NCBI GenBank assembly: GCA_905221435.1
Contig: CAJNDD010000004.1
Span: forward strand, 46,348 to 110,347
Direction of reading: 5' to 3'
Length of the DNA stretch: 64,000 nt
Source: a bacterium
Lineage (GTDB): Bacteria; Bacillota; Bacilli; Lactobacillales; Streptococcaceae
The position numbers and the translations under genes are program-made. Of the stretch, positions 1-64,000 are shown piece by piece. Each line of letters opens with the position of its first letter. Within the stretch, counting starts at the first letter, position 1. The notes below the pieces were generated by a model, which was not told the DNA's origin, made no database searches, and saw nothing but the letters and a program-made list of their open reading frames with translations.

Positions 1-758
1 TGGGTGGCTGGGAAGATGGCCAAATGGTCCACCTCACCCAAGACTCGACCTGTCAAGGCTTCAACCTCACGAATCCGGTCAATCTCGTCTCCAAAAAACT
101 CCACTCGAAAGGCATGCTCATCACGAGAAGCTGGGAATATCTCTACCACATCACCACGAACCCGAAATTTCCCCCGCTGAAAGTCAATGTCATTGCGCTC
201 AAACTGGATATCCACCAGGTCATTAAGCAGCTTATCACGAGAAATCTCTAGGCCAGGACGCAGGCTAACCACACTGTCAGAGTATTCCTTAGGCGAACCC
301 AGACCATAGATACAAGAGACCGAAGCCACGACAATCACATCATTACGCTCCAAGAGGGCTGATGTCGCTGAGTGACGAAGCTTATCAATCTCGTCATTGA
401 CCGAGCTATCCTTTTCGATATAAGTATCGCTGGAAGGCACATAGGCCTCGGGCTGGTAGTAATCATAGTAGGAAACGAAGTATTCCACCGCGTTATTGGG
501 GAAAAACTCCTTGAACTCACCATAAAGCTGGCCGGCCAGCGTTTTATTATGGGCGATAACCAGAGTCGGCTTGTTGACCTGAGCAATAACCTGACTCATG
601 GTATAGGTCTTCCCAGTACCAGTCGCCCCCATGAGTATTTGAGCTTTCTCTCCACCCTCGATATTATCGACCAACTGCTCGATTGCTTGGGGTTGGTCTC
701 CCGATGGTTGGTATTTGGAGACGAGTTTAAATTTGTTATTTACTTTTCTATCTATCAT
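1..758 (-). CDS. uvrB: Excinuclease ABC subunit B, 5' part (cut by window edge)
   Basis: DNA damage-recognition helicase of UvrABC nucleotide excision repair, acting with UvrA and UvrC. About 252 N-terminal residues are visible; the rest lies beyond base 1. The start at 758 gives [20 protein letters not shown] and is preceded by AAAGGA. Walker A GATGTGKT is near residues 44-51. The beta-hairpin region with [21 protein letters not shown] follows near residues 92-112 and is the strand-clamping element of the family. The start codon overlaps the 3' end of the upstream membrane-protein gene by 11 bp, so translation is probably coupled. Identification is secure; completeness cannot be judged here. 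Confidence 0.96.
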
Positions 759-1374
759 GACCGTTCCTTTCGTTTATATAGTCATTCATTTCTTGGTCTG
801 AGAAAACCTCTCCTCTATCCACGCGAATTCGTATGATTTGGTTCTTTGCAACATATTTTCTTTTCTTTGGCAACTGAAAACCAAGTTTTTTATCGAATTT
901 GATGGCCGTCTCACTATCTTTGAATAGTATCATCAGAACCCGGTATCTTTTTTTATCATCCAATTCGGATCGGTAGTCAAAAAAGTATTCAATCCGCTTC
1001 AAAAAATAAAGAAAGGATGATGAACGCTTGATATCGGCTATGGGACTTGACCAATCTTTCATGACAAGGTCGATATCAGATAAGGGAATTTCAAAGGTTT
1101 TTCGGCCAAAAAGTTTCCCATAATAGGTGAAGGTCTGCTCATCTACTTCTATCAATTTCTTTGTTTTTCTAAAATTCATGATTCCATCTACCGCTGAAAT
1201 ACCGGTATATAGTGGAAGCAGAAGAAGGAAAAGGAAAAAGATTTTACCAAAATAATTCTCATACCAAAAATCATTTAAAAGGTAAGGAATAATCAAGCAC
1301 AATGAACTGAGAGAATAAAACAGACCCCATCCAATTTGAACCTTAAGCAGGCCTCTGTCAAACTTAACAATCAT
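748..1374 (-). CDS. Hypothetical membrane protein upstream of uvrB
   Basis: 208-residue protein of unknown function. Two hydrophobic segments lie near residues 12-33 and 43-60, followed by a basic linker and a cytoplasmic part of about 140 residues. That part is rich in beta-strand-like stretches, such as [20 protein letters not shown], and looks like the small PH-like (bPH) domain found after two transmembrane helices in many Firmicute proteins; this is inference from pattern only. AAGGAG precedes the start. The 3' end overlaps uvrB by 11 bp, so the two genes form a transcription unit. I do not recognise a specific family. Confidence 0.8.
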
Positions 1375-1402
1375 CTTTTTCTCCTTTCTAAGTACTCCTT
1401 CT

Positions 1403-1411
1403 ATTTTACCA
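1403..1411 (-). promoter_or_regulatory. Extended -10 promoter for the uvrB unit
   Basis: Reads TGGTAAAAT on the minus strand, about 30 bp before the membrane-protein start. No good -35 is seen, as is common for extended -10 promoters in this genus. Confidence 0.45.
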
Positions 1412-1494
1412 TAAAAAGGATAGACTTTCTGTTTCTCAATTTTCGATTCTTGTTAAGTAGATGTTATATCTTCTTACATAAAAATCATTAAAAT

Positions 1495-1523
1495 TTGCCT
1501 TCTGGCTTTTTTTCTGTTATAAT
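1495..1523 (+). promoter_or_regulatory. SigA promoter of amino-acid ABC importer
   Basis: TTGCCT, 17 bp spacer, TATAAT with an upstream TG (extended -10). The predicted transcript starts near 1530, about 20 bases before the start codon at 1552. Confidence 0.75.
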
Positions 1524-1551
1524 TAAAAAATATTCAGAAAGGAGACTAAAA

Positions 1552-3000
1552 ATGAAGAAAAAAATCCTAGCATGTTTGCTCATTTTATTTCCCATTTTCT
1601 CACTAGGAATAGCAAAAGCTGACACTGTTAAATCAAAGTATATTATTGCAAGTGATTCATCTTTTGCACCATTCGTATTTCAAAATTCAAACAACGAGTA
1701 CACTGGTATTGACATGGACTTGATTAAAGCTATTGCCAAAGATCAAGGTTTCGAAATTGAGATTACTAACCCAGGGTTTGATGCAGCGATCAGTGCTGTT
1801 CAGGCCGGACAAGCAGATGGTATCATTGCTGGTATGTCTGTAACGGATGCTCGTAAAGCTACATTTGATTTCTCTGATTCCTACTACACTGCTAATACGA
1901 TTCTCGGTGTAAAAGAATCAAGCACCATCGCCTCTTATGAAGACCTCAAGGATAAAACTGTAGGTGTTAAAAATGGGACAGCTTCTCAAACGTTTCTGAC
2001 AGAAAACCAAAGCAAATACGGCTACAAGATTAAAACTTTTTCAGATGGCTCATCTATGTATGACAGTCTCAACACTGGAGCTATTGATGCCGTGATGGAT
2101 GATGAGCCTGTTCTCAAATATTCTATCAGTCAAGGGCAAAAGTTGAAAACGCCAATCACTGGAACTCCAATCGGTGAAACAGCCTTTGCAGTTAAGAAAG
2201 GCAGCAATCCAGAATTGATCCAGATGTTCAATAAGGGGCTTGCCAACCTCAAAGCTAACGGAGAATTCCAAAAGATTCTCGACAAGTATCTAGCTAGCGG
2301 AGCAACAACTACTTCTACAAGTACAGTTGACGAAACAACTATCTGGGGCTTGCTCCAAAATAACTACAAACAACTCCTTAGCGGACTTGGAATCACACTT
2401 GCTTTAGCCCTTATTTCATTTGCGATTGCCATTGTAATTGGAATTATCTTTGGTATGTTTAGCGTTAGTCCATACAAATCTCTTCGTCTGATCTCTGAGA
2501 TTTTCGTTGACGTTATCCGTGGTATTCCCTTGATGATTCTTGCAGCCTTCATCTTCTGGGGGATTCCAAACTTTATCGAGTCTATCACAGGTCAACAAAG
2601 TCCGATTAACGACTTTGTAGCTGGTACTATTGCCCTCTCACTTAATGCGGCAGCTTATATCGCTGAAATTGTTCGTGGTGGGATTCAAGCTGTTCCAGTT
2701 GGACAAATGGAGGCCAGCCGCAGTCTTGGTATCTCTTATGGAAAAACCATGCGAAAGATTATCTTGCCACAAGCAACTAAACTGATGTTGCCAAACTTCG
2801 TTAACCAATTCGTTATTGCTCTTAAAGATACAACCATCGTATCTGCTATCGGTTTGGTTGAACTCTTCCAAACTGGTAAGATCATCATCGCCCGTAACTA
2901 CCAAAGTTTTAAGATGTATGCAATCCTTGCTATCTTCTATCTTGTAATTATCACGCTTTTGACTAGACTAGCGAAACGCTTAGAAAAGAGGATTCGTTAA
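1552..3000 (+). CDS. Amino-acid ABC transporter, fused substrate-binding and permease protein
   Basis: Single 482-residue polypeptide that captures a polar amino acid (glutamine/glutamate type by family) outside the cell and forms the membrane channel. A signal peptide, [20 protein letters not shown], is followed by a periplasmic-binding-protein type 3 domain (about residues 30-245, with [10 protein letters not shown] and [10 protein letters not shown]). A His/Glu/Gln/Arg-type permease domain (about 265-480) follows, with the EAA-like loop [21 protein letters not shown] chose the ATG at 1552 because AGAAAGGAG precedes it and it begins the signal peptide; an upstream in-frame start at 1495 lies inside the promoter. 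The stop overlaps the glnQ start (TAATG). Exact substrate is not determinable. Confidence 0.93.
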
Positions 3001-3740
3001 TGGCAAAACTAAAAATTGATGTAAATGATTTGCATAAGTATTATGGAAAAAATGAGGTTTTAAAAGGCATTACTACTAAGTTCTATGAAGGAGATGTTGT
3101 CTGTATTATCGGTCCTTCTGGTTCTGGGAAATCCACTTTCCTCCGTAGCCTTAACCTTCTCGAGGAGGTAACGAGTGGCCACATCACAGTGAATGGCTAT
3201 GATTTGACTGAAAAATCAACCAATGTCGACCATGTTCGCGAAAACGTTGGAATGGTCTTCCAACACTTCAACCTCTTCCCACACATGTCCGTCCTAGAGA
3301 ATATCACTTTTGCACCTATTGAACACAAACGGATGACCAAAGAAGAAGCTGAAAAATTGGGGATGGAGTTGCTGGAGAAAGTCGGTCTTGCAGACAAGGC
3401 TAAGGCAAATCCAGATAGCCTTTCAGGTGGTCAAAAACAGCGTGTAGCTATCGCTCGTGGACTTGCCATGAATCCTGATATCATGCTCTTTGATGAGCCA
3501 ACTTCCGCTCTTGACCCTGAAATGGTTGGAGATGTACTGAATGTTATGAAGGAATTGGCGGAACAAGGCATGACCATGATTATCGTAACCCATGAGATGG
3601 GATTTGCTCGTCAGGTGGCCAACCGTGTTATCTTTACGGCTGATGGTGAATTCCTAGAAGATGGAACTCCAGATCAAATCTTCGACAATCCGCAACACCC
3701 TCGTCTAAAAGAGTTCTTGGACAAGGTCTTAAACGTATAA
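3000..3740 (+). CDS. glnQ: Amino-acid ABC transporter ATPase GlnQ
   Basis: 246-residue ATP-binding subunit that powers the fused importer encoded immediately upstream. Walker [10 protein letters not shown] lies near residue 38, the Q-loop is in [14 protein letters not shown], the signature is [14 protein letters not shown], Walker B with catalytic Glu is [12 protein letters not shown], and the switch His is in [10 protein letters not shown]. Full length for the polar amino acid transporter ATPase family. Its start overlaps the stop of the permease gene by one base, indicating coupled translation, and a terminator follows directly. The symbol follows common streptococcal usage; specificity for glutamine is inferred from the family. 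Confidence 0.93.
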
Positions 3741-3745
3741 AACGA

Positions 3746-3773
3746 AACTGTAAGGAAATCCTTGCAGTTTTTT
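3746..3773 (+). terminator. Rho-independent terminator after glnQ
   Basis: Stem AACTGTAAGGA / TCCTTGCAGTT (one G-T pair), two-base loop, then TTTTTT. Lies just after the glnQ stop. Confidence 0.85.
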
Positions 3774-3791
3774 AATTGCGTATTGGATTTT

Positions 3792-3819
3792 TTGATTTTT
3801 TTGAAAATTATGATAAAAT
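3792..3819 (+). promoter_or_regulatory. Promoter of zwf
   Basis: TTGATT, 16 bp spacer, TAAAAT with extended TGA in front. It leaves a leader of about 65 bases before zwf; no riboswitch structure was recognised in it. Confidence 0.6.
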
Positions 3820-3889
3820 AAAAGCTATGACAATGAGAAAATCTCATCCCTAGTCCAACTAGGAAAAAATATAGAAATTAGGTAGCTAG

Positions 3890-5377
3890 ATGTCATCAAA
3901 GGTTATTGTTACAATTTTCGGTGCGAGTGGAGATTTAGCTAAACGCAAACTCTACCCTTCCCTTTTCAGACTCTATAAATCAGGCAATCTCTCTGAACAT
4001 TTTGCAGTCATCGGAACAGCTCGTAGACCTTGGAGTAAGGAATATTTTGAATCTGTAGTTGTCGAGTCCATCCTTGATTTGGCAGATAGTACCGAGCAAG
4101 CCCAAGAATTTGCTAGCCACTTCTACTATCAAAGCCATGATGTGAATGATACGGAACATTACATTGCTTTACGTCAATTACAAGCTGAGCTTGATGAGAA
4201 ATACCAAGCGGACCACAACAAGCTCTTCTTCTTGTCTATGGCACCTCAGTTCTTTGGCACCATTGCCAAACACCTCAAATCTGAAAACATTGTCGATGGT
4301 AAAGGTTTTGAGCGCTTGATCGTTGAGAAACCATTTGGTACAGACTACGAAACAGCAAGCAAACTCAATGAAGATCTCCTTGCAGCCTTTGATGAGGAGC
4401 AAATCTACCGTATCGACCATTACCTAGGCAAAGAGATGATTCAGAGTATCTTTGCTGTTCGTTTTGCCAATATGATCTTTGAGAATGTTTGGAATCGCGA
4501 ACACATCGATAATGTTCAAATTACCTTTGCAGAACGTTTGGGTGTAGAAGAACGTGGTGGCTACTATGATCAATCTGGTGCTCTTCGTGATATGGTGCAA
4601 AACCATACTCTCCAACTTCTCTCTCTTCTAGCCATGGACAAACCAGCTAGCTTTACAAAGGATGAGATTCGTGCTGAAAAGATAAAGGTCTTTAAAAACC
4701 TCTATCATCCAACTGAGGAAGAACTGAAAGAACAGTTTATCCGTGGTCAGTACCGCTCTGGTAAAATCGATGGCATGAAATACATTTCCTATCGAAGCGA
4801 ACCAAATGTCGATCCTGAATCTACAACAGAAACCTTTGCATCTGGTGCCTTCTTTGTAGACAGTGATCGCTTCCGTGGTGTTCCCTTTTTCTTCCGTACA
4901 GGTAAACGTCTAACTGAAAAAGGAACTCATGTCAATATCGTCTTTAAGCAAATGGACTCTATCTTTGGAAAACCATTAGCGCCAAATATCTTGACCCTCT
5001 ATATCCAACCAACTGAAGGATTCTCCCTCAGCCTCAATGGTAAACAAGTCGGTGAAGAATTTAACCTGGCGCCAAGCTCTCTGGATTACCGTACAGATGC
5101 TACTGCTACTGGAGCCTCACCAGATCCATACGAGAAATTAATCTACGACGTCTTGAACAACAACTCAACCAACTTTAGTCACTGGGATGAGGTAAGTGCT
5201 TCTTGGAAATTGATTGACCGTATCGAAGAGCTCTGGGCTGAAAACGGTGCTCCACTCTACGATTATAAAGCTGGAAGCATGGGGCCACAAGCTAGCTTTG
5301 ACTTACTTGAGAAGTATGGAGCCAAATGGACCTGGCAACCAGATATCGCCTATCGTGAAGATGGCCGTTTAGAATAG
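3890..5377 (+). CDS. zwf: Glucose-6-phosphate 1-dehydrogenase
   Basis: 495 residues, normal length. Oxidises glucose 6-phosphate to 6-phosphogluconolactone and reduces NADP+, the entry step of the oxidative pentose phosphate pathway in the cytoplasm. The N-terminal nucleotide-binding motif is GASGDLAKRKLYPSLF (about residues 10-25). The substrate-binding and catalytic motif RIDHYLGKEM lies near residue 174, and the C-terminal domain contains FRTGKRLTEKGTHV. The gene stands alone between its own promoter and a bidirectional terminator shared with the convergent ftsY. Only a weak ribosome binding site is visible, but the N-terminus fits the family. Confidence 0.97.
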   Translation: MSSKVIVTIFGASGDLAKRKLYPSLFRLYKSGNLSEHFAVIGTARRPWSKEYFESVVVESILDLADSTEQAQEFASHFYYQSHDVNDTEHYIALRQLQAELDEKYQADHNKLFFLSMAPQFFGTIAKHLKSENIVDGKGFERLIVEKPFGTDYETASKLNEDLLAAFDEEQIYRIDHYLGKEMIQSIFAVRFANMIFENVWNREHIDNVQITFAERLGVEERGGYYDQSGALRDMVQNHTLQLLSLLAMDKPASFTKDEIRAEKIKVFKNLYHPTEEELKEQFIRGQYRSGKIDGMKYISYRSEPNVDPESTTETFASGAFFVDSDRFRGVPFFFRTGKRLTEKGTHVNIVFKQMDSIFGKPLAPNILTLYIQPTEGFSLSLNGKQVGEEFNLAPSSLDYRTDATATGASPDPYEKLIYDVLNNNSTNFSHWDEVSASWKLIDRIEELWAENGAPLYDYKAGSMGPQASFDLLEKYGAKWTWQPDIAYREDGRLE

Positions 5378-5380
5378 CAA

Positions 5381-5413
5381 AAATATCCTGCAAGTCAATT
5401 TTGCAGGATATTT
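5381..5413. terminator. Bidirectional terminator between zwf and ftsY
   Basis: Perfect 13-bp stem AAATATCCTGCAA / TTGCAGGATATTT with a 7-base loop; A-rich and T-rich flanks serve both convergent genes. Confidence 0.9.
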
Positions 5414-5421
5414 ATTTTGTA

Positions 5422-6717
5422 TTAAATCAAGCCTTCTAAGAGACCCTTCATAAAGTTTTCTGAGTTAAATTCCCCGATATCATCGATTTTTTCACCGAAA
5501 CCAATCAATTTTACAGGGATATTGAGTTCTTCGCGGATAGCTAGTACAACACCACCTCGGGCAGTTCCGTCAATCTTAGTCAATACAATACCGGTAACAG
5601 GGGTGATTTTAGAAAATTCCTTAGCTTGTACCAAGGCATTCTGTCCAGTTGAAGCATCGAGTGCCAGGAAAGTTTCATGTGGCGCCTCTGGAACGACACG
5701 CTTGATAATACGGCCAATCTTTTCCAACTCGGCCATAAGGTTGTCCTTGTTTTGCAGACGACCTGCTGTATCAATCATGAGAATATCAATCCCTTCAGCT
5801 ACAGCGCGTTCCATACCATCAAAAACCACACTTGCTGGATCAGCCTTTTCAGGCCCCGTCACAACAGGAACATCCACACGTCGACCCCATTCAGCTAGCT
5901 GGGCCACAGCTCCAGCACGGAAGGTATCTGCCGCAACCAGCATGACTTTCTTGCCAGCTTGTTTGTAGCGATGAGCCAATTTCCCGATAGAAGTTGTTTT
6001 CCCAACACCATTGACACCAACAAAGAGCATGACTGTCAAACCATCTTGGAAATGGATTTGTTCATCGTAGTTGCCATCCTTCTCATAGAGTTCAACCAAT
6101 TTCTCGATAATGACACGGCGGAGTGCGTCCGGTTTCTTAGCGTTTTCAAGTTTAGCTTCATAACGTAGCTCTTCTGTTAAGTTTGAAGCGACCTGTACAC
6201 CGACATCACTCATGATGAGCAGTTCTTCCAATTCCTCGAAGAATTCTTCATCGACAGAACGGAAGTTGGCAAAGAAGGCATTCAAACGAGCACCGAATCC
6301 CGTACGCGTTTTCTTGAGACTGCGGTCATATTTTTCCTGTACGGTTTCTTCAACCTGAGGAAGTTCTTCTTCTACTACTTCAGAAGCTAGCCCTTCTTCG
6401 AACTCTACAGTTTCTTGGCTCTCTTCTTCTAAAACTTCTTCAGGCTCTTGGAATTGTTCCAATTCATCAGCTTCTAGCTCAAGCTCTTCCTGAGCAGTTT
6501 CTTCGACTGCTTCTGGTTCAATAACTTCTTCTGTCGAGATCTGAGGAATTTCTTCTTGAGCAGGTGTTTCTTCCACTTTGTCCGTCGCTGTTTCTTCGAC
6601 TGCCGCTTGGCTTTCTTCAACCTCTTCTGACAAATCAAGATTTTCCAGTGCTTCTTTTACAACATCTTCGATTTTCGGCTCTTCTTTTTTCCCGAATAGA
6701 CGGTCAAATAATCCCAT
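5422..6717 (-). CDS. ftsY: Signal recognition particle receptor FtsY
   Basis: 431-residue SRP GTPase that docks the ribosome-SRP complex at the membrane for co-translational insertion through SecYEG. A short basic start (MGLFDRLFGKKEE) is followed by a long acidic, glutamate-rich A region (about residues 15-125) and then the NG domain. GTPase motifs are GVNGVGKTTS (G1), DTFRAGAVAQL (G2), DTAGR (G3), TKIDG (G4) and the closing GFGEKIDDIGEF. The acidic region is longer than in the minimal FtsY but usual for streptococci. It is followed upstream by two HAD phosphatase genes, with only a 3-bp gap to the nearest. Confidence 0.97.
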   Translation of the reverse strand: MGLFDRLFGKKEEPKIEDVVKEALENLDLSEEVEESQAAVEETATDKVEETPAQEEIPQISTEEVIEPEAVEETAQEELELEADELEQFQEPEEVLEEESQETVEFEEGLASEVVEEELPQVEETVQEKYDRSLKKTRTGFGARLNAFFANFRSVDEEFFEELEELLIMSDVGVQVASNLTEELRYEAKLENAKKPDALRRVIIEKLVELYEKDGNYDEQIHFQDGLTVMLFVGVNGVGKTTSIGKLAHRYKQAGKKVMLVAADTFRAGAVAQLAEWGRRVDVPVVTGPEKADPASVVFDGMERAVAEGIDILMIDTAGRLQNKDNLMAELEKIGRIIKRVVPEAPHETFLALDASTGQNALVQAKEFSKITPVTGIVLTKIDGTARGGVVLAIREELNIPVKLIGFGEKIDDIGEFNSENFMKGLLEGLI

Positions 6718-6720
6718 ATT

Positions 6721-7539
6721 CTAATTCTCCTTTAGCACGTATTCTTCGATAGCCCATGCAACGGCTTCCTCGTCGTTGGTCATAGGGGTAATCACATTGG
6801 CAACTTCCTTAACAGCAGGAACTGCATTTTGCATGGCAACTCCTAGACCTGCCCACTCAATCATGGAAAGGTCATTGGCCTCGTCCCCACAAGCCATGAC
6901 TTGACTTTGGTCGATGCCTAGATGTTTAATTAATTTTGCTAAACCTGTTGCCTTGTGGACGTTTTTAGGGGACCATTCCAATAGCATTTCACGCGATTTG
7001 AAGATTTCATATTGATCAAACAATTCTGGAGAAATCTGTTGAATCGCTGCATCCAAAGGTTCTTGGGCAAAAGCGGTCACACATTTATTATACGTCATCT
7101 GACTAGATAGATCTTCAAAAGCGACAGGTACGAAAGTCAGGGCTGGGTTGAACTTAGCATAGAGACTTTCTTGGTCAGACTGGATTTGATAGACTGTGCC
7201 TTCTGAAATGGCATCTAACGGAAGTCCGAGTTTTTCAGTTTCCTCGTACAAGCGTGCCACATCGTCGATTGAAAAGACTGTTTTATCGAGAATCTCTCCT
7301 GTATTTTTCTGTACCAGACCACCATTAAAGGTAATGGTGTACTCATCCTCCTGACCGTCAGTCCCCAGCTCATGGAGAAAGAAATCCATAGCCTTCAAAG
7401 GACGACCCGTTGTCAGTACGACCTTGATGCCACGGTCACGCGCAGCTTTGAGGACTTCCTTGGTACGATCTGTTAGCTTTTTATCCGTTGTCAGCAAAGT
7501 ACCGTCCAAATCAAGTGCAATTAATTTAATATCCGCCAT
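6721..7539 (-). CDS. Cof-type HAD-IIB phosphatase (downstream copy)
   Basis: 272-residue haloacid dehalogenase-superfamily hydrolase, Cof subfamily, expected to dephosphorylate sugar phosphates or similar small metabolites in the cytoplasm. Nucleophile motif DLDGTLL is near residues 10-16, motif II is TTGRPL, and motif IV, CGDEANDLSMI, is near the C-terminus; the cap domain lies between. I chose the ATG at 7539, preceded by GGAGGG and overlapping the stop of the upstream HAD gene as TAATG. Substrate is unknown. The pair of HAD genes and ftsY are one operon. Confidence 0.9.
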   Translation of the reverse strand: MADIKLIALDLDGTLLTTDKKLTDRTKEVLKAARDRGIKVVLTTGRPLKAMDFFLHELGTDGQEDEYTITFNGGLVQKNTGEILDKTVFSIDDVARLYEETEKLGLPLDAISEGTVYQIQSDQESLYAKFNPALTFVPVAFEDLSSQMTYNKCVTAFAQEPLDAAIQQISPELFDQYEIFKSREMLLEWSPKNVHKATGLAKLIKHLGIDQSQVMACGDEANDLSMIEWAGLGVAMQNAVPAVKEVANVITPMTNDEEAVAWAIEEYVLKEN

Positions 7540-8330
7540 TACAAGCCCTCCATACAAGCCATCACTGATTGGTCCTTATGGTGACCAATCACTGCTTCTG
7601 CTAATTCTAAAATCTCTGGTCGCGCATTTTCAGGAGCGATTGGGTGCCCCACTACCTGCATCATATGAAGGTCATTGAGATTATCGCCAAACGCCATAAC
7701 CTGATCCATGGTTAGACCAAGTTTTTCTGCCAACTCAACAATGGCCACACCCTTATCAACATAGTCCAAGACAATATCGATGGATTCAAAACCTGTGGTC
7801 ATGGCTTTCACACCAGGAACATTTTCGTTGACCCAGGCCTCTCCAGCTTCTATCGTATCTTCTGTAAAGTTAGTGGTGAATTTAAAAATCTCATCCGTGA
7901 TATCTTCTAAACTTGCTACTTTTTGAATATTTTCATTGTAGTGACGGCTAAACATCAGATAAGTCTCATCCACAGTGTTCAATACATAACAAGCTTTTTT
8001 CCCAGTCAGCAGCATTTTTCTTTCATCAAAATAGGGTGATTTCTTTAAAGCTTCAAAAGTGCTCAAGTAAAAATCCCGAGACATAGTAGCCTCATACATA
8101 TCCTCACCATGAAACTCAACATAGCTCCCATTTTCAGCTATAAAAATCACTTCATCACGTACATCCGCAAATAGCTTTTTCAGGGACAGAATACCACGAC
8201 CTGAAGCCACTGCAAAATAAATCCCCTTTTCCTTGTAGGAAACAAGTAAGTTTTTAAGGCGTTCCATATCAAACCGACCCTCTCCATCTAGAAAGGTTCC
8301 ATCCATATCGGTTGCTACAAGTTTAATCAT
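7539..8330 (-). CDS. Cof-type HAD-IIB phosphatase (upstream copy)
   Basis: 263 residues, paralogous in architecture to its downstream neighbour. It has the nucleophile motif DMDGTFLDGEG at residues 8-18, ASGRGI as motif II and FGDNLNDLHMM as motif IV. Likely a cytoplasmic phosphatase of unknown substrate. In pneumococcal genomes, smc normally precedes this HAD-HAD-ftsY set (family knowledge); here the upstream side is an intergenic stretch followed by an insertion-sequence relic, so the usual neighbour has been separated from it. Confidence 0.9.
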   Translation of the reverse strand: MIKLVATDMDGTFLDGEGRFDMERLKNLLVSYKEKGIYFAVASGRGILSLKKLFADVRDEVIFIAENGSYVEFHGEDMYEATMSRDFYLSTFEALKKSPYFDERKMLLTGKKACYVLNTVDETYLMFSRHYNENIQKVASLEDITDEIFKFTTNFTEDTIEAGEAWVNENVPGVKAMTTGFESIDIVLDYVDKGVAIVELAEKLGLTMDQVMAFGDNLNDLHMMQVVGHPIAPENARPEILELAEAVIGHHKDQSVMACMEGL

Positions 8331-8664
8331 AAAATCATTCGTACTCCAATTGATAAATCTATCCTCTATTATACCATAGATAAACTGAAAAAGGACTAGT
8401 ACAGTAGGATTTGCTATTGGATAGTAGGTCTTTTTCGGTAAATGAAATCGAATGTAATGTTTTTAATTTAACCCAATAGACCAATAAATATTCGTAACAC
8501 TATCATGAAGTAACAAAAAACTGACCAGTTATCTAACTTAGGCTCTATACTATCATGGTTGAAACACGAAAAAACTCTCCTACTAAGAGAATTTTTCTTG
8601 ATAATTCTTACAAAACAAAAAAGATAAACGGACAATATTTTATAGGTAATCTAGAACTTGAAAA
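8331..8664. other. Intergenic stretch next to IS relic
   Basis: No gene seen. It holds a probable TATAAT-like box for the HAD operon (minus strand, near 8375), and a weak hairpin near 8573-8593 (ACTCTC and GAGA arms with A/T runs on both sides) that might act as a terminator. GGCTCTATA at 8541 resembles the ISL3 left end but lacks the rest of it. Confidence 0.35.
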
Positions 8665-9393
8665 GTCTCTATAATATTTGCAGTAGGCAAATTTCCTATG
8701 GAACCTATTTTGTTGTAGAAAAGGAAATTATTGCTAAAGCGGACTACGACGCCCCGTCTTGTCCTGATTGCGAAAATCAAATGAAGAAATATGACTTCCA
8801 AAAACCTTCCAAAATTCCCTACTTTGAAACAACTGGTATGCCTACCAGAATTCTTCTGGAAAAGCGTCGTTTCAAGTGCTATCATTGTTCGAAAATGATG
8901 GTCGTTGAAACTTCTCTCGTCAAGAAAAATCACCAAATTCCTCGTATTATCAATCAAAAGATTGCTCAGAAGTTGATTGAAAAAACTTCTATGACCGATA
9001 TTGCTCATCAGCTGGCCATTCAACTTCAACTGTTATCCGAAAGCTCAATGACTTTCACTTTAAACATGATTTTTCTCGCCTTCCAGAGATTATATATTCG
9101 GACTCATTGAGGACAATCTAAAGCAGGTTCATCCTCTTTTTCAGACTGTCTTTAAAACCCTTCTTAAGGATAAAGACAAGATTATCAATGCCCTTCAATT
9201 ACCCTATTCCAACGCAAAATTGGAAGCTACTAACAATCTCATCCAACTTATCAAACGAAATGCCTTTGGTTTTCGGAATTTTGAAAATTTCAAAAACCGT
9301 ATTTTCATTGCTCTAAATATCAAAAAAGAAAGAACGAAATTTGTCCTTTCTCGATCTTAGCTGACTTCAACCCACTACAGTTGACAAAGAGCT
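8665..9393 (+). mobile_element. ISL3-family (IS1167-like) element, internally deleted
   Basis: About 730 bp instead of the usual 1.4 kb or so. The left end begins GTCTCTATAATATTTG and the right end reads CCCACTACAGTTGACAAAGAGC. They are imperfect inverted repeats and match the other ISL3 relics at 48138-48597 and 63829-64000. The transposase inside is broken (see pseudogene). Not capable of autonomous transposition. Confidence 0.85.
8715..9360 (+). pseudogene. ISL3-family transposase remnant
   Basis: Recognisable ISL3 transposase in two pieces. The N-terminal part keeps the zinc-finger cysteines (CPDCENQMKKYDFQKPSKIPY, then CYHC) and the HTH region to about 9019. One T is then missing near 9020, shifting the frame, and about 200 codons of the catalytic core are deleted at about 9094. 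The C-terminal part resumes at FGLIEDNLKQVHPLF and runs through LPYSNAKLEATNNLIQLIKR to the stop at about 9360. The first residues of the normal transposase are also absent; the same truncated beginning is seen at 63829. Confidence 0.85.
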
Positions 9394-9401
9394 GATTTTT
9401 T

Positions 9402-9426
9402 CTGTCTAACTTTTTGGAGGCGGTAC
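9402..9426 (+). mobile_element. Solo right end of an IS3-family element
   Basis: TGTCTAACTTTTTGGAGGCG followed by GTACA. Matches the right termini at 41386-41410, 46634-46658 and 23092-23117. No transposase sequence precedes it; it abuts the ISL3 relic, suggesting that ISL3 had inserted in an IS3 copy that later decayed. Confidence 0.65.
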
Positions 9427-9440
9427 AAGCTCCCTTCATT

Positions 9441-10301
9441 TTAATACGTTCCTTCTTCACCTTGACTGGTCAGGATAACAGGGCCGTCTTTGGTAATTAC
9501 GAACTGGTGTTCATATTGGCACGATAGACCACCATCAATGGTCTTATGAGCCCAGCCAGTCTTCATATCTGTATCAATTTCCCAGTCACCAGTATTGATC
9601 ATGGGTTCAATAGTCAAGACCATTCCTTCACGGAGACGGAGTCCACGACCTGCAATACCGTAGTTAGGAACCATTGGCTCTTCGTGCATAGTTGGTCCAA
9701 CACCATGACCAACCAAATCACGTACGACACCGTAACCGCGACTTTCAGCATATTCCTGAATTGCTGCACCGATATCGCCGATACGATTTCCAACAACTGC
9801 TTGCTCAATCCCTTTATACATAGCTTCCTTGGTTACGTCCATCAGGTTTTTCACTTCTTCAGATGGTGTACCAACCGCATAAGCCCAACATGAGTCAGCT
9901 AGACCACCAGAATAGCTCTGAGTGTATTTTTTCATTTGCTCAACATTGTTAAAGTTGAGTTTAGATACATTGAGATCGGATTTGGCAATAGGGCCTCCCA
10001 AAACCATATCAACCTTGAGCAAATCTCCATCTTTCAAGATGTAATGACGTGGAAAAGCATGAGCAACTTCGTCATTGAGAGAGCAACAAGTGGCATAGGG
10101 ATAATCCATGACTGCGCCATCCACGCCAATCTGTAGAGGAAGGAAATTTTCCTCTTTACAACGTCGACGAACGTACTCTTCAACTTCCCACATATCCACG
10201 CCTGGCTTAATCAAATCACGTAAGCCGATATGGATACTAGCTAGGAAATCACCAGCCTTGTCCATGGCTTCGATTTCACGTGCTGATTTTAAAGTTATCA
10301 T
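9441..10301 (-). CDS. map: Methionine aminopeptidase type I
   Basis: 286-residue dinuclear metal peptidase that removes the initiator methionine from nascent proteins. Metal-ligand segments visible are KVDMVLGG and SDLN (two Asp), GHGVGPTMHEEP (His), EPMINTG (Glu) and YEHQFVIT (Glu-His). It carries the extra segment around NFNNVEQMKKYTQSYSGGLA, the insert known from streptococcal type 1a enzymes. Last gene of the murA-acetyltransferase-spxR-map set, 15 bp after spxR, with AGGAG before the start. Essential in most bacteria. Confidence 0.95.
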   Translation of the reverse strand: MITLKSAREIEAMDKAGDFLASIHIGLRDLIKPGVDMWEVEEYVRRRCKEENFLPLQIGVDGAVMDYPYATCCSLNDEVAHAFPRHYILKDGDLLKVDMVLGGPIAKSDLNVSKLNFNNVEQMKKYTQSYSGGLADSCWAYAVGTPSEEVKNLMDVTKEAMYKGIEQAVVGNRIGDIGAAIQEYAESRGYGVVRDLVGHGVGPTMHEEPMVPNYGIAGRGLRLREGMVLTIEPMINTGDWEIDTDMKTGWAHKTIDGGLSCQYEHQFVITKDGPVILTSQGEEGTY

Positions 10302-10316
10302 TTTTTCTCCTAGATT

Positions 10317-11594
10317 CTAATTAATTTTAACTGTAACATTTGCTTTTGATACAATCTGATGACCATGATAAATATCATAATCAATAATAGCCGAACGTCT
10401 CGTATGGTGAATAATACGTGCCTGAATCCGCAAAGTATCATCTATCTGAACAGCTTGTAAGAAGTAAATCAGCATCTGCTCAATGATTAAATTGCGTCTG
10501 CTATTTGCCACCAAATCCTGTGTCATGTGAGTTAAAATTTCAGCAAGAACACCATTTGCCAAAACTCCGTTCTTCTCAAGCATAAAGGGCTCAACTGTAA
10601 TCACAACTTCGTCGTGATGATAAGACAACTTTTGACCGATTTGCTCTGAAAAAGTCGGCAAAGCCGAAACCTGAGAGCGACTCATCTTATCCATGACATC
10701 TCGTCTCGTTACAACTCCGAGCAAAGTTTGATTGCTTCTCACTACCGGAACCATCTCAAAGTCTTCTGCAATCATTCGTTGACTGACATTGGCAATATTG
10801 GTCGCTAATCCTGTCACGAAAATGCTGCGCGTCATCACCTTGTCAATCGTCGTGCTAGGGGATTTGTCCCCTGCGTCACGCATGGTAACAACCCCAACAA
10901 CCACTTGGTGCTGATTAATGACTGGGAAACGACTACTTCTGTTCTTACGGACCAAGTCTAGATAGTCTTTTACTGTATCCGTTTCTCTCAAAAAACCATA
11001 CTCATGACTAGGACGATAGAGCTTTTCAACTGTTAAAATATCTGTCTTAATCTGCACATTTGACAAGGCTCTGTTGATCATGGTCGCAACTGTAAAAGTA
11101 TCATGCTTGCTTCGTAAAACAGGAATTCCTTTCTGATTAGCAAGTTTCAGTACATCCTCGTGCACATGAAAACCACCGGTTACGAGGACAGCATTTTCAT
11201 TTTCCAGAGCTAAAAGTTGAATACGAGTACGGTCTCCGACGATTAACAAACCACCATCATTCAGATAGGACAAGATATTCTGCTCTGTCATAGCCCCAAT
11301 GGAGAATTTGCTAAACTCTCTCTCAAGCCCTTCCTGACCAGCTAAAACTTCAGAGGAGGTGACTTCTGCAATTTCAGCATAGGTTAGTCTCTCAATAGCC
11401 ACTTTCTGAGACTTGACTCGTATGGTTCCACTACGAGGACGGGTTTCTACAATTCCACGATTTTCAGCTTCTTTAATAGCACGATAAGCCGTTCCATCAC
11501 TAACACCCAAGTGATTGGAAATACTGCGAACACTAACTCTCTTCCCAATTGGCAACTCTTCCAGATAGGACAAAATTTCCTGGTGTTTACTCAT
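10317..11594 (-). CDS. spxR: CBS-HotDog transcription factor, SpxR type
   Basis: 425 residues. Domain order is an N-terminal winged helix-turn-helix (about 1-60, SNHLGVSDGTAYRAIKEAEN), a DRTGG-type region (about 70-185, LIVGDRTRIQLLALE), two CBS repeats (about 195-310, VVGVVTMRDAGD and LLGVVTRRDVMD), and a C-terminal HotDog-fold domain (about 320-425). This is the architecture of pneumococcal SpxR, described as a positive regulator of the pyruvate oxidase gene spxB. CBS domains suggest adenine-nucleotide sensing and HotDog an acyl-CoA-like ligand; both are inference. It overlaps the acetyltransferase gene by 8 bp and precedes map. Confidence 0.82.
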   Translation of the reverse strand: MSKHQEILSYLEELPIGKRVSVRSISNHLGVSDGTAYRAIKEAENRGIVETRPRSGTIRVKSQKVAIERLTYAEIAEVTSSEVLAGQEGLEREFSKFSIGAMTEQNILSYLNDGGLLIVGDRTRIQLLALENENAVLVTGGFHVHEDVLKLANQKGIPVLRSKHDTFTVATMINRALSNVQIKTDILTVEKLYRPSHEYGFLRETDTVKDYLDLVRKNRSSRFPVINQHQVVVGVVTMRDAGDKSPSTTIDKVMTRSIFVTGLATNIANVSQRMIAEDFEMVPVVRSNQTLLGVVTRRDVMDKMSRSQVSALPTFSEQIGQKLSYHHDEVVITVEPFMLEKNGVLANGVLAEILTHMTQDLVANSRRNLIIEQMLIYFLQAVQIDDTLRIQARIIHHTRRSAIIDYDIYHGHQIVSKANVTVKIN

Positions 11595-12138
11595 TGAATT
11601 CTCCTTTTATGTATCGAAATTCAAGATAGTCCTTCATTTTTCGTGTATAGCGATCGCTCCCCTTAAACTGTCGTACGAGGCTAAAGCCCGATTTTAAGGC
11701 TACTTTTTGACTAGCTTGATTCTCCAAATGAGTGATGATGGATAATTGCTTTAAACCAAATTCTTCAAATGAAAGCTGACAAAGTTTGGTAACTACTTCT
11801 GTCATAAAACCTTGTGACCAAGAATCTTTTTTTAAGAAATATCCAATCTCAGCTTCTTTTTTGATTTCGTCTATTTTTTCAAACTTAATGGAACCAATCA
11901 TTTCCTGATTGTCTTGCTTACAGATTGCCCAAACCCCTAGAGGATTCTTCATAAAATAGTTAGCAAGTGCGTACTGACTTTCTTCCAAACTTGCTTGACT
12001 GGGAAAAATAAACTGCAAATTCTCAGGGTTTGAAGCAATCTCGAAAAACGCTTGACTGTCACTAAAAAAGAAAGGACGCAAATACAAGCGCTCCGTTTCA
12101 AAAAAAGAAAACATTGCTAATTTGGTCCAAATATTCAT
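11587..12138 (-). CDS. GNAT acetyltransferase, RimJ/RimL-like
   Basis: 183-residue N-acetyltransferase of the RimJ/RimL type (FFETERLYLRPFFFSDSQAF at the N-terminus; the acetyl-CoA region is IGYFLKKDSWSQGFMTEVV). Probably acetylates a protein or small-molecule amine; substrate unknown. I chose the ATG at 12138 because GAGG lies five bases before it; a GTG two codons upstream would overlap that site. Located between murA (gap about 15 bp) and spxR (8-bp overlap), so co-transcribed with cell-wall and redox-control genes. Confidence 0.85.
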   Translation of the reverse strand: MNIWTKLAMFSFFETERLYLRPFFFSDSQAFFEIASNPENLQFIFPSQASLEESQYALANYFMKNPLGVWAICKQDNQEMIGSIKFEKIDEIKKEAEIGYFLKKDSWSQGFMTEVVTKLCQLSFEEFGLKQLSIITHLENQASQKVALKSGFSLVRQFKGSDRYTRKMKDYLEFRYIKGEFNE

Positions 12139-12153
12139 AATCACCTCAACGGC

Positions 12154-13413
12154 TTAGTCTTCAACGAGTGTAATATCCGCTCCAAGACTACGCAATTTTT
12201 CAATAATATCTGAGTAGCCACGAAGGATAAACTCAATATTCGTAATTTCAGTCTGGCCTTGAGCCATCAAACCAGCGATGACAAGTGCAGCACCAGCACG
12301 AAGATCTGTAGCTTTCACCTTGGCACCATGTAGAGTTCGCCCACCAGTGTAGAAAATATGGTCATTTGTAGTCGTAATATCCGCATCCATTTTTGCTAAC
12401 TCAAAAACATGGTTGACACGTTTTTCGTAAATGGTATCAATAATGGTACCACGACCTTGGGCAGTTAGTAAAAGTGGTGTGATTGGTTGTTGCAAATCGG
12501 TTGCAAACCCTGGATAGGGAGCTGTTTTGATATTAATAGCCTTCAAATCAGACTGTTCTTCAACGAAGATACTGTCTTCTGAGACAGTCATACGAACGCC
12601 CATTTCCTCTAGTTTGGCGATAAAACCTTCTAAATGCTCATAGAGAACATTGTTAATACGGATTCCTTTACCAACCGCTGCAGCAAGTGAAATATAGGTT
12701 CCAGCTTCGATACGATCTGGGATTACTTGGTGACGCGTTCCATGAAGTTTCTCAACACCATCAATAATGATAAGATCTGTACCAGCACCACGAATGTGGG
12801 CTCCCATGTTGTTCAAAAGGGTAGCTACATCGATGATTTCCGGCTCACGAGCCGCATTTTCAATGACAGTACGTCCCTTAGCCTTAACAGCCGCAATCAT
12901 GGTATTAATCGTTGCACCAACGCTGACGGTATCCATGTAGATACTTGCGCCGTGAAGTCCCTTGCCCTGAGCAGATAAATTCATATTGTCTCCCTCGTAG
13001 CTCACCTTGGCTCCCATAGCTTCGAAGGCTTTTAAGTGAAGGTCAATCGGACGAGGTCCCAGATCACATCCGCCAGGAAGTCCAACCGTGGCTTCACCAA
13101 AACGACCTAAAAGACTTCCGTAGAAATAATAAGATGCACGAAGGCTATTAATCTTACCATAAGGCATGGGAATATTTTGAACACCTCTAGGATCAATCTC
13201 CAAAACATCATCGTAGCGTTTTACTTTCGCTCCCATGATTTCCATAATTTCGACAAGACTAGCAACGTCTGAAATATCTGGGACACAATCCAAAGTGACA
13301 ACATCGTCTGCCAGTATAATAGCAGGGATTAATGCTACAACACTATTCTTAGCACCGCTAATGGTGATCTCACCTTGCAATGGATGTCCACCATTGATGA
13401 CAATTTTTCTCAT
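12154..13413 (-). CDS. murA: UDP-N-acetylglucosamine 1-carboxyvinyltransferase
   Basis: 419 residues. Transfers enolpyruvate from PEP to UDP-GlcNAc, the first committed step of peptidoglycan synthesis; target of fosfomycin. N-terminal [20 protein letters not shown] fits the family. The catalytic cysteine (E. coli Cys115) is in [14 protein letters not shown], near residue 116. Streptococci carry two paralogues; this one, next to spxR and map, is the copy often called murA2 or murZ, but I cannot prove which from sequence alone. Start chosen at 13413, with GAAAG seven bases upstream, rather than the TTG five codons earlier. Confidence 0.94.
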
Positions 13414-13455
13414 GTTATACTCTTTCAAAATTTACTAAAAAGGTCTTTACATTCC

Positions 13456-13464
13456 ATTATACCA
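13456..13464 (-). promoter_or_regulatory. Extended -10 promoter of murA operon
   Basis: TGGTATAAT on the minus strand, about 43 bp before the murA start; no strong -35. Confidence 0.6.
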
Positions 13465-13774
13465 TAGTTCTCTTATTTTTCCCATTTCTGTTCATTAAAA
13501 TTAGTCTTCATTTTATCTTCTATAGTCCATTCTGCAATAACCACTTCTCAAACGAATAGTGATATTACATGTCAAACACCTTTCTTTTATTGTATCATTA
13601 CATCACATTTCTGTTATTAATTCACTTCCATTTGACAAAAAATCTTCTCGCTCTATTTAAAATGAAAGTCTATCCTTAAGTCAGTTGGAAGATTCAATTT
13701 TAAAGGCTGAGTATCTAACCTCATCATAAAACTTTCACAGATTCTTAAAACTTAATTTTTTTAAATCTAATAAG
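13465..13774. other. Intergenic stretch between murA and yihY
   Basis: About 310 AT-rich bases without a gene. A TTGACA is present on the plus strand at 13633 but has no well-spaced -10. No hairpin followed by a T-run was found for the yihY-like gene that ends at 13775. Confidence 0.4.
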
Positions 13775-14635
13775 TTAATCTATTCTAAAGCTCGAATCTC
13801 TTAAGCTCTGAACACTGGCATTGATAATCGCTCCGATAATCAAAATCTTTGCAATAAGAATAAACCAGAACATCATGACTACCACGATGATGGAACTGAA
13901 AAAACGGACATCGACTAGGTGATTGACATAGTTGTTAAAATAAACAGAAAAGATATTCAATAAAAAGATAAGAGTCAGCAAGACAAAGACACTTCCTGGT
14001 AAAACATAGCGAATTCGTGGTGTTTTTACTTTTGGAAGGAAGTAATAAATCATAACCAGAATGGCAAAGATCAAGGCATAGACCAGAGGACCTGTAAAAT
14101 CTTGCAGGTAGGAAAATAGCGGACTGTCTGATTGCCAGTAAGTTTTGAGGAGGTTGAGCAACATACGACCAAACATACTCAAAAATAAGGCTAGGGCAAA
14201 AAGAATCTGCAAGCCAAGGCTAACAAGTAAACTCATCAACTGATGGGAGATAATTCCTCGACTCTTGGTCACTCCATAGGCTTTGTTAAAAGCTTTTTGG
14301 AGGAAATCCATTGATTTCGAAAAGGTCCAGAGGGCAGATAAAACAGCAAAACTCAGCAAACCAGTCGATGGTTGAGTCAGAACTTCTCGGACAATCTTGG
14401 CGACCACATCATACACTGTATCAGGCAAAAATTCCTTGATTGTCAGTAAGAAATTTGAGACCGGAATCTGAAAATAAGGCAAAATATTGACCATTATCAT
14501 TAGCAAAGGAAAGATTGAAATCAACCAATAGTAGGCAACCGCAACACTGGTCAATTCACTATCAGATGCTTGATAATAATGCAAAAAAGCTTTCAATAAG
14601 GGCCTGTCCATCAGCTCTTTCCACCACTTTTTCAT
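13775..14635 (-). CDS. YihY/BrkB family inner-membrane protein
   Basis: 286 residues with about six hydrophobic helices (for example near 24-50, 95-115, 140-165, 180-205, 215-240 and 250-275). It has the family features DSELTSVAVAYYWLISIFPLL near the N-terminus and LWTFSKSMDFLQKAFNKAYG in the middle. The YihY/BrkB (formerly misnamed ribonuclease BN) family has no agreed function; an envelope or transport role is likely. Last gene of the ytqA-led operon, 29 bp after the antiporter. Confidence 0.9.
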   Translation of the reverse strand: MKKWWKELMDRPLLKAFLHYYQASDSELTSVAVAYYWLISIFPLLMIMVNILPYFQIPVSNFLLTIKEFLPDTVYDVVAKIVREVLTQPSTGLLSFAVLSALWTFSKSMDFLQKAFNKAYGVTKSRGIISHQLMSLLVSLGLQILFALALFLSMFGRMLLNLLKTYWQSDSPLFSYLQDFTGPLVYALIFAILVMIYYFLPKVKTPRIRYVLPGSVFVLLTLIFLLNIFSVYFNNYVNHLVDVRFFSSIIVVVMMFWFILIAKILIIGAIINASVQSLRDSSFRID

Positions 14636-14664
14636 GTTCCATCCTCCGTCATTTTCTTCATCAT

Positions 14665-16719
14665 CTAAGTTCTTCTGATTAAATCTAGCATATCATAAGG
14701 CAAGGTATTTGCAGCCTCTTTCAGAGAATAATTTTCTAAATTATTCACATTTTGGCGTAGTTTTTTGGCATACTTGGCTGTTATCAGTTTAGCTTCTTCG
14801 TATTCAAAGATTGCCTTACGTTCGAGATAGTAGCCTCGTAGCATTTCATCGATATTGTTTGGCTTAATGCGATTGATAACCCTCTCAACAAAGGCACCAC
14901 TTCCGATAATGGCCGTCTCGCGTAGACGAGACTCTTGCATAAAGCTAATCAGAGAACTCTTGTAAACCCCTTTGAGGTTTTCCAAACTCTCGACAATCAG
15001 CTCTGTATTTTCCAAATACAACTCTGAAATCTGATCATAGTCAACTGCTAGTAGTTTACGAGATTCTTCATTCATCCAACTACGGAAAGTTTTGCCAAAG
15101 GTAAACATTTCATGGAGTAGAAAGCGCAGTATCCGTAAAGAAACTAGGAAGTAATAAGTCACTCTAGAAGCGAAATTCCGATTGATACTCTGCTCCATGT
15201 TTTTTAGGTAACGTTGGTAAACTCGATAGCCACGCTCGCTGATTCTATTTTCCTCGTAGGCTTGCTCCAAACCGTCACTCTCAATACTCAAGATAAGAAG
15301 CTTGAGGGACTCCCAGTCCTCTTGGACTCTCTTGTTTTCCAGACTAAGGATGAGGTTTTCAATCCGACCATGATAATTATCAATAGCTGCATAAAGAGGA
15401 AGTTTGTTCTTGTGATGGTCCAGCTCTTTTTCTAATTCTGCAGCTACATCATTCAAAATCGCTATATGCATCAAGTGATCCTTGCTTTCCTCTTGTTCCT
15501 CAGATAAGTGAGGGAGAACCAGCAAACCCGTTAAAAAGCTCAATAGTGTAACGCCTGCTACAAGGAAGAGCAACAGAGGATATTCCTGCTCCAAATGACT
15601 TGGTATGAGGAGAATGGTCGCGATAGATACTGTCCCTTTAACACCAGAGAAGGTTAAAAGAAGCATATCTTTCATGTACTTATGAATTTTTTTCTTAAGT
15701 CGACGCGTTCTCACAAAGTAAAAACCAGCAATCATGACAAAGCGGATCGCAAAAAGCAAGAAGGTCAGAACGACAACTGAAAGTAGTAAAAGAAAGGGAT
15801 TGTAGAGAGAATTAGACAGAATCGGCTCTGCAATCAACTCTAATTCCATTCCCAAGAGAACAAAGACTGATCCGTTTAGCATAAAGGTCACGGTGTGCCA
15901 GACGGTCTCCGTCACGGTGTCTACTTGAGCCTCAAGGAGCGTAATTTTCTTAAAGCGGCTGGCCTTCAAAATACCTGCAACCACTACAGCGATAATTCCT
16001 GAAACATGAAACTCTTCTGCGATAAAAAAGGTCATGAGTGGCAAACTTAACTCTAGCAATAGTTCACTGGCTATATCTATCGCTCGCACACTCAGTAAAA
16101 AACTATGCAAGAAACGATTGACCATAGCCGTCACAAAACCGACTACAAAACCACCAAGGATAGAAAGTGCTAGGGAAGTCCCAGCTTGGCTGAAAGAAAA
16201 GGTTCCTGTTGTCCAAGCAGCAAGGGCCATCTGAAAGGCAACCAACCCAGAAGCGTCATTTAAAAGACCTTCTCCTTTTAGAATATTAGAAACCCGTTTG
16301 GGAAAACGAAAACGTTCAGAAAGAGATGAAAAGGCAACCAAATCTGTTGGCCCAAGTGCCGCTCCAACTGCTAAACAGGCAGCTAAAGGAAGAGTCATCC
16401 AAAGGAAGTGAGCCATGCCCCCCAAGCTTAAAGTCGAGATAAAAATCACAGGGAAAATCAGAAAGACGACAATCCGCCAATGCTTCAAAATGGACGTAAT
16501 ATCCGCTTCTTCTGCCTCTCGGAAAAGTAAGGGGCCAATAACCATGGCCAGAAACAGCTCTGTATTGAGATGAAAATCCGCATCGGGAACAAATAAACCA
16601 ATCCCAATCCCCAAAAGGATTTGTACAAGAGGAAGGGGCAAAAAAGGGAGAAGTTTATTGGTCGTAGTTGAAATGATTAAGACAAATAAAAATAGAATCA
16701 AGTAAATGAGTAATTCCAT
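14665..16719 (-). CDS. Na+/H+ antiporter, NhaP/CPA1 type
   Basis: 684 residues. About 12 membrane helices fill residues 1-400. Family signatures include ALGPTDLVAFSSLSERF and LLNDASGLVAFQMALA, the latter carrying the ND pair typical of CPA1 sodium/proton exchangers, and TFSGVKGTVSIATILLI. A cytoplasmic tail of about 280 residues, rich in Glu, Lys and Leu and probably helical, follows and may regulate activity. Expected to expel Na+ (or K+) and control pH. Twelve bp after the small cysteine-rich gene; same operon as mnmM and ytqA. Confidence 0.9.
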   Translation of the reverse strand: MELLIYLILFLFVLIISTTTNKLLPFLPLPLVQILLGIGIGLFVPDADFHLNTELFLAMVIGPLLFREAEEADITSILKHWRIVVFLIFPVIFISTLSLGGMAHFLWMTLPLAACLAVGAALGPTDLVAFSSLSERFRFPKRVSNILKGEGLLNDASGLVAFQMALAAWTTGTFSFSQAGTSLALSILGGFVVGFVTAMVNRFLHSFLLSVRAIDIASELLLELSLPLMTFFIAEEFHVSGIIAVVVAGILKASRFKKITLLEAQVDTVTETVWHTVTFMLNGSVFVLLGMELELIAEPILSNSLYNPFLLLLSVVVLTFLLFAIRFVMIAGFYFVRTRRLKKKIHKYMKDMLLLTFSGVKGTVSIATILLIPSHLEQEYPLLLFLVAGVTLLSFLTGLLVLPHLSEEQEESKDHLMHIAILNDVAAELEKELDHHKNKLPLYAAIDNYHGRIENLILSLENKRVQEDWESLKLLILSIESDGLEQAYEENRISERGYRVYQRYLKNMEQSINRNFASRVTYYFLVSLRILRFLLHEMFTFGKTFRSWMNEESRKLLAVDYDQISELYLENTELIVESLENLKGVYKSSLISFMQESRLRETAIIGSGAFVERVINRIKPNNIDEMLRGYYLERKAIFEYEEAKLITAKYAKKLRQNVNNLENYSLKEAANTLPYDMLDLIRRT

Positions 16720-16730
16720 ACAATTCCTCC

Positions 16731-16985
16731 TTAATCTTTTTTACAACAAGATTCAAAAATCTCCTTTTGCTCTTGGATTTTCTGATCAATCTTAGAACAG
16801 TCTTTGTGCTCAATTTTTTTCTGGCACCGTTCCATTTCAAGAGCCACTAATTTTTTCTTAATTTTAAGCATTTTCTTGCTCATATGTGCTTCGTCGAGCA
16901 CCCCGACTGCTCGCTCGTGATGCGTTGACTCGACAAAATTTTGGCGCATTGCCTCAAGCTTCTCACGAAGGTATTGTTTATCCAT
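16731..16985 (-). CDS. Small conserved charged protein
   Basis: 84 residues of unknown function: highly charged and probably all helical. It ends in a cysteine-bearing segment (ERCQKKIEHKDCSKIDQKIQ, then ESCCKKD) with four cysteines, which could bind metal. Its start overlaps the mnmM stop by 8 bp, and the antiporter starts 12 bp downstream, so it is a genuine member of the operon. I do not recognise the family. Confidence 0.75.
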   Translation of the reverse strand: MDKQYLREKLEAMRQNFVESTHHERAVGVLDEAHMSKKMLKIKKKLVALEMERCQKKIEHKDCSKIDQKIQEQKEIFESCCKKD

Positions 16986-17535
16986 GTCTATACCTTTCTA
17001 ATTTTTCAATCATAACTAAAAACGGTGGATTATTAACTTGGTTTAGAGTCCGATAAATGGTAGCTGTATACTCTTGTTGGTTCAACTGACTAACAAAGTC
17101 CAATACAGCATCCCTCTCGGTATCTCCTCCCTCATGACCATAGTAGATCATAATGGCAATCCGTCCCCCTTTGACAAGCAAATGACAAAGCTTCTCTAAA
17201 GCCTCAATGGTAGTCTGAGGTTGGGTGATGACAGATTTGTCAGCAGAAGGCAGATAACCCAGATTAAAAATCCCTGCCTTAGCTTCTGTCACAAACTGGT
17301 CTAGTGTCTCATGTCCTTGCAAGATTAACTGGGCATTTATCATTCCAGCCTGGTCCAAACGCTCTTGGGTTTTCTCCAAAGCCTGCTCCTGGATATCAAA
17401 GGCATAGACTTGCTTGGCTAGCTTGGCTAAAAATAGCGTATCATGACCATTGCCCATGGTCGCATCCACTACGATATCCTCTTTTGTTACAACTTCCGCC
17501 AAAAAATCATGTGCCATCTCAAGTGGTCTTTTCAT
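16978..17535 (-). CDS. mnmM: Class I SAM-dependent methyltransferase, MnmM (YtqB) type
   Basis: 185 residues. SAM-binding motif I is VVDATMGNGHDTLFLAKLA (about residues 20-39), followed by AFDIQEQAL. NLGYLPSADKS is characteristic of the YtqB family, shown in Bacillus to methylate nm5(s2)U34 of tRNA to the mnm5 form (named MnmM). The gene overlaps the ytqA 3' end by 17 bp and the small gene by 8 bp. In Firmicutes ytqA and ytqB are regularly adjacent, supporting a shared role in wobble-uridine modification. Confidence 0.85.
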   Translation of the reverse strand: MKRPLEMAHDFLAEVVTKEDIVVDATMGNGHDTLFLAKLAKQVYAFDIQEQALEKTQERLDQAGMINAQLILQGHETLDQFVTEAKAGIFNLGYLPSADKSVITQPQTTIEALEKLCHLLVKGGRIAIMIYYGHEGGDTERDAVLDFVSQLNQQEYTATIYRTLNQVNNPPFLVMIEKLERYRHG

Positions 17536-18466
17536 TTTTAAACTCCTGTTTTACAGCCTTGCATCCTTGCACACTTCCACGACGTCGCATCTCAGTTTCA
17601 ATAGCATTTAGCACTTCCCATTTATTGAGGCTCCACATAGGGCCAATCAGCATATCTCTAGGCGCATCTCCCGTGATTCGATGGATGACGATATGCTTGG
17701 GAATGATTTCCAACTGGTCACAGATAACCTTGACATACTCATCCTGACTCATCAGTTGCAAGCGTCCCTCATGGTAATCTCGCTGCATCCGTGTATTGGT
17801 CATGAGGTGAAGCAAGTGCAGTTTAATTCCTTGAATATCATTATCCCTAACACAGCGACGGACATTTTCAACCATCATTTCATGAGTTTCACCGGGCAAA
17901 CCATTAATCAAATGGGAAACAATCTCAATCTTGGGATATTTCCTCAAGCGCTTGACCGTCTCAACATACAATTCATAAGAATGGGCACGGTTAATCAAGT
18001 CAGATGTTACTTCAAAGGTGGTCTGCAAGCCCAATTCTACCGTCACATGCATGCGCTCCGATAACTCAGCCAAATATTCGATGGTTTCATCGGGTAAACA
18101 GTCTGGCCGTGTTCCGATATTGATCCCTACTACACCTGGCTCCTTGATAGCCTGCTCGTAACGTTCCCGAATCACTTCCACCTTTTCATGGGTGTTGGTA
18201 AAGTTTTGGAAATAAACTAGATACTTTTTAACGTCTGGCCATTTGCGATGCATAAAGTCAATTTCCTTATAAAATTGCTCACGGATAGGGGCATCCGGTG
18301 CCACAATGGCATCTCCAGAACCAGAAACCGTACAAAAAGTACAGCCTCCATGAGCCACAGTTCCATCGCGATTTGGACAGTCAAACCCCGCATCGATAGG
18401 AACTTTAAAAATCTTTTCTCCAAAAAGTTTTCGATAATAATCATTCAAGGTATTGTAAGATTTCAT
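17519..18466 (-). CDS. ytqA: Radical SAM protein, TIGR01212/YtqA family
   Basis: 315 residues. The iron-sulfur cluster motif is the YtqA form with wide spacing, CPNRDGTVAHGGCTFC (C-x12-C-x2-C) near residues 29-44. A SAM-binding region and LLHLMTNTRMQRDYHEGRL follow. Probably takes part in tRNA modification, given its fixed partnership with mnmM; direct function is not established. Homology begins at MKSYNTLNDYYRKLFGEK, so I chose the ATG at 18466. A near-perfect promoter puts its -10 only 8 bases upstream, implying a leaderless or nearly leaderless mRNA. In-frame sequence extends further upstream but would be untranscribed from that promoter. Confidence 0.88.
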   Translation of the reverse strand: MKSYNTLNDYYRKLFGEKIFKVPIDAGFDCPNRDGTVAHGGCTFCTVSGSGDAIVAPDAPIREQFYKEIDFMHRKWPDVKKYLVYFQNFTNTHEKVEVIRERYEQAIKEPGVVGINIGTRPDCLPDETIEYLAELSERMHVTVELGLQTTFEVTSDLINRAHSYELYVETVKRLRKYPKIEIVSHLINGLPGETHEMMVENVRRCVRDNDIQGIKLHLLHLMTNTRMQRDYHEGRLQLMSQDEYVKVICDQLEIIPKHIVIHRITGDAPRDMLIGPMWSLNKWEVLNAIETEMRRRGSVQGCKAVKQEFKNEKTT

Positions 18467-18473
18467 AACTTTC

Positions 18474-18502
18474 ATTATAACAAAAAACACCCACAATCTC
18501 AA
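18474..18502 (-). promoter_or_regulatory. SigA promoter of ytqA operon
   Basis: TTGAGA, 17 bp, TATAAT. The expected transcription start (about 18467) coincides with the chosen ytqA start codon at 18466. Confidence 0.8.
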
Positions 18503-18557
18503 AAGCTTGACTTTCCTATAAATTCCCTTGTTTCCCATTTCCTTTAGCGTTTTTTTA

Positions 18558-18566
18558 TGATACAAT
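18558..18566 (+). promoter_or_regulatory. Extended -10 promoter of DUF3397 gene
   Basis: TGATACAAT on the plus strand. The transcript would start near 18573, at the likely start codon; no Shine-Dalgarno is seen. Confidence 0.55.
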
Positions 18567-18572
18567 ATGGGT

Positions 18573-18926
18573 ATGATTTTAATGAAAATAGCAGCTATTT
18601 TATTATTGATATTAACCTTGGTGGTTTGCTTTATTGTCACCAAGCTTTTCGGACTTAGGAAAATAGGATTTAATTTCGCGGATCTAGCTTTTCCACTTTT
18701 GGTATTTGAGTATTACCTTATCACTGCCAAAGCCTTTACCCACAACTTTCTACCGCGACTTGGTGTTGCACTTTCTCTCCTAGCCATCCTCCTTGTAGTC
18801 TTTTTCCTCGTCAAAAAACGAAGCTTTTACTACCCTAAATTTATCAAATTCTTCTGGAGAGCCGGTTTTCTCCTTACCTTAATCCTCTATATCGCTATGA
18901 TTATAGAGTTAATCTTACTAACATAA
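18573..18926 (+). CDS. DUF3397 family membrane protein
   Basis: 117-residue integral membrane protein with four hydrophobic helices (about 5-25, 35-55, 65-82 and 92-115). It matches the short DUF3397 family of streptococci and bacilli, whose function is unknown. Transcribed divergently from ytqA. The start is uncertain: ATGs at 18567, 18573 and 18582 are all in frame; the first is partly inside the -10 region and none has a ribosome binding site, so 18573 is a compromise. No terminator was recognised after it. Confidence 0.75.
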   Translation: MILMKIAAILLLILTLVVCFIVTKLFGLRKIGFNFADLAFPLLVFEYYLITAKAFTHNFLPRLGVALSLLAILLVVFFLVKKRSFYYPKFIKFFWRAGFLLTLILYIAMIIELILLT

Positions 18927-19100
18927 TTTCTCAAATCTCATCATCCTACCCCTCGTATAGCTGCTAGGAAATTATTTCCCTAGTAGCCGTGCGGGGAATT
19001 TTGTCTGTCCCCAAAAGAATAACAGCTGCTTCCTCGTCCATTTATGAAGACTTTCAAATAAAATAATCCTAAAAACTCTTCTCGTTTCTTCACACAAAAA

Positions 19101-19122
19101 AGAGAGGACCATCATCCTCTCT
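19101..19122 (-). terminator. Terminator of the gtfA-gtfB unit
   Basis: Stem AGAGAGGA / TCCTCTCT with a 6-base loop; on the minus strand it is followed by TTTTTTG. Lies 37 bp after the gtfB stop. Confidence 0.85.
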
Positions 19123-19159
19123 AAAATCCATTTTTCAGCCAATATAAGATATCTTACAA

Positions 19160-20488
19160 TTAAAAGATAGCTCTATATTGCTCCAAACTAGCTTGGTTGG
19201 CAGCCTGTTTCTGTCTAGCAAGTGCTGCTTCCATCTCTGATGAGTAGGCAAGGACTCTTTGAATCTTATCCACCATGCCTGAAACATTTTCTGGCGAATA
19301 AATGTAATCATCCGCAATAAATCGACGACTATGACAAGTATTTGTGAAACTGAGAATCAGCATATTGTTCTCAAAAGCTGTGCGACAAGCATTGAGGATT
19401 TCATCGCTGATATTGATATCTAGATACAAGTCACATCTCTCAAAAAGCTCTGCAACCTTGCCCGGACGAATATTTGGATAGAGCGAAACATTTACGAAAT
19501 GATTTAGTTCCATTAGATGGCTGGACATTTCTGTAATCGCTCCAATATGAAAATGAACATTTGGTAACTTGGTCACAAGCTCTTCAATCTTCTCAAGCTG
19601 ATCACTATTGGTCAAAATCAGAGCTTCCGGATTCATGTTATTAAGGCGTTGGTAATCATAAATATAACCAAGATTGTGGAAATAACTTTTTTCTTCAGGA
19701 GCCACCAAGTTTTGAATTTTTTCATATACCTGCTTGTCTTGGACAACAATACGAATATTGCGATCATTCAGCTTCATAGCCGCTACCATATTACCTGGTA
19801 ACTCTTCTCCGATAGGCTCTTGCCAGAAAAGAACATCCTCTGCACGACCATTTTTAGGAGAAAGAGAATAGGCCACCAAGAAGGGGGTTGCTAGCGAATT
19901 ATAAATAATCCGATCCGTATCATACCCACGATATTGCAAATAAAAGATGACAAATTCTTGTTTGGATTTAAAGATATGACGCTTTCCCTCCAGTGTCAGG
20001 ATAATATCTCCAGTCAGATGATTCTCCATAATGACCACGACATTGCTCTGGTCAAAATAACGAGTATGAGTCGGACGTTGTGTCTGGTCGTAGGTTATTT
20101 GTGCAAAAAGTCGTCCTTTACGATTGTAGATATCTGCTGCTCGAACCTGCCCCTCTGTATCCAACCATTCGACAGCCCGCACACGTCTTTCATGCGTCGG
20201 TTGGCGATAGAAAATATTGGCACGCTTCTTGCCCATATCCAAGATTTCTCCATTTACATTGCTGGAGCGAATCTCCCATAGGTGCGGTTTGGGGACAAGA
20301 TTAAAATAAATCGGCCGGCCTTCTGGTGTATCCAAATCTCCCGTGAAATAACTGTAAGGAGACTCGACATCTGGTGAAAGATAGCCATCATCTTGTACAA
20401 CAACAACAGGACAATCAAGTCCTGTTGCTTTTAATGAACGTAACAAATCAAAACTTGCTTGATCATAGCGGTCAAACAAACAAATCAT
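19160..20488 (-). CDS. gtfB: Accessory Sec glycosylation protein GtfB
   Basis: 442 residues. GtfB is the non-catalytic partner (adhesin-binding chaperone) of the GtfA-GtfB O-GlcNAc transferase that starts glycosylation of serine-rich repeat adhesins in the cytoplasm. The sequence shows the two-part fold of this family, with the N-terminal beta-rich add-on (SSNVNGEILDMGKKRANIFY, then DQSNVVVIMENHLTG) also seen in GtfA, and a GT-B-like C-terminal half (HFHIGAITEMSSHLMEL, LYLDINISDEILNACRTAFE). It follows gtfA by 30 bp. No secA2, secY2, asp or adhesin gene is within the window. Confidence 0.9.
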   Translation of the reverse strand: MICLFDRYDQASFDLLRSLKATGLDCPVVVVQDDGYLSPDVESPYSYFTGDLDTPEGRPIYFNLVPKPHLWEIRSSNVNGEILDMGKKRANIFYRQPTHERRVRAVEWLDTEGQVRAADIYNRKGRLFAQITYDQTQRPTHTRYFDQSNVVVIMENHLTGDIILTLEGKRHIFKSKQEFVIFYLQYRGYDTDRIIYNSLATPFLVAYSLSPKNGRAEDVLFWQEPIGEELPGNMVAAMKLNDRNIRIVVQDKQVYEKIQNLVAPEEKSYFHNLGYIYDYQRLNNMNPEALILTNSDQLEKIEELVTKLPNVHFHIGAITEMSSHLMELNHFVNVSLYPNIRPGKVAELFERCDLYLDINISDEILNACRTAFENNMLILSFTNTCHSRRFIADDYIYSPENVSGMVDKIQRVLAYSSEMEAALARQKQAANQASLEQYRAIF

Positions 20489-20518
20489 AGTGGTTATGCC
20501 TTTCTTTCTGAATCCTAC

Positions 20519-22048
20519 TTAGTTGGTCTGAGCCGATCGGACAAGATCAGACCAGCGCTGGGCAATATGCTCATCAAGGTAAGGCTCAGCTATCTCATAG
20601 GATACACGGGACAAATCTTCCTGAGAATGTTGAGTTAATAGCTGAACAATCTTTTCTGCGTACTCTGTCGTCATGGCCTCTAGATCATCTGGACGAGCCT
20701 TAGGAATCAGGTAGCCATTTTCTCCATCGCGGATAAAGGTCGGATTGCCATAACGAACATCAAAGCCAATGATGGGCAGGCCAGAACCAACTGCTTCTAA
20801 CAAAGTCAGACCAAACCCTTCACTTGTAGATGCCGTTAGATAAGCGGAATAATTTTTGTAAATATCCGCCATATGATGATGCCCCATCAGTCGAATATAC
20901 TCTTCTGCTTGCAGATCCGCAATCAGCTTCCGCAGCATAGCTTCCTCACCACCGGTGCCATAAATATCAAAGGTGATTTCCGGTAGCTTCTCATGCGCCT
21001 TCACCACAGAATGAATCAGCCAATCAATATGCTTTTCACTGGCCAAACGAGAAGCTGTCATCAAACCAAAAGGTTTACGCTGACCTTCTGGTTGACGCAG
21101 CTGATCCAAGCTGCCCACAGGAATAGTTAAAATATTCTTCGGTTTGATGTCGGTATATTGAGCAAACTGCTCTTTCAGCAGCTCTGTTTGAGCATCCGTC
21201 GAGTTGATGATGTAGTCCACTTCTTCTGCGTATTCAAATTGATACTCGTAGTAATTATTCCATAAGATATACTCTTTTTCTGCGGGATTTTCACTGAAGT
21301 GGTCTGCATGAACGATGACAGCTAGTTTGGCAGCCCCCTTATTGGCGAAGATTGGCTGGCCAATATCTGTCTCTCGGTCTAGAATCAGTAAATCCTTGTC
21401 TGTTAACTTCAAACTTCTCATGAAATGAGCAACAAACTCCTGCTTGGAGTAGAAGACCTGATCTGGAAAACGATAAACTTGCGTTTCTTGCTTACCGTCT
21501 ACTTCATCGATAATCTCTTCGTAAGCCACACTACCATCTTCATTGAGCCAAGTCCGTTGGTAGAGACGAGCCCGACCATCTACAGGACTATAGTATTCAA
21601 TAAAGTTTTTGGTATAAGTATAATATTCTTTCTGAATGAGACAGCCACGCGAAACAATCTCTGCCCGCTCAATCAGTTCATTATCCATATCGCAAGAATA
21701 GCACGTTACGAAATCATTATCTCCAAACATGACTCGAAAGGTCTTATTCTCAGGATTACGGACGATTTCTAGAGGTTCTCTATCAAAACTAGCTAAAACA
21801 TGTGCTAGAGTATAGGTTGTTGGAGCAATTTTAACGTCTGTAAAATACTGATAGAGCCAAATAACCTCCGAATCCTCAAAGCCGATGTTCTTCGTCAAAT
21901 GTTCAATATTATCGGCTGAAATAAAATCCATAAAGATGAATTTTGCATCTAAGCCCACGCTGCGAAGCAATTTTGCACGATAAATTTGTGCGTACTCAAC
22001 CCCGCTACTTGCCCAACCTATTCCTAAGTTGATGTTATATATCGTCAT
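20519..22048 (-). CDS. gtfA: Accessory Sec glycosyltransferase GtfA
   Basis: 509 residues, the usual length. Catalytic subunit that transfers GlcNAc from UDP-GlcNAc to Ser/Thr of serine-rich repeat adhesins, working with GtfB. The GT-B (GT4) fold is evident: N-terminal INLGIGWASSGVEYAQIYRA, an inserted beta-meander domain (about 90-210), and the C-terminal nucleotide-sugar site with LMTASRLASEKHIDWLIHSV and the E-x7-E motif region TSEGFGLTLLEAVGSGLPII. Preceded at 14 bp by a DivIVA-like coiled-coil gene, so the three form one unit. Confidence 0.93.
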   Translation of the reverse strand: MTIYNINLGIGWASSGVEYAQIYRAKLLRSVGLDAKFIFMDFISADNIEHLTKNIGFEDSEVIWLYQYFTDVKIAPTTYTLAHVLASFDREPLEIVRNPENKTFRVMFGDNDFVTCYSCDMDNELIERAEIVSRGCLIQKEYYTYTKNFIEYYSPVDGRARLYQRTWLNEDGSVAYEEIIDEVDGKQETQVYRFPDQVFYSKQEFVAHFMRSLKLTDKDLLILDRETDIGQPIFANKGAAKLAVIVHADHFSENPAEKEYILWNNYYEYQFEYAEEVDYIINSTDAQTELLKEQFAQYTDIKPKNILTIPVGSLDQLRQPEGQRKPFGLMTASRLASEKHIDWLIHSVVKAHEKLPEITFDIYGTGGEEAMLRKLIADLQAEEYIRLMGHHHMADIYKNYSAYLTASTSEGFGLTLLEAVGSGLPIIGFDVRYGNPTFIRDGENGYLIPKARPDDLEAMTTEYAEKIVQLLTQHSQEDLSRVSYEIAEPYLDEHIAQRWSDLVRSAQTN

Positions 22049-22062
22049 AAACCATATCCCTC

Positions 22063-22794
22063 TTATAAAAAGATATCCTCTTCAACTCTTGAAAGATGCT
22101 TGGTATTCTCCACTGCTTGTTCTTCTTTGCTATTGTCTTCCTTGATATTATCTTCTTTAACTATATCTTTGTCAGAAGATATAAAATAATTAACAGGAGT
22201 TGAGTTATCTGTGCCTGTCTTGGCAACAATATTCTCAATTTTTACAACTTCGATTTGAGATACGGAAGTGTTTGGTGTCTCTTCTTTTTTCTCAAACAAG
22301 CTCTGGTTTTCTTGTTCATTAGGTGTAGCTTCATTATCAACTTCAAAAGAGTCATCAATCGGAGTGATCACTTCACTCTCTTCATTTAAGTTTTCATCCT
22401 CAAGAAAATCATCAACCTGATTTAGAAGATTTTTTATTTTTTCCCTTTGTAATTGATAAAGTCTTTCAGCTTCTATGCGTTTTTTTGTCAAGATATCAAT
22501 CTCTTCCAGAATAGATTCGCGTATATCCAGATAGTCCTTTTGCGCTTTTTCTAAAACTTCTTTTGCTTCTTGCTCAGCGCTTTTGTGCGCTGAGATAATA
22601 AGTGATTTTGCATAAACAACAGCCTCACCTATCTCTTTTTCCTTTTCTCTCATAGAGTCTAGTTTTTTACGCAATGATTCGATTTTATCATTTTTTTTCT
22701 GAATCTCATTGTAGAAACCTTCCTCTAAAGATTCGATAGTATCGTCAACTTCTTTAGCACGATAATAACCGAACAATGTTTTTTTTAGCTTCAT
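22063..22794 (-). CDS. DivIVA-like coiled-coil protein upstream of gtfA
   Basis: 243 residues. A short basic N-terminus (MKLKKTLFGYYRAKEVDDTI) resembles the lipid-binding start of DivIVA/GpsB proteins. A long coiled coil follows (about 20-130, with SAHKSAEQEAKEVLEKAQKD as in DivIVA), then an acidic, low-complexity tail with many Glu, Asn and Ser. I infer a membrane-curvature or scaffold protein that could place the glycosyltransferase pair at the septum or poles; nothing here proves this. It is 14 bp before gtfA and shares its promoter. Not the classical cell-division divIVA, which sits in the ylm cluster. Confidence 0.75.
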   Translation of the reverse strand: MKLKKTLFGYYRAKEVDDTIESLEEGFYNEIQKKNDKIESLRKKLDSMREKEKEIGEAVVYAKSLIISAHKSAEQEAKEVLEKAQKDYLDIRESILEEIDILTKKRIEAERLYQLQREKIKNLLNQVDDFLEDENLNEESEVITPIDDSFEVDNEATPNEQENQSLFEKKEETPNTSVSQIEVVKIENIVAKTGTDNSTPVNYFISSDKDIVKEDNIKEDNSKEEQAVENTKHLSRVEEDIFL

Positions 22795-22839
22795 TTTGCT
22801 CCCTCTATTCTTCGTTTATCTATATATACCTTGATACTC

Positions 22840-22848
22840 ATTGTAGCA
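22840..22848 (-). promoter_or_regulatory. Extended -10 promoter of the gtfAB unit
   Basis: TGCTACAAT on the minus strand, 45 bp before the DivIVA-like gene; the -35 is poor. Confidence 0.5.
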
Positions 22849-23020
22849 TAAAATAGCACGTATTGCCATTATTTTCTAGCCTCTATTCCTAAATAACATT
22901 ACTCAATGAGATACTTCATAATCCATTTTTTGTCAATAAATAATATCAACTAAATCAAACAAAATTTATAGAATAATATATACTAAAAATACGATACTAC
23001 TTTATATATTTCAACTCAAA

Positions 23021-23117
23021 CAAACGAATTAAAAGTAAACTAAAAAATTTAGCCCTGTGCAATTTAGAACTAAATTTTTTACTTAAATTAGCTGTCTAAC
23101 ATTTTGGGAACGGTACA
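23021..23117 (+). mobile_element. IS3-family 3' end relic
   Basis: About 97 bp matching the last 20 or so codons and right terminus of the IS3 copies at 40029 and 46006 (CAAACGAATTAAAAG, then TTAGCCCTGTGCAATTTAGA, then the end TGTCTAACATTTTGGGAACG). Several substitutions and a frame loss show age. The remainder of the 22849-23560 gap has no gene; its other feature is the palindrome at 23444. Confidence 0.8.
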
Positions 23118-23443
23118 CCAGGCGATTTCTTCTTGAGTACCTAGTATCGAAAAAATCTCCACAAAAATAATAGAGTCTCTAAGTCTTTTAATACTAACTA
23201 GAGTATTCTTAGAGTGCCAAATCAACGATAATTAAAAATTTCTATCCTTTAGCCAAACTCCTCATTTCAATTTAGAAAGTGAAGGAGATTACTAATCAGC
23301 ATATTGATCTTATATAATTGTGTCTTTACATAGTTATGTGAAATTAGAAATGGTGTTTTGACTTTTGGCATTATTATGATAATCTTGAACACTTTTATAA
23401 AAATAAACATTCACCATAATTTAATATTCCTCAATGAAATTCA

Positions 23444-23477
23444 CAAATACCCCCACAAATTTTTGTGGGGGTATTTG
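23444..23477. repeat. Perfect 16-bp inverted repeat with 2-base loop
   Basis: Arms CAAATACCCCCACAAA and TTTGTGGGGGTATTTG flank TT. No T-run follows on either strand, so it is not a standard terminator, although it lies 100 bp after rplL. The GC-rich core contrasts with the AT-rich surroundings. Confidence 0.85.
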
Positions 23478-23576
23478 CAGGGGTCTTTCAATTAAAATGA
23501 AACCCTTTTTATCACCTTTTGCAAATACGAAAAGGCTTTAATACTAGACTTTCAGTCCTAAGCAACCGATAAACGA

Positions 23577-23945
23577 TTACTTAAGAGTAACTGAAGCTCC
23601 AGCTTCTTCCAATTTAGCTTTGATTTCTTCAGCTTCTGCAGTTGGAACGCCTTCTTTGATGACACCTGGTGCACCATCAACAAGTTCTTTAGCTTCTTTA
23701 AGTCCAAGACCAGTGATTTCACGTACAACTTTGATAACACCAACTTTTTTGTCACCAGCAGCTGTCAACTCAACGTCAAATGAGTCTTTAGCAGCACCAG
23801 CGTCAGCAGCACCAGCTGCAGCAACAGCTACAGGAGCAGCTGCAGTTACACCAAATTCTTCTTCGATAGCTTTTACAAGGTCGTTCAATTCAAGGATTGA
23901 AGCTTCTTTAATTTCAGCAATAATGTTTTCAATGTTCAATGCCAT
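23577..23945 (-). CDS. rplL: 50S ribosomal protein L7/L12
   Basis: 122 residues. Forms the stalk dimers of the large subunit that recruit translational GTPases. The N-terminal dimerisation domain [20 protein letters not shown], the Ala/Gly-rich hinge (about 36-55) and the C-terminal factor-binding domain ([20 protein letters not shown]) are all intact. ATG at 23945, with GGAGGAAAT in front. Follows rplJ by 74 bp and is in the same transcript. Very high codon bias is evident, as expected. Confidence 0.98.
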
Positions 23946-24019
23946 TGTTATTTCCTCCAAATAAGTTTTTAATTTTATAATAGTTTTTCCGTAGCTAGGC
24001 TACGCTGCGTAGCTTAAGA

Positions 24020-24520
24020 TTAAGCTGCGTCTTCTTTGTTGTCTGCAACCGCTTTGACTGCAAGAGCAACGTTGCGCACTGGCGCTTGAAGTACAGAAAG
24101 GAGCATAGAAAGAAGTCCTTCGCGGTTTGGAAGAGTTGCAAGAGCAACAATTTCTTCTTTAGATGCGACAGCGCCTTCGATTGCACCACCTTTGATTTCA
24201 AGTGCTTCAGCGTTTTTAGCAAAATCGTTCAAGATTTTCGCTGGTGCGATAACATCTTCGTTAGAAAATGCTACTGCAGATGGTCCAACAAATACTGATG
24301 CAAGATCTTCAAGACCAGCTTTTTCAGCTGCACGACGCAAGATTGAGTTTTTAATGACTTTATACTCAACTTCGCTTCCACGAAGCTCACGACGAAGAAC
24401 TGTATCTTGCTCAACTGTCAAACCACGAGCGTCTACAACAACGATAGATGCAGCAGCTTTCATTTTTTCAGCTACTACGTCAACTAGTTCCGCTTTTTTA
24501 GCAATAATTGCTTCACTCAT
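24020..24520 (-). CDS. rplJ: 50S ribosomal protein L10
   Basis: 166 residues. Anchors L7/L12 dimers to 23S rRNA; with L12 it represses its own mRNA by binding the leader. [20 protein letters not shown] starts the protein and [20 protein letters not shown] is the conserved core. I chose the ATG at 24520, preceded by GGAGGTG; open sequence upstream to 24583 is part of the leader RNA, not protein. First gene of the rplJ-rplL operon. Confidence 0.97.
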
Positions 24521-24692
24521 TAGTGTGTTCACCTCCGTAATTATTTTGCTTGGGGAATTTTTCCAAAAGAAAAACGCGCCCAAACCTAGACACGAAAGTA
24601 CAATACGCTTCTTTTTACATGATACGTTTTGTCCTCGGTAGGATATTTACGAGTCAAGCTCCCCTACTGTCTTAGGCAGTTTTTTCAAACCG
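24521..24692 (-). ncRNA. L10 ribosomal protein leader
   Basis: 172-base untranslated leader between the promoter and rplJ. By position and general form it is the L10 leader that binds the L10-(L12)4 complex for autoregulation. It contains paired tracts such as ACTGCCTAAGACAGT near its 5' end and the conserved downstream part before GGAGG. Exact fold was not computed. Confidence 0.7.
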
Positions 24693-24698
24693 TATATA

Positions 24699-24727
24699 AG
24701 TATAGCATAGACAAAAAAAGAATGCAA
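24699..24727 (-). promoter_or_regulatory. Strong promoter of rplJ-rplL
   Basis: TTGCAT, 17 bp, TATACT with extended TGC. Transcript start is expected near 24692. Confidence 0.8.
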
Positions 24728-24755
24728 GATTTTTGCAAACTTTTTTTAAATTTTT

Positions 24756-26015
24756 TTAAATCTCTACTGTCAAAACTTTGCCTTGCTTAACCACCTGTTC
24801 TCCAGCGATATAAACATCATCAACATCACTGGATTTGACAGCATAAACCAGGTGAGAGAGCATATTTTTCTGAGGTTGAAGATGGATTTTTCCTTTTGGT
24901 TGAATGACCAGAAAATCCGCTTGCTTGCCAACTTCTAGGCTTCCTATCTGCTTTTCCATTCCTAGAACCTTAGCTCCTTCGATCGTCAGTGCCTTAAGGG
25001 CTGTCTCGATAGGGAATTGGCTGGCATCTCCACTCTTCATTTTCTGAAGAAGGGCTGCGGTCCGTCCTTCCTCAAACATATCTAGATTATTATTGGAAGC
25101 AACTGAGTCAGTCGCAATTCCGACTGCTACTCCTGCTTTTTGCAGTTGGATGATTGGAGCGATTCCTGAGGCCAGTTTGAGGTTACTAATAGGATTATGG
25201 GCGATAGCCACATGAGAAGTTGCCAAGCGTTCAATTTCTCTCTCGTTTAATTCGACCCCGTGAGCAAAGATAGACGGATGATCTAAGTAACCTAGTTCTT
25301 CTAGAAATGCGAGGGGGCGTTTGCCGTATCGCTTCAGGATAATTCCTGATTCCTCCTTAGTCTCCGCCACATGAATATGGATAGGAATATTCAGCTCTTT
25401 TGCCATATCTAAGCTTGCTTCCAGCAAGTCTCTACTACAGCTATAGGGAGAATGTGGTGCTACCATAACCTTGAAATTTGGATTTTCATATCCTAAGATT
25501 TCCTCGATGATGGCTCGAGTTCTCCTTATGGTCTCAGCAGTTGTTTCTGCTTCTGAAGAAAAGAGGGTCGGTGAGAAATAACAACGCATCTTGGAAGCCT
25601 TGACTGCCTGATAAATTCTCTCAATATCCACACCATTGGGATTATACATATCGTTGAAGGTTGTTGTCCCTGACTGGAGCATCTCCGTCAGAGCTTCTTT
25701 AACCACCTTGGTAGTCATATCGGGAGTAAACTCAGTTTCTGCTGGCCAGATATAGTCATTGAGCCATTCATGGAGATTGCTGTCATCTCGGATTCCTCGC
25801 AAGCCTGTCATAGCAGAATGGGTGTGGCAATTGACCAAACCAGGCATGATCCAGGCTCCCTGATAGTCTATAATCTGCTCAGCTTGCTCTAAAATATCTC
25901 GCTCCTCTTGACCGACATAGACAATTTGAGAGTCCTTAACAGCTAAGATACCATCCAAATAAACATGGAAATCTTGATCACAAGTCACGATATTTACATG
26001 CTGATAGACTTTCAT
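24756..26015 (-). CDS. mtaD: Amidohydrolase, MTA/SAH deaminase type
   Basis: 419 residues. Zinc-dependent TRZ/ATZ-family amidohydrolase, probably deaminating S-adenosylhomocysteine and 5'-methylthioadenosine to the inosyl forms. Metal ligands visible: NCHTHSAMTGLRG (HxH), IHIHVAETKEE (His), a histidine in FAHGVELNE and the Asp in ATDSVASNNNLD. The C-terminal strand GKQADFLVIQ is typical. Transcribed alone toward rplJ, with no clear terminator before the rplJ promoter. Substrate choice among related purine or cytosine derivatives is inference. Confidence 0.85.
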   Translation of the reverse strand: MKVYQHVNIVTCDQDFHVYLDGILAVKDSQIVYVGQEERDILEQAEQIIDYQGAWIMPGLVNCHTHSAMTGLRGIRDDSNLHEWLNDYIWPAETEFTPDMTTKVVKEALTEMLQSGTTTFNDMYNPNGVDIERIYQAVKASKMRCYFSPTLFSSEAETTAETIRRTRAIIEEILGYENPNFKVMVAPHSPYSCSRDLLEASLDMAKELNIPIHIHVAETKEESGIILKRYGKRPLAFLEELGYLDHPSIFAHGVELNEREIERLATSHVAIAHNPISNLKLASGIAPIIQLQKAGVAVGIATDSVASNNNLDMFEEGRTAALLQKMKSGDASQFPIETALKALTIEGAKVLGMEKQIGSLEVGKQADFLVIQPKGKIHLQPQKNMLSHLVYAVKSSDVDDVYIAGEQVVKQGKVLTVEI

Positions 26016-26063
26016 TGTTTTCTCCTTCTAAGCCCCTGATTTTTTCTAGCTATTGTAACAAAA

Positions 26064-26088
26064 AAGTCACCCGAAGGCAACTTTTTTT
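26064..26088 (-). terminator. Terminator after the ABC exporter pair
   Basis: AAGTTGCC / GGGTGACTT-type stem with wobble pairs around TTC, followed on the minus strand by TTTTTT. Confidence 0.7.
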
Positions 26089-26113
26089 CCATAATATTGC
26101 AAAATAGAAAGGA

Positions 26114-27862
26114 TTATTCAGAGCTAAAAGCTGAAGCTTTTTGCATTTGGTAATACTTGCCCTTTCTAGCCATGAGGTCCTGATGGTTACCATACTCAAC
26201 AATGTCACCATCTACCAAGACAAGAATCAAATCCGCATCCTGAATGGTTGACAAACGGTGAGCAATGATAAAGCTTGTGCGCCCCTTCATCAGTTTGGCA
26301 AAGGCATCCTGAACTAGCACTTCTGTCCGTGTATCGATGGAGGAAGTTGCCTCATCTAAGATAAGAATCTTAGGGATAGCTAGAAAGACTCGGGCGATGG
26401 TCAAGAGCTGGGCTTGCCCGACAGAGAGGGATTCTCCTGCATTTTCCAACTTGGTATCGTATCCCTGTGGCAACTGTTGGATGAAAAAGTCTGCGTTGGC
26501 TGCCTTTGCAGCAGCAATCACCTGCTCCCGGCTAGCATCAGGATTTCCAAAGGCAATATTGTCATGAATGGTTCCTTGCTTGAGCCAGGTTTCTTGGAGC
26601 ACCATCCCAAACTGCTGTCTCAATGACGCTCGGGTATAGTCGTAAATGGAACGACCGTCCAGCAAGATATCTCCTGAGTTAATAGGATAAAAACGCATGA
26701 GGAGATTGATGAGGGTTGATTTTCCAGAACCTGTCGGACCAACGATAGCCACCTTGCTACCAGCTAGGATATCGATAGACAAATCCTTAATCAAGATCCT
26801 TTCAGGATTGTATCCAAAAGAAACATGTTTAAAGGAAATAGCTCCCTTGACTTGGTCACTGGTCAAGACTTCCTTACCTGTTTCAGCCACCTCTGGACTT
26901 TCTAAGACAGCATAGACGCGCTCTGCGCAAGCGAGAGCACTTTGTAACTCGGCTAAAACAGAAGAAATATCATTAAAGGGCTTGGTGTACTGTTGGACGT
27001 AATTCAAAAAAGTCACTAAACGTCCGATGGTCAAGGTGGACCCCATCATGATACGATAGGCTCCCACTCCAGCTAAAAGTGCATAAATGAGTGCATTAAC
27101 AAAGCGAGTCGAAGGATTGACCGTTGAAGAATAAAAGATGGCTGACTGAGAATAGCCTGAGTAGTTGGCATTCGCCTCATGCAGTCTTTGAATAAACTCT
27201 GTCTGAGCATTGAAAGACTGGATAATAGTCTGCTGGCTAAGAGACTCTTCAATCAACTGAGTCTGAATCCCCCTCGTCTCTGTTTGCTTCTGAAAGAGAT
27301 GATAGGACCGTTTGGCAATAAAGCGTGAAATCACCATGGACAGTGGCGTCAACAGCAAGACCAAGAGGGTCATGAGGAGATGAATTTGAAGCATTGCTAG
27401 AATACTAACCAAAATCATCAAAACACCAATGAAAAATTGGTTAAAAATCATGGTCAAGCCAGCTGCCAACTGTTCTATGTCCATGGTTACACGACTAACC
27501 ATCTCCCCACTGCCTTGCCGATCCACAAAAGCAATTGGTAAACGATGGAGCTTATGAATGATTCGCTCTCGCAAGTCTTTGGTATAAGAGAAGATGAGAC
27601 GATTATAAAGGAGAGGATTGGCCCATTGTACTAGTGTATTTCCTATGACTACCAAGATCATCTGGAGGAAAATCTGCCAAAAAACTGGTGAAGAACCAGC
27701 CACTAGGACTTGGTCGATGACCTGTCCAATCAGAATAGGTAAGTAAATTGATAAGCCAACTTGGGCAATAGTTCCTAGAAACGCTAGGAAAAGGAGGAAG
27801 GGATGGCTTGCTAAATCTACGGCTAAACGTTTTAGCGTCTGGTTTGCAGTTTGTCGTCTCAT
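26114..27862 (-). CDS. Heterodimeric ABC exporter, catalytic half
   Basis: 582 residues: six-helix type I exporter domain (about 1-310) then the nucleotide-binding domain (about 330-580). Walker A GPTGSGKST, Walker B with catalytic Glu (ILILDEATSSID) and the switch His (FIIAHRLST) are intact, but the signature is LSVGQAQ instead of LSGGQ. Start taken at 27862, preceded by AAGGAGG inside the end of the partner gene; an earlier in-frame ATG would lack a site. Works with the adjacent gene as a multidrug or lipid exporter; the substrate is unknown. It is not obviously PatA/PatB by sequence memory. Confidence 0.9.
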   Translation of the reverse strand: MRRQTANQTLKRLAVDLASHPFLLFLAFLGTIAQVGLSIYLPILIGQVIDQVLVAGSSPVFWQIFLQMILVVIGNTLVQWANPLLYNRLIFSYTKDLRERIIHKLHRLPIAFVDRQGSGEMVSRVTMDIEQLAAGLTMIFNQFFIGVLMILVSILAMLQIHLLMTLLVLLLTPLSMVISRFIAKRSYHLFQKQTETRGIQTQLIEESLSQQTIIQSFNAQTEFIQRLHEANANYSGYSQSAIFYSSTVNPSTRFVNALIYALLAGVGAYRIMMGSTLTIGRLVTFLNYVQQYTKPFNDISSVLAELQSALACAERVYAVLESPEVAETGKEVLTSDQVKGAISFKHVSFGYNPERILIKDLSIDILAGSKVAIVGPTGSGKSTLINLLMRFYPINSGDILLDGRSIYDYTRASLRQQFGMVLQETWLKQGTIHDNIAFGNPDASREQVIAAAKAANADFFIQQLPQGYDTKLENAGESLSVGQAQLLTIARVFLAIPKILILDEATSSIDTRTEVLVQDAFAKLMKGRTSFIIAHRLSTIQDADLILVLVDGDIVEYGNHQDLMARKGKYYQMQKASAFSSE

Positions 27863-27863
27863 G

Positions 27864-29588
27864 CTAGTCCTCCTTTCCATGTTGGGATGCATTGATTTCA
27901 CGATAGACTTGGCTAGTTTTCATCAAGTCATCGTGCTTGCCAATAGCTAGTAGCTCACCTTTTTCCAAGAGGAGAATCTGATCTGCCATCTGAAGTGTCG
28001 AAGTCCGTTGAGAAATCAAGATTAAGCTTGTATTTGGCAAATTTTCTCTAATAGCTTTCAAGAGCTTGAACTCGGTAATGGTGTCGAGGGCCGAGGTCGC
28101 ATCATCTAGGATGAGGAACGGAGCTTGGCGCAAGACTGCACGTGCAATAGACAGACGTTGTTTTTGTCCGCCTGAGAAATTTCGACCTCCTGCCTCAACT
28201 AGGGCATCCAAAAGTCCTTCCTTTTCACTGACAAAATCCTTAGCTTGCGCAATCTCCAAGGCCTGCCAGAGTTCTTGGTCAGATACTTCTTGATTGAAAC
28301 CTAGAGTCAAGTTAGAACGAATAGTTCCTTTAAAAAGTTCGACTTTTTGAGGCACATAGGCAATCCAAGACCGCCACTGTTCAAGATTAAGAGGACTACG
28401 TCCATTTCGATAAAGGTCAATGCTCCCCTGGTCTGCTGAATAAAGTCCAAGTAAGACTTGCACCAAGCTTGATTTACCAGAACCAGTTCCTCCGATAATA
28501 CCAAGAATTTGCCCTTGCTTCATATCAAAGGAAATGTCTCTCAGAGAAGGCTGGGCTGCATCAGGATAGGTAAAGGTCAATTCTTGGACATGTAAAACCT
28601 GATTACTGGCAGCTTGCTTTTGTTCTAATTCTGAATGAATATCTTCTGGAGCTTCGGTAAAAACTTCCTCGATTCGCTTGGCTGAGATATAGGACTGGTT
28701 GAGGGAATTTATCAGCATGGAGAGCTTAACCAATTCCACCAAGATTTGCAAGAGGTAGTTGATAAGGGCAATAAGAGCACCTTGGCTGAGTAAACCTCCT
28801 TGTATAGAAATATAGCCCTGCCAGATGATGACGAGAAGGGTTCCATTGACAATCAGATAAGTCAGAGGTGTTAACAAACTAGACCCGAAACCCGTCTTTT
28901 CTTGCAATCTGGCATAAACTTGGTTAAGGGTTTGAAAAATCTGTAACTCTCGTTTTTCCTGACCAAAAGCACGAATAACTCGCATGCCTTGCAATTGCTG
29001 GCGCGTTTCCTGAACCAGCTGATCCGTTTTCTTTCTCAGACTACTGTAGAGAGGATTGACCAGTCGAGAGAGACCGACAATGACAATCGTCAAAATGACA
29101 ACCATAACTAAGAACCAGAAAGTCAGCTCAGCCGAGATGCGATAGGCCATAAAAATGGCTCCAAAAACGATAATAGGCGCTCTCAAAAAGAGGCGCAGGA
29201 ATTGATTGATACCAGTCTGAATCTGGTAGGTATCCGAAGTCAAGCGGGTCACCAAGCTAGAAGTTGTCAAACGGTTTCTGCTGTCCTTAGGTAAAGAAAG
29301 AATATGACGATAAAGGTCGTCTGTCAGTTCTTTGGCAAACCCAACCGCTGCCTTGGCTGAATAGAATTGAGCAATCAAGGCCACTAAAACGCCAATCACT
29401 GCAAAGACAAGGAGCAGGCCAATCTGCATCCAGAGGTGTCCTTGATTTCTCTGGGGCAAGGATTGATCAACAATCTCAGCAATCACCATGGGAACCAAGA
29501 GCTCAAACACAGCTTCTAGCAGCTTAAACAGGGGTGCTAAAATGGATTCTTTGATATATGGTTTAAAGTAAGATAGTAAGTGTTTCAT
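27864..29588 (-). CDS. Heterodimeric ABC exporter, degenerate half
   Basis: 574 residues, membrane domain (about 1-310) plus ATPase domain. The signature FSGGQKQRLSIARA is canonical, but Walker B reads FLILDDATSALD, with Asp where the catalytic Glu should be, and the switch His region is LILISQRTST with Gln in its place. With the partner's deviant LSVGQ signature this yields one hydrolytic and one degenerate site, as in known heterodimeric exporters (inference from family knowledge). Its stop lies one base before the partner start. Upstream gene is msrAB's neighbour region; no regulator is nearby. Confidence 0.9.
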   Translation of the reverse strand: MKHLLSYFKPYIKESILAPLFKLLEAVFELLVPMVIAEIVDQSLPQRNQGHLWMQIGLLLVFAVIGVLVALIAQFYSAKAAVGFAKELTDDLYRHILSLPKDSRNRLTTSSLVTRLTSDTYQIQTGINQFLRLFLRAPIIVFGAIFMAYRISAELTFWFLVMVVILTIVIVGLSRLVNPLYSSLRKKTDQLVQETRQQLQGMRVIRAFGQEKRELQIFQTLNQVYARLQEKTGFGSSLLTPLTYLIVNGTLLVIIWQGYISIQGGLLSQGALIALINYLLQILVELVKLSMLINSLNQSYISAKRIEEVFTEAPEDIHSELEQKQAASNQVLHVQELTFTYPDAAQPSLRDISFDMKQGQILGIIGGTGSGKSSLVQVLLGLYSADQGSIDLYRNGRSPLNLEQWRSWIAYVPQKVELFKGTIRSNLTLGFNQEVSDQELWQALEIAQAKDFVSEKEGLLDALVEAGGRNFSGGQKQRLSIARAVLRQAPFLILDDATSALDTITEFKLLKAIRENLPNTSLILISQRTSTLQMADQILLLEKGELLAIGKHDDLMKTSQVYREINASQHGKED

Positions 29589-29647
29589 AAGTCCCTTCTA
29601 TTCATATTCTAGAAATGAAGAAAGTGGGAAGCCCCACCCTCTCAGTT

Positions 29648-30586
29648 TTATTTGTTTAAGTAAGGTAATAGATAGCCATATCCTGCTTTTTCCATCTCAT
29701 CCTTGGCTACAAAGCGCAAGGATGCAGAATTAATACAGTAACGCAGGCCACCTAATTCCTGCGGTCCATCTGTAAAAACATGCCCCAAGTGAGCATTTCC
29801 TGACCGAGAACGAACCTCGATTCGCTCCATTCCATGACTCAAGTCCTTGTAATAGTGAATCAATTCCTTAGAAATCGGACGACTAAAACTTGGCCAACCA
29901 CAACCTGAAGCAAACTTGTCCTTGGCGAAAAAGAGTGGTTCCCCCGTCGTGATGTCTACATAAATCCCTTCTTCAAAGGTTTGGTCATAAGCATTACTAA
30001 ATGGAGCCTCTGTAGCAGCTTCTTGCGTAACACGATAAGACTCTTCAGTTAAGCTTTCCTTTAACACCTCTTGACTAGGCTTTTCATAGTTAGATGCGTC
30101 AATCAATGGCTTCTCAGCATCGGTCACATCGATATGACAATAACCGGAAGGATTTTTCTTAAGATAGTCTTGATGGTAGTCTTCTGCTAAAATGTAGTGC
30201 TGAAGTTTCTCCACTTCTACTGCAATCTTTCGACCCAGCATACGCTCCTGCTCCTGCACCACTGTGTAGATAGCTGGCAAGTCTGCTTCATCCTGATAAT
30301 AGATCCCAGTTCGATATTGACGACCACGATCATTTCCCTGCTGGTTAATAGACAAGGGATCGATGACTCGGAAATAATAAAGTAAAATCTCTCGAAGTGA
30401 TACTACTTTCTCATCGTAAATCACTTGAACTGTTTCTGCATGGTCTGTTTCCTTAAGCAGCTGATAATTGGTCGTTTCGACTTGCCCATTAGCGTAACCA
30501 ACACTAGTTGCTAGCACTCCAGAAATTCGTGAAAAATATTCCTCTAAGCCCCAAAAACAACCACCTGCTAGATAAATTTCTGCCAT
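29648..30586 (-). CDS. msrAB: Bifunctional methionine sulfoxide reductase MsrA/MsrB
   Basis: 312 residues. The N-terminal MsrA domain carries the catalytic cysteine in [17 protein letters not shown] (reduces Met-S-oxide). The C-terminal MsrB domain has [25 protein letters not shown] and [11 protein letters not shown] with its catalytic cysteine (reduces Met-R-oxide). No signal peptide, so it is the cytoplasmic form; streptococci often have a second, exported paralogue. Start at 30586, with AAGGAG in front; open sequence upstream belongs to the thrB terminator region. Confidence 0.95.
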
Positions 30587-30629
30587 CTTCGTTTCTCCTT
30601 TATCAAGTTCTTTGACTAGACTTCTTTTC

Positions 30630-30672
30630 AAAAAAAGGATAGGAAGCCCTTTAATCAAGACTTTCCCCATCC
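30630..30672 (-). terminator. Probable terminator after thrB
   Basis: Interrupted stem GGATGGGGAAAG / CTTCCTATCC, then TTTTTTT on the minus strand. Separates hom-thrB from msrAB, possibly with read-through. Confidence 0.65.
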
Positions 30673-30685
30673 CATCTTCTATTCT

Positions 30686-31555
30686 TTAGTTTGCTTCGAC
30701 ACGGACACCTTGAGTATCAACTTTCAGGTCATGCAATTTCCCTTTGAAAGGTTGCTTTTGCAATTCTGCCTTAATCGCCGGCATCTTGTCATGAGAAGCC
30801 AAGACCATAACTGTTGGCCCGGCACCAGAGAGATAGGTTGCATAGGCACCATTCTCTTTGGCTACTTGCTTAATCTTCGCAAATTCTCTCACCAGATCCT
30901 GACGGTAGCGCTCGTGGAAGAGGTCTCCCTCAATTGCTTGTCCAGCTGTCACCATGTCTCCTGCCAATAAGGCTGCAACAGCCACATTGGCGATAGAACT
31001 AGCCGCAACTGCTTCCTTGTAGGACAATTTTTTAGGCAAGACACCACGACTGTCTCGAGTGCGCAATTCATAGTTAGGAATGTAGGCTAGGAAATCACAC
31101 TCTGGGAAGTCTGCCACAATAGCAGAGACTTTCCCTTCAACGGAGCTCGCAACAACAAGGTTTCCATAAATGGCTGGAGCTACATTGTCAGGATGTCCTT
31201 CAATCTTGGTCGCCAGCTGCAATTTGTCGTGGTTAGATAAGTTGAGCTTGCCCAGTTGGTTAGCCAGTTCAATCCCAGCAACGATAACCGAGCTTGAAGA
31301 ACCCAAACCACGCGCCAAGGGAACATCACTGGTCATTTTTAAACGCCTTGGTTGCAAGTCAGGCGCAATTTGCAAGGCAATCTTGAGCAAGAGATTACGC
31401 TCGTCATGAGGAATCCATTTGCCAATCTGGTGTTCAATCAGCCACTCATCTCGTTCTTCACAGACCTCAATTTGAAGATACTTGGTTACAGCTACACCGA
31501 CCGAGTCAAAACCTGGCCCAATATTGGCACTGGTTGCAGGTACAATAATCTTCAT
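30686..31555 (-). CDS. thrB: Homoserine kinase
   Basis: 289 residues. GHMP-family kinase that phosphorylates homoserine in threonine synthesis. N-terminal [20 protein letters not shown] and the ATP-binding loop [17 protein letters not shown] (about residues 83-99) are diagnostic; [18 protein letters not shown] is the C-terminal GHMP motif. It begins one base after the hom stop, so the two form a hom-thrB operon. thrC is not in the window. Confidence 0.96.
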
Positions 31556-31556
31556 C

Positions 31557-32843
31557 CTATTCTCCTAACACCTTGAAGGTATTCAAGAGGTCAAATTCTG
31601 AAGCTGTGGCCAACTCAGCTGAAACATTCTCAAGTTGTGCTTTATTAATCTTATGAGTGATAATCACTACACGCGCCTTGTCACCCTCTTTGCCATCTTG
31701 GAGGATTTGCTTGAAGGAAATATCTTGAGCATTAAAGATTTCAGCCAATTTCAAGACCTGACCTTTTGAGTCTGGTGCCAAGATTGAGAAATAGTAGTTT
31801 GCTTTAACATCTTCAGGATTTGCCAAAACCAAGTCACGGCTATATTCGTTGAAGTCTTTACCAATAGTACCATCATTCAAGCGACGAACGATACGGACAA
31901 TGTCCGCTACAACACTAGTTGCAGTTGGTTTTTGACCCGCACCTGGTCCGTAGTACATAGATTCACCGATGCCAATAGATTCTACAAAGACAGCATTCAT
32001 CACGCCATTCACACTAGCAAGTGGATGTGCTTTAGGAAGGAAGGTTGGAGTCACTTCTGCAGCAATACCTGAAGGAGTTTCCTCGATAGAACCAACCAAT
32101 TTCACTACATAGCCAAGGTTTTGGGCAACAGCGACATCTTCTGGTGTGATGTTGCGGATTCCCTTGTGGGCTACATCGTCAAAAGCAACCTTCATCCCAA
32201 AAGCAAACTGGCTCAAAATCACCATCTTGTAGGCTGCGTCAATCCCATCCACGTCATTTGTAGGGTCGCTTTCTGCAAATCCAAGTCTTTGTGCTTCTGC
32301 AAGAGCATCATCGTAAGACCAGCCTTCTTCGACCATTTTGGTCATCATGAAGTTAGAAGTTCCGTTAACAACACCAAGAACGCGTGTGATTTTATCAGAA
32401 GCCAATGAATTTGCCAAAGTGCGAAGAATTGGAATCCCACCAGCAACTGCTGCTTCGTAGTAAAGTGCTACATTATGCTCTTTAGCGATTTCTAACAATT
32501 CTGCACCATGGACAGCCAAAAGGTCCTTGTTTGCAGTAACAACGTGTTTTCCAGCTTCCAAGGCACGAGTGATAAAGGTTTTAGCTGGTTCGATACGCCC
32601 CATCAATTCCACTACAATGGTAATATCTTTGTCTGATAAAATATCGTCTACATTGGTTACAAAGTTAAAGTCATTCCCTGCTGCGAGCAAGCGATTCTTT
32701 TCTTCTTCATCCTTGACCAATACCTTGGCTACTTCAATCTCAGAATGAGCTGATTGGATGATTTTTTCTCCATTTTCCTTTAGGAGGAATGGCACACCAC
32801 TTGCAACGGTACCAAATCCAAGTAAAGCAATTTTAACTGTCAT
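31557..32843 (-). CDS. hom: Homoserine dehydrogenase
   Basis: 428 residues. Reduces aspartate semialdehyde to homoserine, the branch point to threonine and methionine. NAD(P)-binding loop [16 protein letters not shown] at the N-terminus, catalytic domain with [20 protein letters not shown] and [10 protein letters not shown], and a C-terminal ACT regulatory domain (about 350-428, [20 protein letters not shown]) for allosteric control. AGGAG precedes the start. Confidence 0.96.
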
Positions 32844-32874
32844 GTTTATCTCCTAGAAATTTTCTGATATAGCC

Positions 32875-32883
32875 ATTATAACA
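32875..32883 (-). promoter_or_regulatory. Extended -10 promoter of hom-thrB
   Basis: TGTTATAAT on the minus strand, about 32 bp before hom; weak -35. No T-box or other riboswitch was seen in the short leader. Confidence 0.55.
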
Positions 32884-33035
32884 GAATTTTTCGAAAATTC
32901 CTATCCAAGAAAACCACTATTTATAGATAGAAAAGAAAAACGAATCCCATGATTCACGCAAAGCATCAATAAACCACACATAAATTCTATCACATTTAGG
33001 GGAATCTATTCTTCATTTTCTTATATCAATATCAA

Positions 33036-33064
33036 TTGACAACAATTCAAAAACATGCTATAAT
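33036..33064 (+). promoter_or_regulatory. Consensus SigA promoter before the EbfC-like gene
   Basis: TTGACA, 17 bp, TATAAT with extended TGC: all consensus. It is the best promoter in the window, nearly 390 bp before the gene it serves. Confidence 0.85.
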
Positions 33065-33070
33065 TCATTG

Positions 33071-33456
33071 TATATCAGAAGAGGAGGATCTAATTACTTC
33101 TGGAAGTGTGAATAACACTTAGCAAATTGATACACCTCATAGACTGCTTACTTTTAAAATCATTTGAAATCAAAGTAAGATTAAAAAATGGGATAGTCAC
33201 TGTATATCAGAGAATTTATGAGAATAGTAGAATCACTGGACTTTAACTTATATCACTTCACTTACATGAACGATATAAGCCTATCTCACAAAAAAGGAAA
33301 TCAATTTGCCTCCAAGATTTAAGAGTCTCTCCTTTATTGAAAATGCACAGAAGATACCACTCTATACGATACATTTTAGAAGGTGGTTACTTTGCTCAAG
33401 AAAAACTATATCAGAGGATGAAATTCCCTGACGCAGAAAGGAATCTAAAAACTATT
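33071..33456 (+). other. Long leader of the EbfC-like gene
   Basis: About 386 transcribed bases before the conserved start. It contains GAGGAGGA at 33082 without a following start codon, an 8-bp stem CTTACTTT / AAAGTAAG around 33148-33180, a 34-codon open frame from 33218 without a ribosome binding site, and three near-repeats of TATATCAGA (33071, 33203, 33406). The last 120 bases are open in frame with the gene. Not a recognised riboswitch. Confidence 0.5.
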
Positions 33457-33756
33457 ATGATGAACATGCAAAACATGATGAAGCAAGCCCAAAAACTAAA
33501 AAAAGACATGGACATTGCTCAAGCTGAATTAGCTGCAACTGAATTCACTGGAAAATCTAGCCAAGATTTAGTCGTTGCAACTCTAACTGGTGATAAAAAG
33601 GTTGTTAAGATTGAATTTAAGCCTGAAATTGTAGATCCAGAGGACTTAGAGACTCTATCTGATTTAACTAGTCAAGCTATCAATCATGCTATTGACCAAA
33701 TTAATGAGGCTGCTAAACAAAAACTAAGTGCTTTCTCAGGCGGACTATCTTTCTAG
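33457..33756 (+). CDS. YbaB/EbfC family nucleoid-associated protein
   Basis: 99 residues by the family start [19 protein letters not shown]. Small dimeric DNA-binding protein of the YbaB/EbfC family, with the conserved [20 protein letters not shown] and [17 protein letters not shown]. The frame is open upstream to 33337 (41 more codons, including an in-frame ATG at 33418), but no start there has a good ribosome binding site. AAAGGA lies 14 bases before 33457, a little far. Streptococci have a standard ybaB elsewhere, so this may be a second copy; that cannot be checked within the window. A terminator follows. Confidence 0.75.
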
Positions 33757-33817
33757 TTCTATTGAGTTTTAACACTTATAACTGTTGGTTAACTGTATCA
33801 AAATTACATTCTATAAT

Positions 33818-33852
33818 AAAAGGAGAGGTTCTTTCTAGTTCCTCTCCTTTTT
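33818..33852 (+). terminator. Terminator of the EbfC-like gene
   Basis: AAAAGGAGAGG / CCTCTCCTTTT stem with a 12-base loop and T-run. Confidence 0.9.
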
Positions 33853-33864
33853 ATTGTTTAATCC

Positions 33865-33898
33865 AAAAATTTCAGTTCACATATTGTAAACTGAAATT
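33865..33898 (-). terminator. Terminator of the GDPD operon
   Basis: AATTTCAGTT / AACTGAAATT stem; TTTTT follows on the minus strand. Confidence 0.8.
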
Positions 33899-33961
33899 CA
33901 AACACTTTCCTACTTACTATTTTTATACTAGGTCTTAACGACTATAAATGTAAAGTCTAGG

Positions 33962-35725
33962 CTAGAAATCAAAGAATTCCGTTGCTTTTTTTAACAGCAA
34001 CTCCGTATACTCAGGATCATCTTGCGCTGTCGTTACTTGTAACTGAACCATTTCAAGATCATCTGTAATCATTCCATCTGCTCCAAGCCGAACTGCTTTA
34101 TCAAAAGCCTCAGAACCATTAACAGTCCAAACATAAAGCTTTTGTTCCGTATACCAAAGTTTAGTGACAAAGTATTCATCCAATGTTGAATACTCCATGG
34201 TATATCCTGTTGCCTTGGTTTTTGGGAAAATACTGTTATATGGTAGGATGAAATAAACTGGAATAGTCGAATCATATTTCAGAACTTGGTCAATCACATG
34301 ATAGTCTAGTGATTGCATCTGATGACCATACTGCTTGATAATCGGTCCATACTTCTCTAGGAAACGTTCCATCATTTGTGGACTGTCTTTTTTACTGGTT
34401 TTGATTTCAATCAACAATCTTTGATGAAGTTCATTCGCGCGATTGAGATAGTCATCAAAACTAGATATCTTGGTTCGATAGCCATTTTCAGAAATATCTA
34501 GCTCCGTCAACTCCTCTAGGGTCAAGTCTTGAGGATTAGCGTTAATACCGGCCAAGTTCTTAAGATTGGCATCATGCATCATCACAAACTGACCATCCTT
34601 GGTCTCCTGCACATCCATTTCAATTAAGTCTGGCTTCAGTTGAGCTGTTTTTTCCAAAGACTGAACAGTGTTTTGTACACCATTTTTATTGCTTACTCCC
34701 CTATGAGAAATCACTAAAGGCGTGTTGGTATCAGGAGATTCCAGATAGATATAGCCTTCTAGCGCAAAAAAGATACTAGCACAACCCATAACCCCCCACC
34801 TCATCAGGTGATCTTTTTTTCTTCTTGGCATAATCTCCAGCTCCTCTCCTGTCAAAAAGGAGACAAACTTAACAAGGAAATAACTCAACGCCATATAGTG
34901 AACATTTTTCATCAAGACAAAGTTGATGAGACCAAGAATTAAAGATTCTTTCTGAGTGAAATTATCCATTACAAGCTGAGTAAATAGCAAAGGAAGCAAT
35001 AACACAAAGAAGAAGAGATAAGTTTTTATAATAATGAGAAGCAAGTTCCAAGCGTAAAAGAGAACTTGTTTTTTTGTCTTTTGCAGACTATATTTCACCC
35101 CTTCTCTCACAGTTTTTCTTTCAAAGAGGATTTTGGGAAGGGCAAACATGAAACGAACGGAAATATAAAGAAAAATCCAAGCAGACACAAAAATCATCAA
35201 ACCCACCAGCCAGTGCTTGTCTTCCAGGTAAGTCACGATAAAGTCTGGAATGACGATTTTATTCAAGTAATAAATTTTTAAAATTTTCCTTATAAAAGGA
35301 AAGAGCATGGCCACATAGAAGAAAACAAAGGCCATCTTGCAGAAACTCAAGCGTTTCACAAATAGAAAACTCTGGTGAAATACTTTGCGACTGTATTCAA
35401 TTAAGGTTCTCTTTTCATGATAAAGAAGGTGGCGTGCCCCAATAAAGAGGAGGCAAATTTGAAAATAAGCTACCAAAAGATTGATTGCTATCAAAAAGAG
35501 AAAGGCCAGACTGATCAATGGTGAACTCGTGATAATGGCAAAAATATTATTGTAAGAAATAAACAAATAGCCTGTTTGGCTGAGTAAAAGACCAGCAAGC
35601 CAAGAATTGAGAGGTAGCCACAGATATTCCACCATCATGAAAATTAAGAAAAAGAGGAAAAGAACTTTATCTAGGTTGAGGTAAATTTTCCTAAAACCTA
35701 GTTTTTTAGGTTTTTCAGGTTTCAT
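33962..35725 (-). CDS. Membrane-anchored glycerophosphodiester phosphodiesterase
   Basis: 587 residues. The N-terminal half (about 20-325) has some eight hydrophobic helices, the GDPD-associated membrane domain. The C-terminal half (about 335-580) is the TIM-barrel phosphodiesterase: VISHRGVSNKNGVQNT (catalytic His-Arg), EMDVQETKDGQFVMMHDANL (metal Glu/Asp and second catalytic His) and LIEIKTSKKD. Cleaves glycerophosphodiesters, possibly from phospholipid or teichoic-acid turnover, on the outer face of the membrane (inference). Follows the exonuclease gene by 9 bp. Confidence 0.92.
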   Translation of the reverse strand: MKPEKPKKLGFRKIYLNLDKVLFLFFLIFMMVEYLWLPLNSWLAGLLLSQTGYLFISYNNIFAIITSSPLISLAFLFLIAINLLVAYFQICLLFIGARHLLYHEKRTLIEYSRKVFHQSFLFVKRLSFCKMAFVFFYVAMLFPFIRKILKIYYLNKIVIPDFIVTYLEDKHWLVGLMIFVSAWIFLYISVRFMFALPKILFERKTVREGVKYSLQKTKKQVLFYAWNLLLIIIKTYLFFFVLLLPLLFTQLVMDNFTQKESLILGLINFVLMKNVHYMALSYFLVKFVSFLTGEELEIMPRRKKDHLMRWGVMGCASIFFALEGYIYLESPDTNTPLVISHRGVSNKNGVQNTVQSLEKTAQLKPDLIEMDVQETKDGQFVMMHDANLKNLAGINANPQDLTLEELTELDISENGYRTKISSFDDYLNRANELHQRLLIEIKTSKKDSPQMMERFLEKYGPIIKQYGHQMQSLDYHVIDQVLKYDSTIPVYFILPYNSIFPKTKATGYTMEYSTLDEYFVTKLWYTEQKLYVWTVNGSEAFDKAVRLGADGMITDDLEMVQLQVTTAQDDPEYTELLLKKATEFFDF

Positions 35726-35734
35726 TAGGCACTC

Positions 35735-36325
35735 CTAGTCTAAAAATTGAGATAAGTCTAAGCTATTAAAGGGATTCATAGAAAAACTACTCTGGTCTTC
35801 TAATAATAGCTTTCCTTCATCCGATTCCAAAAAAGCTTCGTAAACACGCGCCGTCATGCGGGCATCCTCTAAACTATTATGTGACTTCCCGTGAAAGCCT
35901 AAAAAATTCGCAACAGTTTGTAATTTAAGATTTGCTATTCCGTGTAGGTCAGAACTACGGCGTTCAAAAGCCTCATCATATACATCAACCTTATACTGGT
36001 CACGATAATCAATACCATGCTCCAAGAGAATAGGCAAATCACTCTTAGCTGCATTGTAACCTACGATAGGTAAGTTGCCAACAAATGCCTGAAAGTCTTT
36101 TAAAACTTTTTCTACTTTTGGCGCATCTTTCAAAGTTTCAGCTGTGATTCCAGTCAAACCATTGATAAAACTCTTTAAAGGTACTTTGGTATGAACATAA
36201 GAATCAAAAGCAGCGCTTTCTTGTCCATCTTGAAAGCGAATTGCTGATACTTGAATTAAATGGGTAACCCCTTCATGTTGATTGAATTCCAAATCAAAGG
36301 CGATATAGTCTCTTAATTTTTCCAT
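35735..36325 (-). CDS. DnaQ-like 3'-5' exonuclease
   Basis: 196 residues. DEDDh exonuclease fold: Exo I FDLEFNQHEG (Asp-x-Glu), Exo II VGYNAAKSDLPILLEHGI and Exo III SHNSLEDARMTARVYEAF (His and Asp). Similar to the free-standing epsilon-like nucleases of Firmicutes; may process DNA or RNA ends. First gene of a two-gene unit with the GDPD gene. Confidence 0.88.
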   Translation of the reverse strand: MEKLRDYIAFDLEFNQHEGVTHLIQVSAIRFQDGQESAAFDSYVHTKVPLKSFINGLTGITAETLKDAPKVEKVLKDFQAFVGNLPIVGYNAAKSDLPILLEHGIDYRDQYKVDVYDEAFERRSSDLHGIANLKLQTVANFLGFHGKSHNSLEDARMTARVYEAFLESDEGKLLLEDQSSFSMNPFNSLDLSQFLD

Positions 36326-36360
36326 GTTTTACCTCAATTACTATTCAAATTAAACTATAA

Positions 36361-36408
36361 ATAATAAAAGAAGCCATTAGGTTAGTTAATAACCCAAACA
36401 GCTTCTTT
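36361..36408 (-). terminator. Terminator of rocS
   Basis: AAAGAAGC / GCTTCTTT outer stem with an inner GGTTA / TAACC pairing; the T-run follows on the minus strand. It begins inside the rocS stop codon. Confidence 0.75.
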
Positions 36409-36901
36409 ATTTTCCTCCAAAAAGGCGAGCAAAAAAGCCTTTTTTGGTTGCTTGGACTTCTTCTTTTGCTTGGTCCAACTCGAGTTTCAAGCTTTCTTGA
36501 TCCTTCATAGCTTGAAGAGTTAACTGTTGCTGTTGGTCCAACTGTTTGTCCTTTTCAGCAATCTGGCGATCTTTGATGCGCATCTGCTCATCTTTTTCTG
36601 CTAACTGCTGGTCTTTGGCCTTGAGTTGCTCATACAATCGAAGAATTTCAGCATTTTTCTCATCAACCAAGATTTCCATCAGTTCGCGTTGTTTGACATC
36701 TTCACTGACTGGTTCATCTTCAAAAATTGTTTTTTTATAGATTTCTTCTAGCTTGATTAAACCACTTCGAGTAACTACAGTTACACCTTTGTCATTTTTT
36801 TTTGTGTCCTCTTCTGGAAGTTCTTTGACACGATTGTTGATTGCCTGACGAGATAGTCCTAAGACCTCTGCAATCTCGCTGACGGTCATTTCAATACTCA
36901 T
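36407..36901 (-). CDS. rocS: Chromosome segregation regulator RocS
   Basis: 164 residues. N-terminal helix-turn-helix (about 1-45, TVSEIAEVLGLSRQAINNRV), long coiled coil (about 75-150, with repeated KDxQxAEKDxQ-type heptads), and a short amphipathic C-terminal helix KKGFFARLFGGK. This is the layout of pneumococcal RocS, reported to bind DNA and the membrane and to couple chromosome segregation with capsule and division control. Monocistronic with its own strong promoter and terminator. Confidence 0.85.
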   Translation of the reverse strand: MSIEMTVSEIAEVLGLSRQAINNRVKELPEEDTKKNDKGVTVVTRSGLIKLEEIYKKTIFEDEPVSEDVKQRELMEILVDEKNAEILRLYEQLKAKDQQLAEKDEQMRIKDRQIAEKDKQLDQQQQLTLQAMKDQESLKLELDQAKEEVQATKKGFFARLFGGK

Positions 36902-36940
36902 AATATCCTCTGAAACGTTTTCTAGCTTTTCTTTATTTAA

Positions 36941-36969
36941 ATCTTATCATAAGCTAGATAAACTGTCAA
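36941..36969 (-). promoter_or_regulatory. Promoter of rocS
   Basis: TTGACA, 17 bp, TAAGAT with extended TGA. Confidence 0.75.
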
Positions 36970-36977
36970 ATTTCCGC

Positions 36978-37670
36978 TTAATCCAAGGCCTTTAAAAAGG
37001 CTAGTAATACTTGGGCAGAACGACGTCCAGCTTCGATAATAAACTCATCAAAAGAGATCGAGGCTTCATGATTGGCATTGTCACTCATAGCACGAATGAC
37101 GAGGAAAGGTAGGCCAAGAGCCTGAGCTGCTTGTGCAATAGCAGCCCCTTCCATTTCAACTGCTAAAACTTCAGGGAAGTGAGATTTGATACTAGCAATC
37201 TTATCATCTCCAGCTATAAAACTGTCTCCTGTAGCAATCAAGCCTAGGTGCCATGTCTGTTCTAATTGAGATAAGTTTTCTTTAATTCTAGTGATGAACT
37301 TCTGATCTGATTCAAAGTAAAGAGGTTGACCAGCCATCTGACCATAAGCATAGCCAAATGCAGTCACATCCACATCATGGTAGGCCAGTTTATCCGCGAT
37401 TACTACATCACCGACAGCGATCCCTTCTGCAAGTGCACCTGCAGAACCTGTATTGATGATGGCTTCTACTTGGAAATGGTCAGCTAGAACAGCTACACTC
37501 ATAGCCGACATGACCTTCCCAATCCCACTCTGAACTAGGACAACTTGAGTATTACCAACAGTGCCAGTATAGTAGGTATTTCCGAGAACTTGGACTTCTT
37601 GCGCTCTATCTAAATTTTGAGTCAAGTGTACGAGCTCTTCTGGCATTGCTGCAATGATTCCAATTTTCAT
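36978..37670 (-). CDS. mtnN: MTA/SAH nucleosidase
   Basis: 230 residues. Hydrolyses 5'-methylthioadenosine and S-adenosylhomocysteine to adenine and the thioribose product (Pfs), feeding the LuxS/AI-2 and methionine salvage routes. MKIGIIAAMPEELVHLTQNL start, VVLVQSGIGKVMSAMSVAVL and the catalytic region VEMEGAAIAQAAQALGLPFL and IRAMSDNAN (catalytic Asp) are intact. Last gene of glmU-NUDIX-macP-mtnN. Confidence 0.96.
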   Translation of the reverse strand: MKIGIIAAMPEELVHLTQNLDRAQEVQVLGNTYYTGTVGNTQVVLVQSGIGKVMSAMSVAVLADHFQVEAIINTGSAGALAEGIAVGDVVIADKLAYHDVDVTAFGYAYGQMAGQPLYFESDQKFITRIKENLSQLEQTWHLGLIATGDSFIAGDDKIASIKSHFPEVLAVEMEGAAIAQAAQALGLPFLVIRAMSDNANHEASISFDEFIIEAGRRSAQVLLAFLKALD

Positions 37671-37686
37671 TTGATGTCCTTTCCAA

Positions 37687-37998
37687 TTACAAGAGTTTCA
37701 TCGCTAAAATTAACAAAATCAAGAGTAGTATGACTGCAAACAAGATACGATTGAGTTTTGAATTAAAACCATTTCTCTTGGTGTTCTCAATTCGGCGACT
37801 CTTGTGAATCGTTGGCTCTACTTCGATTGTTAAGGTATCTCGACTAAAGCCGTGGTCTCTAGAACGTGAATTACCAAAATGTTGTGAAGACGTTGGTAGG
37901 ATCTTTGTTTCCTCATCATCTTGAAGAAGTGGTCCTGAGATTTTCTCACCTCGGTTGGCACGTTCAATTATTTCATCTGTTAATAAAGGTTTTCCCAT
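37687..37998 (-). CDS. macP: Cell-wall synthase accessory phosphoprotein MacP
   Basis: 103 residues. Cytoplasmic tail (1-80) with [20 protein letters not shown] and the segment [10 protein letters not shown], then one C-terminal membrane helix (about 84-102). MacP activates the class A synthase PBP2a in S. pneumoniae and is phosphorylated by StkP on a threonine in this position (Thr31 here). The gene lies 16 bp before mtnN and 11 bp after the NUDIX gene, the usual pneumococcal setting. Confidence 0.85.
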
Positions 37999-38009
37999 GG
38001 GTTGCTCCT

Positions 38010-38555
38010 CTATTTCTTTTGTAGTTCCCAGTACTGAATCGCCATAATGGTCTTGGCATCACAGATATGACCTGACTGGATCAGGTTTTTGGCTTCCTCT
38101 AGACTTACTTCTAGGACTTCCAAGGTTTCATCATCATCTTGTGGGCGAGGATTTTGCACCTTGACCAAATCACTAGCAAGGTAGAGTTTTAATTTTTCGT
38201 TGCAAAAACCAATCGCAGAATAGAAATCGTACAACAGTTCTAATTTACCAGTGTAGGCAACTTCTTCTTCCAATTCACGAAGTGCCGCTGCCATTGGATC
38301 TGCATTTTCACCAATTTCCAGTTTACCTGCAGGAATCTCATAAGAGACCGCCTCAATAGCCTTTCGGTATTGCTTAACGAGGACAATTTTGTCCTTAGCT
38401 GTCACAGCTAGTACACAAACAGCCCCATTGTGAAAAATCAAGTCACGTTGAGCAGTCCCCTTTCCTTCTGGTAGTTCCACCTGATCTTGTACTAGTTTGA
38501 AAATAGGACCTTGATAGATTTCCTTCCGACTAATCGTTTTTTCTTCAAATTCCAT
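38010..38555 (-). CDS. NUDIX hydrolase, ADP-ribose pyrophosphatase type
   Basis: 181 residues. NUDIX box region [20 protein letters not shown] continues EEVAYTG and matches the NudF/ADP-ribose pyrophosphatase group. Likely cleaves ADP-ribose or other nucleoside diphosphate sugars. Sits between glmU (9-bp gap) and macP (11-bp gap), so co-expressed with UDP-GlcNAc synthesis. Confidence 0.88.
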
Positions 38556-38564
38556 GACAAACTC

Positions 38565-39971
<1,407 letters not shown>

Positions 39972-39975
39972 TTAT

Positions 39976-39984
39976 ATTATACCA
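39976..39984 (-). promoter_or_regulatory. Extended -10 promoter of glmU operon
   Basis: TGGTATAAT on the minus strand, 32 bp before glmU. Confidence 0.6.
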
Positions 39985-40028
39985 TAATTTAAGTTATGAG
40001 GAAGAATCAATCAAGAAAAAACGTTAAA

Positions 40029-40565
40029 GATGGACCGCACTTATAAGGATAAAGTCCAAATCTATGACTAAGGAAACAAGGAATCAGCTTAAAGCAACTT
40101 TCAAATATATTTGGAGTACGTATTTCTACATTGACATACACGTTTAGTTTGATTGACCGTTACGGGATAGAGTTCGTCAAAAAAGGAAAAAATCATTACT
40201 ATTCTCCTGAATTAAAACAAGAAATCATTGATAAAGTTTTACTTGAAGGTCGTTTGCAACTAAGCGTTGCTCTGGATTATGCTCTCCCAAGTAGTGTGAT
40301 ACTTTCAAATTGGCTGGCACAATACAAGAAAAACGGGTATACCATTGTTGAGAAAACAAGAGGAAGGCCAGATAGGATGGGACGTAAACGAAAGAAAACT
40401 TGGGAAGAAATGACAGAACTAGAGCGACTTCAGGAGGAGAATGAACGCCTACGTACTGAGGTGGCCTACCTAAAAAAGTTAAAAGAGTTAGAGGAAAGGG
40501 ACGAGGCCCTAGAGCGAGAAAGGCAGAGACAGTTAGAGAAATGGTTTCAGGAGGATTTCGACTAG
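40029..40565 (+). pseudogene. IS3-family orfA (HTH protein), broken
   Basis: Begins [13 protein letters not shown], then a stop and frameshifts up to about 40145. From [20 protein letters not shown] on, the frame is open to 40565, covering the second HTH, a basic [12 protein letters not shown] stretch and a leucine-zipper-like end ([20 protein letters not shown]) used for OrfAB assembly. Confidence 0.85.
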
Positions 40566-41380
40566 ATTTACTTCTTGAAACAGCACGTTTAGCTCGCTCA
40601 ACTTACTATTATCAGTTGAAGCAGATGGATGGGCTTGACAAAGATAAAGATCTTAAAACCGAAATTCAAGCTATTTTTACTGAGCACAAAGGAAATTATG
40701 GCTATCGCTGAATAACTCTTGAATTGAGGAATCGTGGTCATATAGTAAACCATAAGAAGGTCCAACGTCTGATGAGAATCCTTGATTTAACGGCTCGAAT
40801 TCGTCGGAAACGGAAGTATTCTTCTTACCAAGGAGAGATTGGCAAGAAAGCAGAGAATCTTATTCAACGCCAATTTGAAGCACCCAAGCCAATGGAAAAG
40901 TGCTATACGGATGTGACAGAGTTTGCCATTCCAGCAAGCAGTCAAAAACTCTACTTATCGCCAGTTTTAGATGGCTTTAACAGCAAAATTATTGTTTATA
41001 ATCTTTCTTGTTCGCCTAATTTAGAACAAGTGAAAACCATGTTGGAACAGGCCTTCACAGAGGAGCAGTACGAAAATACTATTCTCCATAGTGACCAAGG
41101 CTGGCAATACCAACACGATTCTTATCATCGGTTTCTACAGAGTAAGGGAATTCAGCCATCCATGTCACGCAAGGGCAACAGCCCAGACAACGGCATGATA
41201 GAGTCCTTCTTTGGTATTCTTAAGCCTGAAATGTTCTACGGTTATGAGAAGACGTTTCAGTCACTTGAGCAATTGAAACAAGCTATTGTGAACTGCATTG
41301 ATTACTACAATAACAAACGAATTAAAGTCAAACTAAAAGGACTTAGCCCTGTGCAATACAGAACTAAATCCTTTCAATAA
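40541..41380 (+). pseudogene. IS3-family orfB (DDE transposase), one in-frame stop
   Basis: Starts at ATG 40541 in the usual overlap with orfA. A TGA at 40709-40711 replaces the Arg codon in GYR(R)ITLELRNRG. Otherwise open to 41380, with the DDE residues in CYTDVTEFAIP, LHSDQGWQYQH and NGMIESFFGILK. A single-base nonsense mutation is the only defect in this frame. Confidence 0.88.
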
Positions 41381-41443
41381 TTAATTGTCTAACTTTTCGA
41401 GGTCAGTACAATTGACTAATCTCTTTTTTTGAATTACTAAGGG

Positions 41444-41600
41444 TGCATCGAGACGAAAGAAGTTGGATATGCTATCAGTGGTATTCAGCATGACATTTGG
41501 CGAAAAACAGGGATTTATTCAGCTGTTGGCATGTCAAACAAGTTGATATTGAATTGATTTTAAGAGAAATGGCAGAGCAGGTAGCCATTCGATTGAGAAG
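41444..41600 (+). pseudogene. Possible UmuC-like Y-family polymerase relic
   Basis: Two short translated pieces in different frames, ETKEVGYAISGIQHDIWRKT with IYSAVGMSN, then VDIELILREMAEQVAIRLRR. They resemble parts of UmuC/UvrX-type lesion-bypass polymerases found on streptococcal mobile elements. The match rests on memory of the family and the fragments are short, so this is tentative. A strong terminator follows at once. Confidence 0.35.
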
Positions 41601-41621
41601 AGCAAATCGCTCTTCTTTTTT
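41596..41621 (+). terminator. Terminator before the R-M controller gene
   Basis: AGAAGAGC / GCTCTTCT, loop AAATC, followed by a T-run. Insulates the restriction island from upstream transcription. Confidence 0.9.
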
Positions 41622-41636
41622 GTTGCTTATAATCCG

Positions 41637-41664
41637 TTGCTAAATAAGCATAATCAATTAAAAT
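41637..41664 (+). promoter_or_regulatory. Likely promoter of controller-endonuclease genes
   Basis: TTGCTA, 16 bp, TAAAAT, 39 bp before the controller start. A C-box operator was looked for in 41640-41702 but no clear dyad was seen. Confidence 0.5.
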
Positions 41665-41702
41665 AGAATTCAAAGAATTTATCGAAACGGGATTGAAATT
41701 AA

Positions 41703-41918
41703 ATGATACAAGTTGAATTTGCCAAAAGAATAAAATCGTTGCGAAATGAAACTGGATTAAGTCAAGAAAAGTTTGCACTTAAAATCGGTATGGATAGAAC
41801 ATACTACGCTTCAGTTGAGTCTGGAAAGCGAAATATATCTTTGCAAAATATTGAAAAAATTGCAAACGGATTTGGAATTTCAATCTCAGAGCTGTTTTCG
41901 AAGATTGATAACCAATAA
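41703..41918 (+). CDS. XRE-family controller protein of the R-M system
   Basis: 71 residues, a single helix-turn-helix domain (about 8-62: RIKSLRNETGLSQEKFALKI, then GMDRTYYASVESGKRNISLQ). Size and position, directly before the endonuclease gene, are those of restriction-modification C proteins, which delay endonuclease expression until methylation is complete. AT-rich codon use like its neighbours. The ribosome binding site is weak. The gap to the next gene is 69 bp. Confidence 0.82.
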   Translation: MIQVEFAKRIKSLRNETGLSQEKFALKIGMDRTYYASVESGKRNISLQNIEKIANGFGISISELFSKIDNQ

Positions 41919-41987
41919 TCAAGGTTTGTTATACAGAAGGTACACTATTACAATTAAGTCAAGGAAAATGATAAGAAGAGGATAAAT

Positions 41988-43547
41988 ATGGCTAGTAATT
42001 CGCATGGTTTCGACAATGAAGCAATTATTTCAGAATATCTAAATGGGAAAAAATTTAAAGAGCTAAATTTAACGATGAAAGAATTTATCAAATATATTGG
42101 TACTACTTTGAATTTGCCTATTGATAATGATACCGAAATAAAATCTGAAATCGAGACAAATAATAAATTAAAACAAGATATTTATATATTTATTAATGGT
42201 TATAAAGTAGGTGTTAGTGTAAAACTAGGTTCAGGGAATTCTGTACATCAAGAAAAAATAGAAGACTTCATAATTTTTATAAAAGAAAATTGTAATGCGT
42301 CAGAAGAGATTTGTGATTTATGGAGATTCTTTATTTGGGCAGATGGTACACTAGATGGGACAGGGGCTACTGAAAAAGATGAATCTGGAAATATTATAAG
42401 TAGATTTAAAGCATCACAGTTTAAAATGCAATATCCTAGAAAACGTGAGAAGCTATTAACATTTATTGAAGAAAATAAGACAAAACTTATTGAGAGAGTT
42501 GTTTTTGTTGGAAAAAATAATAGTTCTGTAGATTTTGTATACCATGGAACTGAAAAACAAGGTAGCTGGATTTCTAAGCAAGAGGCTCTAGATTATATGT
42601 CTAGGATAAAGCCAAAATCCAATAGAGCCTGTTTCCCTATTGGACATTTGACTATTCAAGCTTGGAATGTTTCTCAAACAGGTAACACTGAACATAAACG
42701 TGGAGAAATTCAATTTAAATATGGCAGCTTACAAAGCGATTTAGAAACACTACTGAAAAAGAATGCTGAGACAGTGGGTACTTTTTTGGGTGACATAGAA
42801 GAATTTGGACTTACTCATGTATTGAATAAAAATAAAGATAGTAAAATGTGGGAAATTCTACTCCCAAATGAGAAAGATTTTTCTAATTATTATGCTGTTA
42901 AAGTATCTACAAATCAATTATCCACTTTAAGCAATAAAAAGGTAAAAACAAAAAGTGATGCCTATGTAATTAAGGCAGATATTGATCGTAAAATATTACT
43001 CAAAAAACAATTTGTTCTGGAAGAATCGGATATAAAGGAAATTAAATATGAAGTGGTACCTGGTACAGGGGTCTCAATAAAATTGAAAGATTCTAAGCAT
43101 TTTACTTATCAAAAATTCACATCTAATTCCTTTAAACTTGCATTTTCTGATATTGAGGAAATTGAATTCTGGTTAGTTTCGTTGTTAATATACAGTAGTG
43201 ATACAGAAAGACATAAAAATAATAAAATTATTTCAGACTTTGATTACGACTTAAATCAGTATTTACAAAAAGTTCATGAAAAGATGGGTATTGAAATTAT
43301 TGATGTGGATAATAAACAATTTTGGGATTTAATTAGGCAATCAGCACAAAAGGTTATTAAAGAGAAAATCCAGTCCGATCAAATTCTAAAAGAAAATATT
43401 TTTATGGGGAAGCACTGGTTTAAAGAGCCATATCATGCCATGTATATTTTTGAGAAAGGAAAGTTGAGAAAGAACACTATTTCGGATTTCTCAATTACAA
43501 CTGGTTCTGGTCGAAGCAATGGTAAGTATACAATCGAAATTAAATAG
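41988..43547 (+). CDS. Probable type II restriction endonuclease
   Basis: 519 residues; I do not recognise a named enzyme. The N-terminal part contains KLKQDIYIFINGYKVGVSVK followed by LGSGNSVHQE: an Asp at about 64, a beta strand, then Ser-Val-Lys at 77-79, which fits a PD-(D/E)XK nuclease core with Ser in the variable position. The rest, with LWRFFIWADGTLDGTGATEK and FPIGHLTIQAWNVSQTGNTE, may hold DNA recognition. Linked to a controller gene upstream and two cytosine methyltransferases convergently downstream, which is the main reason for the call. AGAGG precedes the start. Strong AT bias suggests transfer. Confidence 0.72.
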   Translation: MASNSHGFDNEAIISEYLNGKKFKELNLTMKEFIKYIGTTLNLPIDNDTEIKSEIETNNKLKQDIYIFINGYKVGVSVKLGSGNSVHQEKIEDFIIFIKENCNASEEICDLWRFFIWADGTLDGTGATEKDESGNIISRFKASQFKMQYPRKREKLLTFIEENKTKLIERVVFVGKNNSSVDFVYHGTEKQGSWISKQEALDYMSRIKPKSNRACFPIGHLTIQAWNVSQTGNTEHKRGEIQFKYGSLQSDLETLLKKNAETVGTFLGDIEEFGLTHVLNKNKDSKMWEILLPNEKDFSNYYAVKVSTNQLSTLSNKKVKTKSDAYVIKADIDRKILLKKQFVLEESDIKEIKYEVVPGTGVSIKLKDSKHFTYQKFTSNSFKLAFSDIEEIEFWLVSLLIYSSDTERHKNNKIISDFDYDLNQYLQKVHEKMGIEIIDVDNKQFWDLIRQSAQKVIKEKIQSDQILKENIFMGKHWFKEPYHAMYIFEKGKLRKNTISDFSITTGSGRSNGKYTIEIK

Positions 43548-43570
43548 AGCTGTTTTGAACAGCTCTATTT
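43542..43570. terminator. Bidirectional terminator inside both R and M stop regions
   Basis: AAATAGAGCTGTT / AACAGCTCTATTT, perfect 13-bp stem, 3-base loop. The endonuclease stop (43545-43547) and the methyltransferase stop (43565-43567) lie in opposite arms. Confidence 0.92.
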
Positions 43571-44536
43571 ATTTATTAAAGATAATTCATTTAAAAAATT
43601 TTTGAATATAAGTCGAATCACTGGGACTGCAACACTGTTGCCAAGTTGTTTATAACTTTGGCTGTAATTTTCTTTTAGTTTATAATCATCTGGGAATCCC
43701 ATAATTCTTAAACATTCTACGACTGTATATTTTCTGTATTGACTATAAACTACCGGAACGTTATTCCCACCAGTTCCCATTTTTGCAGTAAGACATGGTG
43801 AAATACCATTAGAACTGAAAGAAACTTTTGAAGGCCTGATGTTATTTGCTATAATTGGCTCTAATGTTCTATCTGCTTTTTGTAGGTACTCCTGAATATT
43901 GTTATCAATATTCTTAATTGCAATATCTGATACCCTGTAATCACTTGAAACTTTCTTCTCTAAAATTTTGCTTAAGGTGTTAGTTAGAGAGATTTTTTCA
44001 GGGAATACATTGTTTAAATCTACAGATTCAGCAAGATCATTTCGAATTCCAATACAATACCATCTATTTCGATTTTGTGGAATATTATAGTCTTTTGCGT
44101 TAAGTAGTTTCCATTTTGCTGTGTAACCAATTTCAGAAAGGACATCGAGGATAACTCTTAGAGTTTTCCCTTTATCGTGGTTTACTAGTCCAGATACATT
44201 TTCCAGAATAAAACCTTTTGGTTTCTTTTCTTTTAAGATTCTAGCTACCTCAAAGAAAAGAGTTCCACGAGAATCTTCAAAACCAAGTCTTTTCCCTGCT
44301 ATTGAAAAAGGTTGACAAGGGAAACCAGCGCAAAGAAAATCATGATCAGGAATACTATGTGATTCAATAAGAGTAATATCTCCATCTGGATAATCACCAA
44401 AATTATTGTAGTAGGTTTCTGCGGCAAATTTGTCTATTTCACTGGAGAAAACACATTCTCCACCAAGAGATTCTAGTGCTAATCGAAAGCCACCAATGCC
44501 TGCAAATAAATCGATAAAAGTAAAATTATTTTTCAT
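43565..44536 (-). CDS. DNA (cytosine-5) methyltransferase, downstream copy
   Basis: 323 residues. All m5C motifs are visible: I (FIDLFAGIGGFRLALESLG), IV with catalytic Cys74 (AGFPCQPFSIAGKR), VI (ENV at about 112-114), VIII (QNRNRWYCIGIR), a target-recognition region of about 70 residues that ends in SPCLTAKMGTGGNNVPVVYS, IX (RKYTVVECLRIMGFPDDY) and X (QLGNSVAVPVI). Protects host DNA against the linked nuclease. Start overlaps the stop of the other methyltransferase by 11 bp. Target sequence unknown. Confidence 0.93.
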   Translation of the reverse strand: MKNNFTFIDLFAGIGGFRLALESLGGECVFSSEIDKFAAETYYNNFGDYPDGDITLIESHSIPDHDFLCAGFPCQPFSIAGKRLGFEDSRGTLFFEVARILKEKKPKGFILENVSGLVNHDKGKTLRVILDVLSEIGYTAKWKLLNAKDYNIPQNRNRWYCIGIRNDLAESVDLNNVFPEKISLTNTLSKILEKKVSSDYRVSDIAIKNIDNNIQEYLQKADRTLEPIIANNIRPSKVSFSSNGISPCLTAKMGTGGNNVPVVYSQYRKYTVVECLRIMGFPDDYKLKENYSQSYKQLGNSVAVPVIRLIFKNFLNELSLINK

Positions 44537-45611
44537 TGTTATTTATATACTCGCTTAGATGATTTAGAATTGCAGTAATTACTGGTGGGCTTACTGCATT
44601 TCCTGATTGTTTGTAAATTTGAGTATCGCTCATACCCGTTGAAACGAGATTATGAATGAATCCTTTTGAGAATCCTTGTACTTTTAGATTTTCAATAGGT
44701 GTTAATTTACGAATTTTGGAATTTACAAAAATCTTAGTGGAATCTGATCTTGCTAAAACAGTGGGTGAAATTCCATGAATAGAATAAACTCGTCGCTGTC
44801 TTTCTTGATCGTTATGCACATCTTTAGGAAGATCAAAAAGTTTAATAATTTTGTGCTCTTCAACTTCAATGACTGTATCTCTTATTTCAGTAATATACTT
44901 AAGAACAGGTTCTTTTGAGAAAAAGTATTTTTCGTCTACATTAGATTCTAAGATATCTTTTAGGAATTGTGGTTTACAGTCAACATTAAGTGTATTAAAG
45001 AAATTAAAGCTATTAAAATCTTGATTATTTAAATAAGATTTTAAAGAGTTAATTTTAAGGCTATTAACATCAGTTACAAACTTTTCGGTTGTATGATTAA
45101 GAATTCCAACAATAAATGTACGAGTACGGTTTTGAGGTAATCCTACATCTTTTGAATTTAAAATTGTAAAATCAACTGTGTAACCCAATTTAGATAAAGT
45201 TTCTAAAATGACTTTTATTGTTTTCGAAGAGTCATGACTAACTAAGTTTGCAACGTTTTCTAGTAAAAAATACTTTGGTTTTTTTTCTTTCAAAATACGA
45301 GCTATATCAAAGAATAGAGTTCCTCTTGTATCTTCAAAACCATTTCGTTTTCCTGCGATAGAAAATGCTTGGCAAGGGAAACCTCCAAGCAATAAGTCAT
45401 GATCAGGAACTTTTTTTTCGTCAACTTTTGTTATATCACCTGCTTGGTACACATCTGGAAAGTTTGCTTTGTACGATATTGTTGCGAATTTATCTATTTC
45501 ACTTGAGAAAATAGTGTTTCCTTTTAGCTGAGAATTTTCTAAACCAAGTTCAAAGCCACCAATTCCAGAAAATAAACTAACAACACGTAATTTATTGTTT
45601 TTATTTTTCAT
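44526..45611 (-). CDS. DNA (cytosine-5) methyltransferase, upstream copy
   Basis: 361 residues, with motif I VVSLFSGIGGFELGLENS, IV GGFPCQAFSIAGKRNGFEDT (Cys80), VI LLENV (118-120), VIII LPQNRTRTFIVGIL, a longer target-recognition region (about 185-310), IX RKLTPIENLKVQGFSKGF and X QSGNAVSPPVITAIL. Different target-recognition region from its neighbour, so the two probably modify different strands or sites. First gene of the two-methyltransferase operon; its promoter is at 45696-45724. Confidence 0.93.
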   Translation of the reverse strand: MKNKNNKLRVVSLFSGIGGFELGLENSQLKGNTIFSSEIDKFATISYKANFPDVYQAGDITKVDEKKVPDHDLLLGGFPCQAFSIAGKRNGFEDTRGTLFFDIARILKEKKPKYFLLENVANLVSHDSSKTIKVILETLSKLGYTVDFTILNSKDVGLPQNRTRTFIVGILNHTTEKFVTDVNSLKINSLKSYLNNQDFNSFNFFNTLNVDCKPQFLKDILESNVDEKYFFSKEPVLKYITEIRDTVIEVEEHKIIKLFDLPKDVHNDQERQRRVYSIHGISPTVLARSDSTKIFVNSKIRKLTPIENLKVQGFSKGFIHNLVSTGMSDTQIYKQSGNAVSPPVITAILNHLSEYINNNEK

Positions 45612-45695
45612 GAGATAATTTACTCCATAATGATTTTCTAAATAATGTTTTTTAATATCGTAGCAGGGGTATAATTTTGAAACATTTTAGCTACT

Positions 45696-45724
45696 ATTCT
45701 ATCAGAAAAACCTAAAATTGTCTA
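45696..45724 (-). promoter_or_regulatory. Promoter of the methyltransferase operon
   Basis: TAGACA, 17 bp, TAGAAT with extended TGA; gives a leader of about 75 bases. Confidence 0.65.
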
Positions 45725-45802
45725 AGGCTAATGACTCCTCAGTATAATTGAGTTTATATTCCGACCTACTAATATATTCGTAAAAATAACATCAAACAAA
45801 AA

Positions 45803-45826
45803 AGTGTACAGAAACTTTTGTACACT
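45803..45826 (-). terminator. Terminator of truncated gene at island edge
   Basis: AGTGTACA / TGTACACT stem with an 8-base loop; TTTTTTG follows on the minus strand, directly after the stop of the fragment at 45829. Confidence 0.8.
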
Positions 45827-45828
45827 CT

Positions 45829-46005
45829 TTATCCATAATATTCAATCTTAGATGGCTCGATAATCTCATTATGGAAGCTCTCTACACTCATCAATACATA
45901 CCCTTTTGATTGGTCAGGTGTGGCTAAGATGAGTTCTTCATAAGAAGGTAGAGAAGTAATATCATTTAGCAAGATATTCAGTTCTTTAACCTTGCAGAGT
46001 TGGAA
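45829..46005 (-). pseudogene. 3' fragment of an unidentified gene
   Basis: The last 58 codons of a protein, reading LFQLCKVKELNILLNDITSL, then PSYEELILATPDQSKGYVLM, then SVESFHNEIIEPSKIEYYG and a stop. Upstream it is cut by the IS3 copy that begins at about 46006. It ends in an intact terminator, so it is the tail of a once-expressed gene. I do not recognise the family. Confidence 0.55.
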
Positions 46006-46628
46006 TAGTCCAACGTCTGATAAAAGTCCTTGGTTTAACAGCTCGTATCCGTCGAAAACGGAAGTATTCTTCCTACCAAGGAGAGATTGGCAAGAAAGCA
46101 GATAACCTTATTCAACGCCAATTTGAAGCACCCAAGCCAATGGAAAAGTGCTATACGGATGTGACAGAGTTTGCCATTCCAGCAAGCAGTCAAAAACTCT
46201 ACTTATCGCCAGTTTTAGATGGCTTTAACAGCAAAATTATTGCTTTTAATCTTTCTTGTTCGCCTAATTTAGAACAAGTACAAACGATGTTAGAACAGGC
46301 ATTCACAGAGAAGCACTATGAGAATACGATTCTCCACAGTGACCAAGGCTGGCAATACCAACACGATTCTTATCATCGGTTTCTAGAGAGTAAGGGAATT
46401 CAAGCATCTATGTCCCGCAAGGGCAACAGCCCAGACAATGGGATGATGGAGTCCTTCTTTGGCATTTTGAAATCCGAAATGTTTTACGGCTATGAGAAGA
46501 CATTTAAATCACTTAATCAATTGGAACAAGCTATTGTGGACTACATTGATTACTACAACAACAAACGAATTAAAGTCAAACTAAAAGGACTTAGTCCTGT
46601 GCAGTACAGAACTAAATCCTTTCAATAA
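46006..46628 (+). pseudogene. IS3-family orfB fragment
   Basis: Open frame from the truncation point to 46628, so about 207 codons of the DDE transposase survive, including CYTDVTEFAIP, LHSDQGWQYQH and NGMMESFFGILK. An internal ATG at 46140 could start a shorter product, but the N-terminal part of the protein is lost. Not functional. Confidence 0.85.
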
Positions 46629-46658
46629 TTATTTGTCCAACTTTTTGGGGGCAGTATA
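46006..46658 (+). mobile_element. IS3-family element, 5'-truncated copy 2
   Basis: Begins within orfB (GTCCAACGTCTGATAAAAGT) and runs to the right end TGTCCAACTTTTTGGGGGCA then GTATA. Highly similar to 40770-41410 and in the same direction. orfA and the left end are missing. Confidence 0.88.
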
Positions 46659-46669
46659 TTAGAATTTTT

Positions 46670-47860
46670 TTATTTTACAGCTTCTTTCAAAGCGTCTACC
46701 TTGTCCAAACGTTCCCATGGAAGGTCAATATCTGTACGTCCCATGTGTCCATAAGCCGCTGTTTGACGGTAAATTGGCCGTTTGAGGTCTAGCATTTGGA
46801 TAATTCCTGCAGGGCGAAGATCAAAGATTTGACGCGCTGCTTTTTCAAGCTTGCTTTCAGCTACTGTTCCTGTACCAAAAGTATCGATACGGACAGAAAC
46901 AGGTTGCGCTACCCCGATAGCGTAGGCCAATTGCACTTCTGCCTTCTTAGCCAAACCTGCAGCAACGATATTCTTGGCAATGTAGCGAGCCGCATAAGAG
47001 GCTGAACGGTCCACTTTAGTCGCATCCTTACCAGAGAAGGCACCACCACCATGACGAGAGTAGCCACCATAGGTATCCACGATAATCTTACGACCAGTCA
47101 AGCCTGAGTCCCCTTGAGGTCCACCGATTACGAAACGACCAGTCGGATTGATGAAGAATTTTGTCTGTTCATCCAAGTAAGAGGCTGGAATAACCTCTTT
47201 GATGACCTTGCTAATCACATCTTGATGGATTTGTTCATTACTAACTTCTGGGTCGTGCTGAGTTGAAATAACGACTGTATCCACACGTACTGGACGGTCA
47301 TTTTCATCATACTCAACTGTAACTTGTGATTTAGCATCTGGACGGAGATAGCTGATTTCACAAGACTTACGAAGTTCTGCCAAACGACGAACCAACTTGT
47401 GGCTAAGTGAGATTGGTAAAGGCATGAGTTCTTCTGTCTCATCCACCGCAAATCCAAACATAAGACCTTGGTCACCAGCACCAATCAAGTCCAGTGGATC
47501 TTGATCTGCATTTCCACGAACTTCCAAGGCTTCGTTAACACCTTGGGCGATATCTGGTGACTGCTCAACAAGTGACGGATGAACTCCCACCGTCTCCGCA
47601 GAAAAACCATACTCTGTATTGGTATAACCAATCTCTGCAATGGTATCACGAACCACTCGGTTAATATCTACATAAGCATGTGTAGAAATTTCACCAAAAA
47701 CATGGACCGAACCTGTGTATACAGCTGTCTCGGCAGCAACGTGCGCATCTGGATCCTTTGCTAAAATAGCATCCAAAATCGCATCTGAAATTTGGTCTGC
47801 AATCTTATCCGGATGCCCCTCAGATACAGATTCAGACGTGAATAATTTACGTTCTGACAT
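46670..47860 (-). CDS. metK: S-adenosylmethionine synthase
   Basis: 396 residues. Makes SAM from methionine and [23 protein letters not shown] start, signature motifs [12 protein letters not shown] and [23 protein letters not shown] segment ([19 protein letters not shown]) are intact, along with [20 protein letters not shown]. The Shine-Dalgarno GGGGGG is part of an SMK-type riboswitch that would hide it when SAM is abundant. The gene is flanked on both sides by IS relics yet appears intact. Confidence 0.97.
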
Positions 47861-47942
47861 AAAAATGTCCCCCCTTAAAAAATATTGTTATAGAGTTACA
47901 AAGTACTGATAGAAATTTCTACCATCTTATCGGGACTATATA
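47861..47942 (-). promoter_or_regulatory. SMK box (SAM-III) riboswitch before metK
   Basis: The leader reads AGTCCCGATAAGATGG, then a GTAGAAATTTCTATC hairpin, then ACTTTGTAAC, and ends with GGGGGGACAT before the start codon. AGTCCC (anti-SD, about 47932-47938) can pair with the GGGGGGAC Shine-Dalgarno at 47867-47874. This is the arrangement of the SMK riboswitch known from metK leaders of lactic acid bacteria, where SAM binding blocks translation. Confidence 0.85.
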
Positions 47943-47950
47943 ACCTAATC

Positions 47951-47959
47951 ATTATAACA
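47951..47959 (-). promoter_or_regulatory. Extended -10 promoter of metK
   Basis: TGTTATAAT on the minus strand; the transcript would start near 47944, exactly at the 5' edge of the riboswitch. Confidence 0.65.
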
Positions 47960-48049
47960 TGAATCTTTGAAAAATTCCCATATTATTACTATTTTTCTCA
48001 ACAGGAAAATATTTTCTAGTACCAACTAATAAAAATTTCTTAAAGTAGA

Positions 48050-48137
48050 CTGAATCGTACTCCATGAGTTAGGCAGAAAAATCTAACTTATGGAGTGTTT
48101 CACTATGAAATTAATTTATGATGATAAGATCTTACCG
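48050..48137 (+). mobile_element. Left-end fragment of an IS3-family element
   Basis: Contains CTCCATGAGTTAGGCAG, similar to the inverted complement of the IS3 right ends. The start of orfA follows (ATG at 48105, MKLIYDDKIL, compare the [12 protein letters not shown] of copy 1). It is cut by the ISL3 relic at about 48138. CTCCATGAGTTAG and CTAACTTATGGAG also form a hairpin. Confidence 0.55.
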
Positions 48138-48597
48138 GAAGATCATTCAACAAGATAGCCTTAAACTCAGCGATAAGCGATGTTATTGACCTACTTTTCG
48201 CATACACTTGATAAATAAAGAGATCCTAGACAAGCTTTTGAACTATTCAGAAGACTTGAGACACCACTATAATCTCTATCAACTCTTGCTTTTCCACTTT
48301 CAGAATAAGGAAGCTGAAAATTTTTCGGAATCATTGAGTACAATCTAAAGCAGCTTCATCCTCTTTTAAAATCTTTCTTAAGAATAAATCAACTCCCTCC
48401 AATTACCCTATTCCAACGCCAAATTGGAAGCGACTAATAATCTCATTAAACTTATCAAACGCAATGCTTTTGGTTTTCGGAATTTTGAAAATTTCAAAAA
48501 CCGTATTTTCATTGCTCTAAATATCAAAAAAGAAAGGACGAAAATTGTCCTTTCTCGAGCCTAGCTGACTTTAACCCACTACAGTTGACAATGAGCC
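48138..48597 (+). mobile_element. ISL3-family 3' relic
   Basis: Encodes the decayed C-terminal part of the IS1167-like transposase (HHYNLYQLLLFHFQNKEAEN, then LPYSNAKLEATNNLIKLIKR, ending LSRA and stop at about 48563). Stops and frameshifts occur around 48330-48400. Right end CCCACTACAGTTGACAATGA then GCC. No left end is present. Confidence 0.85.
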
Positions 48598-48600
48598 ATT

Positions 48601-48632
48601 AAAAAAACAGTAAAACCACTTGGTTCTACTGT
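48601..48632 (-). terminator. Terminator of the yutD-rlmN-vanZ-ABC-F operon
   Basis: ACAGTAGAACCA / TGGTTTTACTGT stem, then TTTTTTT on the minus strand. Confidence 0.85.
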
Positions 48633-48672
48633 CTCATTTTTAAAATCATTTCACTTCTTTGAATAATTCATT

Positions 48673-50214
48673 TTAGGTTAGCTTGTTGAAATCCCAGATT
48701 TGGTCCATCCAACCTTCATAGAAGTCTGGTTCATGGCAAACCATAAGGATGCTTCCTTTGTATTCTTTGAGAGCGCGTTTGAGTTCGTCCTTAGCATCCA
48801 CATCTAGGTGGTTGGTCGGCTCATCAAGCACCAAGACGTTATTTTCACGGTTCATCAAGAGACAGAAACGTACCTTGGCTTGTTCCCCACCTGACAAGAC
48901 CTGAATTTGGCTTTCGATGTGCTTAGTTGTCAAGCCACAACGGGCAAGGGCTGCACGAACTTCTGCTTGATTGAGTGCAGGAAAGGCATTCCAGACAGCC
49001 TCTAGTGGTGTTTGGCGATTGCCCCCTTCTACTTCCTGCTCAAAGTAACCAAGTTCTAAGTAGTCACCTCGTTCAACTTCCCCAGCGATTGGCGGGATAA
49101 TGCCCAAGAGAGACTTCAAGAGAGTTGTTTTCCCGATACCATTGGCCCCAATAATGGCAACCTTTTGATTGCGTTCAAAAGTAAGGTTTAAAGGCTTTGT
49201 CAGAGGACGGTCATAACCAATCTGCAAGTCCTTGGCTTGGAAGATAAAGCGCCCTGGCGTACGAGCTGGTTTGAAATCAAAGGATGGTTTGGGTTTCTCA
49301 CTTTGCAGTTCGATAATATCCATCTTATCAAGTTTCTTTTGACGGGACATGGCCATGTTTCGAGTTGCGACACGGGCTTTATTGCGGGCTACGAAATCCT
49401 TGAGGTCGGCAATTTCTTTTTGTTGACGCTCATAAGCTGCTTCCAGTTGAGATTTCTTCATAGCATAGACTTCTTGGAACTGGTAGTAATCACCAGAATA
49501 ACGCGTCAACTGTTGATTTTCAACATGGTAGACGATATTGATCACGTCGTTGAGGAAAGGAATATCATGCGAAATAAGGACAAAGGCATTCTCATAATTT
49601 TGGAGATAACGCTTGAGCCAGTCAATGTGTTCAGCATCCAAGTAGTTGGTTGGCTCGTCCAGTAACAAGATATCTGGTTTTTCAAGGAGGAGTTTGGCCA
49701 AGAGGACCTTGGTTCTTTGTCCACCTGATAAGGCTGTTACATCTGTATCCATGCCATAGTCCATGACACCGAGAGCACGCGCCACTTCATCAATCTTAGC
49801 ATCCAAAGTATAGAAGTCACGACTCTCCAAACGGTCTTGGAGTTCGCCAACTTCTTCCATGAGTGCATCAATATCCGCTCCGTCTTCTGCCATTTCCATA
49901 TAGAGGTCATTGATACGAGCTTCTGCTTTGAAAAGCTCATCAAAGGCTGTCCGCAAAACATCACGCACGGTTTGACCTTCCTTTAGCACAGCATGCTGAT
50001 CCAGGTAGCCAGCAGTCACATACTTAGACCACTCCACTTTCCCTTCATCTGGCAACATCTTACCTGTCACAATGCTCATAAAGGTTGATTTTCCTTCACC
50101 ATTGGCACCGACTAAGCCGATATGTTCTCCCTTGAGGAGACGGAAAGACACATCTTCAAAAATTGCACGGTCACCAAAACCGTGACTTAAATTTTTAACT
50201 TCTAAAATACTCAT
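48673..50214 (-). CDS. ABC-F family ATPase
   Basis: 513 residues. Two ABC domains in one chain without membrane segments: Walker A GANGEGKST and GANGIGKTT, signatures LSGGQRTKV and LSGGEQAKV, Walker B LLLDEPTNYLD and LVLDEPTNHLD. The linker (about 235-310) is charged and helical. This is the YkpA/YbiT-like branch of ABC-F proteins, which act on the ribosome to relieve stalling or control translation; an antibiotic-resistance role is possible but not indicated. Last gene of an operon with vanZ-like, rlmN and yutD, one base after the preceding gene. Confidence 0.9.
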   Translation of the reverse strand: MSILEVKNLSHGFGDRAIFEDVSFRLLKGEHIGLVGANGEGKSTFMSIVTGKMLPDEGKVEWSKYVTAGYLDQHAVLKEGQTVRDVLRTAFDELFKAEARINDLYMEMAEDGADIDALMEEVGELQDRLESRDFYTLDAKIDEVARALGVMDYGMDTDVTALSGGQRTKVLLAKLLLEKPDILLLDEPTNYLDAEHIDWLKRYLQNYENAFVLISHDIPFLNDVINIVYHVENQQLTRYSGDYYQFQEVYAMKKSQLEAAYERQQKEIADLKDFVARNKARVATRNMAMSRQKKLDKMDIIELQSEKPKPSFDFKPARTPGRFIFQAKDLQIGYDRPLTKPLNLTFERNQKVAIIGANGIGKTTLLKSLLGIIPPIAGEVERGDYLELGYFEQEVEGGNRQTPLEAVWNAFPALNQAEVRAALARCGLTTKHIESQIQVLSGGEQAKVRFCLLMNRENNVLVLDEPTNHLDVDAKDELKRALKEYKGSILMVCHEPDFYEGWMDQIWDFNKLT

Positions 50215-50215
50215 T

Positions 50216-50695
50216 CTAATTCCTTATCTTGTTTTTATGCAGTCCTTTATAGAGGACCCAAGCCAGATAGCCTCCCAAGGTATTGGTCCACAAATCATCA
50301 ATCTCAAAGACGCGATTAAAATCAAAGAAAAAGTCTAAGACCAGTTGTGTACACTCAATTCCCAGGCTCAGTAGAAAACTGAGAAGGAGGATTTTTTTGG
50401 TTTGCCGCAAGTTTGGACAGAGATAAATCAGTTGAAAGACCAGAGGGAACAGCAAGAAGACATTTAAAATATTCTGCAAAAAGATCCAAAAGACTTGTCC
50501 CACACTAGTCACTTCACCCAGTTTCCAAAAGGAATTTAAGGGAGTTAAAAGAAAAACCAGGCGTCCAAAAGTTTGAATACCTGGAGTTTCCACTCCTGTA
50601 GGAAGTTGAGGTTGGGGAGTAAAGCAACAACAAATAATGCAAAAGCTGTAAATAGCCACTCCCAATTTTAAGATTAATTCTCTTTTTTTAGTCAT
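50216..50695 (-). CDS. VanZ-like family membrane protein
   Basis: 159 residues, about four hydrophobic helices. Family features are the N-terminal helix, RLVFLLTPLNSFWKLGE, NVFLLFPLVFQLIYL, and the conserved LSLGIECTQLVLDFFFDFNR with DLWTNTLGGYLAWVLYK. VanZ-like proteins are widespread in Firmicutes with no defined role in most; link to teicoplanin resistance applies only to some. One-base gaps on both sides show tight operon packing. Confidence 0.88.
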   Translation of the reverse strand: MTKKRELILKLGVAIYSFCIICCCFTPQPQLPTGVETPGIQTFGRLVFLLTPLNSFWKLGEVTSVGQVFWIFLQNILNVFLLFPLVFQLIYLCPNLRQTKKILLLSFLLSLGIECTQLVLDFFFDFNRVFEIDDLWTNTLGGYLAWVLYKGLHKNKIRN

Positions 50696-50696
50696 T

Positions 50697-51782
50697 TTAT
50701 GGATTTACCGCTGCGACTGCCTTCTGGCGATCACGTTTCATTGTATTGGAGCGCAATTGTCCACAAGCTGCATCAATATCTGTACCATGCTCTTGACGGA
50801 CAACACAGTTAATCCCTTTTTTCTTTAGGGTATCATAGAAGGCCATCACGCGCTCTTTAGGACTACGGCTATATTGGTCGTGTTCACTAACTGGATTGTA
50901 AGGAATTAAGTTTACATAAGACAATTTCTTGATGTTCTTGAGCAATTCAGCCAACTCCAAGGCTTGTTCAACGCCATCGTTGACTTCATTGAGCATGATG
51001 TATTCAAAGGTTACACGACGATTAGTTGTTTCGATATAGTACTCAATAGCTGCAAAAAGCTTTTCAATCGGAAAGGCACGGTTAATCTTCATGATGCTTG
51101 AGCGCAATTCATTATTGGGGGCATGAAGAGAAACAGCGAGATTGACCTGCACTCCTTCATTAGCAAAGTCACGAATTTTATGGGCCAAACCTGAGGTAGA
51201 AACAGTGATGTGGCGGGCACCAATCGCCATCCCCTTGTCATCATTGATGGTACGAACAAAATTCAAAACATTGTTGTAGTTATCAAATGGTTCACCAATT
51301 CCCATGACAACAATATGGCTGACACGTTCGTCCTGACCACGTTCATCAAAGTATTTCTGAACCAGCATAATCTGCGCTACGATTTCCCCGTTATTGAGGT
51401 CACGTTGCTTTTTGATCAAACCAGATGCACAGAAGGTACAACCAATATTACAGCCGACCTGAGTCGTCACACAGACTGATAAACCGTAGTGTTGACGCAT
51501 GAGTACTGTCTCAATCAACATGCCATCTGGCAACTCGAAAAGATACTTAACGGTACCGTCAGCTGACTCTTGTACAATCCGTTGTTTCAAAGGATTTACG
51601 ACAAACTGATCATTGAGCTTGGCAATCAAATCCTTGGAAAGGTTGGTCATTTCTTCAAATGACTGCACACGTTTACGGTAGAGCCATTCCCAGATTTGAT
51701 CTGCTCGGAATTTCTTTTCTCCCTGTTCTAATACCCATTCTTGCATGGTTTGACGTGTTAAACTATAAATAGACGGTTTCAT
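50697..51782 (-). CDS. rlmN: 23S rRNA (adenine2503-C2)-methyltransferase RlmN
   Basis: 361 residues. Radical SAM enzyme that methylates C2 of A2503 in 23S rRNA (and A37 of some tRNAs). The cluster motif [12 protein letters not shown] (CxxxCxxC) lies near residues 110-118 and the C-terminal catalytic cysteine is in [26 protein letters not shown] is also diagnostic. Sits 20 bp after yutD. Confidence 0.96.
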
Positions 51783-51802
51783 CTCTTCTCCTTATTCTTT
51801 AT

Positions 51803-52333
51803 CTATTTCTGACGAATGACAAAATGGCGCTGTCCCTTGTCCTCTTTCTGGGACTTTTGGTCCTTATGACGACGTCTATTTCGCTTATCCGCATTTGGTT
51901 TTCTCTTGTTTTGCGAAGGTTTCTTGCTTCTTCTAGGAAGGTTTTCCTCATCCTTTTTACGCAATTTTTTGTCAAATGAAGCCCGTTTCGGTGCTTGATT
52001 TTCTAGAACAAAATAGGCACAACCATAACTACAGTACTCCAAAAGATAGTCCTGTAACCGACTAATCTTTTCATTTTTTTCCTCTGTTCGGTCGTCTTTG
52101 TAAAAGCCACGTAGACGGAGCTGTTCATTGCTCCAGTCCCCCACGACATAATCAAACTTGGTCAACACTTCTGAGAAGCGTTGATTAAAGACTGTCACAT
52201 CGAAAGCATCCTTGATATTTTCAACCAAGGTAAAAGCAATCCCTTCAGTCTCAACCTTATCCCCATTTACATGAAATTCTGGGCCAGGAAACTTGTTATA
52301 GTTGTATAATTCAGGTGCAATTTCTTTACGCAT
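51803..52333 (-). CDS. YutD-like protein
   Basis: 176 residues. The first 110 or so match the YutD domain (MRKEIAPELYNYNKFPGPEF, then FDYVVGDWSNEQLRLRGFYK, then CSYGCAYFVLEN). The C-terminal 60 residues are strongly basic low-complexity (Lys/Arg/Gln-rich), likely RNA- or ribosome-contacting. Function unknown; conserved linkage with rlmN in streptococci. First gene of the yutD-rlmN-vanZ-ABC-F operon. Confidence 0.85.
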   Translation of the reverse strand: MRKEIAPELYNYNKFPGPEFHVNGDKVETEGIAFTLVENIKDAFDVTVFNQRFSEVLTKFDYVVGDWSNEQLRLRGFYKDDRTEEKNEKISRLQDYLLEYCSYGCAYFVLENQAPKRASFDKKLRKKDEENLPRRSKKPSQNKRKPNADKRNRRRHKDQKSQKEDKGQRHFVIRQK

Positions 52334-52365
52334 AGTCTTCCTTTTCCACGATTACTTAACACTCT

Positions 52366-52374
52366 ATTTTACCA
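52366..52374 (-). promoter_or_regulatory. Extended -10 promoter of yutD operon
   Basis: TGGTAAAAT on the minus strand, 33 bp before yutD. Confidence 0.5.
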
Positions 52375-52414
52375 TAATTTCTAGCAATTAGCACATTTCT
52401 CATAAAAATGAAAA

Positions 52415-52438
52415 AAGTCTGACGATTTTGTCAGACTT
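52415..52438. terminator. Terminator hairpin between sodA and yutD
   Basis: AAGTCTGAC / GTCAGACTT stem with T-run on the minus strand. It is the second of two hairpins downstream of sodA. Confidence 0.85.
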
Positions 52439-52452
52439 CTGCCATATAAAGC

Positions 52453-52477
52453 AAAAAAGAGAAGATTGGCTCTTCCC
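52453..52477 (-). terminator. First terminator after sodA
   Basis: GGGAAGA / TCTTCTC stem (one G-T) followed by TTTTTT on the minus strand. Confidence 0.7.
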
Positions 52478-52487
52478 TTCCTATTTT

Positions 52488-53093
52488 TTATTTAGCTGCT
52501 GCGTAAAGCTCATTTACTTTGTTCCAGTTAATGACTGAGAAGAAAGCTTTGATGTAGTCAGGACGAACATTGTGGTATTTCACGTAGTAAGCATGTTCCC
52601 AAACGTCCAAGCCCAAGATTGGTTTTTTGCCTTCTGAGATTGGTGTGTCTTGGTTTGCTGTTGAAGTTACTTCAAGCTTTCCTTCTTTGTTGACAACCAA
52701 CCATGCCCAGCCAGAACCAAAGCGTGTTGTAGCTGCTGCTGTAAAGGCTGCTTGGAACTCTTCAAATGAACCAAATGTTGCGTCGATTGCTTCTGCAAGT
52801 TCTGCTGATGGAGCTGTTTCTTCAGGAGTCATCAATTCCCAGAAAAGAGCGTGGTTCAAGTGTCCCCCACCGTTATTGATAAGCGCTTGGCGGATATCAG
52901 CTGGGATAGAGTCTACATCAGCAAGCAAAGCTTCAAGGTCTTCACCGATTTCAGGGTGTTTTTCAAGAGCTACATTTGCATTGTTGACATAAGTTTGGTG
53001 GTGTTTGTCATGGTGCAAGTGCATTGTTTCTGCATCGATGTATGGTTCCAAAGCGTCATATGCGTATGGAAGATCTGGTAAGATAATAGCCAT
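52488..53093 (-). CDS. sodA: Superoxide dismutase, Mn/Fe family
   Basis: 201 residues. Converts superoxide to hydrogen peroxide and oxygen. Metal ligands are present: His in [13 protein letters not shown], His in [11 protein letters not shown], and Asp and His in [29 protein letters not shown] is conserved. The residues [11 protein letters not shown] favour the manganese type known in streptococci (inference). AAAGAGGTATTACAG precedes the start; two terminators follow. Confidence 0.96.
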
Positions 53094-53124
53094 CTGTAAT
53101 ACCTCTTTTTCTTTCTATATGAAA

Positions 53125-53153
53125 ATGATAACGCAATCATCCTCTTTTTTCAA
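53125..53153 (-). promoter_or_regulatory. Promoter of sodA
   Basis: TTGAAA, 17 bp, TATCAT. TGAT and ATCA flank a 6-base centre in the -10 region, a weak dyad that may or may not be an operator. Confidence 0.65.
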
Positions 53154-53162
53154 GTTTTTTGC

Positions 53163-54200
53163 TCAATTTGCCTCTGCCGCGATCTGCAAAAGTGCCTTTT
53201 CAAACAGGTACCCTTTTTCATAGACACCTGTCTTAATCTGGTAGTCTGTTTCAATCAAATAAGAAATCGCTCGCTTGAGAAAACCCAAGGAAATCTCTCT
53301 CGAATCTCTTAATGCGAACTTGATTTGATAAGGATTAGGATTGCGCCCCAAGTAAGTTCCCAGACTGCTTGCAATCTGCGATTCTGTCTGACCAGCTTCT
53401 GATAAAATCTTCACTTGGATAAAGGTTCGAAACTGTCCTAACATGACAGCTATGAGCTTGATCTCGTCTTCCCCTTGCAAGGTCAAATCTCTAACCAAGT
53501 CACGCGCCTGGTCGATCTTTTTGTCCAAGATAAACTGAGTTAAATCAAAAATATTGTCCTGCAGAGTCTTTGGAATAGCTTCGACAATGTCCTTCTCCTC
53601 AATCACGCCGTCAGATTTATAAGACTGTAAAAAAAGGAGATTTTTCTGGATTTCACTAAATTGAAAACCAGATTTGAGAAGTAGATTTTCAAAGGATTGC
53701 CCCACAAACTGCAGACCTTGTTCCTGGCTCCACTTTTGGAAATACTGGCGCAGTTCTTGTTCCTTGGGTTCATTAGCGTCAAAGACAGTCGCATCACGTT
53801 TGAGCAGCTTGACTAGCCGTCTTTTGCTATCCAACTTTCCTTCTGCAAAAATCAAGAGTTTAGTCGTCGACGAAGGGTTGTCAAGGTATTCCTCAAATGA
53901 CTTGAGCTCATCATCTGTTAAAAAACGTTTCTTGGCTGTTGTAATATCAAGAAAATAGTCTAATATCACGATTTTCTCATCCGCAAAGAAAGGGAGACTG
54001 ACCAACTCCAACTCTAAGTCTTTATAAGCTACTTCTTTCATATCAAAGTAAGCAAAGTTGAGATCAGCTGGATCATAACCAATCTGCTTCAACACTTGAC
54101 TCTTCATAACTTCAAACTGGCCCTGATCTGTCCCTGTAAATAGGCTCAGGCTAGATAAATTTGATAGAGATAACTTTTGACTCTCTTCTATGGCTAGCAT
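53163..54200 (-). CDS. holA: DNA polymerase III delta subunit
   Basis: 345 residues, usual length. Clamp-loader subunit that opens the beta clamp. Features: LSSLSLFTGTDQGQFEVMKS at the N-terminus, FADEKIVILDYFLDIT, and the C-terminal helical domain with QFRTFIQVKILSEAGQTESQ. Start chosen at 54200, with GGAGAG in front; upstream open sequence overlaps pyrDA and lacks such a site. The pyrDA-holA-sodA order is the pneumococcal one. Confidence 0.92.
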   Translation of the reverse strand: MLAIEESQKLSLSNLSSLSLFTGTDQGQFEVMKSQVLKQIGYDPADLNFAYFDMKEVAYKDLELELVSLPFFADEKIVILDYFLDITTAKKRFLTDDELKSFEEYLDNPSSTTKLLIFAEGKLDSKRRLVKLLKRDATVFDANEPKEQELRQYFQKWSQEQGLQFVGQSFENLLLKSGFQFSEIQKNLLFLQSYKSDGVIEEKDIVEAIPKTLQDNIFDLTQFILDKKIDQARDLVRDLTLQGEDEIKLIAVMLGQFRTFIQVKILSEAGQTESQIASSLGTYLGRNPNPYQIKFALRDSREISLGFLKRAISYLIETDYQIKTGVYEKGYLFEKALLQIAAEAN

Positions 54201-54231
54201 CTTCTCTCCTTTCTTTTTATTTTTGTTGGAT

Positions 54232-55167
54232 TTAGTCAATATAGCGCAATTTCCCACGGAAATCTTCTAGGCTCTCGTACCCTTTTTCCGCCATAATAGC
54301 TTTCAGTTCATTGGTAATGCGTTCAAAAGCACCGACGCCCTCCTTGTGGAGCGTTGTTCCTACTTGCACCATACTAGCACCGCAGAGGATATGTTCAAAG
54401 GCATCACGACCCGTTAGAACACCACCCGTTCCGATGATTTGGATTTGCGGATTTAAGCGTTGATAAAAGGCGTGAACATTAGCAAGAGCAGTCGGTTTGA
54501 TATACTCTCCACCAATCCCACCAAAACCATTTTTAGGACGAATAACGACAGACTCGTCTTCTATATAAAGGCCGTTTCCGATAGAGTTAACACAGTTAAC
54601 AAACTTGAGTGGATATTTGTTGAAAATAGCAGCCGCTTGATCAAAGTGAACAATATCAAAATATGGTGGCAATTTAATCCCAAGAGGTTTGGTAAAGTAG
54701 GTAAATACTTCTACCAAGATACGATCTGTTGTCTCAAAATCATAAGCAATCTGAGGTTTTCCTGGAACATTTGGACAAGAGAGATTAAGCTCTGTCAGTC
54801 CTTTGAATTCACTCTCTTGAACTTTTTTCAAGATGGTATGTGTTTCTTCTGGAGACATGCCAACTAAAGATAGGAAGAAAGTACGGTTTGGCTCTTTTTC
54901 CTGCAAGTCCAAAAGATAGTCCAGATAATAGTCTAAGCCATTATTTGGTAATCCCATGGAGTTGATAGAACCAAGTGGAACATCCTGATAACGTGGCTCA
55001 GGATTGCCCTGACGAAAGTCCAAAGTCGCAGTCTTCGTAACAAAAGTACCCGCCGCTGAGTTTTTGACTCCTTCAAGCTCTTCTATCGTCATACAAGCCA
55101 CACCCGCTGCATTCATCAAGCAATTGTCAAACTCAAAGCCAGCTATTTGTGTTTTCGTTGATACCAT
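54232..55167 (-). CDS. pyrDA: Dihydroorotate dehydrogenase A (fumarate type)
   Basis: 311 residues. FMN enzyme of class 1A that oxidises dihydroorotate to orotate, using fumarate, in pyrimidine synthesis. [20 protein letters not shown], the active-site region [17 protein letters not shown] (with the catalytic Cys) and [20 protein letters not shown] are intact. GGAGGATC precedes the start. It stands apart from other pyrimidine genes. Confidence 0.94.
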
Positions 55168-55201
55168 GATTCTGATCCTCCAGATTCCTTTTATTTCTAA
55201 T

Positions 55202-55210
55202 ATTATACCA
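55202..55210 (-). promoter_or_regulatory. Extended -10 promoter of pyrDA
   Basis: TGGTATAAT on the minus strand, 35 bp before the gene. Confidence 0.6.
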
Positions 55211-55303
55211 TACTTTAAGATTTTCTCTTTGAGAAACTAATTTCTATATAAAACGTTCGGTTTTGTAAATTGAAAGAATTTTTAGAAAATTTCTGTTTTT
55301 TTC

Positions 55304-55332
55304 TTTACACTCAAAAAAAATTCTGCTATAAT
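55304..55332 (+). promoter_or_regulatory. Promoter of gdhA
   Basis: TTTACA, 17 bp, TATAAT with extended TGC. Leader of about 33 bases with AGGAGA before the start. Confidence 0.8.
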
Positions 55333-55353
55333 GGCTCATGTAATAAAATATAA

Positions 55354-56718
<1,365 letters not shown>

Positions 56719-56749
56719 TTAGTCAATACATCTTATCGGAGGACAAATG

Positions 56750-57235
56750 ATGAACTTACGGCCAATGGAAGTAAGAGACAATCCAGCTGTAGCGCAGCTC
56801 ATTCGAGCTAGTCTTGAAGAATTCGGGCTTGACAAACCAGGAACTGTCTACTTTGATTCTCATCTAGATCATTTGGCCGACTACTATCAACAGCAAGAGA
56901 GAGCAGCTTACTTTATTCTGGAATATGAAGGTCAGCTGGTTGGCTGTGGTGGCTTTGCACCTGTGTCTGATAAGATTGCTGAATTACAAAAACTGTATGT
57001 CACTAAAAATTGTCGTGGCAAAGGTTATTCCAGCAGATTGATAAAGCGGATATTCCAGGAAGCCCGTCTAGCTGGTTATGAACAGCTTTATCTAGAAACC
57101 TCTACTGAACTGGCTACGGCTGTGGCCATCTATCAACACTATGGTTTCACATCACTGCAAGAACCACTTTCTAACGCCGCCGGCCACCCAGCTATGAATA
57201 TCTGGATGATAAAATCTCTCTTATCAGATGAATAG
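56750..57235 (+). CDS. GNAT acetyltransferase
   Basis: 161 residues. N-acetyltransferase fold with the acetyl-CoA motif LYVTKNCRGKGYSSRLIKRI (about residues 80-100) and the C-terminal QLYLETSTELATAVAIYQHY. Substrate unknown. GGAGG lies 7 bases before the ATG at 56750; the adjacent ATG at 56747 is also possible. It directly follows gdhA, with a terminator after it, so it is likely co-transcribed with gdhA. It is the first gene of the cargo between the gdhA repeats. Confidence 0.87.
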   Translation: MNLRPMEVRDNPAVAQLIRASLEEFGLDKPGTVYFDSHLDHLADYYQQQERAAYFILEYEGQLVGCGGFAPVSDKIAELQKLYVTKNCRGKGYSSRLIKRIFQEARLAGYEQLYLETSTELATAVAIYQHYGFTSLQEPLSNAAGHPAMNIWMIKSLLSDE

Positions 57236-57298
57236 ATGTCAGTATACTAATGTAGCCAAGGCTATGATAGTTAAGGTATTGTTTCAATTGATTTTTCA

Positions 57299-57327
57299 AT
57301 CCTCAATCGTTATGATTGGGGATTTTT
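57299..57327 (+). terminator. Terminator after the acetyltransferase
   Basis: ATCCTCAATC / GATTGGGGAT stem (with a wobble pair), 5-base loop, TTTTT. Confidence 0.8.
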
Positions 57328-57380
57328 ATGTTGGCTTCAAAAAAGCTCACCATTTAAAATAGTAAGCTTAAAATCAAGAT

Positions 57381-58025
57381 TCACTTTATTTCTACTAAGG
57401 CAAAAGACAGGCATTCAACTATTTCGTTTACTGCTTCATCTACGTCTAGGACCTCATTATCATTCAACATCATTGGAAGAGCATAAGAAATACTCAAGGC
57501 TAAAATATAACGAACGATTCTTTCATTTGACCAATCTCGAATAACACCATTTTCTTTAAACTGATTCAGAACTGGACTAATTGGCTTAATGATAGAGTGA
57601 ACAATAACATTCCCTAACTGACTAGAAATAGTTTTATCAATAAAAGAACGGCTCAAGATAATTTTAACTTGCATTTGATTCTCCTGAATGAAAACTAGTC
57701 TATCTCGAACAATGCTTCTCAAAAATAACGGAAAAGACTCTTGGTTTGCTGTAAATTTCTTCTCAGAAAAATCAGCAATCACATCTGGAATAACCTGTTC
57801 GAGAAAAGTTGATAGAATAGCTTCTAAGATGCCTTCCTTGGTTTTAAAGTAACTAAAAACTGTCCCTTCTGAAACTCCAGCTTCCTTAGCAATAAGACTG
57901 GCTGTTGTATTTTCAAAGCCAATTTCTGAAAATAACTTTAGACTTGATAATAATACTTGACGTTGTTTTAAACTCAGGTTGCTATTTTCTAATGTCTGAG
58001 CATACTTTTGTTCTAAACTTTCCAT
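57381..58025 (-). CDS. TetR/AcrR family repressor
   Basis: 214 residues. N-terminal helix-turn-helix (about 25-70: LFSEIGFENTTASLIAKEAG, then VSEGTVFSYFKTKEGI) with a helical ligand-binding C-terminal domain. Lies 15 bp after the oxidoreductase gene and so is probably autoregulated through the palindrome at 59073-59092 in front of that operon. The inducer is unknown, possibly a quinone or electrophile handled by the oxidoreductase. Confidence 0.9.
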   Translation of the reverse strand: MESLEQKYAQTLENSNLSLKQRQVLLSSLKLFSEIGFENTTASLIAKEAGVSEGTVFSYFKTKEGILEAILSTFLEQVIPDVIADFSEKKFTANQESFPLFLRSIVRDRLVFIQENQMQVKIILSRSFIDKTISSQLGNVIVHSIIKPISPVLNQFKENGVIRDWSNERIVRYILALSISYALPMMLNDNEVLDVDEAVNEIVECLSFALVEIK

Positions 58026-58040
58026 TGCTGCACCTCTCTG

Positions 58041-59045
58041 CTACTCTCTTACTTTTACAACTTTCTTACCTCGAGTGTGCCCCAACTTCAAACTACGATA
58101 TGCCTCTCTAACTGACTTTAGAGAAAAATCATAAACCTGATCAATATTCAGCCGAACCTTCCCATCTGAGACCATTTCCGCTAGAGTGTTAAAATCATCA
58201 TATGTGGAATGTCTCGGACCCGTGAAATGGGCACCTTTTATCATAACATATGGTGAAGGTACTAGCGTTCCAATAGCCGTGCCCTTCAACCCCAAACTGA
58301 AAGCCAATTTAACATAATCACTTCCATAGCAATCCAAGAATTTTGTAATCGGCTTTGGACTTGCTGATAGAAGAGCATTCTGGATGTTCTCTTCGTAAGC
58401 TACTGGTATGGCACCTAAGGACTTCAGATAATCTGAATTTTTCTTACTTGCAATTCCGATAACTGTCGCACCCTTAGCAACTGCATACTGTACTGCGATA
58501 CTTCCAATACCACCTGCTGCTGCTGAAATAACTACAACATCTTTAGAGTTTAGCTCAATCTTTCTAAAAGCACCTCCCACTGTTAGAGAGGCTACACCCA
58601 TAGTAGCTGCATGGTTCATATCAATCATCTCTGGTTTCAACACAATTTCTGATTCATTGACACAAACTTCTGTTGCCAAAGCTCCCCTCTTGGTCCCCAA
58701 TCCAGGGTCACTGATCATTGTTCCAAAAACCTTATCCCCTACTGCAAACCGATTTACTCCTTCACCAACTTCTGTGATAACTCCAGCAAAATCCCGACCA
58801 ACACCTCTTGGAAAAAGAGATGATTTTGACTCAAACCAACTACTTAGCTTCCTGAGTTTTGTCATAAAAGATAGAAAACGAAGTGGCTTTGCACCCTCAA
58901 AAGTCTTAAAATCAATGGGATTTAAACCAACTGCATAAACTTCTATCCTAACTTGATTCACTTTCAAAGAATCAGATTTAATGTTCACTAAATCTAACAC
59001 TTCTTCATCACCGAAACGACTATATTGTATTGCTTGAACAACCAT
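58041..59045 (-). CDS. Quinone oxidoreductase/zinc-free alcohol dehydrogenase family protein
   Basis: 334 residues. Medium-chain dehydrogenase fold: N-terminal GroES-like part with YSRFGDEEVLDLV and LNPIDFKTFEGAKPL, GVGRDFAGVITEVGEGVNRF, then the Rossmann motif VVISAAAGGIGSIAVQYAVA. Structural-zinc cysteines of true alcohol dehydrogenases are absent, as in NADPH quinone reductases. Start at 59045, with AAAGGAG in front; the earlier in-frame ATG overlaps that site. Operon with the TetR gene. Confidence 0.88.
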   Translation of the reverse strand: MVVQAIQYSRFGDEEVLDLVNIKSDSLKVNQVRIEVYAVGLNPIDFKTFEGAKPLRFLSFMTKLRKLSSWFESKSSLFPRGVGRDFAGVITEVGEGVNRFAVGDKVFGTMISDPGLGTKRGALATEVCVNESEIVLKPEMIDMNHAATMGVASLTVGGAFRKIELNSKDVVVISAAAGGIGSIAVQYAVAKGATVIGIASKKNSDYLKSLGAIPVAYEENIQNALLSASPKPITKFLDCYGSDYVKLAFSLGLKGTAIGTLVPSPYVMIKGAHFTGPRHSTYDDFNTLAEMVSDGKVRLNIDQVYDFSLKSVREAYRSLKLGHTRGKKVVKVRE

Positions 59046-59072
59046 TGTATGAACTCCTTTACACATCTACAA

Positions 59073-59092
59073 AATTGAGTGAGCACTCAATT
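59073..59092. promoter_or_regulatory. TetR-type operator palindrome
   Basis: AATTGAGTG AG CACTCAATT: perfect 9-bp arms around two bases. Lies just downstream of the predicted transcription start of the oxidoreductase-tetR operon, where a bound repressor would block RNA polymerase. Confidence 0.8.
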
Positions 59093-59103
59093 ATTTTTCC
59101 TTG

Positions 59104-59132
59104 ATTATACACTTATTCTTCATAGATTTCAA
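59104..59132 (-). promoter_or_regulatory. Promoter of oxidoreductase-tetR operon
   Basis: TTGAAA, 17 bp, TATAAT, with TG one base upstream; transcript start expected near 59097. Confidence 0.8.
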
Positions 59133-59224
59133 CTATACTGTTTCCACAGCTTCTAACAAAAGCTGTTCATGATAAAAATAGATCTATTTTCCCTTTTGAA
59201 AGATTATCAAACTATGATTCAAAG

Positions 59225-59256
59225 AAATCCGACTGCCTATAAAAGCAGCCGGATTT
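59225..59256. terminator. Terminator hairpin after the EXLDI gene
   Basis: AAATCCGACTGC / GCAGCCGGATTT stem with one mismatch. TTTTT lies at 59254-59258; functional direction is unclear, since A/T tracts are on both sides. Confidence 0.7.
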
Positions 59257-59625
59257 TTATATATCTAATTTTTCAAAAAATTTGCCTGTTGACTGCTTTT
59301 CTTTTAGCTTCTCCAGCAGCTCATTTTCCAGAAAAGGACTTAGTTCGTCAAAATCTTGGCAAACCTTAAAAACAGTCTCTCTATCTATATGGCCAAAAGT
59401 TAGTTCATAATAGTCCTTATGATGATGCCAGTTCTGGTCATAGTTGATATCTGTCCGTTGATAGTAAACAATGTTTTGTTTCGGTGTCAGGTAAATCTTC
59501 TGCGTCAGAATGCTTTTCTGATCTTTGGACAATTTACTGCGACTAAAAATCTTAACACCTTGAAAAATCTTGCGCTCATGAATACCTTGATTTGTGACTT
59601 TCAGTTCAACTCTTTTATAATACAT
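59257..59625 (-). CDS. EXLDI family protein
   Basis: 122 residues. The C-terminus ends in EKLDI, the motif that names the EXLDI protein family; upstream are IFQGVKIFSRSKLSKDQKSI and TDINYDQNWHHHKDYYELTF. Small soluble protein of unknown function. GGAGGTATCAGT precedes the start. Monocistronic, between a hairpin and the DUF2268 gene. Confidence 0.7.
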   Translation of the reverse strand: MYYKRVELKVTNQGIHERKIFQGVKIFSRSKLSKDQKSILTQKIYLTPKQNIVYYQRTDINYDQNWHHHKDYYELTFGHIDRETVFKVCQDFDELSPFLENELLEKLKEKQSTGKFFEKLDI

Positions 59626-59687
59626 ACTGATACCTCCAGAAATTACCTACATTATATCAAGTTTTGGCAGATTTTCAAGCAAAAGTA

Positions 59688-60500
59688 TCATTTCCAAAAG
59701 TTTTTAGTCGCCTCTAAAATCTCTTCCGTTGGTGTCACAGTAGCCTCAAGAATGCTCTTACCAGTCTTTTTCAGATAAGCTTGTATCAGATGATAACCAT
59801 AAGCATAGCCCGCAGCATAAGGCATTCCAACTGGTATCTGACCCTGTATCTTAGCTATTTCATCACCGTAGAGATATGGTGCCATTTCCGCCATCCCTGT
59901 TAGCTGAAGCTGACTTGAGATGATGGGCTTAATCTCTTCTAACTGCTCTGGACTGGTTGAAGTAACCCAAGGCCCAATGAGATCCTTACCATAGAGCTCA
60001 GCTGCAAAAGACTCTGCCAATCCTTCACTGACTACCCAGTCCGCTAGTGTCGTCTGCTGATTCCATTTGACAAATTGAAAGCGGACATTGTGATTGCACT
60101 CATGGGCTAACGCCGTCTGCACACGGGGTAAAGTATAGTCATTTGGTAGTAAACTAAGCATGAGGTAGCCTGGAATTCCTCCATCTCCGCTGTATCCCTT
60201 ATTAAGCTGTAGCATAGGTTTTTCTGGATTGCCCAATAAAATAGTAAAATGGTAATCCTCAACCTCTAAGTCATAGCCAGCCTGCTCAAAAAGACCAATA
60301 CTCCTCTTGATGGTATCCTGGCGGTCTTGCCAGAGTTGATCAGAACTTAGAGCGTCGATAGCTGGTCTATCCTTTTCTGAGAGAGTTGAGGGTAACTGAT
60401 TCATAAAACCAAGTAGGAAAAGAGCATCAAATCCTCCAGGATACTTCGCTTTTAAAGGAATGTGTTGAGTTTGGTATTTCGTATCAGAAGGTGCCAACAT
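59688..60500 (-). pseudogene. DUF2268 putative zinc protease, 5' end replaced
   Basis: 270-residue frame. It has the DUF2268 core, with HECNH (HEXXH zinc motif, residues 133-137) and ADWVVSEGLAESFAAELYGK (probable third ligand region). The first residues, MLAPSD, are translated from the antisense strand of the duplicated gdhA end. True homology starts only at about TKYQTQHIPLKAKYPGGFDA, so some 30-40 N-terminal residues and the promoter of the original gene are missing. A product could still be made from the new ATG, but no ribosome binding site is evident. I treat it as truncated. Confidence 0.75.
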
Positions 60501-60801
60501 GCCTAGCGACCTTGATGCGATTAAAGTCTACAAAGAAAACGGAATCCTTTACGGACCTGCCAAAGCTGCCAACGCTGGTGGTGTAGCTGTATCAGCGCTT
60601 GAAATGAGCCAAAACAGCCTTCGCCTTTCATGGACCCGTGAAGAAGTTGATGGACGCCTCAAAGACATCATGACCAACATCTTCAACACAGCTAAAACAA
60701 CTGCTGAAACATACGGTCTTGGTACTGACTACCTTGCAGGAGCAAACATTGCTGCCTTTGAAAATATAGCAAACGCTATGATTGCACAAGGTGTGGTTTA
60801 A
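60480..60801 (+). pseudogene. gdhA: Second copy of gdhA 3' end
   Basis: Direct repeat 2. It encodes the last 106 or so residues of glutamate dehydrogenase in frame to the stop, starting abruptly at [20 protein letters not shown]. It has no promoter or ribosome binding site and cannot give an enzyme. Unlike the full copy, it is followed by a strong terminator, so this is probably the original chromosomal end of gdhA and the full gene upstream acquired its 3' end with the cargo, or the reverse. Confidence 0.92.
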
Positions 60802-60818
60802 GAGTTAAAAAAGTTATC

Positions 60819-60848
60819 AAAAGCAACAGCTAAACAGCTGTTGCTTTT
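60819..60848 (+). terminator. Original gdhA terminator
   Basis: AAAAGCAACAGC / GCTGTTGCTTTT perfect 12-bp stem, 6-base loop. Confidence 0.9.
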
Positions 60849-60957
60849 CGTATTGTAAAATTTAATTTAAGCAAATAAACTTACTATGTTTCTACAATCA
60901 ATCTTAATTTATTGTTAAAGAAATGGATAAGATTATTTCATTACGAATGTCATCAAA

Positions 60958-61413
60958 TCAAGAAACTATAAAACTTTTACCACAATTTCCACAAGTCAAT
61001 TTAGTTCCAATTACTCCATCTGTAGGTTTATGACAAGTAGGACAATAAACACGTTTTGCTGATAGTCGATAAGATAACTCATCTCGCAATTCTTTCCCTT
61101 TAATTTCAATAACATCATCACCTTGTTCTTCAAACTTAAGAACTGTTATCAAAGCTTTGTCATATTGTTTCATCCGTGGCTGTTTTAAGAATAAAAAAGA
61201 TGATATAAGTAAAAATAGGAAAAATAAAACAAACAAAATTGTAACTATTAAAAGCCACATAAAGTAGAAATCGTGAAGTAATCCTTCTTTTTTTCCTAAT
61301 ATCCATCTCATGTAGCTATCGATGTACTGATAAAATTTCAATCCTGAGACAATACATATAAAAGATACTACGGGAAAGACAAATTTTGAAATGATCAAAC
61401 GATAGCGTCTCAT
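60958..61413 (-). CDS. Membrane protein with C-terminal zinc ribbon (1)
   Basis: 151 residues. Two membrane helices (about 8-28 and 48-75), a charged linker, and a zinc ribbon at the C-terminus with two CxxC pairs (CPTCHKPTDGVIGTKLTCGN then CGKSF). Function unknown. Its start abuts the stop of the preceding gene, so it is the last of a three-gene unit. The set resembles small YdjG/YdjH-like membrane proteins of Bacillus in layout only. Confidence 0.75.
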   Translation of the reverse strand: MRRYRLIISKFVFPVVSFICIVSGLKFYQYIDSYMRWILGKKEGLLHDFYFMWLLIVTILFVLFFLFLLISSFLFLKQPRMKQYDKALITVLKFEEQGDDVIEIKGKELRDELSYRLSAKRVYCPTCHKPTDGVIGTKLTCGNCGKSFIVS

Positions 61414-62055
61414 TTATATTTCCTTTCTAGATAACCATGCACCGCAATAATCACATGATTTACCTTGCCCTAGATCAAGCAGATTCTCACCACTACATGA
61501 TGGACAAATAACGGGATATGTATTTTTGTTAATCTGGTGCTTTTCAAATAAAGTGAATAAAGCTTGTATTTGATTTCGTTTCTTGACTTCTTCTTCTCTC
61601 TTTGACTTACGATACGTCATTACCAATATTGAGATCACACTAAACAAATACCACGGAGCTAAAAGAAATAGAAATCGAATAGACCATTCCCTAGATTTTT
61701 CAAATTCAAGAAATGATGATAAAATGATTAAAACAAGCATTTGAAGTAAATTCTTCTGTTTTAATTTCTTTAAGGAAAAGGAATCTTTAATTGTTTCTCG
61801 AAATAAATATAAAATAATTAAAGCAACTAGTAAAAAGATAACATTCTGAAATGTTAAAAATAAAAAACTGATCACAATAGGAATCCCAACAAACTTTGCT
61901 AAAATTATAAAATCAAGATTTTTCAATATAAAGATAGTTGGTCCATCTTCTAGAGAAAAGATAGCAAGTGATAAAACTACAAAACAGAGTATTACTATAT
62001 TTGAAATTAACCAATGAAAGCCTGTTTTCCAATTATTCTTAATATACTGCTTCAC
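61414..62055 (-). CDS. Membrane protein with C-terminal zinc ribbon (2)
   Basis: 213 residues. About four or five helices (roughly 15-32, 50-68, 72-90, 105-118 and 125-150), a basic linker, then a zinc ribbon CPSCSGENLLDLGQGKSCDY then CGAW. It overlaps the upstream small gene by 4 bp. Ribbon spacing differs from the neighbour, so it is not a simple duplicate. Function unknown; probably partners with the adjacent ribbon protein. Confidence 0.75.
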   Translation of the reverse strand: MKQYIKNNWKTGFHWLISNIVILCFVVLSLAIFSLEDGPTIFILKNLDFIILAKFVGIPIVISFLFLTFQNVIFLLVALIILYLFRETIKDSFSLKKLKQKNLLQMLVLIILSSFLEFEKSREWSIRFLFLLAPWYLFSVISILVMTYRKSKREEEVKKRNQIQALFTLFEKHQINKNTYPVICPSCSGENLLDLGQGKSCDYCGAWLSRKEI

Positions 62056-62339
62056 CTTTCTTCTCCTCTAGTTGCTATATATTCTCTATAAAGAGCCTTT
62101 CCATTATATATCTCATCCAAAGCTTTGACTTTAATTTTTATATTTTCTAAAACACCAAAGCTATAAAATGCAAAGGAAGACAAAAAGAAACCTGATAAAG
62201 AAAAAATAATAGGTGTCACTATTGAGAAAATCGGCTTACCATGTTCAAGAAATAGAGTTACGGCCCATAGTGAAAGAAAAAATGTTGCACTTGTCAATCC
62301 CATAAAAAGTATACTTAATAAACGAAATACTTGGTACAT
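62052..62339 (-). CDS. Small two-helix membrane protein
   Basis: 95 residues: two hydrophobic helices (about 5-30 and 38-65), then a short charged tail. No zinc ribbon. First gene of the three-gene unit; no clear promoter was seen in the 170 bp before it. Family not recognised. Confidence 0.65.
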   Translation of the reverse strand: MYQVFRLLSILFMGLTSATFFLSLWAVTLFLEHGKPIFSIVTPIIFSLSGFFLSSFAFYSFGVLENIKIKVKALDEIYNGKALYREYIATRGEER

Positions 62340-62648
62340 CTACTATATCCTCTTGTCATAGAACTTGTCTAAGTAATCCCTTACTCTTTTAAAAAGATTT
62401 CCTAATATCTTTCAGGGAATTGGTGTATTTATCTATACATTTCCATACTTAGAATTACATAATTTCAATGATCTAAAAACGAAAACAAAAAATCTTAGTT
62501 TTCAGATTTCTAAGAAAAAGGGAAATTCTGGCACCCCCAGACTTCCCAAATAAATTCAAAAATAAATGTGAAAATACAAAAAACCAAAAGTTAAAGATAA
62601 TATCCAAACTAGAATGGTATAAAAAATTATTTTCTCCTAAGATTCGAA
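62340..62648. other. Intergenic stretch between the SPFH gene and membrane genes
   Basis: 309 AT-rich bases. Contains the strong hairpin listed at 62513 and a weaker CTTAG / CTAAG hairpin at 62493-62515. No small gene with a ribosome binding site was found. Confidence 0.45.
62513..62547 (-). terminator. Terminator of the SPFH gene
   Basis: GGGAAGTCTGG / CCAGAATTTCCC stem with one internal mismatch region, then CTTTTTC on the minus strand. Confidence 0.75.
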
Positions 62649-63692
62649 CTATCTTTCATGACCACAATTAGAACAGAAGTTTGCTCCTTCCAAAAAAGAA
62701 GTCCCGCATTGGCTACAAAACTTAGCGAAGCCTATTTCTCCTTTGAGGTCAGATTTATGTTGATTAACATCTTTGTCCAATGAATTCCTATCTTCAATAT
62801 GATTCACCAAGTTGCTAAATTTAGCACCCAAGCCAAGCCCCATTGCGATTTCCACACCTGCTCCCATTAGCTTTCCTGTAGAATCATTATTTTTAGCTGC
62901 CTCTTCTAAAATATCAAATTGTCTCTCTTCTTGATAAGTGTATTCTTCAATAGCTCTACTCTCCTGCTTGCTTTTTGCTTCCAAAATTTGCTTGTGGAAT
63001 TTAAAGATTTCTCTATATCCATTGCTATTCTGATTTACCTTTAAGGCCTCAATGTTAAATTCTTCAATACTAATTCCATATTTAGCAAAATGGCTAGATA
63101 AAATTTCTGACAAACCAACAGCTATATCAAAACTGTGCATCTCAATGTCAATAATTGGAATCTTATAGTTATATATTACTTGTGAAATAGCTGAACTAAT
63201 CAGTCCACTGGCAGTTTGTCTAAATCGATTTTGTAAAATAGTAGCTGTTATAAGATCAGGGTGACTTGGCATAAATTCTAGTATAAAAGCTTCCAAATCT
63301 ACAATTCGAGGAATAAAATTTCCATGTATTTTCAACTCAACAGGAATATCACTTTCTGGATCTCGAACCATTATAGGTGAAGAAGTTCCCCACCCAATCG
63401 GTTGTAAATCATACGTGTTTACAAACCACAAAAATGATGAGTCAGATGAAAGACTTCCACTTAGAAAGTTTTTTATTCCTGAAGCTGTCTGAATATCATT
63501 TCCTTCAATCTTATGTTTTCCAGCATCATAAGTAGCTACTGCTCTTCCATTTGAAAAGAACACAGCACTCTGACCAGAATTTACAATTACAGTTGCTCCT
63601 ATCTTAATATTCGTTTTAGGATGTCTCCAAGCAAGTATATTCCTTGTTTCCTCACCTTCATAATGAATAACATCAAACAAATTTAATGCCAT
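62649..63692 (-). CDS. SPFH-domain protein with C-terminal zinc ribbon, YdjI type
   Basis: 347 residues. N-terminal HPKTNIKIGATVIVNSGQSA and AVFFSNGRAVATYDAGKHKI are typical of the YdjI-like SPFH group. A band-7 domain follows (to about 225), then a helical region (about 225-270), a glycine-rich GAGVEIAMGLGLGAKF stretch and a zinc ribbon CSQCGTSFLEGANFCSNCG. In Bacillus YdjI works with YdjG/YdjH and PspA in membrane stress; no PspA is visible here. Own promoter and terminator, but same direction as the three membrane genes. AAAGGAG precedes the start. Confidence 0.85.
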   Translation of the reverse strand: MALNLFDVIHYEGEETRNILAWRHPKTNIKIGATVIVNSGQSAVFFSNGRAVATYDAGKHKIEGNDIQTASGIKNFLSGSLSSDSSFLWFVNTYDLQPIGWGTSSPIMVRDPESDIPVELKIHGNFIPRIVDLEAFILEFMPSHPDLITATILQNRFRQTASGLISSAISQVIYNYKIPIIDIEMHSFDIAVGLSEILSSHFAKYGISIEEFNIEALKVNQNSNGYREIFKFHKQILEAKSKQESRAIEEYTYQEERQFDILEEAAKNNDSTGKLMGAGVEIAMGLGLGAKFSNLVNHIEDRNSLDKDVNQHKSDLKGEIGFAKFCSQCGTSFLEGANFCSNCGHER

Positions 63693-63748
63693 TTTTTCTC
63701 CTTTTCTTTATAAAAATGTTAAGACCACTCTTCCCTAACTATACTACT

Positions 63749-63777
63749 ATTATATAACCCCTTTATTAAAAAGGCAA
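63749..63777 (-). promoter_or_regulatory. Promoter of the SPFH gene
   Basis: TTGCCT, 17 bp, TATAAT; leader of about 50 bases. Confidence 0.75.
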
Positions 63778-63828
63778 CTCATACTTATAAATCATCATCT
63801 CTGGACAATAATTCATAAAAATATAAAA

Positions 63829-64000
63829 GGCTCTATAATATTTGTAGTGGGTAAATCTCCTATGGATCTTATGGAGCCTATTTTGTTGTAGAAAAGGAAA
63901 TCATCGCTAAACTGGACTACGACGCCCCATCTTACCCTGATTGCGGAAGTCAAATGAGGAAATATGACTTCCAGAAACCGTCTAAGATTCCTTACCTTGA
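63829..64000 (+). mobile_element. ISL3-family 5' relic, cut by window edge
   Basis: Left end GGCTCTATAATATTTGTAGT, then the transposase N-terminal region in frame as VVEKEIIAKLDYDAPSYPDC. The first zinc-finger cysteine is changed to Tyr (SYPDC for SCPDC). It shares with the copy at 8665 the same short leader joined to the VEKEIIAK segment. The remainder lies outside the window. Confidence 0.8.

Follow-up and report, generated by a model that had tools for sequence, protein, structure and literature searches.

Likely entry of an apparently complete AciI-like restriction-modification system into an inactive IS3 relic of a streptococcal genome

The window, a stretch of 64,000 nucleotides from a member of the Streptococcaceae, contains four restriction-modification (R-M) genes between two remnants of IS3-family insertion sequences (IS). 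At the left side lies glmU (38565..39944, minus strand), an open reading frame with DNA matches in the nearest genome compared, G001 (41% of sampled 31-mers), and in 35 other Streptococcus genomes. It is followed on the plus strand by the left IS copy (40029..41410), umuC/ImpB-like debris in two frames (about 41442..41618) and the genes C and R. C (41703..41918) encodes an HTH controller protein of 71 aa, which matches PF01381 and the PADLOC model Control_protein, and R (41988..43547) encodes an endonuclease of 519 aa. The m5C methyltransferases M2 (43565..44536, 323 aa) and M1 (44526..45611, 361 aa) both match PF00145, are located on the minus strand and overlap by 11 bases (44526-44536). Beyond M1 we found the remnant of a small streptococcal protein whose start is lost (about 45829..45999, minus strand), the right IS copy (46008..46650, plus strand) and metK (46670..47860, minus strand), which was identified by Pfam. 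All four R-M reading frames are open and full length against their homologues, in line with the controller, endonuclease and two m5C methyltransferases named in the preliminary description. The higher AT content claimed for the island was also confirmed: the stretch 41411-46007 has 30.7% GC and the four genes C-R-M2-M1 (41703-45611) have 30.5%, compared with about 40% around them (39.7% at 30000-39944 and 41.3% at 46670-56670).

R and the pair M2-M1 converge on a terminator-like hairpin (43541..43571), which they would share. The consensus scan that detected it returned seven terminator-like sites, compared with a mean of 2.0 in shuffled sequences. The promoter-like scan was uninformative, since 25 sites were observed and 22.6 in shuffles. 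Upstream of C no convincing pair of C-boxes was found, the region 39000-50000 yielded no RNA families and the 64,000-nt window no tRNAs. Avoidance of CCGC was not detected in the window. Two other tetranucleotides were under-represented across positions 1-64000, namely GATC, which occurs 272 times where 580 are expected (counting both strands), and CCGG, which occurs 58 times where 106 are expected.

Both IS copies match the IS3 transposase profile NF033516 (250.1 and 193.6 bits; cutoff 160), and these transposase remnants on the two sides agree with the earlier view of two inactive IS3 remnants in the same orientation around an acquired R-M island. The copies had been described as near-identical 3' halves. 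This is correct for the family, for the orientation and for the right copy, of which only the 3' part is present. The left copy, in contrast, is a nearly whole element which has lost its left end and carries an early frameshift and an in-frame stop, and in the shared 3' part the two copies are identical at 576 of 631 aligned bases (91.3%), which is too low to be called near-identical. The right terminal dinucleotide of the IS is changed and the left end is missing, and both features are the same in G001. Truncated foreign genes are present as well, but they are found on the inner side of the IS copies, next to the R-M genes, and not at the outer edges of the island. The umuC/ImpB-like pieces were assigned by weak matches, to phages (E 0.04) and to IMS_C (E 0.018, below the Pfam cutoff). 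The remnant at 45829-45999 gave no match in plasmids or phages and none above the cutoff in Pfam or PHROGs; by comparison with the proteins P0121-P0130 its 56 residues correspond to the C terminus of a small streptococcal protein.

A search of plasmid proteins with R resulted in two records, one of which is pAciIRM from Arthrobacter citreus NEB 577 (CP053690). Residues 2-519 of R are 42% identical to a pAciIRM protein over its full length. The record annotates this protein as 'hypothetical protein'; we took it to be R.AciI because of the plasmid name, the gene order and the methyltransferase. M1 is 62% identical to the first half and M2 63% identical to the second half of a fused methyltransferase of 703 aa on the same plasmid, and C shows 47% identity (30/64 residues) to the HTH protein encoded beside R. 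C is located directly upstream of R in the window, as the C protein adjoins R in AciI. The specificity regions of the two methyltransferases are 43% and 47% identical to those of AciI, far above the M1-M2 control. R itself had no match in Pfam or NCBIfam at 0.001, and the PADLOC Type II endonuclease model PDLC03402 recognised it with 1.6e-124. The AciI system is described as R.AciI, the composite double methyltransferase M1~M2.AciI and C.AciI, with an endonuclease consisting of a single chain with two catalytic domains (PMC4081073), and m5C at CCGC was reported for strain NEB577 (PMC8112702). The two m5C methyltransferase units of the window correspond to M1~M2.AciI, as separate genes instead of a fusion. 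The system is a further member of the AciI kind and is probably functional. A probable name and target can thus be assigned to genes which are only partly annotated by Pfam and NCBIfam. Kinship with HgaI, our initial guess from the presence of two m5C methyltransferases, was dropped on the grounds of the closeness to pAciIRM.

In such a system the two strands of the asymmetric site CCGC/GCGG would be methylated by different enzymes, one by M1 and the other by M2, R would cut the unmethylated site by means of two different catalytic domains as a Type IIT enzyme, and C would time the expression of R. It could be argued that the genes are AciI-like by descent but recognise a different site or are silent, given that the identity to AciI is just 42% for R and only 43-47% for the specificity regions. 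We regard this as unlikely, since all four genes are open, the specificity regions stand well above the M1-M2 control and the HinP1I/MspI-like fold predicted for R suits a site of the SCGS type. HinP1I and MspI recognise the palindromic sites GCGC and CCGG, and enzymes of this family cleave GCGC or CCGG behind its first base.

The structural model of R predicted two domains, with a HinP1I/MspI fold in the N-terminal half. The C-terminal half gave a weak fold match among the families listed by VIA-align, and at the sequence level no relative of R was found among solved structures. The residues D64, S77, E89, E346, S363 and K365 are invariant in 56/56 sequences, and K79 is conserved in 55/56. 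Three clostridial loci (L001-L003) differ from the window in an extra protein before R which resembles the N-terminal half of R, and in a phage R occurs in two pieces. The methyltransferases likewise exist in two arrangements. P0131, a metagenomic protein of 628 aa which stands for 132 sequences, combines M1 and M2 in one chain, with 97% identity to M1 over 308 residues and 98% to M2 over 319 residues, so fused and split forms exist at 97-98% identity. As a tentative proposal, which we consider possible though somewhat doubtful, the R family may record the assembly of a Type IIT enzyme: a HinP1I/MspI-type domain would have been joined to a second nuclease domain, giving an enzyme for the mixed site CCGC/GCGG, with the parts still apart as the lone N-half-like protein of the three clostridial loci and the two-piece R of the phage. 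In parallel the methyltransferases would change from fused to split or back among proteins that are still 97-98% identical. The family would then be a testable case of a two-domain endonuclease for an asymmetric site arising from a HinP1I/MspI-like domain, and such a record of assembly is what would raise the importance of the finding in the window.

The R protein was detected in 0/284 Streptococcus genomes in a single-protein search whose positive control worked. M1 was likewise found in 0/284 Streptococcus genomes at 1e-60, and the R profile in 0/335 Streptococcaceae genomes at 1e-20. The positive control covers the single-protein search and not those with M1 or the R profile, and all panels contain one genome per species, so that strain-level presence is outside their scope. 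Among proteins, P0001 (23 contigs) is 94% identical to R and one carrying the name Streptococcus suis is 78% identical, which indicates that the system occurs in some streptococci. In the open-licence literature, with REBASE outside the search, we recognised no AciI-type system in Streptococcus. Genome contigs contained six loci, from a Clostridium sp. metagenome bin, Lachnoclostridium phytofermentans (two, one of them partial), an uncultured Clostridia bin, a gut bacterium and Alkaliphilus peptidifermentans; one weak locus was present in viral_contigs.

The island lies between glmU and metK as stated in the preliminary description, but these genes are not a usual pair that it separates. In 18/18 other genomes no glmU was found in the metK region (about 9 kb inspected on that side in 16 of them, only 1.8 kb in G046 and 4.3 kb in G029), and in the complete genomes G033, G035 and G008 the two genes are 239-258 kb apart. 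glmU and metK are not ancestral neighbours. The comparison of glmU-metK intervals across relatives that had been suggested was unworkable as proposed, with metK at this locus seen only in G001 among the matches listed. The metK gene beside glmU in G001 is a second copy; the other one is located on contig C10 in a stretch which matches the metK regions of five other genomes. Two nearly full-length metK matches were present in 2/98 genomes, G001 and G044. A junction of metK with the adjacent ABC ATPase gene (together 46670-50214) was found in 1/284 genomes, again G001, among the matches listed. In 10/11 other genomes glmU and the ABC gene have opposite orientation and are 278-501 kb apart; the orientation is the same in G040. 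The locus thus sits at a rearrangement point, a synteny break that is consistent with the inversion of at least some 300 kb when compared with most of the relatives examined. A piece of 77 bases at positions 48051-48127 is similar to the left end of complete copies of the same IS family (8/9 other copies matched, 80-83%), which leaves metK with an IS right end on one side and a scrap of a left end on the other; the scrap is also present in G001 (98.6%). The sequence 48132-48597, which separates metK from the ABC gene, has counterparts of about 80-86% identity in many Streptococcus genomes, where they are not located near metK.

Between positions 31263 and 64000 G001 is collinear with the window, except that a single IS without R-M genes lies between glmU and metK and that the gdhA-end repeats differ. 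These repeats are a partial copy of the gdhA 3' end at 60499-60801 and a longer copy at 55372-56718, and those of G001 deviate near 57-61 kb. The left junction of the G001 IS is that of the left copy in the window and its right junction is that of the right copy; among the matches listed, which are the strongest, G001 was the only one of 284 Streptococcus genomes with a match across the left junction. Three lesions are common to the left copy and the G001 copy, namely the missing left end, the early frameshift and the in-frame stop.

For a comparison of the IS sequences we used 17 IS stretches chosen from the matches together with the G001 locus and both window copies, and partial copies were counted only where they cover the queried part. 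The 5' half of the left copy is 97.5% identical to the G001 relic and at most 84.6% identical to the other IS stretches compared. Its 3' half, in contrast, is 92.9% identical to G049, 92.0% to the right copy and 87.8% to the resident copy of G001, and this drop of identity inside the left IS is significant (p 1.8e-12). The right copy is 93.6% identical to another IS of G001 (C48), 92.3% to G049, 92.2% to the left copy and 86.2% to the resident copy of G001. By these identities and the shared lesions, the 5' half of the left copy is the same by descent as the single copy of G001.

The same-way pair of IS copies around foreign, AT-rich genes had suggested a composite transposon, in which two IS3 copies brought in the R-M genes as one unit and then decayed. 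We rejected this reading as very improbable. The outer junctions exist without cargo in G001 and bear the same damage there, the outer ends of the present copies are not intact and the copies are 91.3% identical, whereas IS at other loci are equally close or closer. With the left end missing, a target-site duplication cannot be defined. Since G001 has the same dead transposon without R-M genes, it is more likely that the cassette was swapped in by DNA exchange than that it was carried by a jumping element.

The reverse course, a loss in G001, has to be weighed as well. An ancestor would have had the R-M island between two IS, recombination between them would have deleted it, and the 3' half of the remaining IS would later have been overwritten from another IS. 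G001 indeed has the shape of such a deletion product, with one IS, the left junction of the left copy and the right junction of the right copy, and to this extent it agrees with the earlier suggestion that recombination between the repeats could delete the island. Its IS 3' half, however, is a poor match to either copy of the window (87.7% to the left one and 86.1% to the right one), so G001 is not the result of a simple recent deletion. The half has 57 private sites, and the 39 sites like the left copy and the 21 like the right copy are interleaved. A single change from left-copy to right-copy sites was looked for and not found, and a simple deletion was therefore rejected. The 3' half is no closer to the other IS of G001 compared (C47 85.5%, C48 85.2%), so the source of an overwriting was not seen among them, and R was found in 0/284 Streptococcus genomes. 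We therefore consider a loss in G001 rather unlikely.

We favor as likely that the four genes make up a Type II R-M system like AciI, apparently complete, and that the segment containing them was brought into an already dead IS3 relic by homologous recombination. The relic would have been resident first, and its 3' part would have been replaced by an imported stretch with IS 3' sequence at both ends, which enclosed the umuC-like debris, the R-M genes and the debris of the small gene. The segment would have entered by recombination between IS copies and not as a composite transposon using the present outer ends. Streptococci of this kind are known to be competent, and the source was therefore probably DNA taken up by natural transformation. 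The window and G001 represent an occupied and an unoccupied site, a pair suited to the study of how dead IS relics give homology for the swapping of streptococcal defence genes.

Several known systems resemble the one in the window. HgaI and MhoVI also use two m5C methyltransferases for an asymmetric site, and MhoVI has an XRE regulator, but the site is GACGC; the likeness is based on their description in PMC12376442 and not on sequence. HinP1I and MspI are 16-18% identical to R over aligned residues, and HinP1I is described as a monomer with one catalytic site (PMC4081073). In the relatives from clostridia and plasmids (L001-L005, an S. kloosii plasmid and the Terrisporobacter phage TPDSL_ph1), identities to the window proteins are 32-62% for R, 55-63% for M1 and 56-66% for M2, and in L001-L004 and the phage R converges on M2-M1 as in the window. 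L001 contains a vsr gene and an N-half-like protein of 254 aa before R (L001:6464-8053); a search with its Vsr protein gave nothing in the window at E <= 1, nor in L002-L005 or L118-L120 at E <= 1e-5. AciI has the same four functions as the window, at the identities given above for M1, M2, R and C. Its methyltransferases are fused and its genes run in one direction, whereas the window has two distinct genes for M1 and M2, which converge on C-R.
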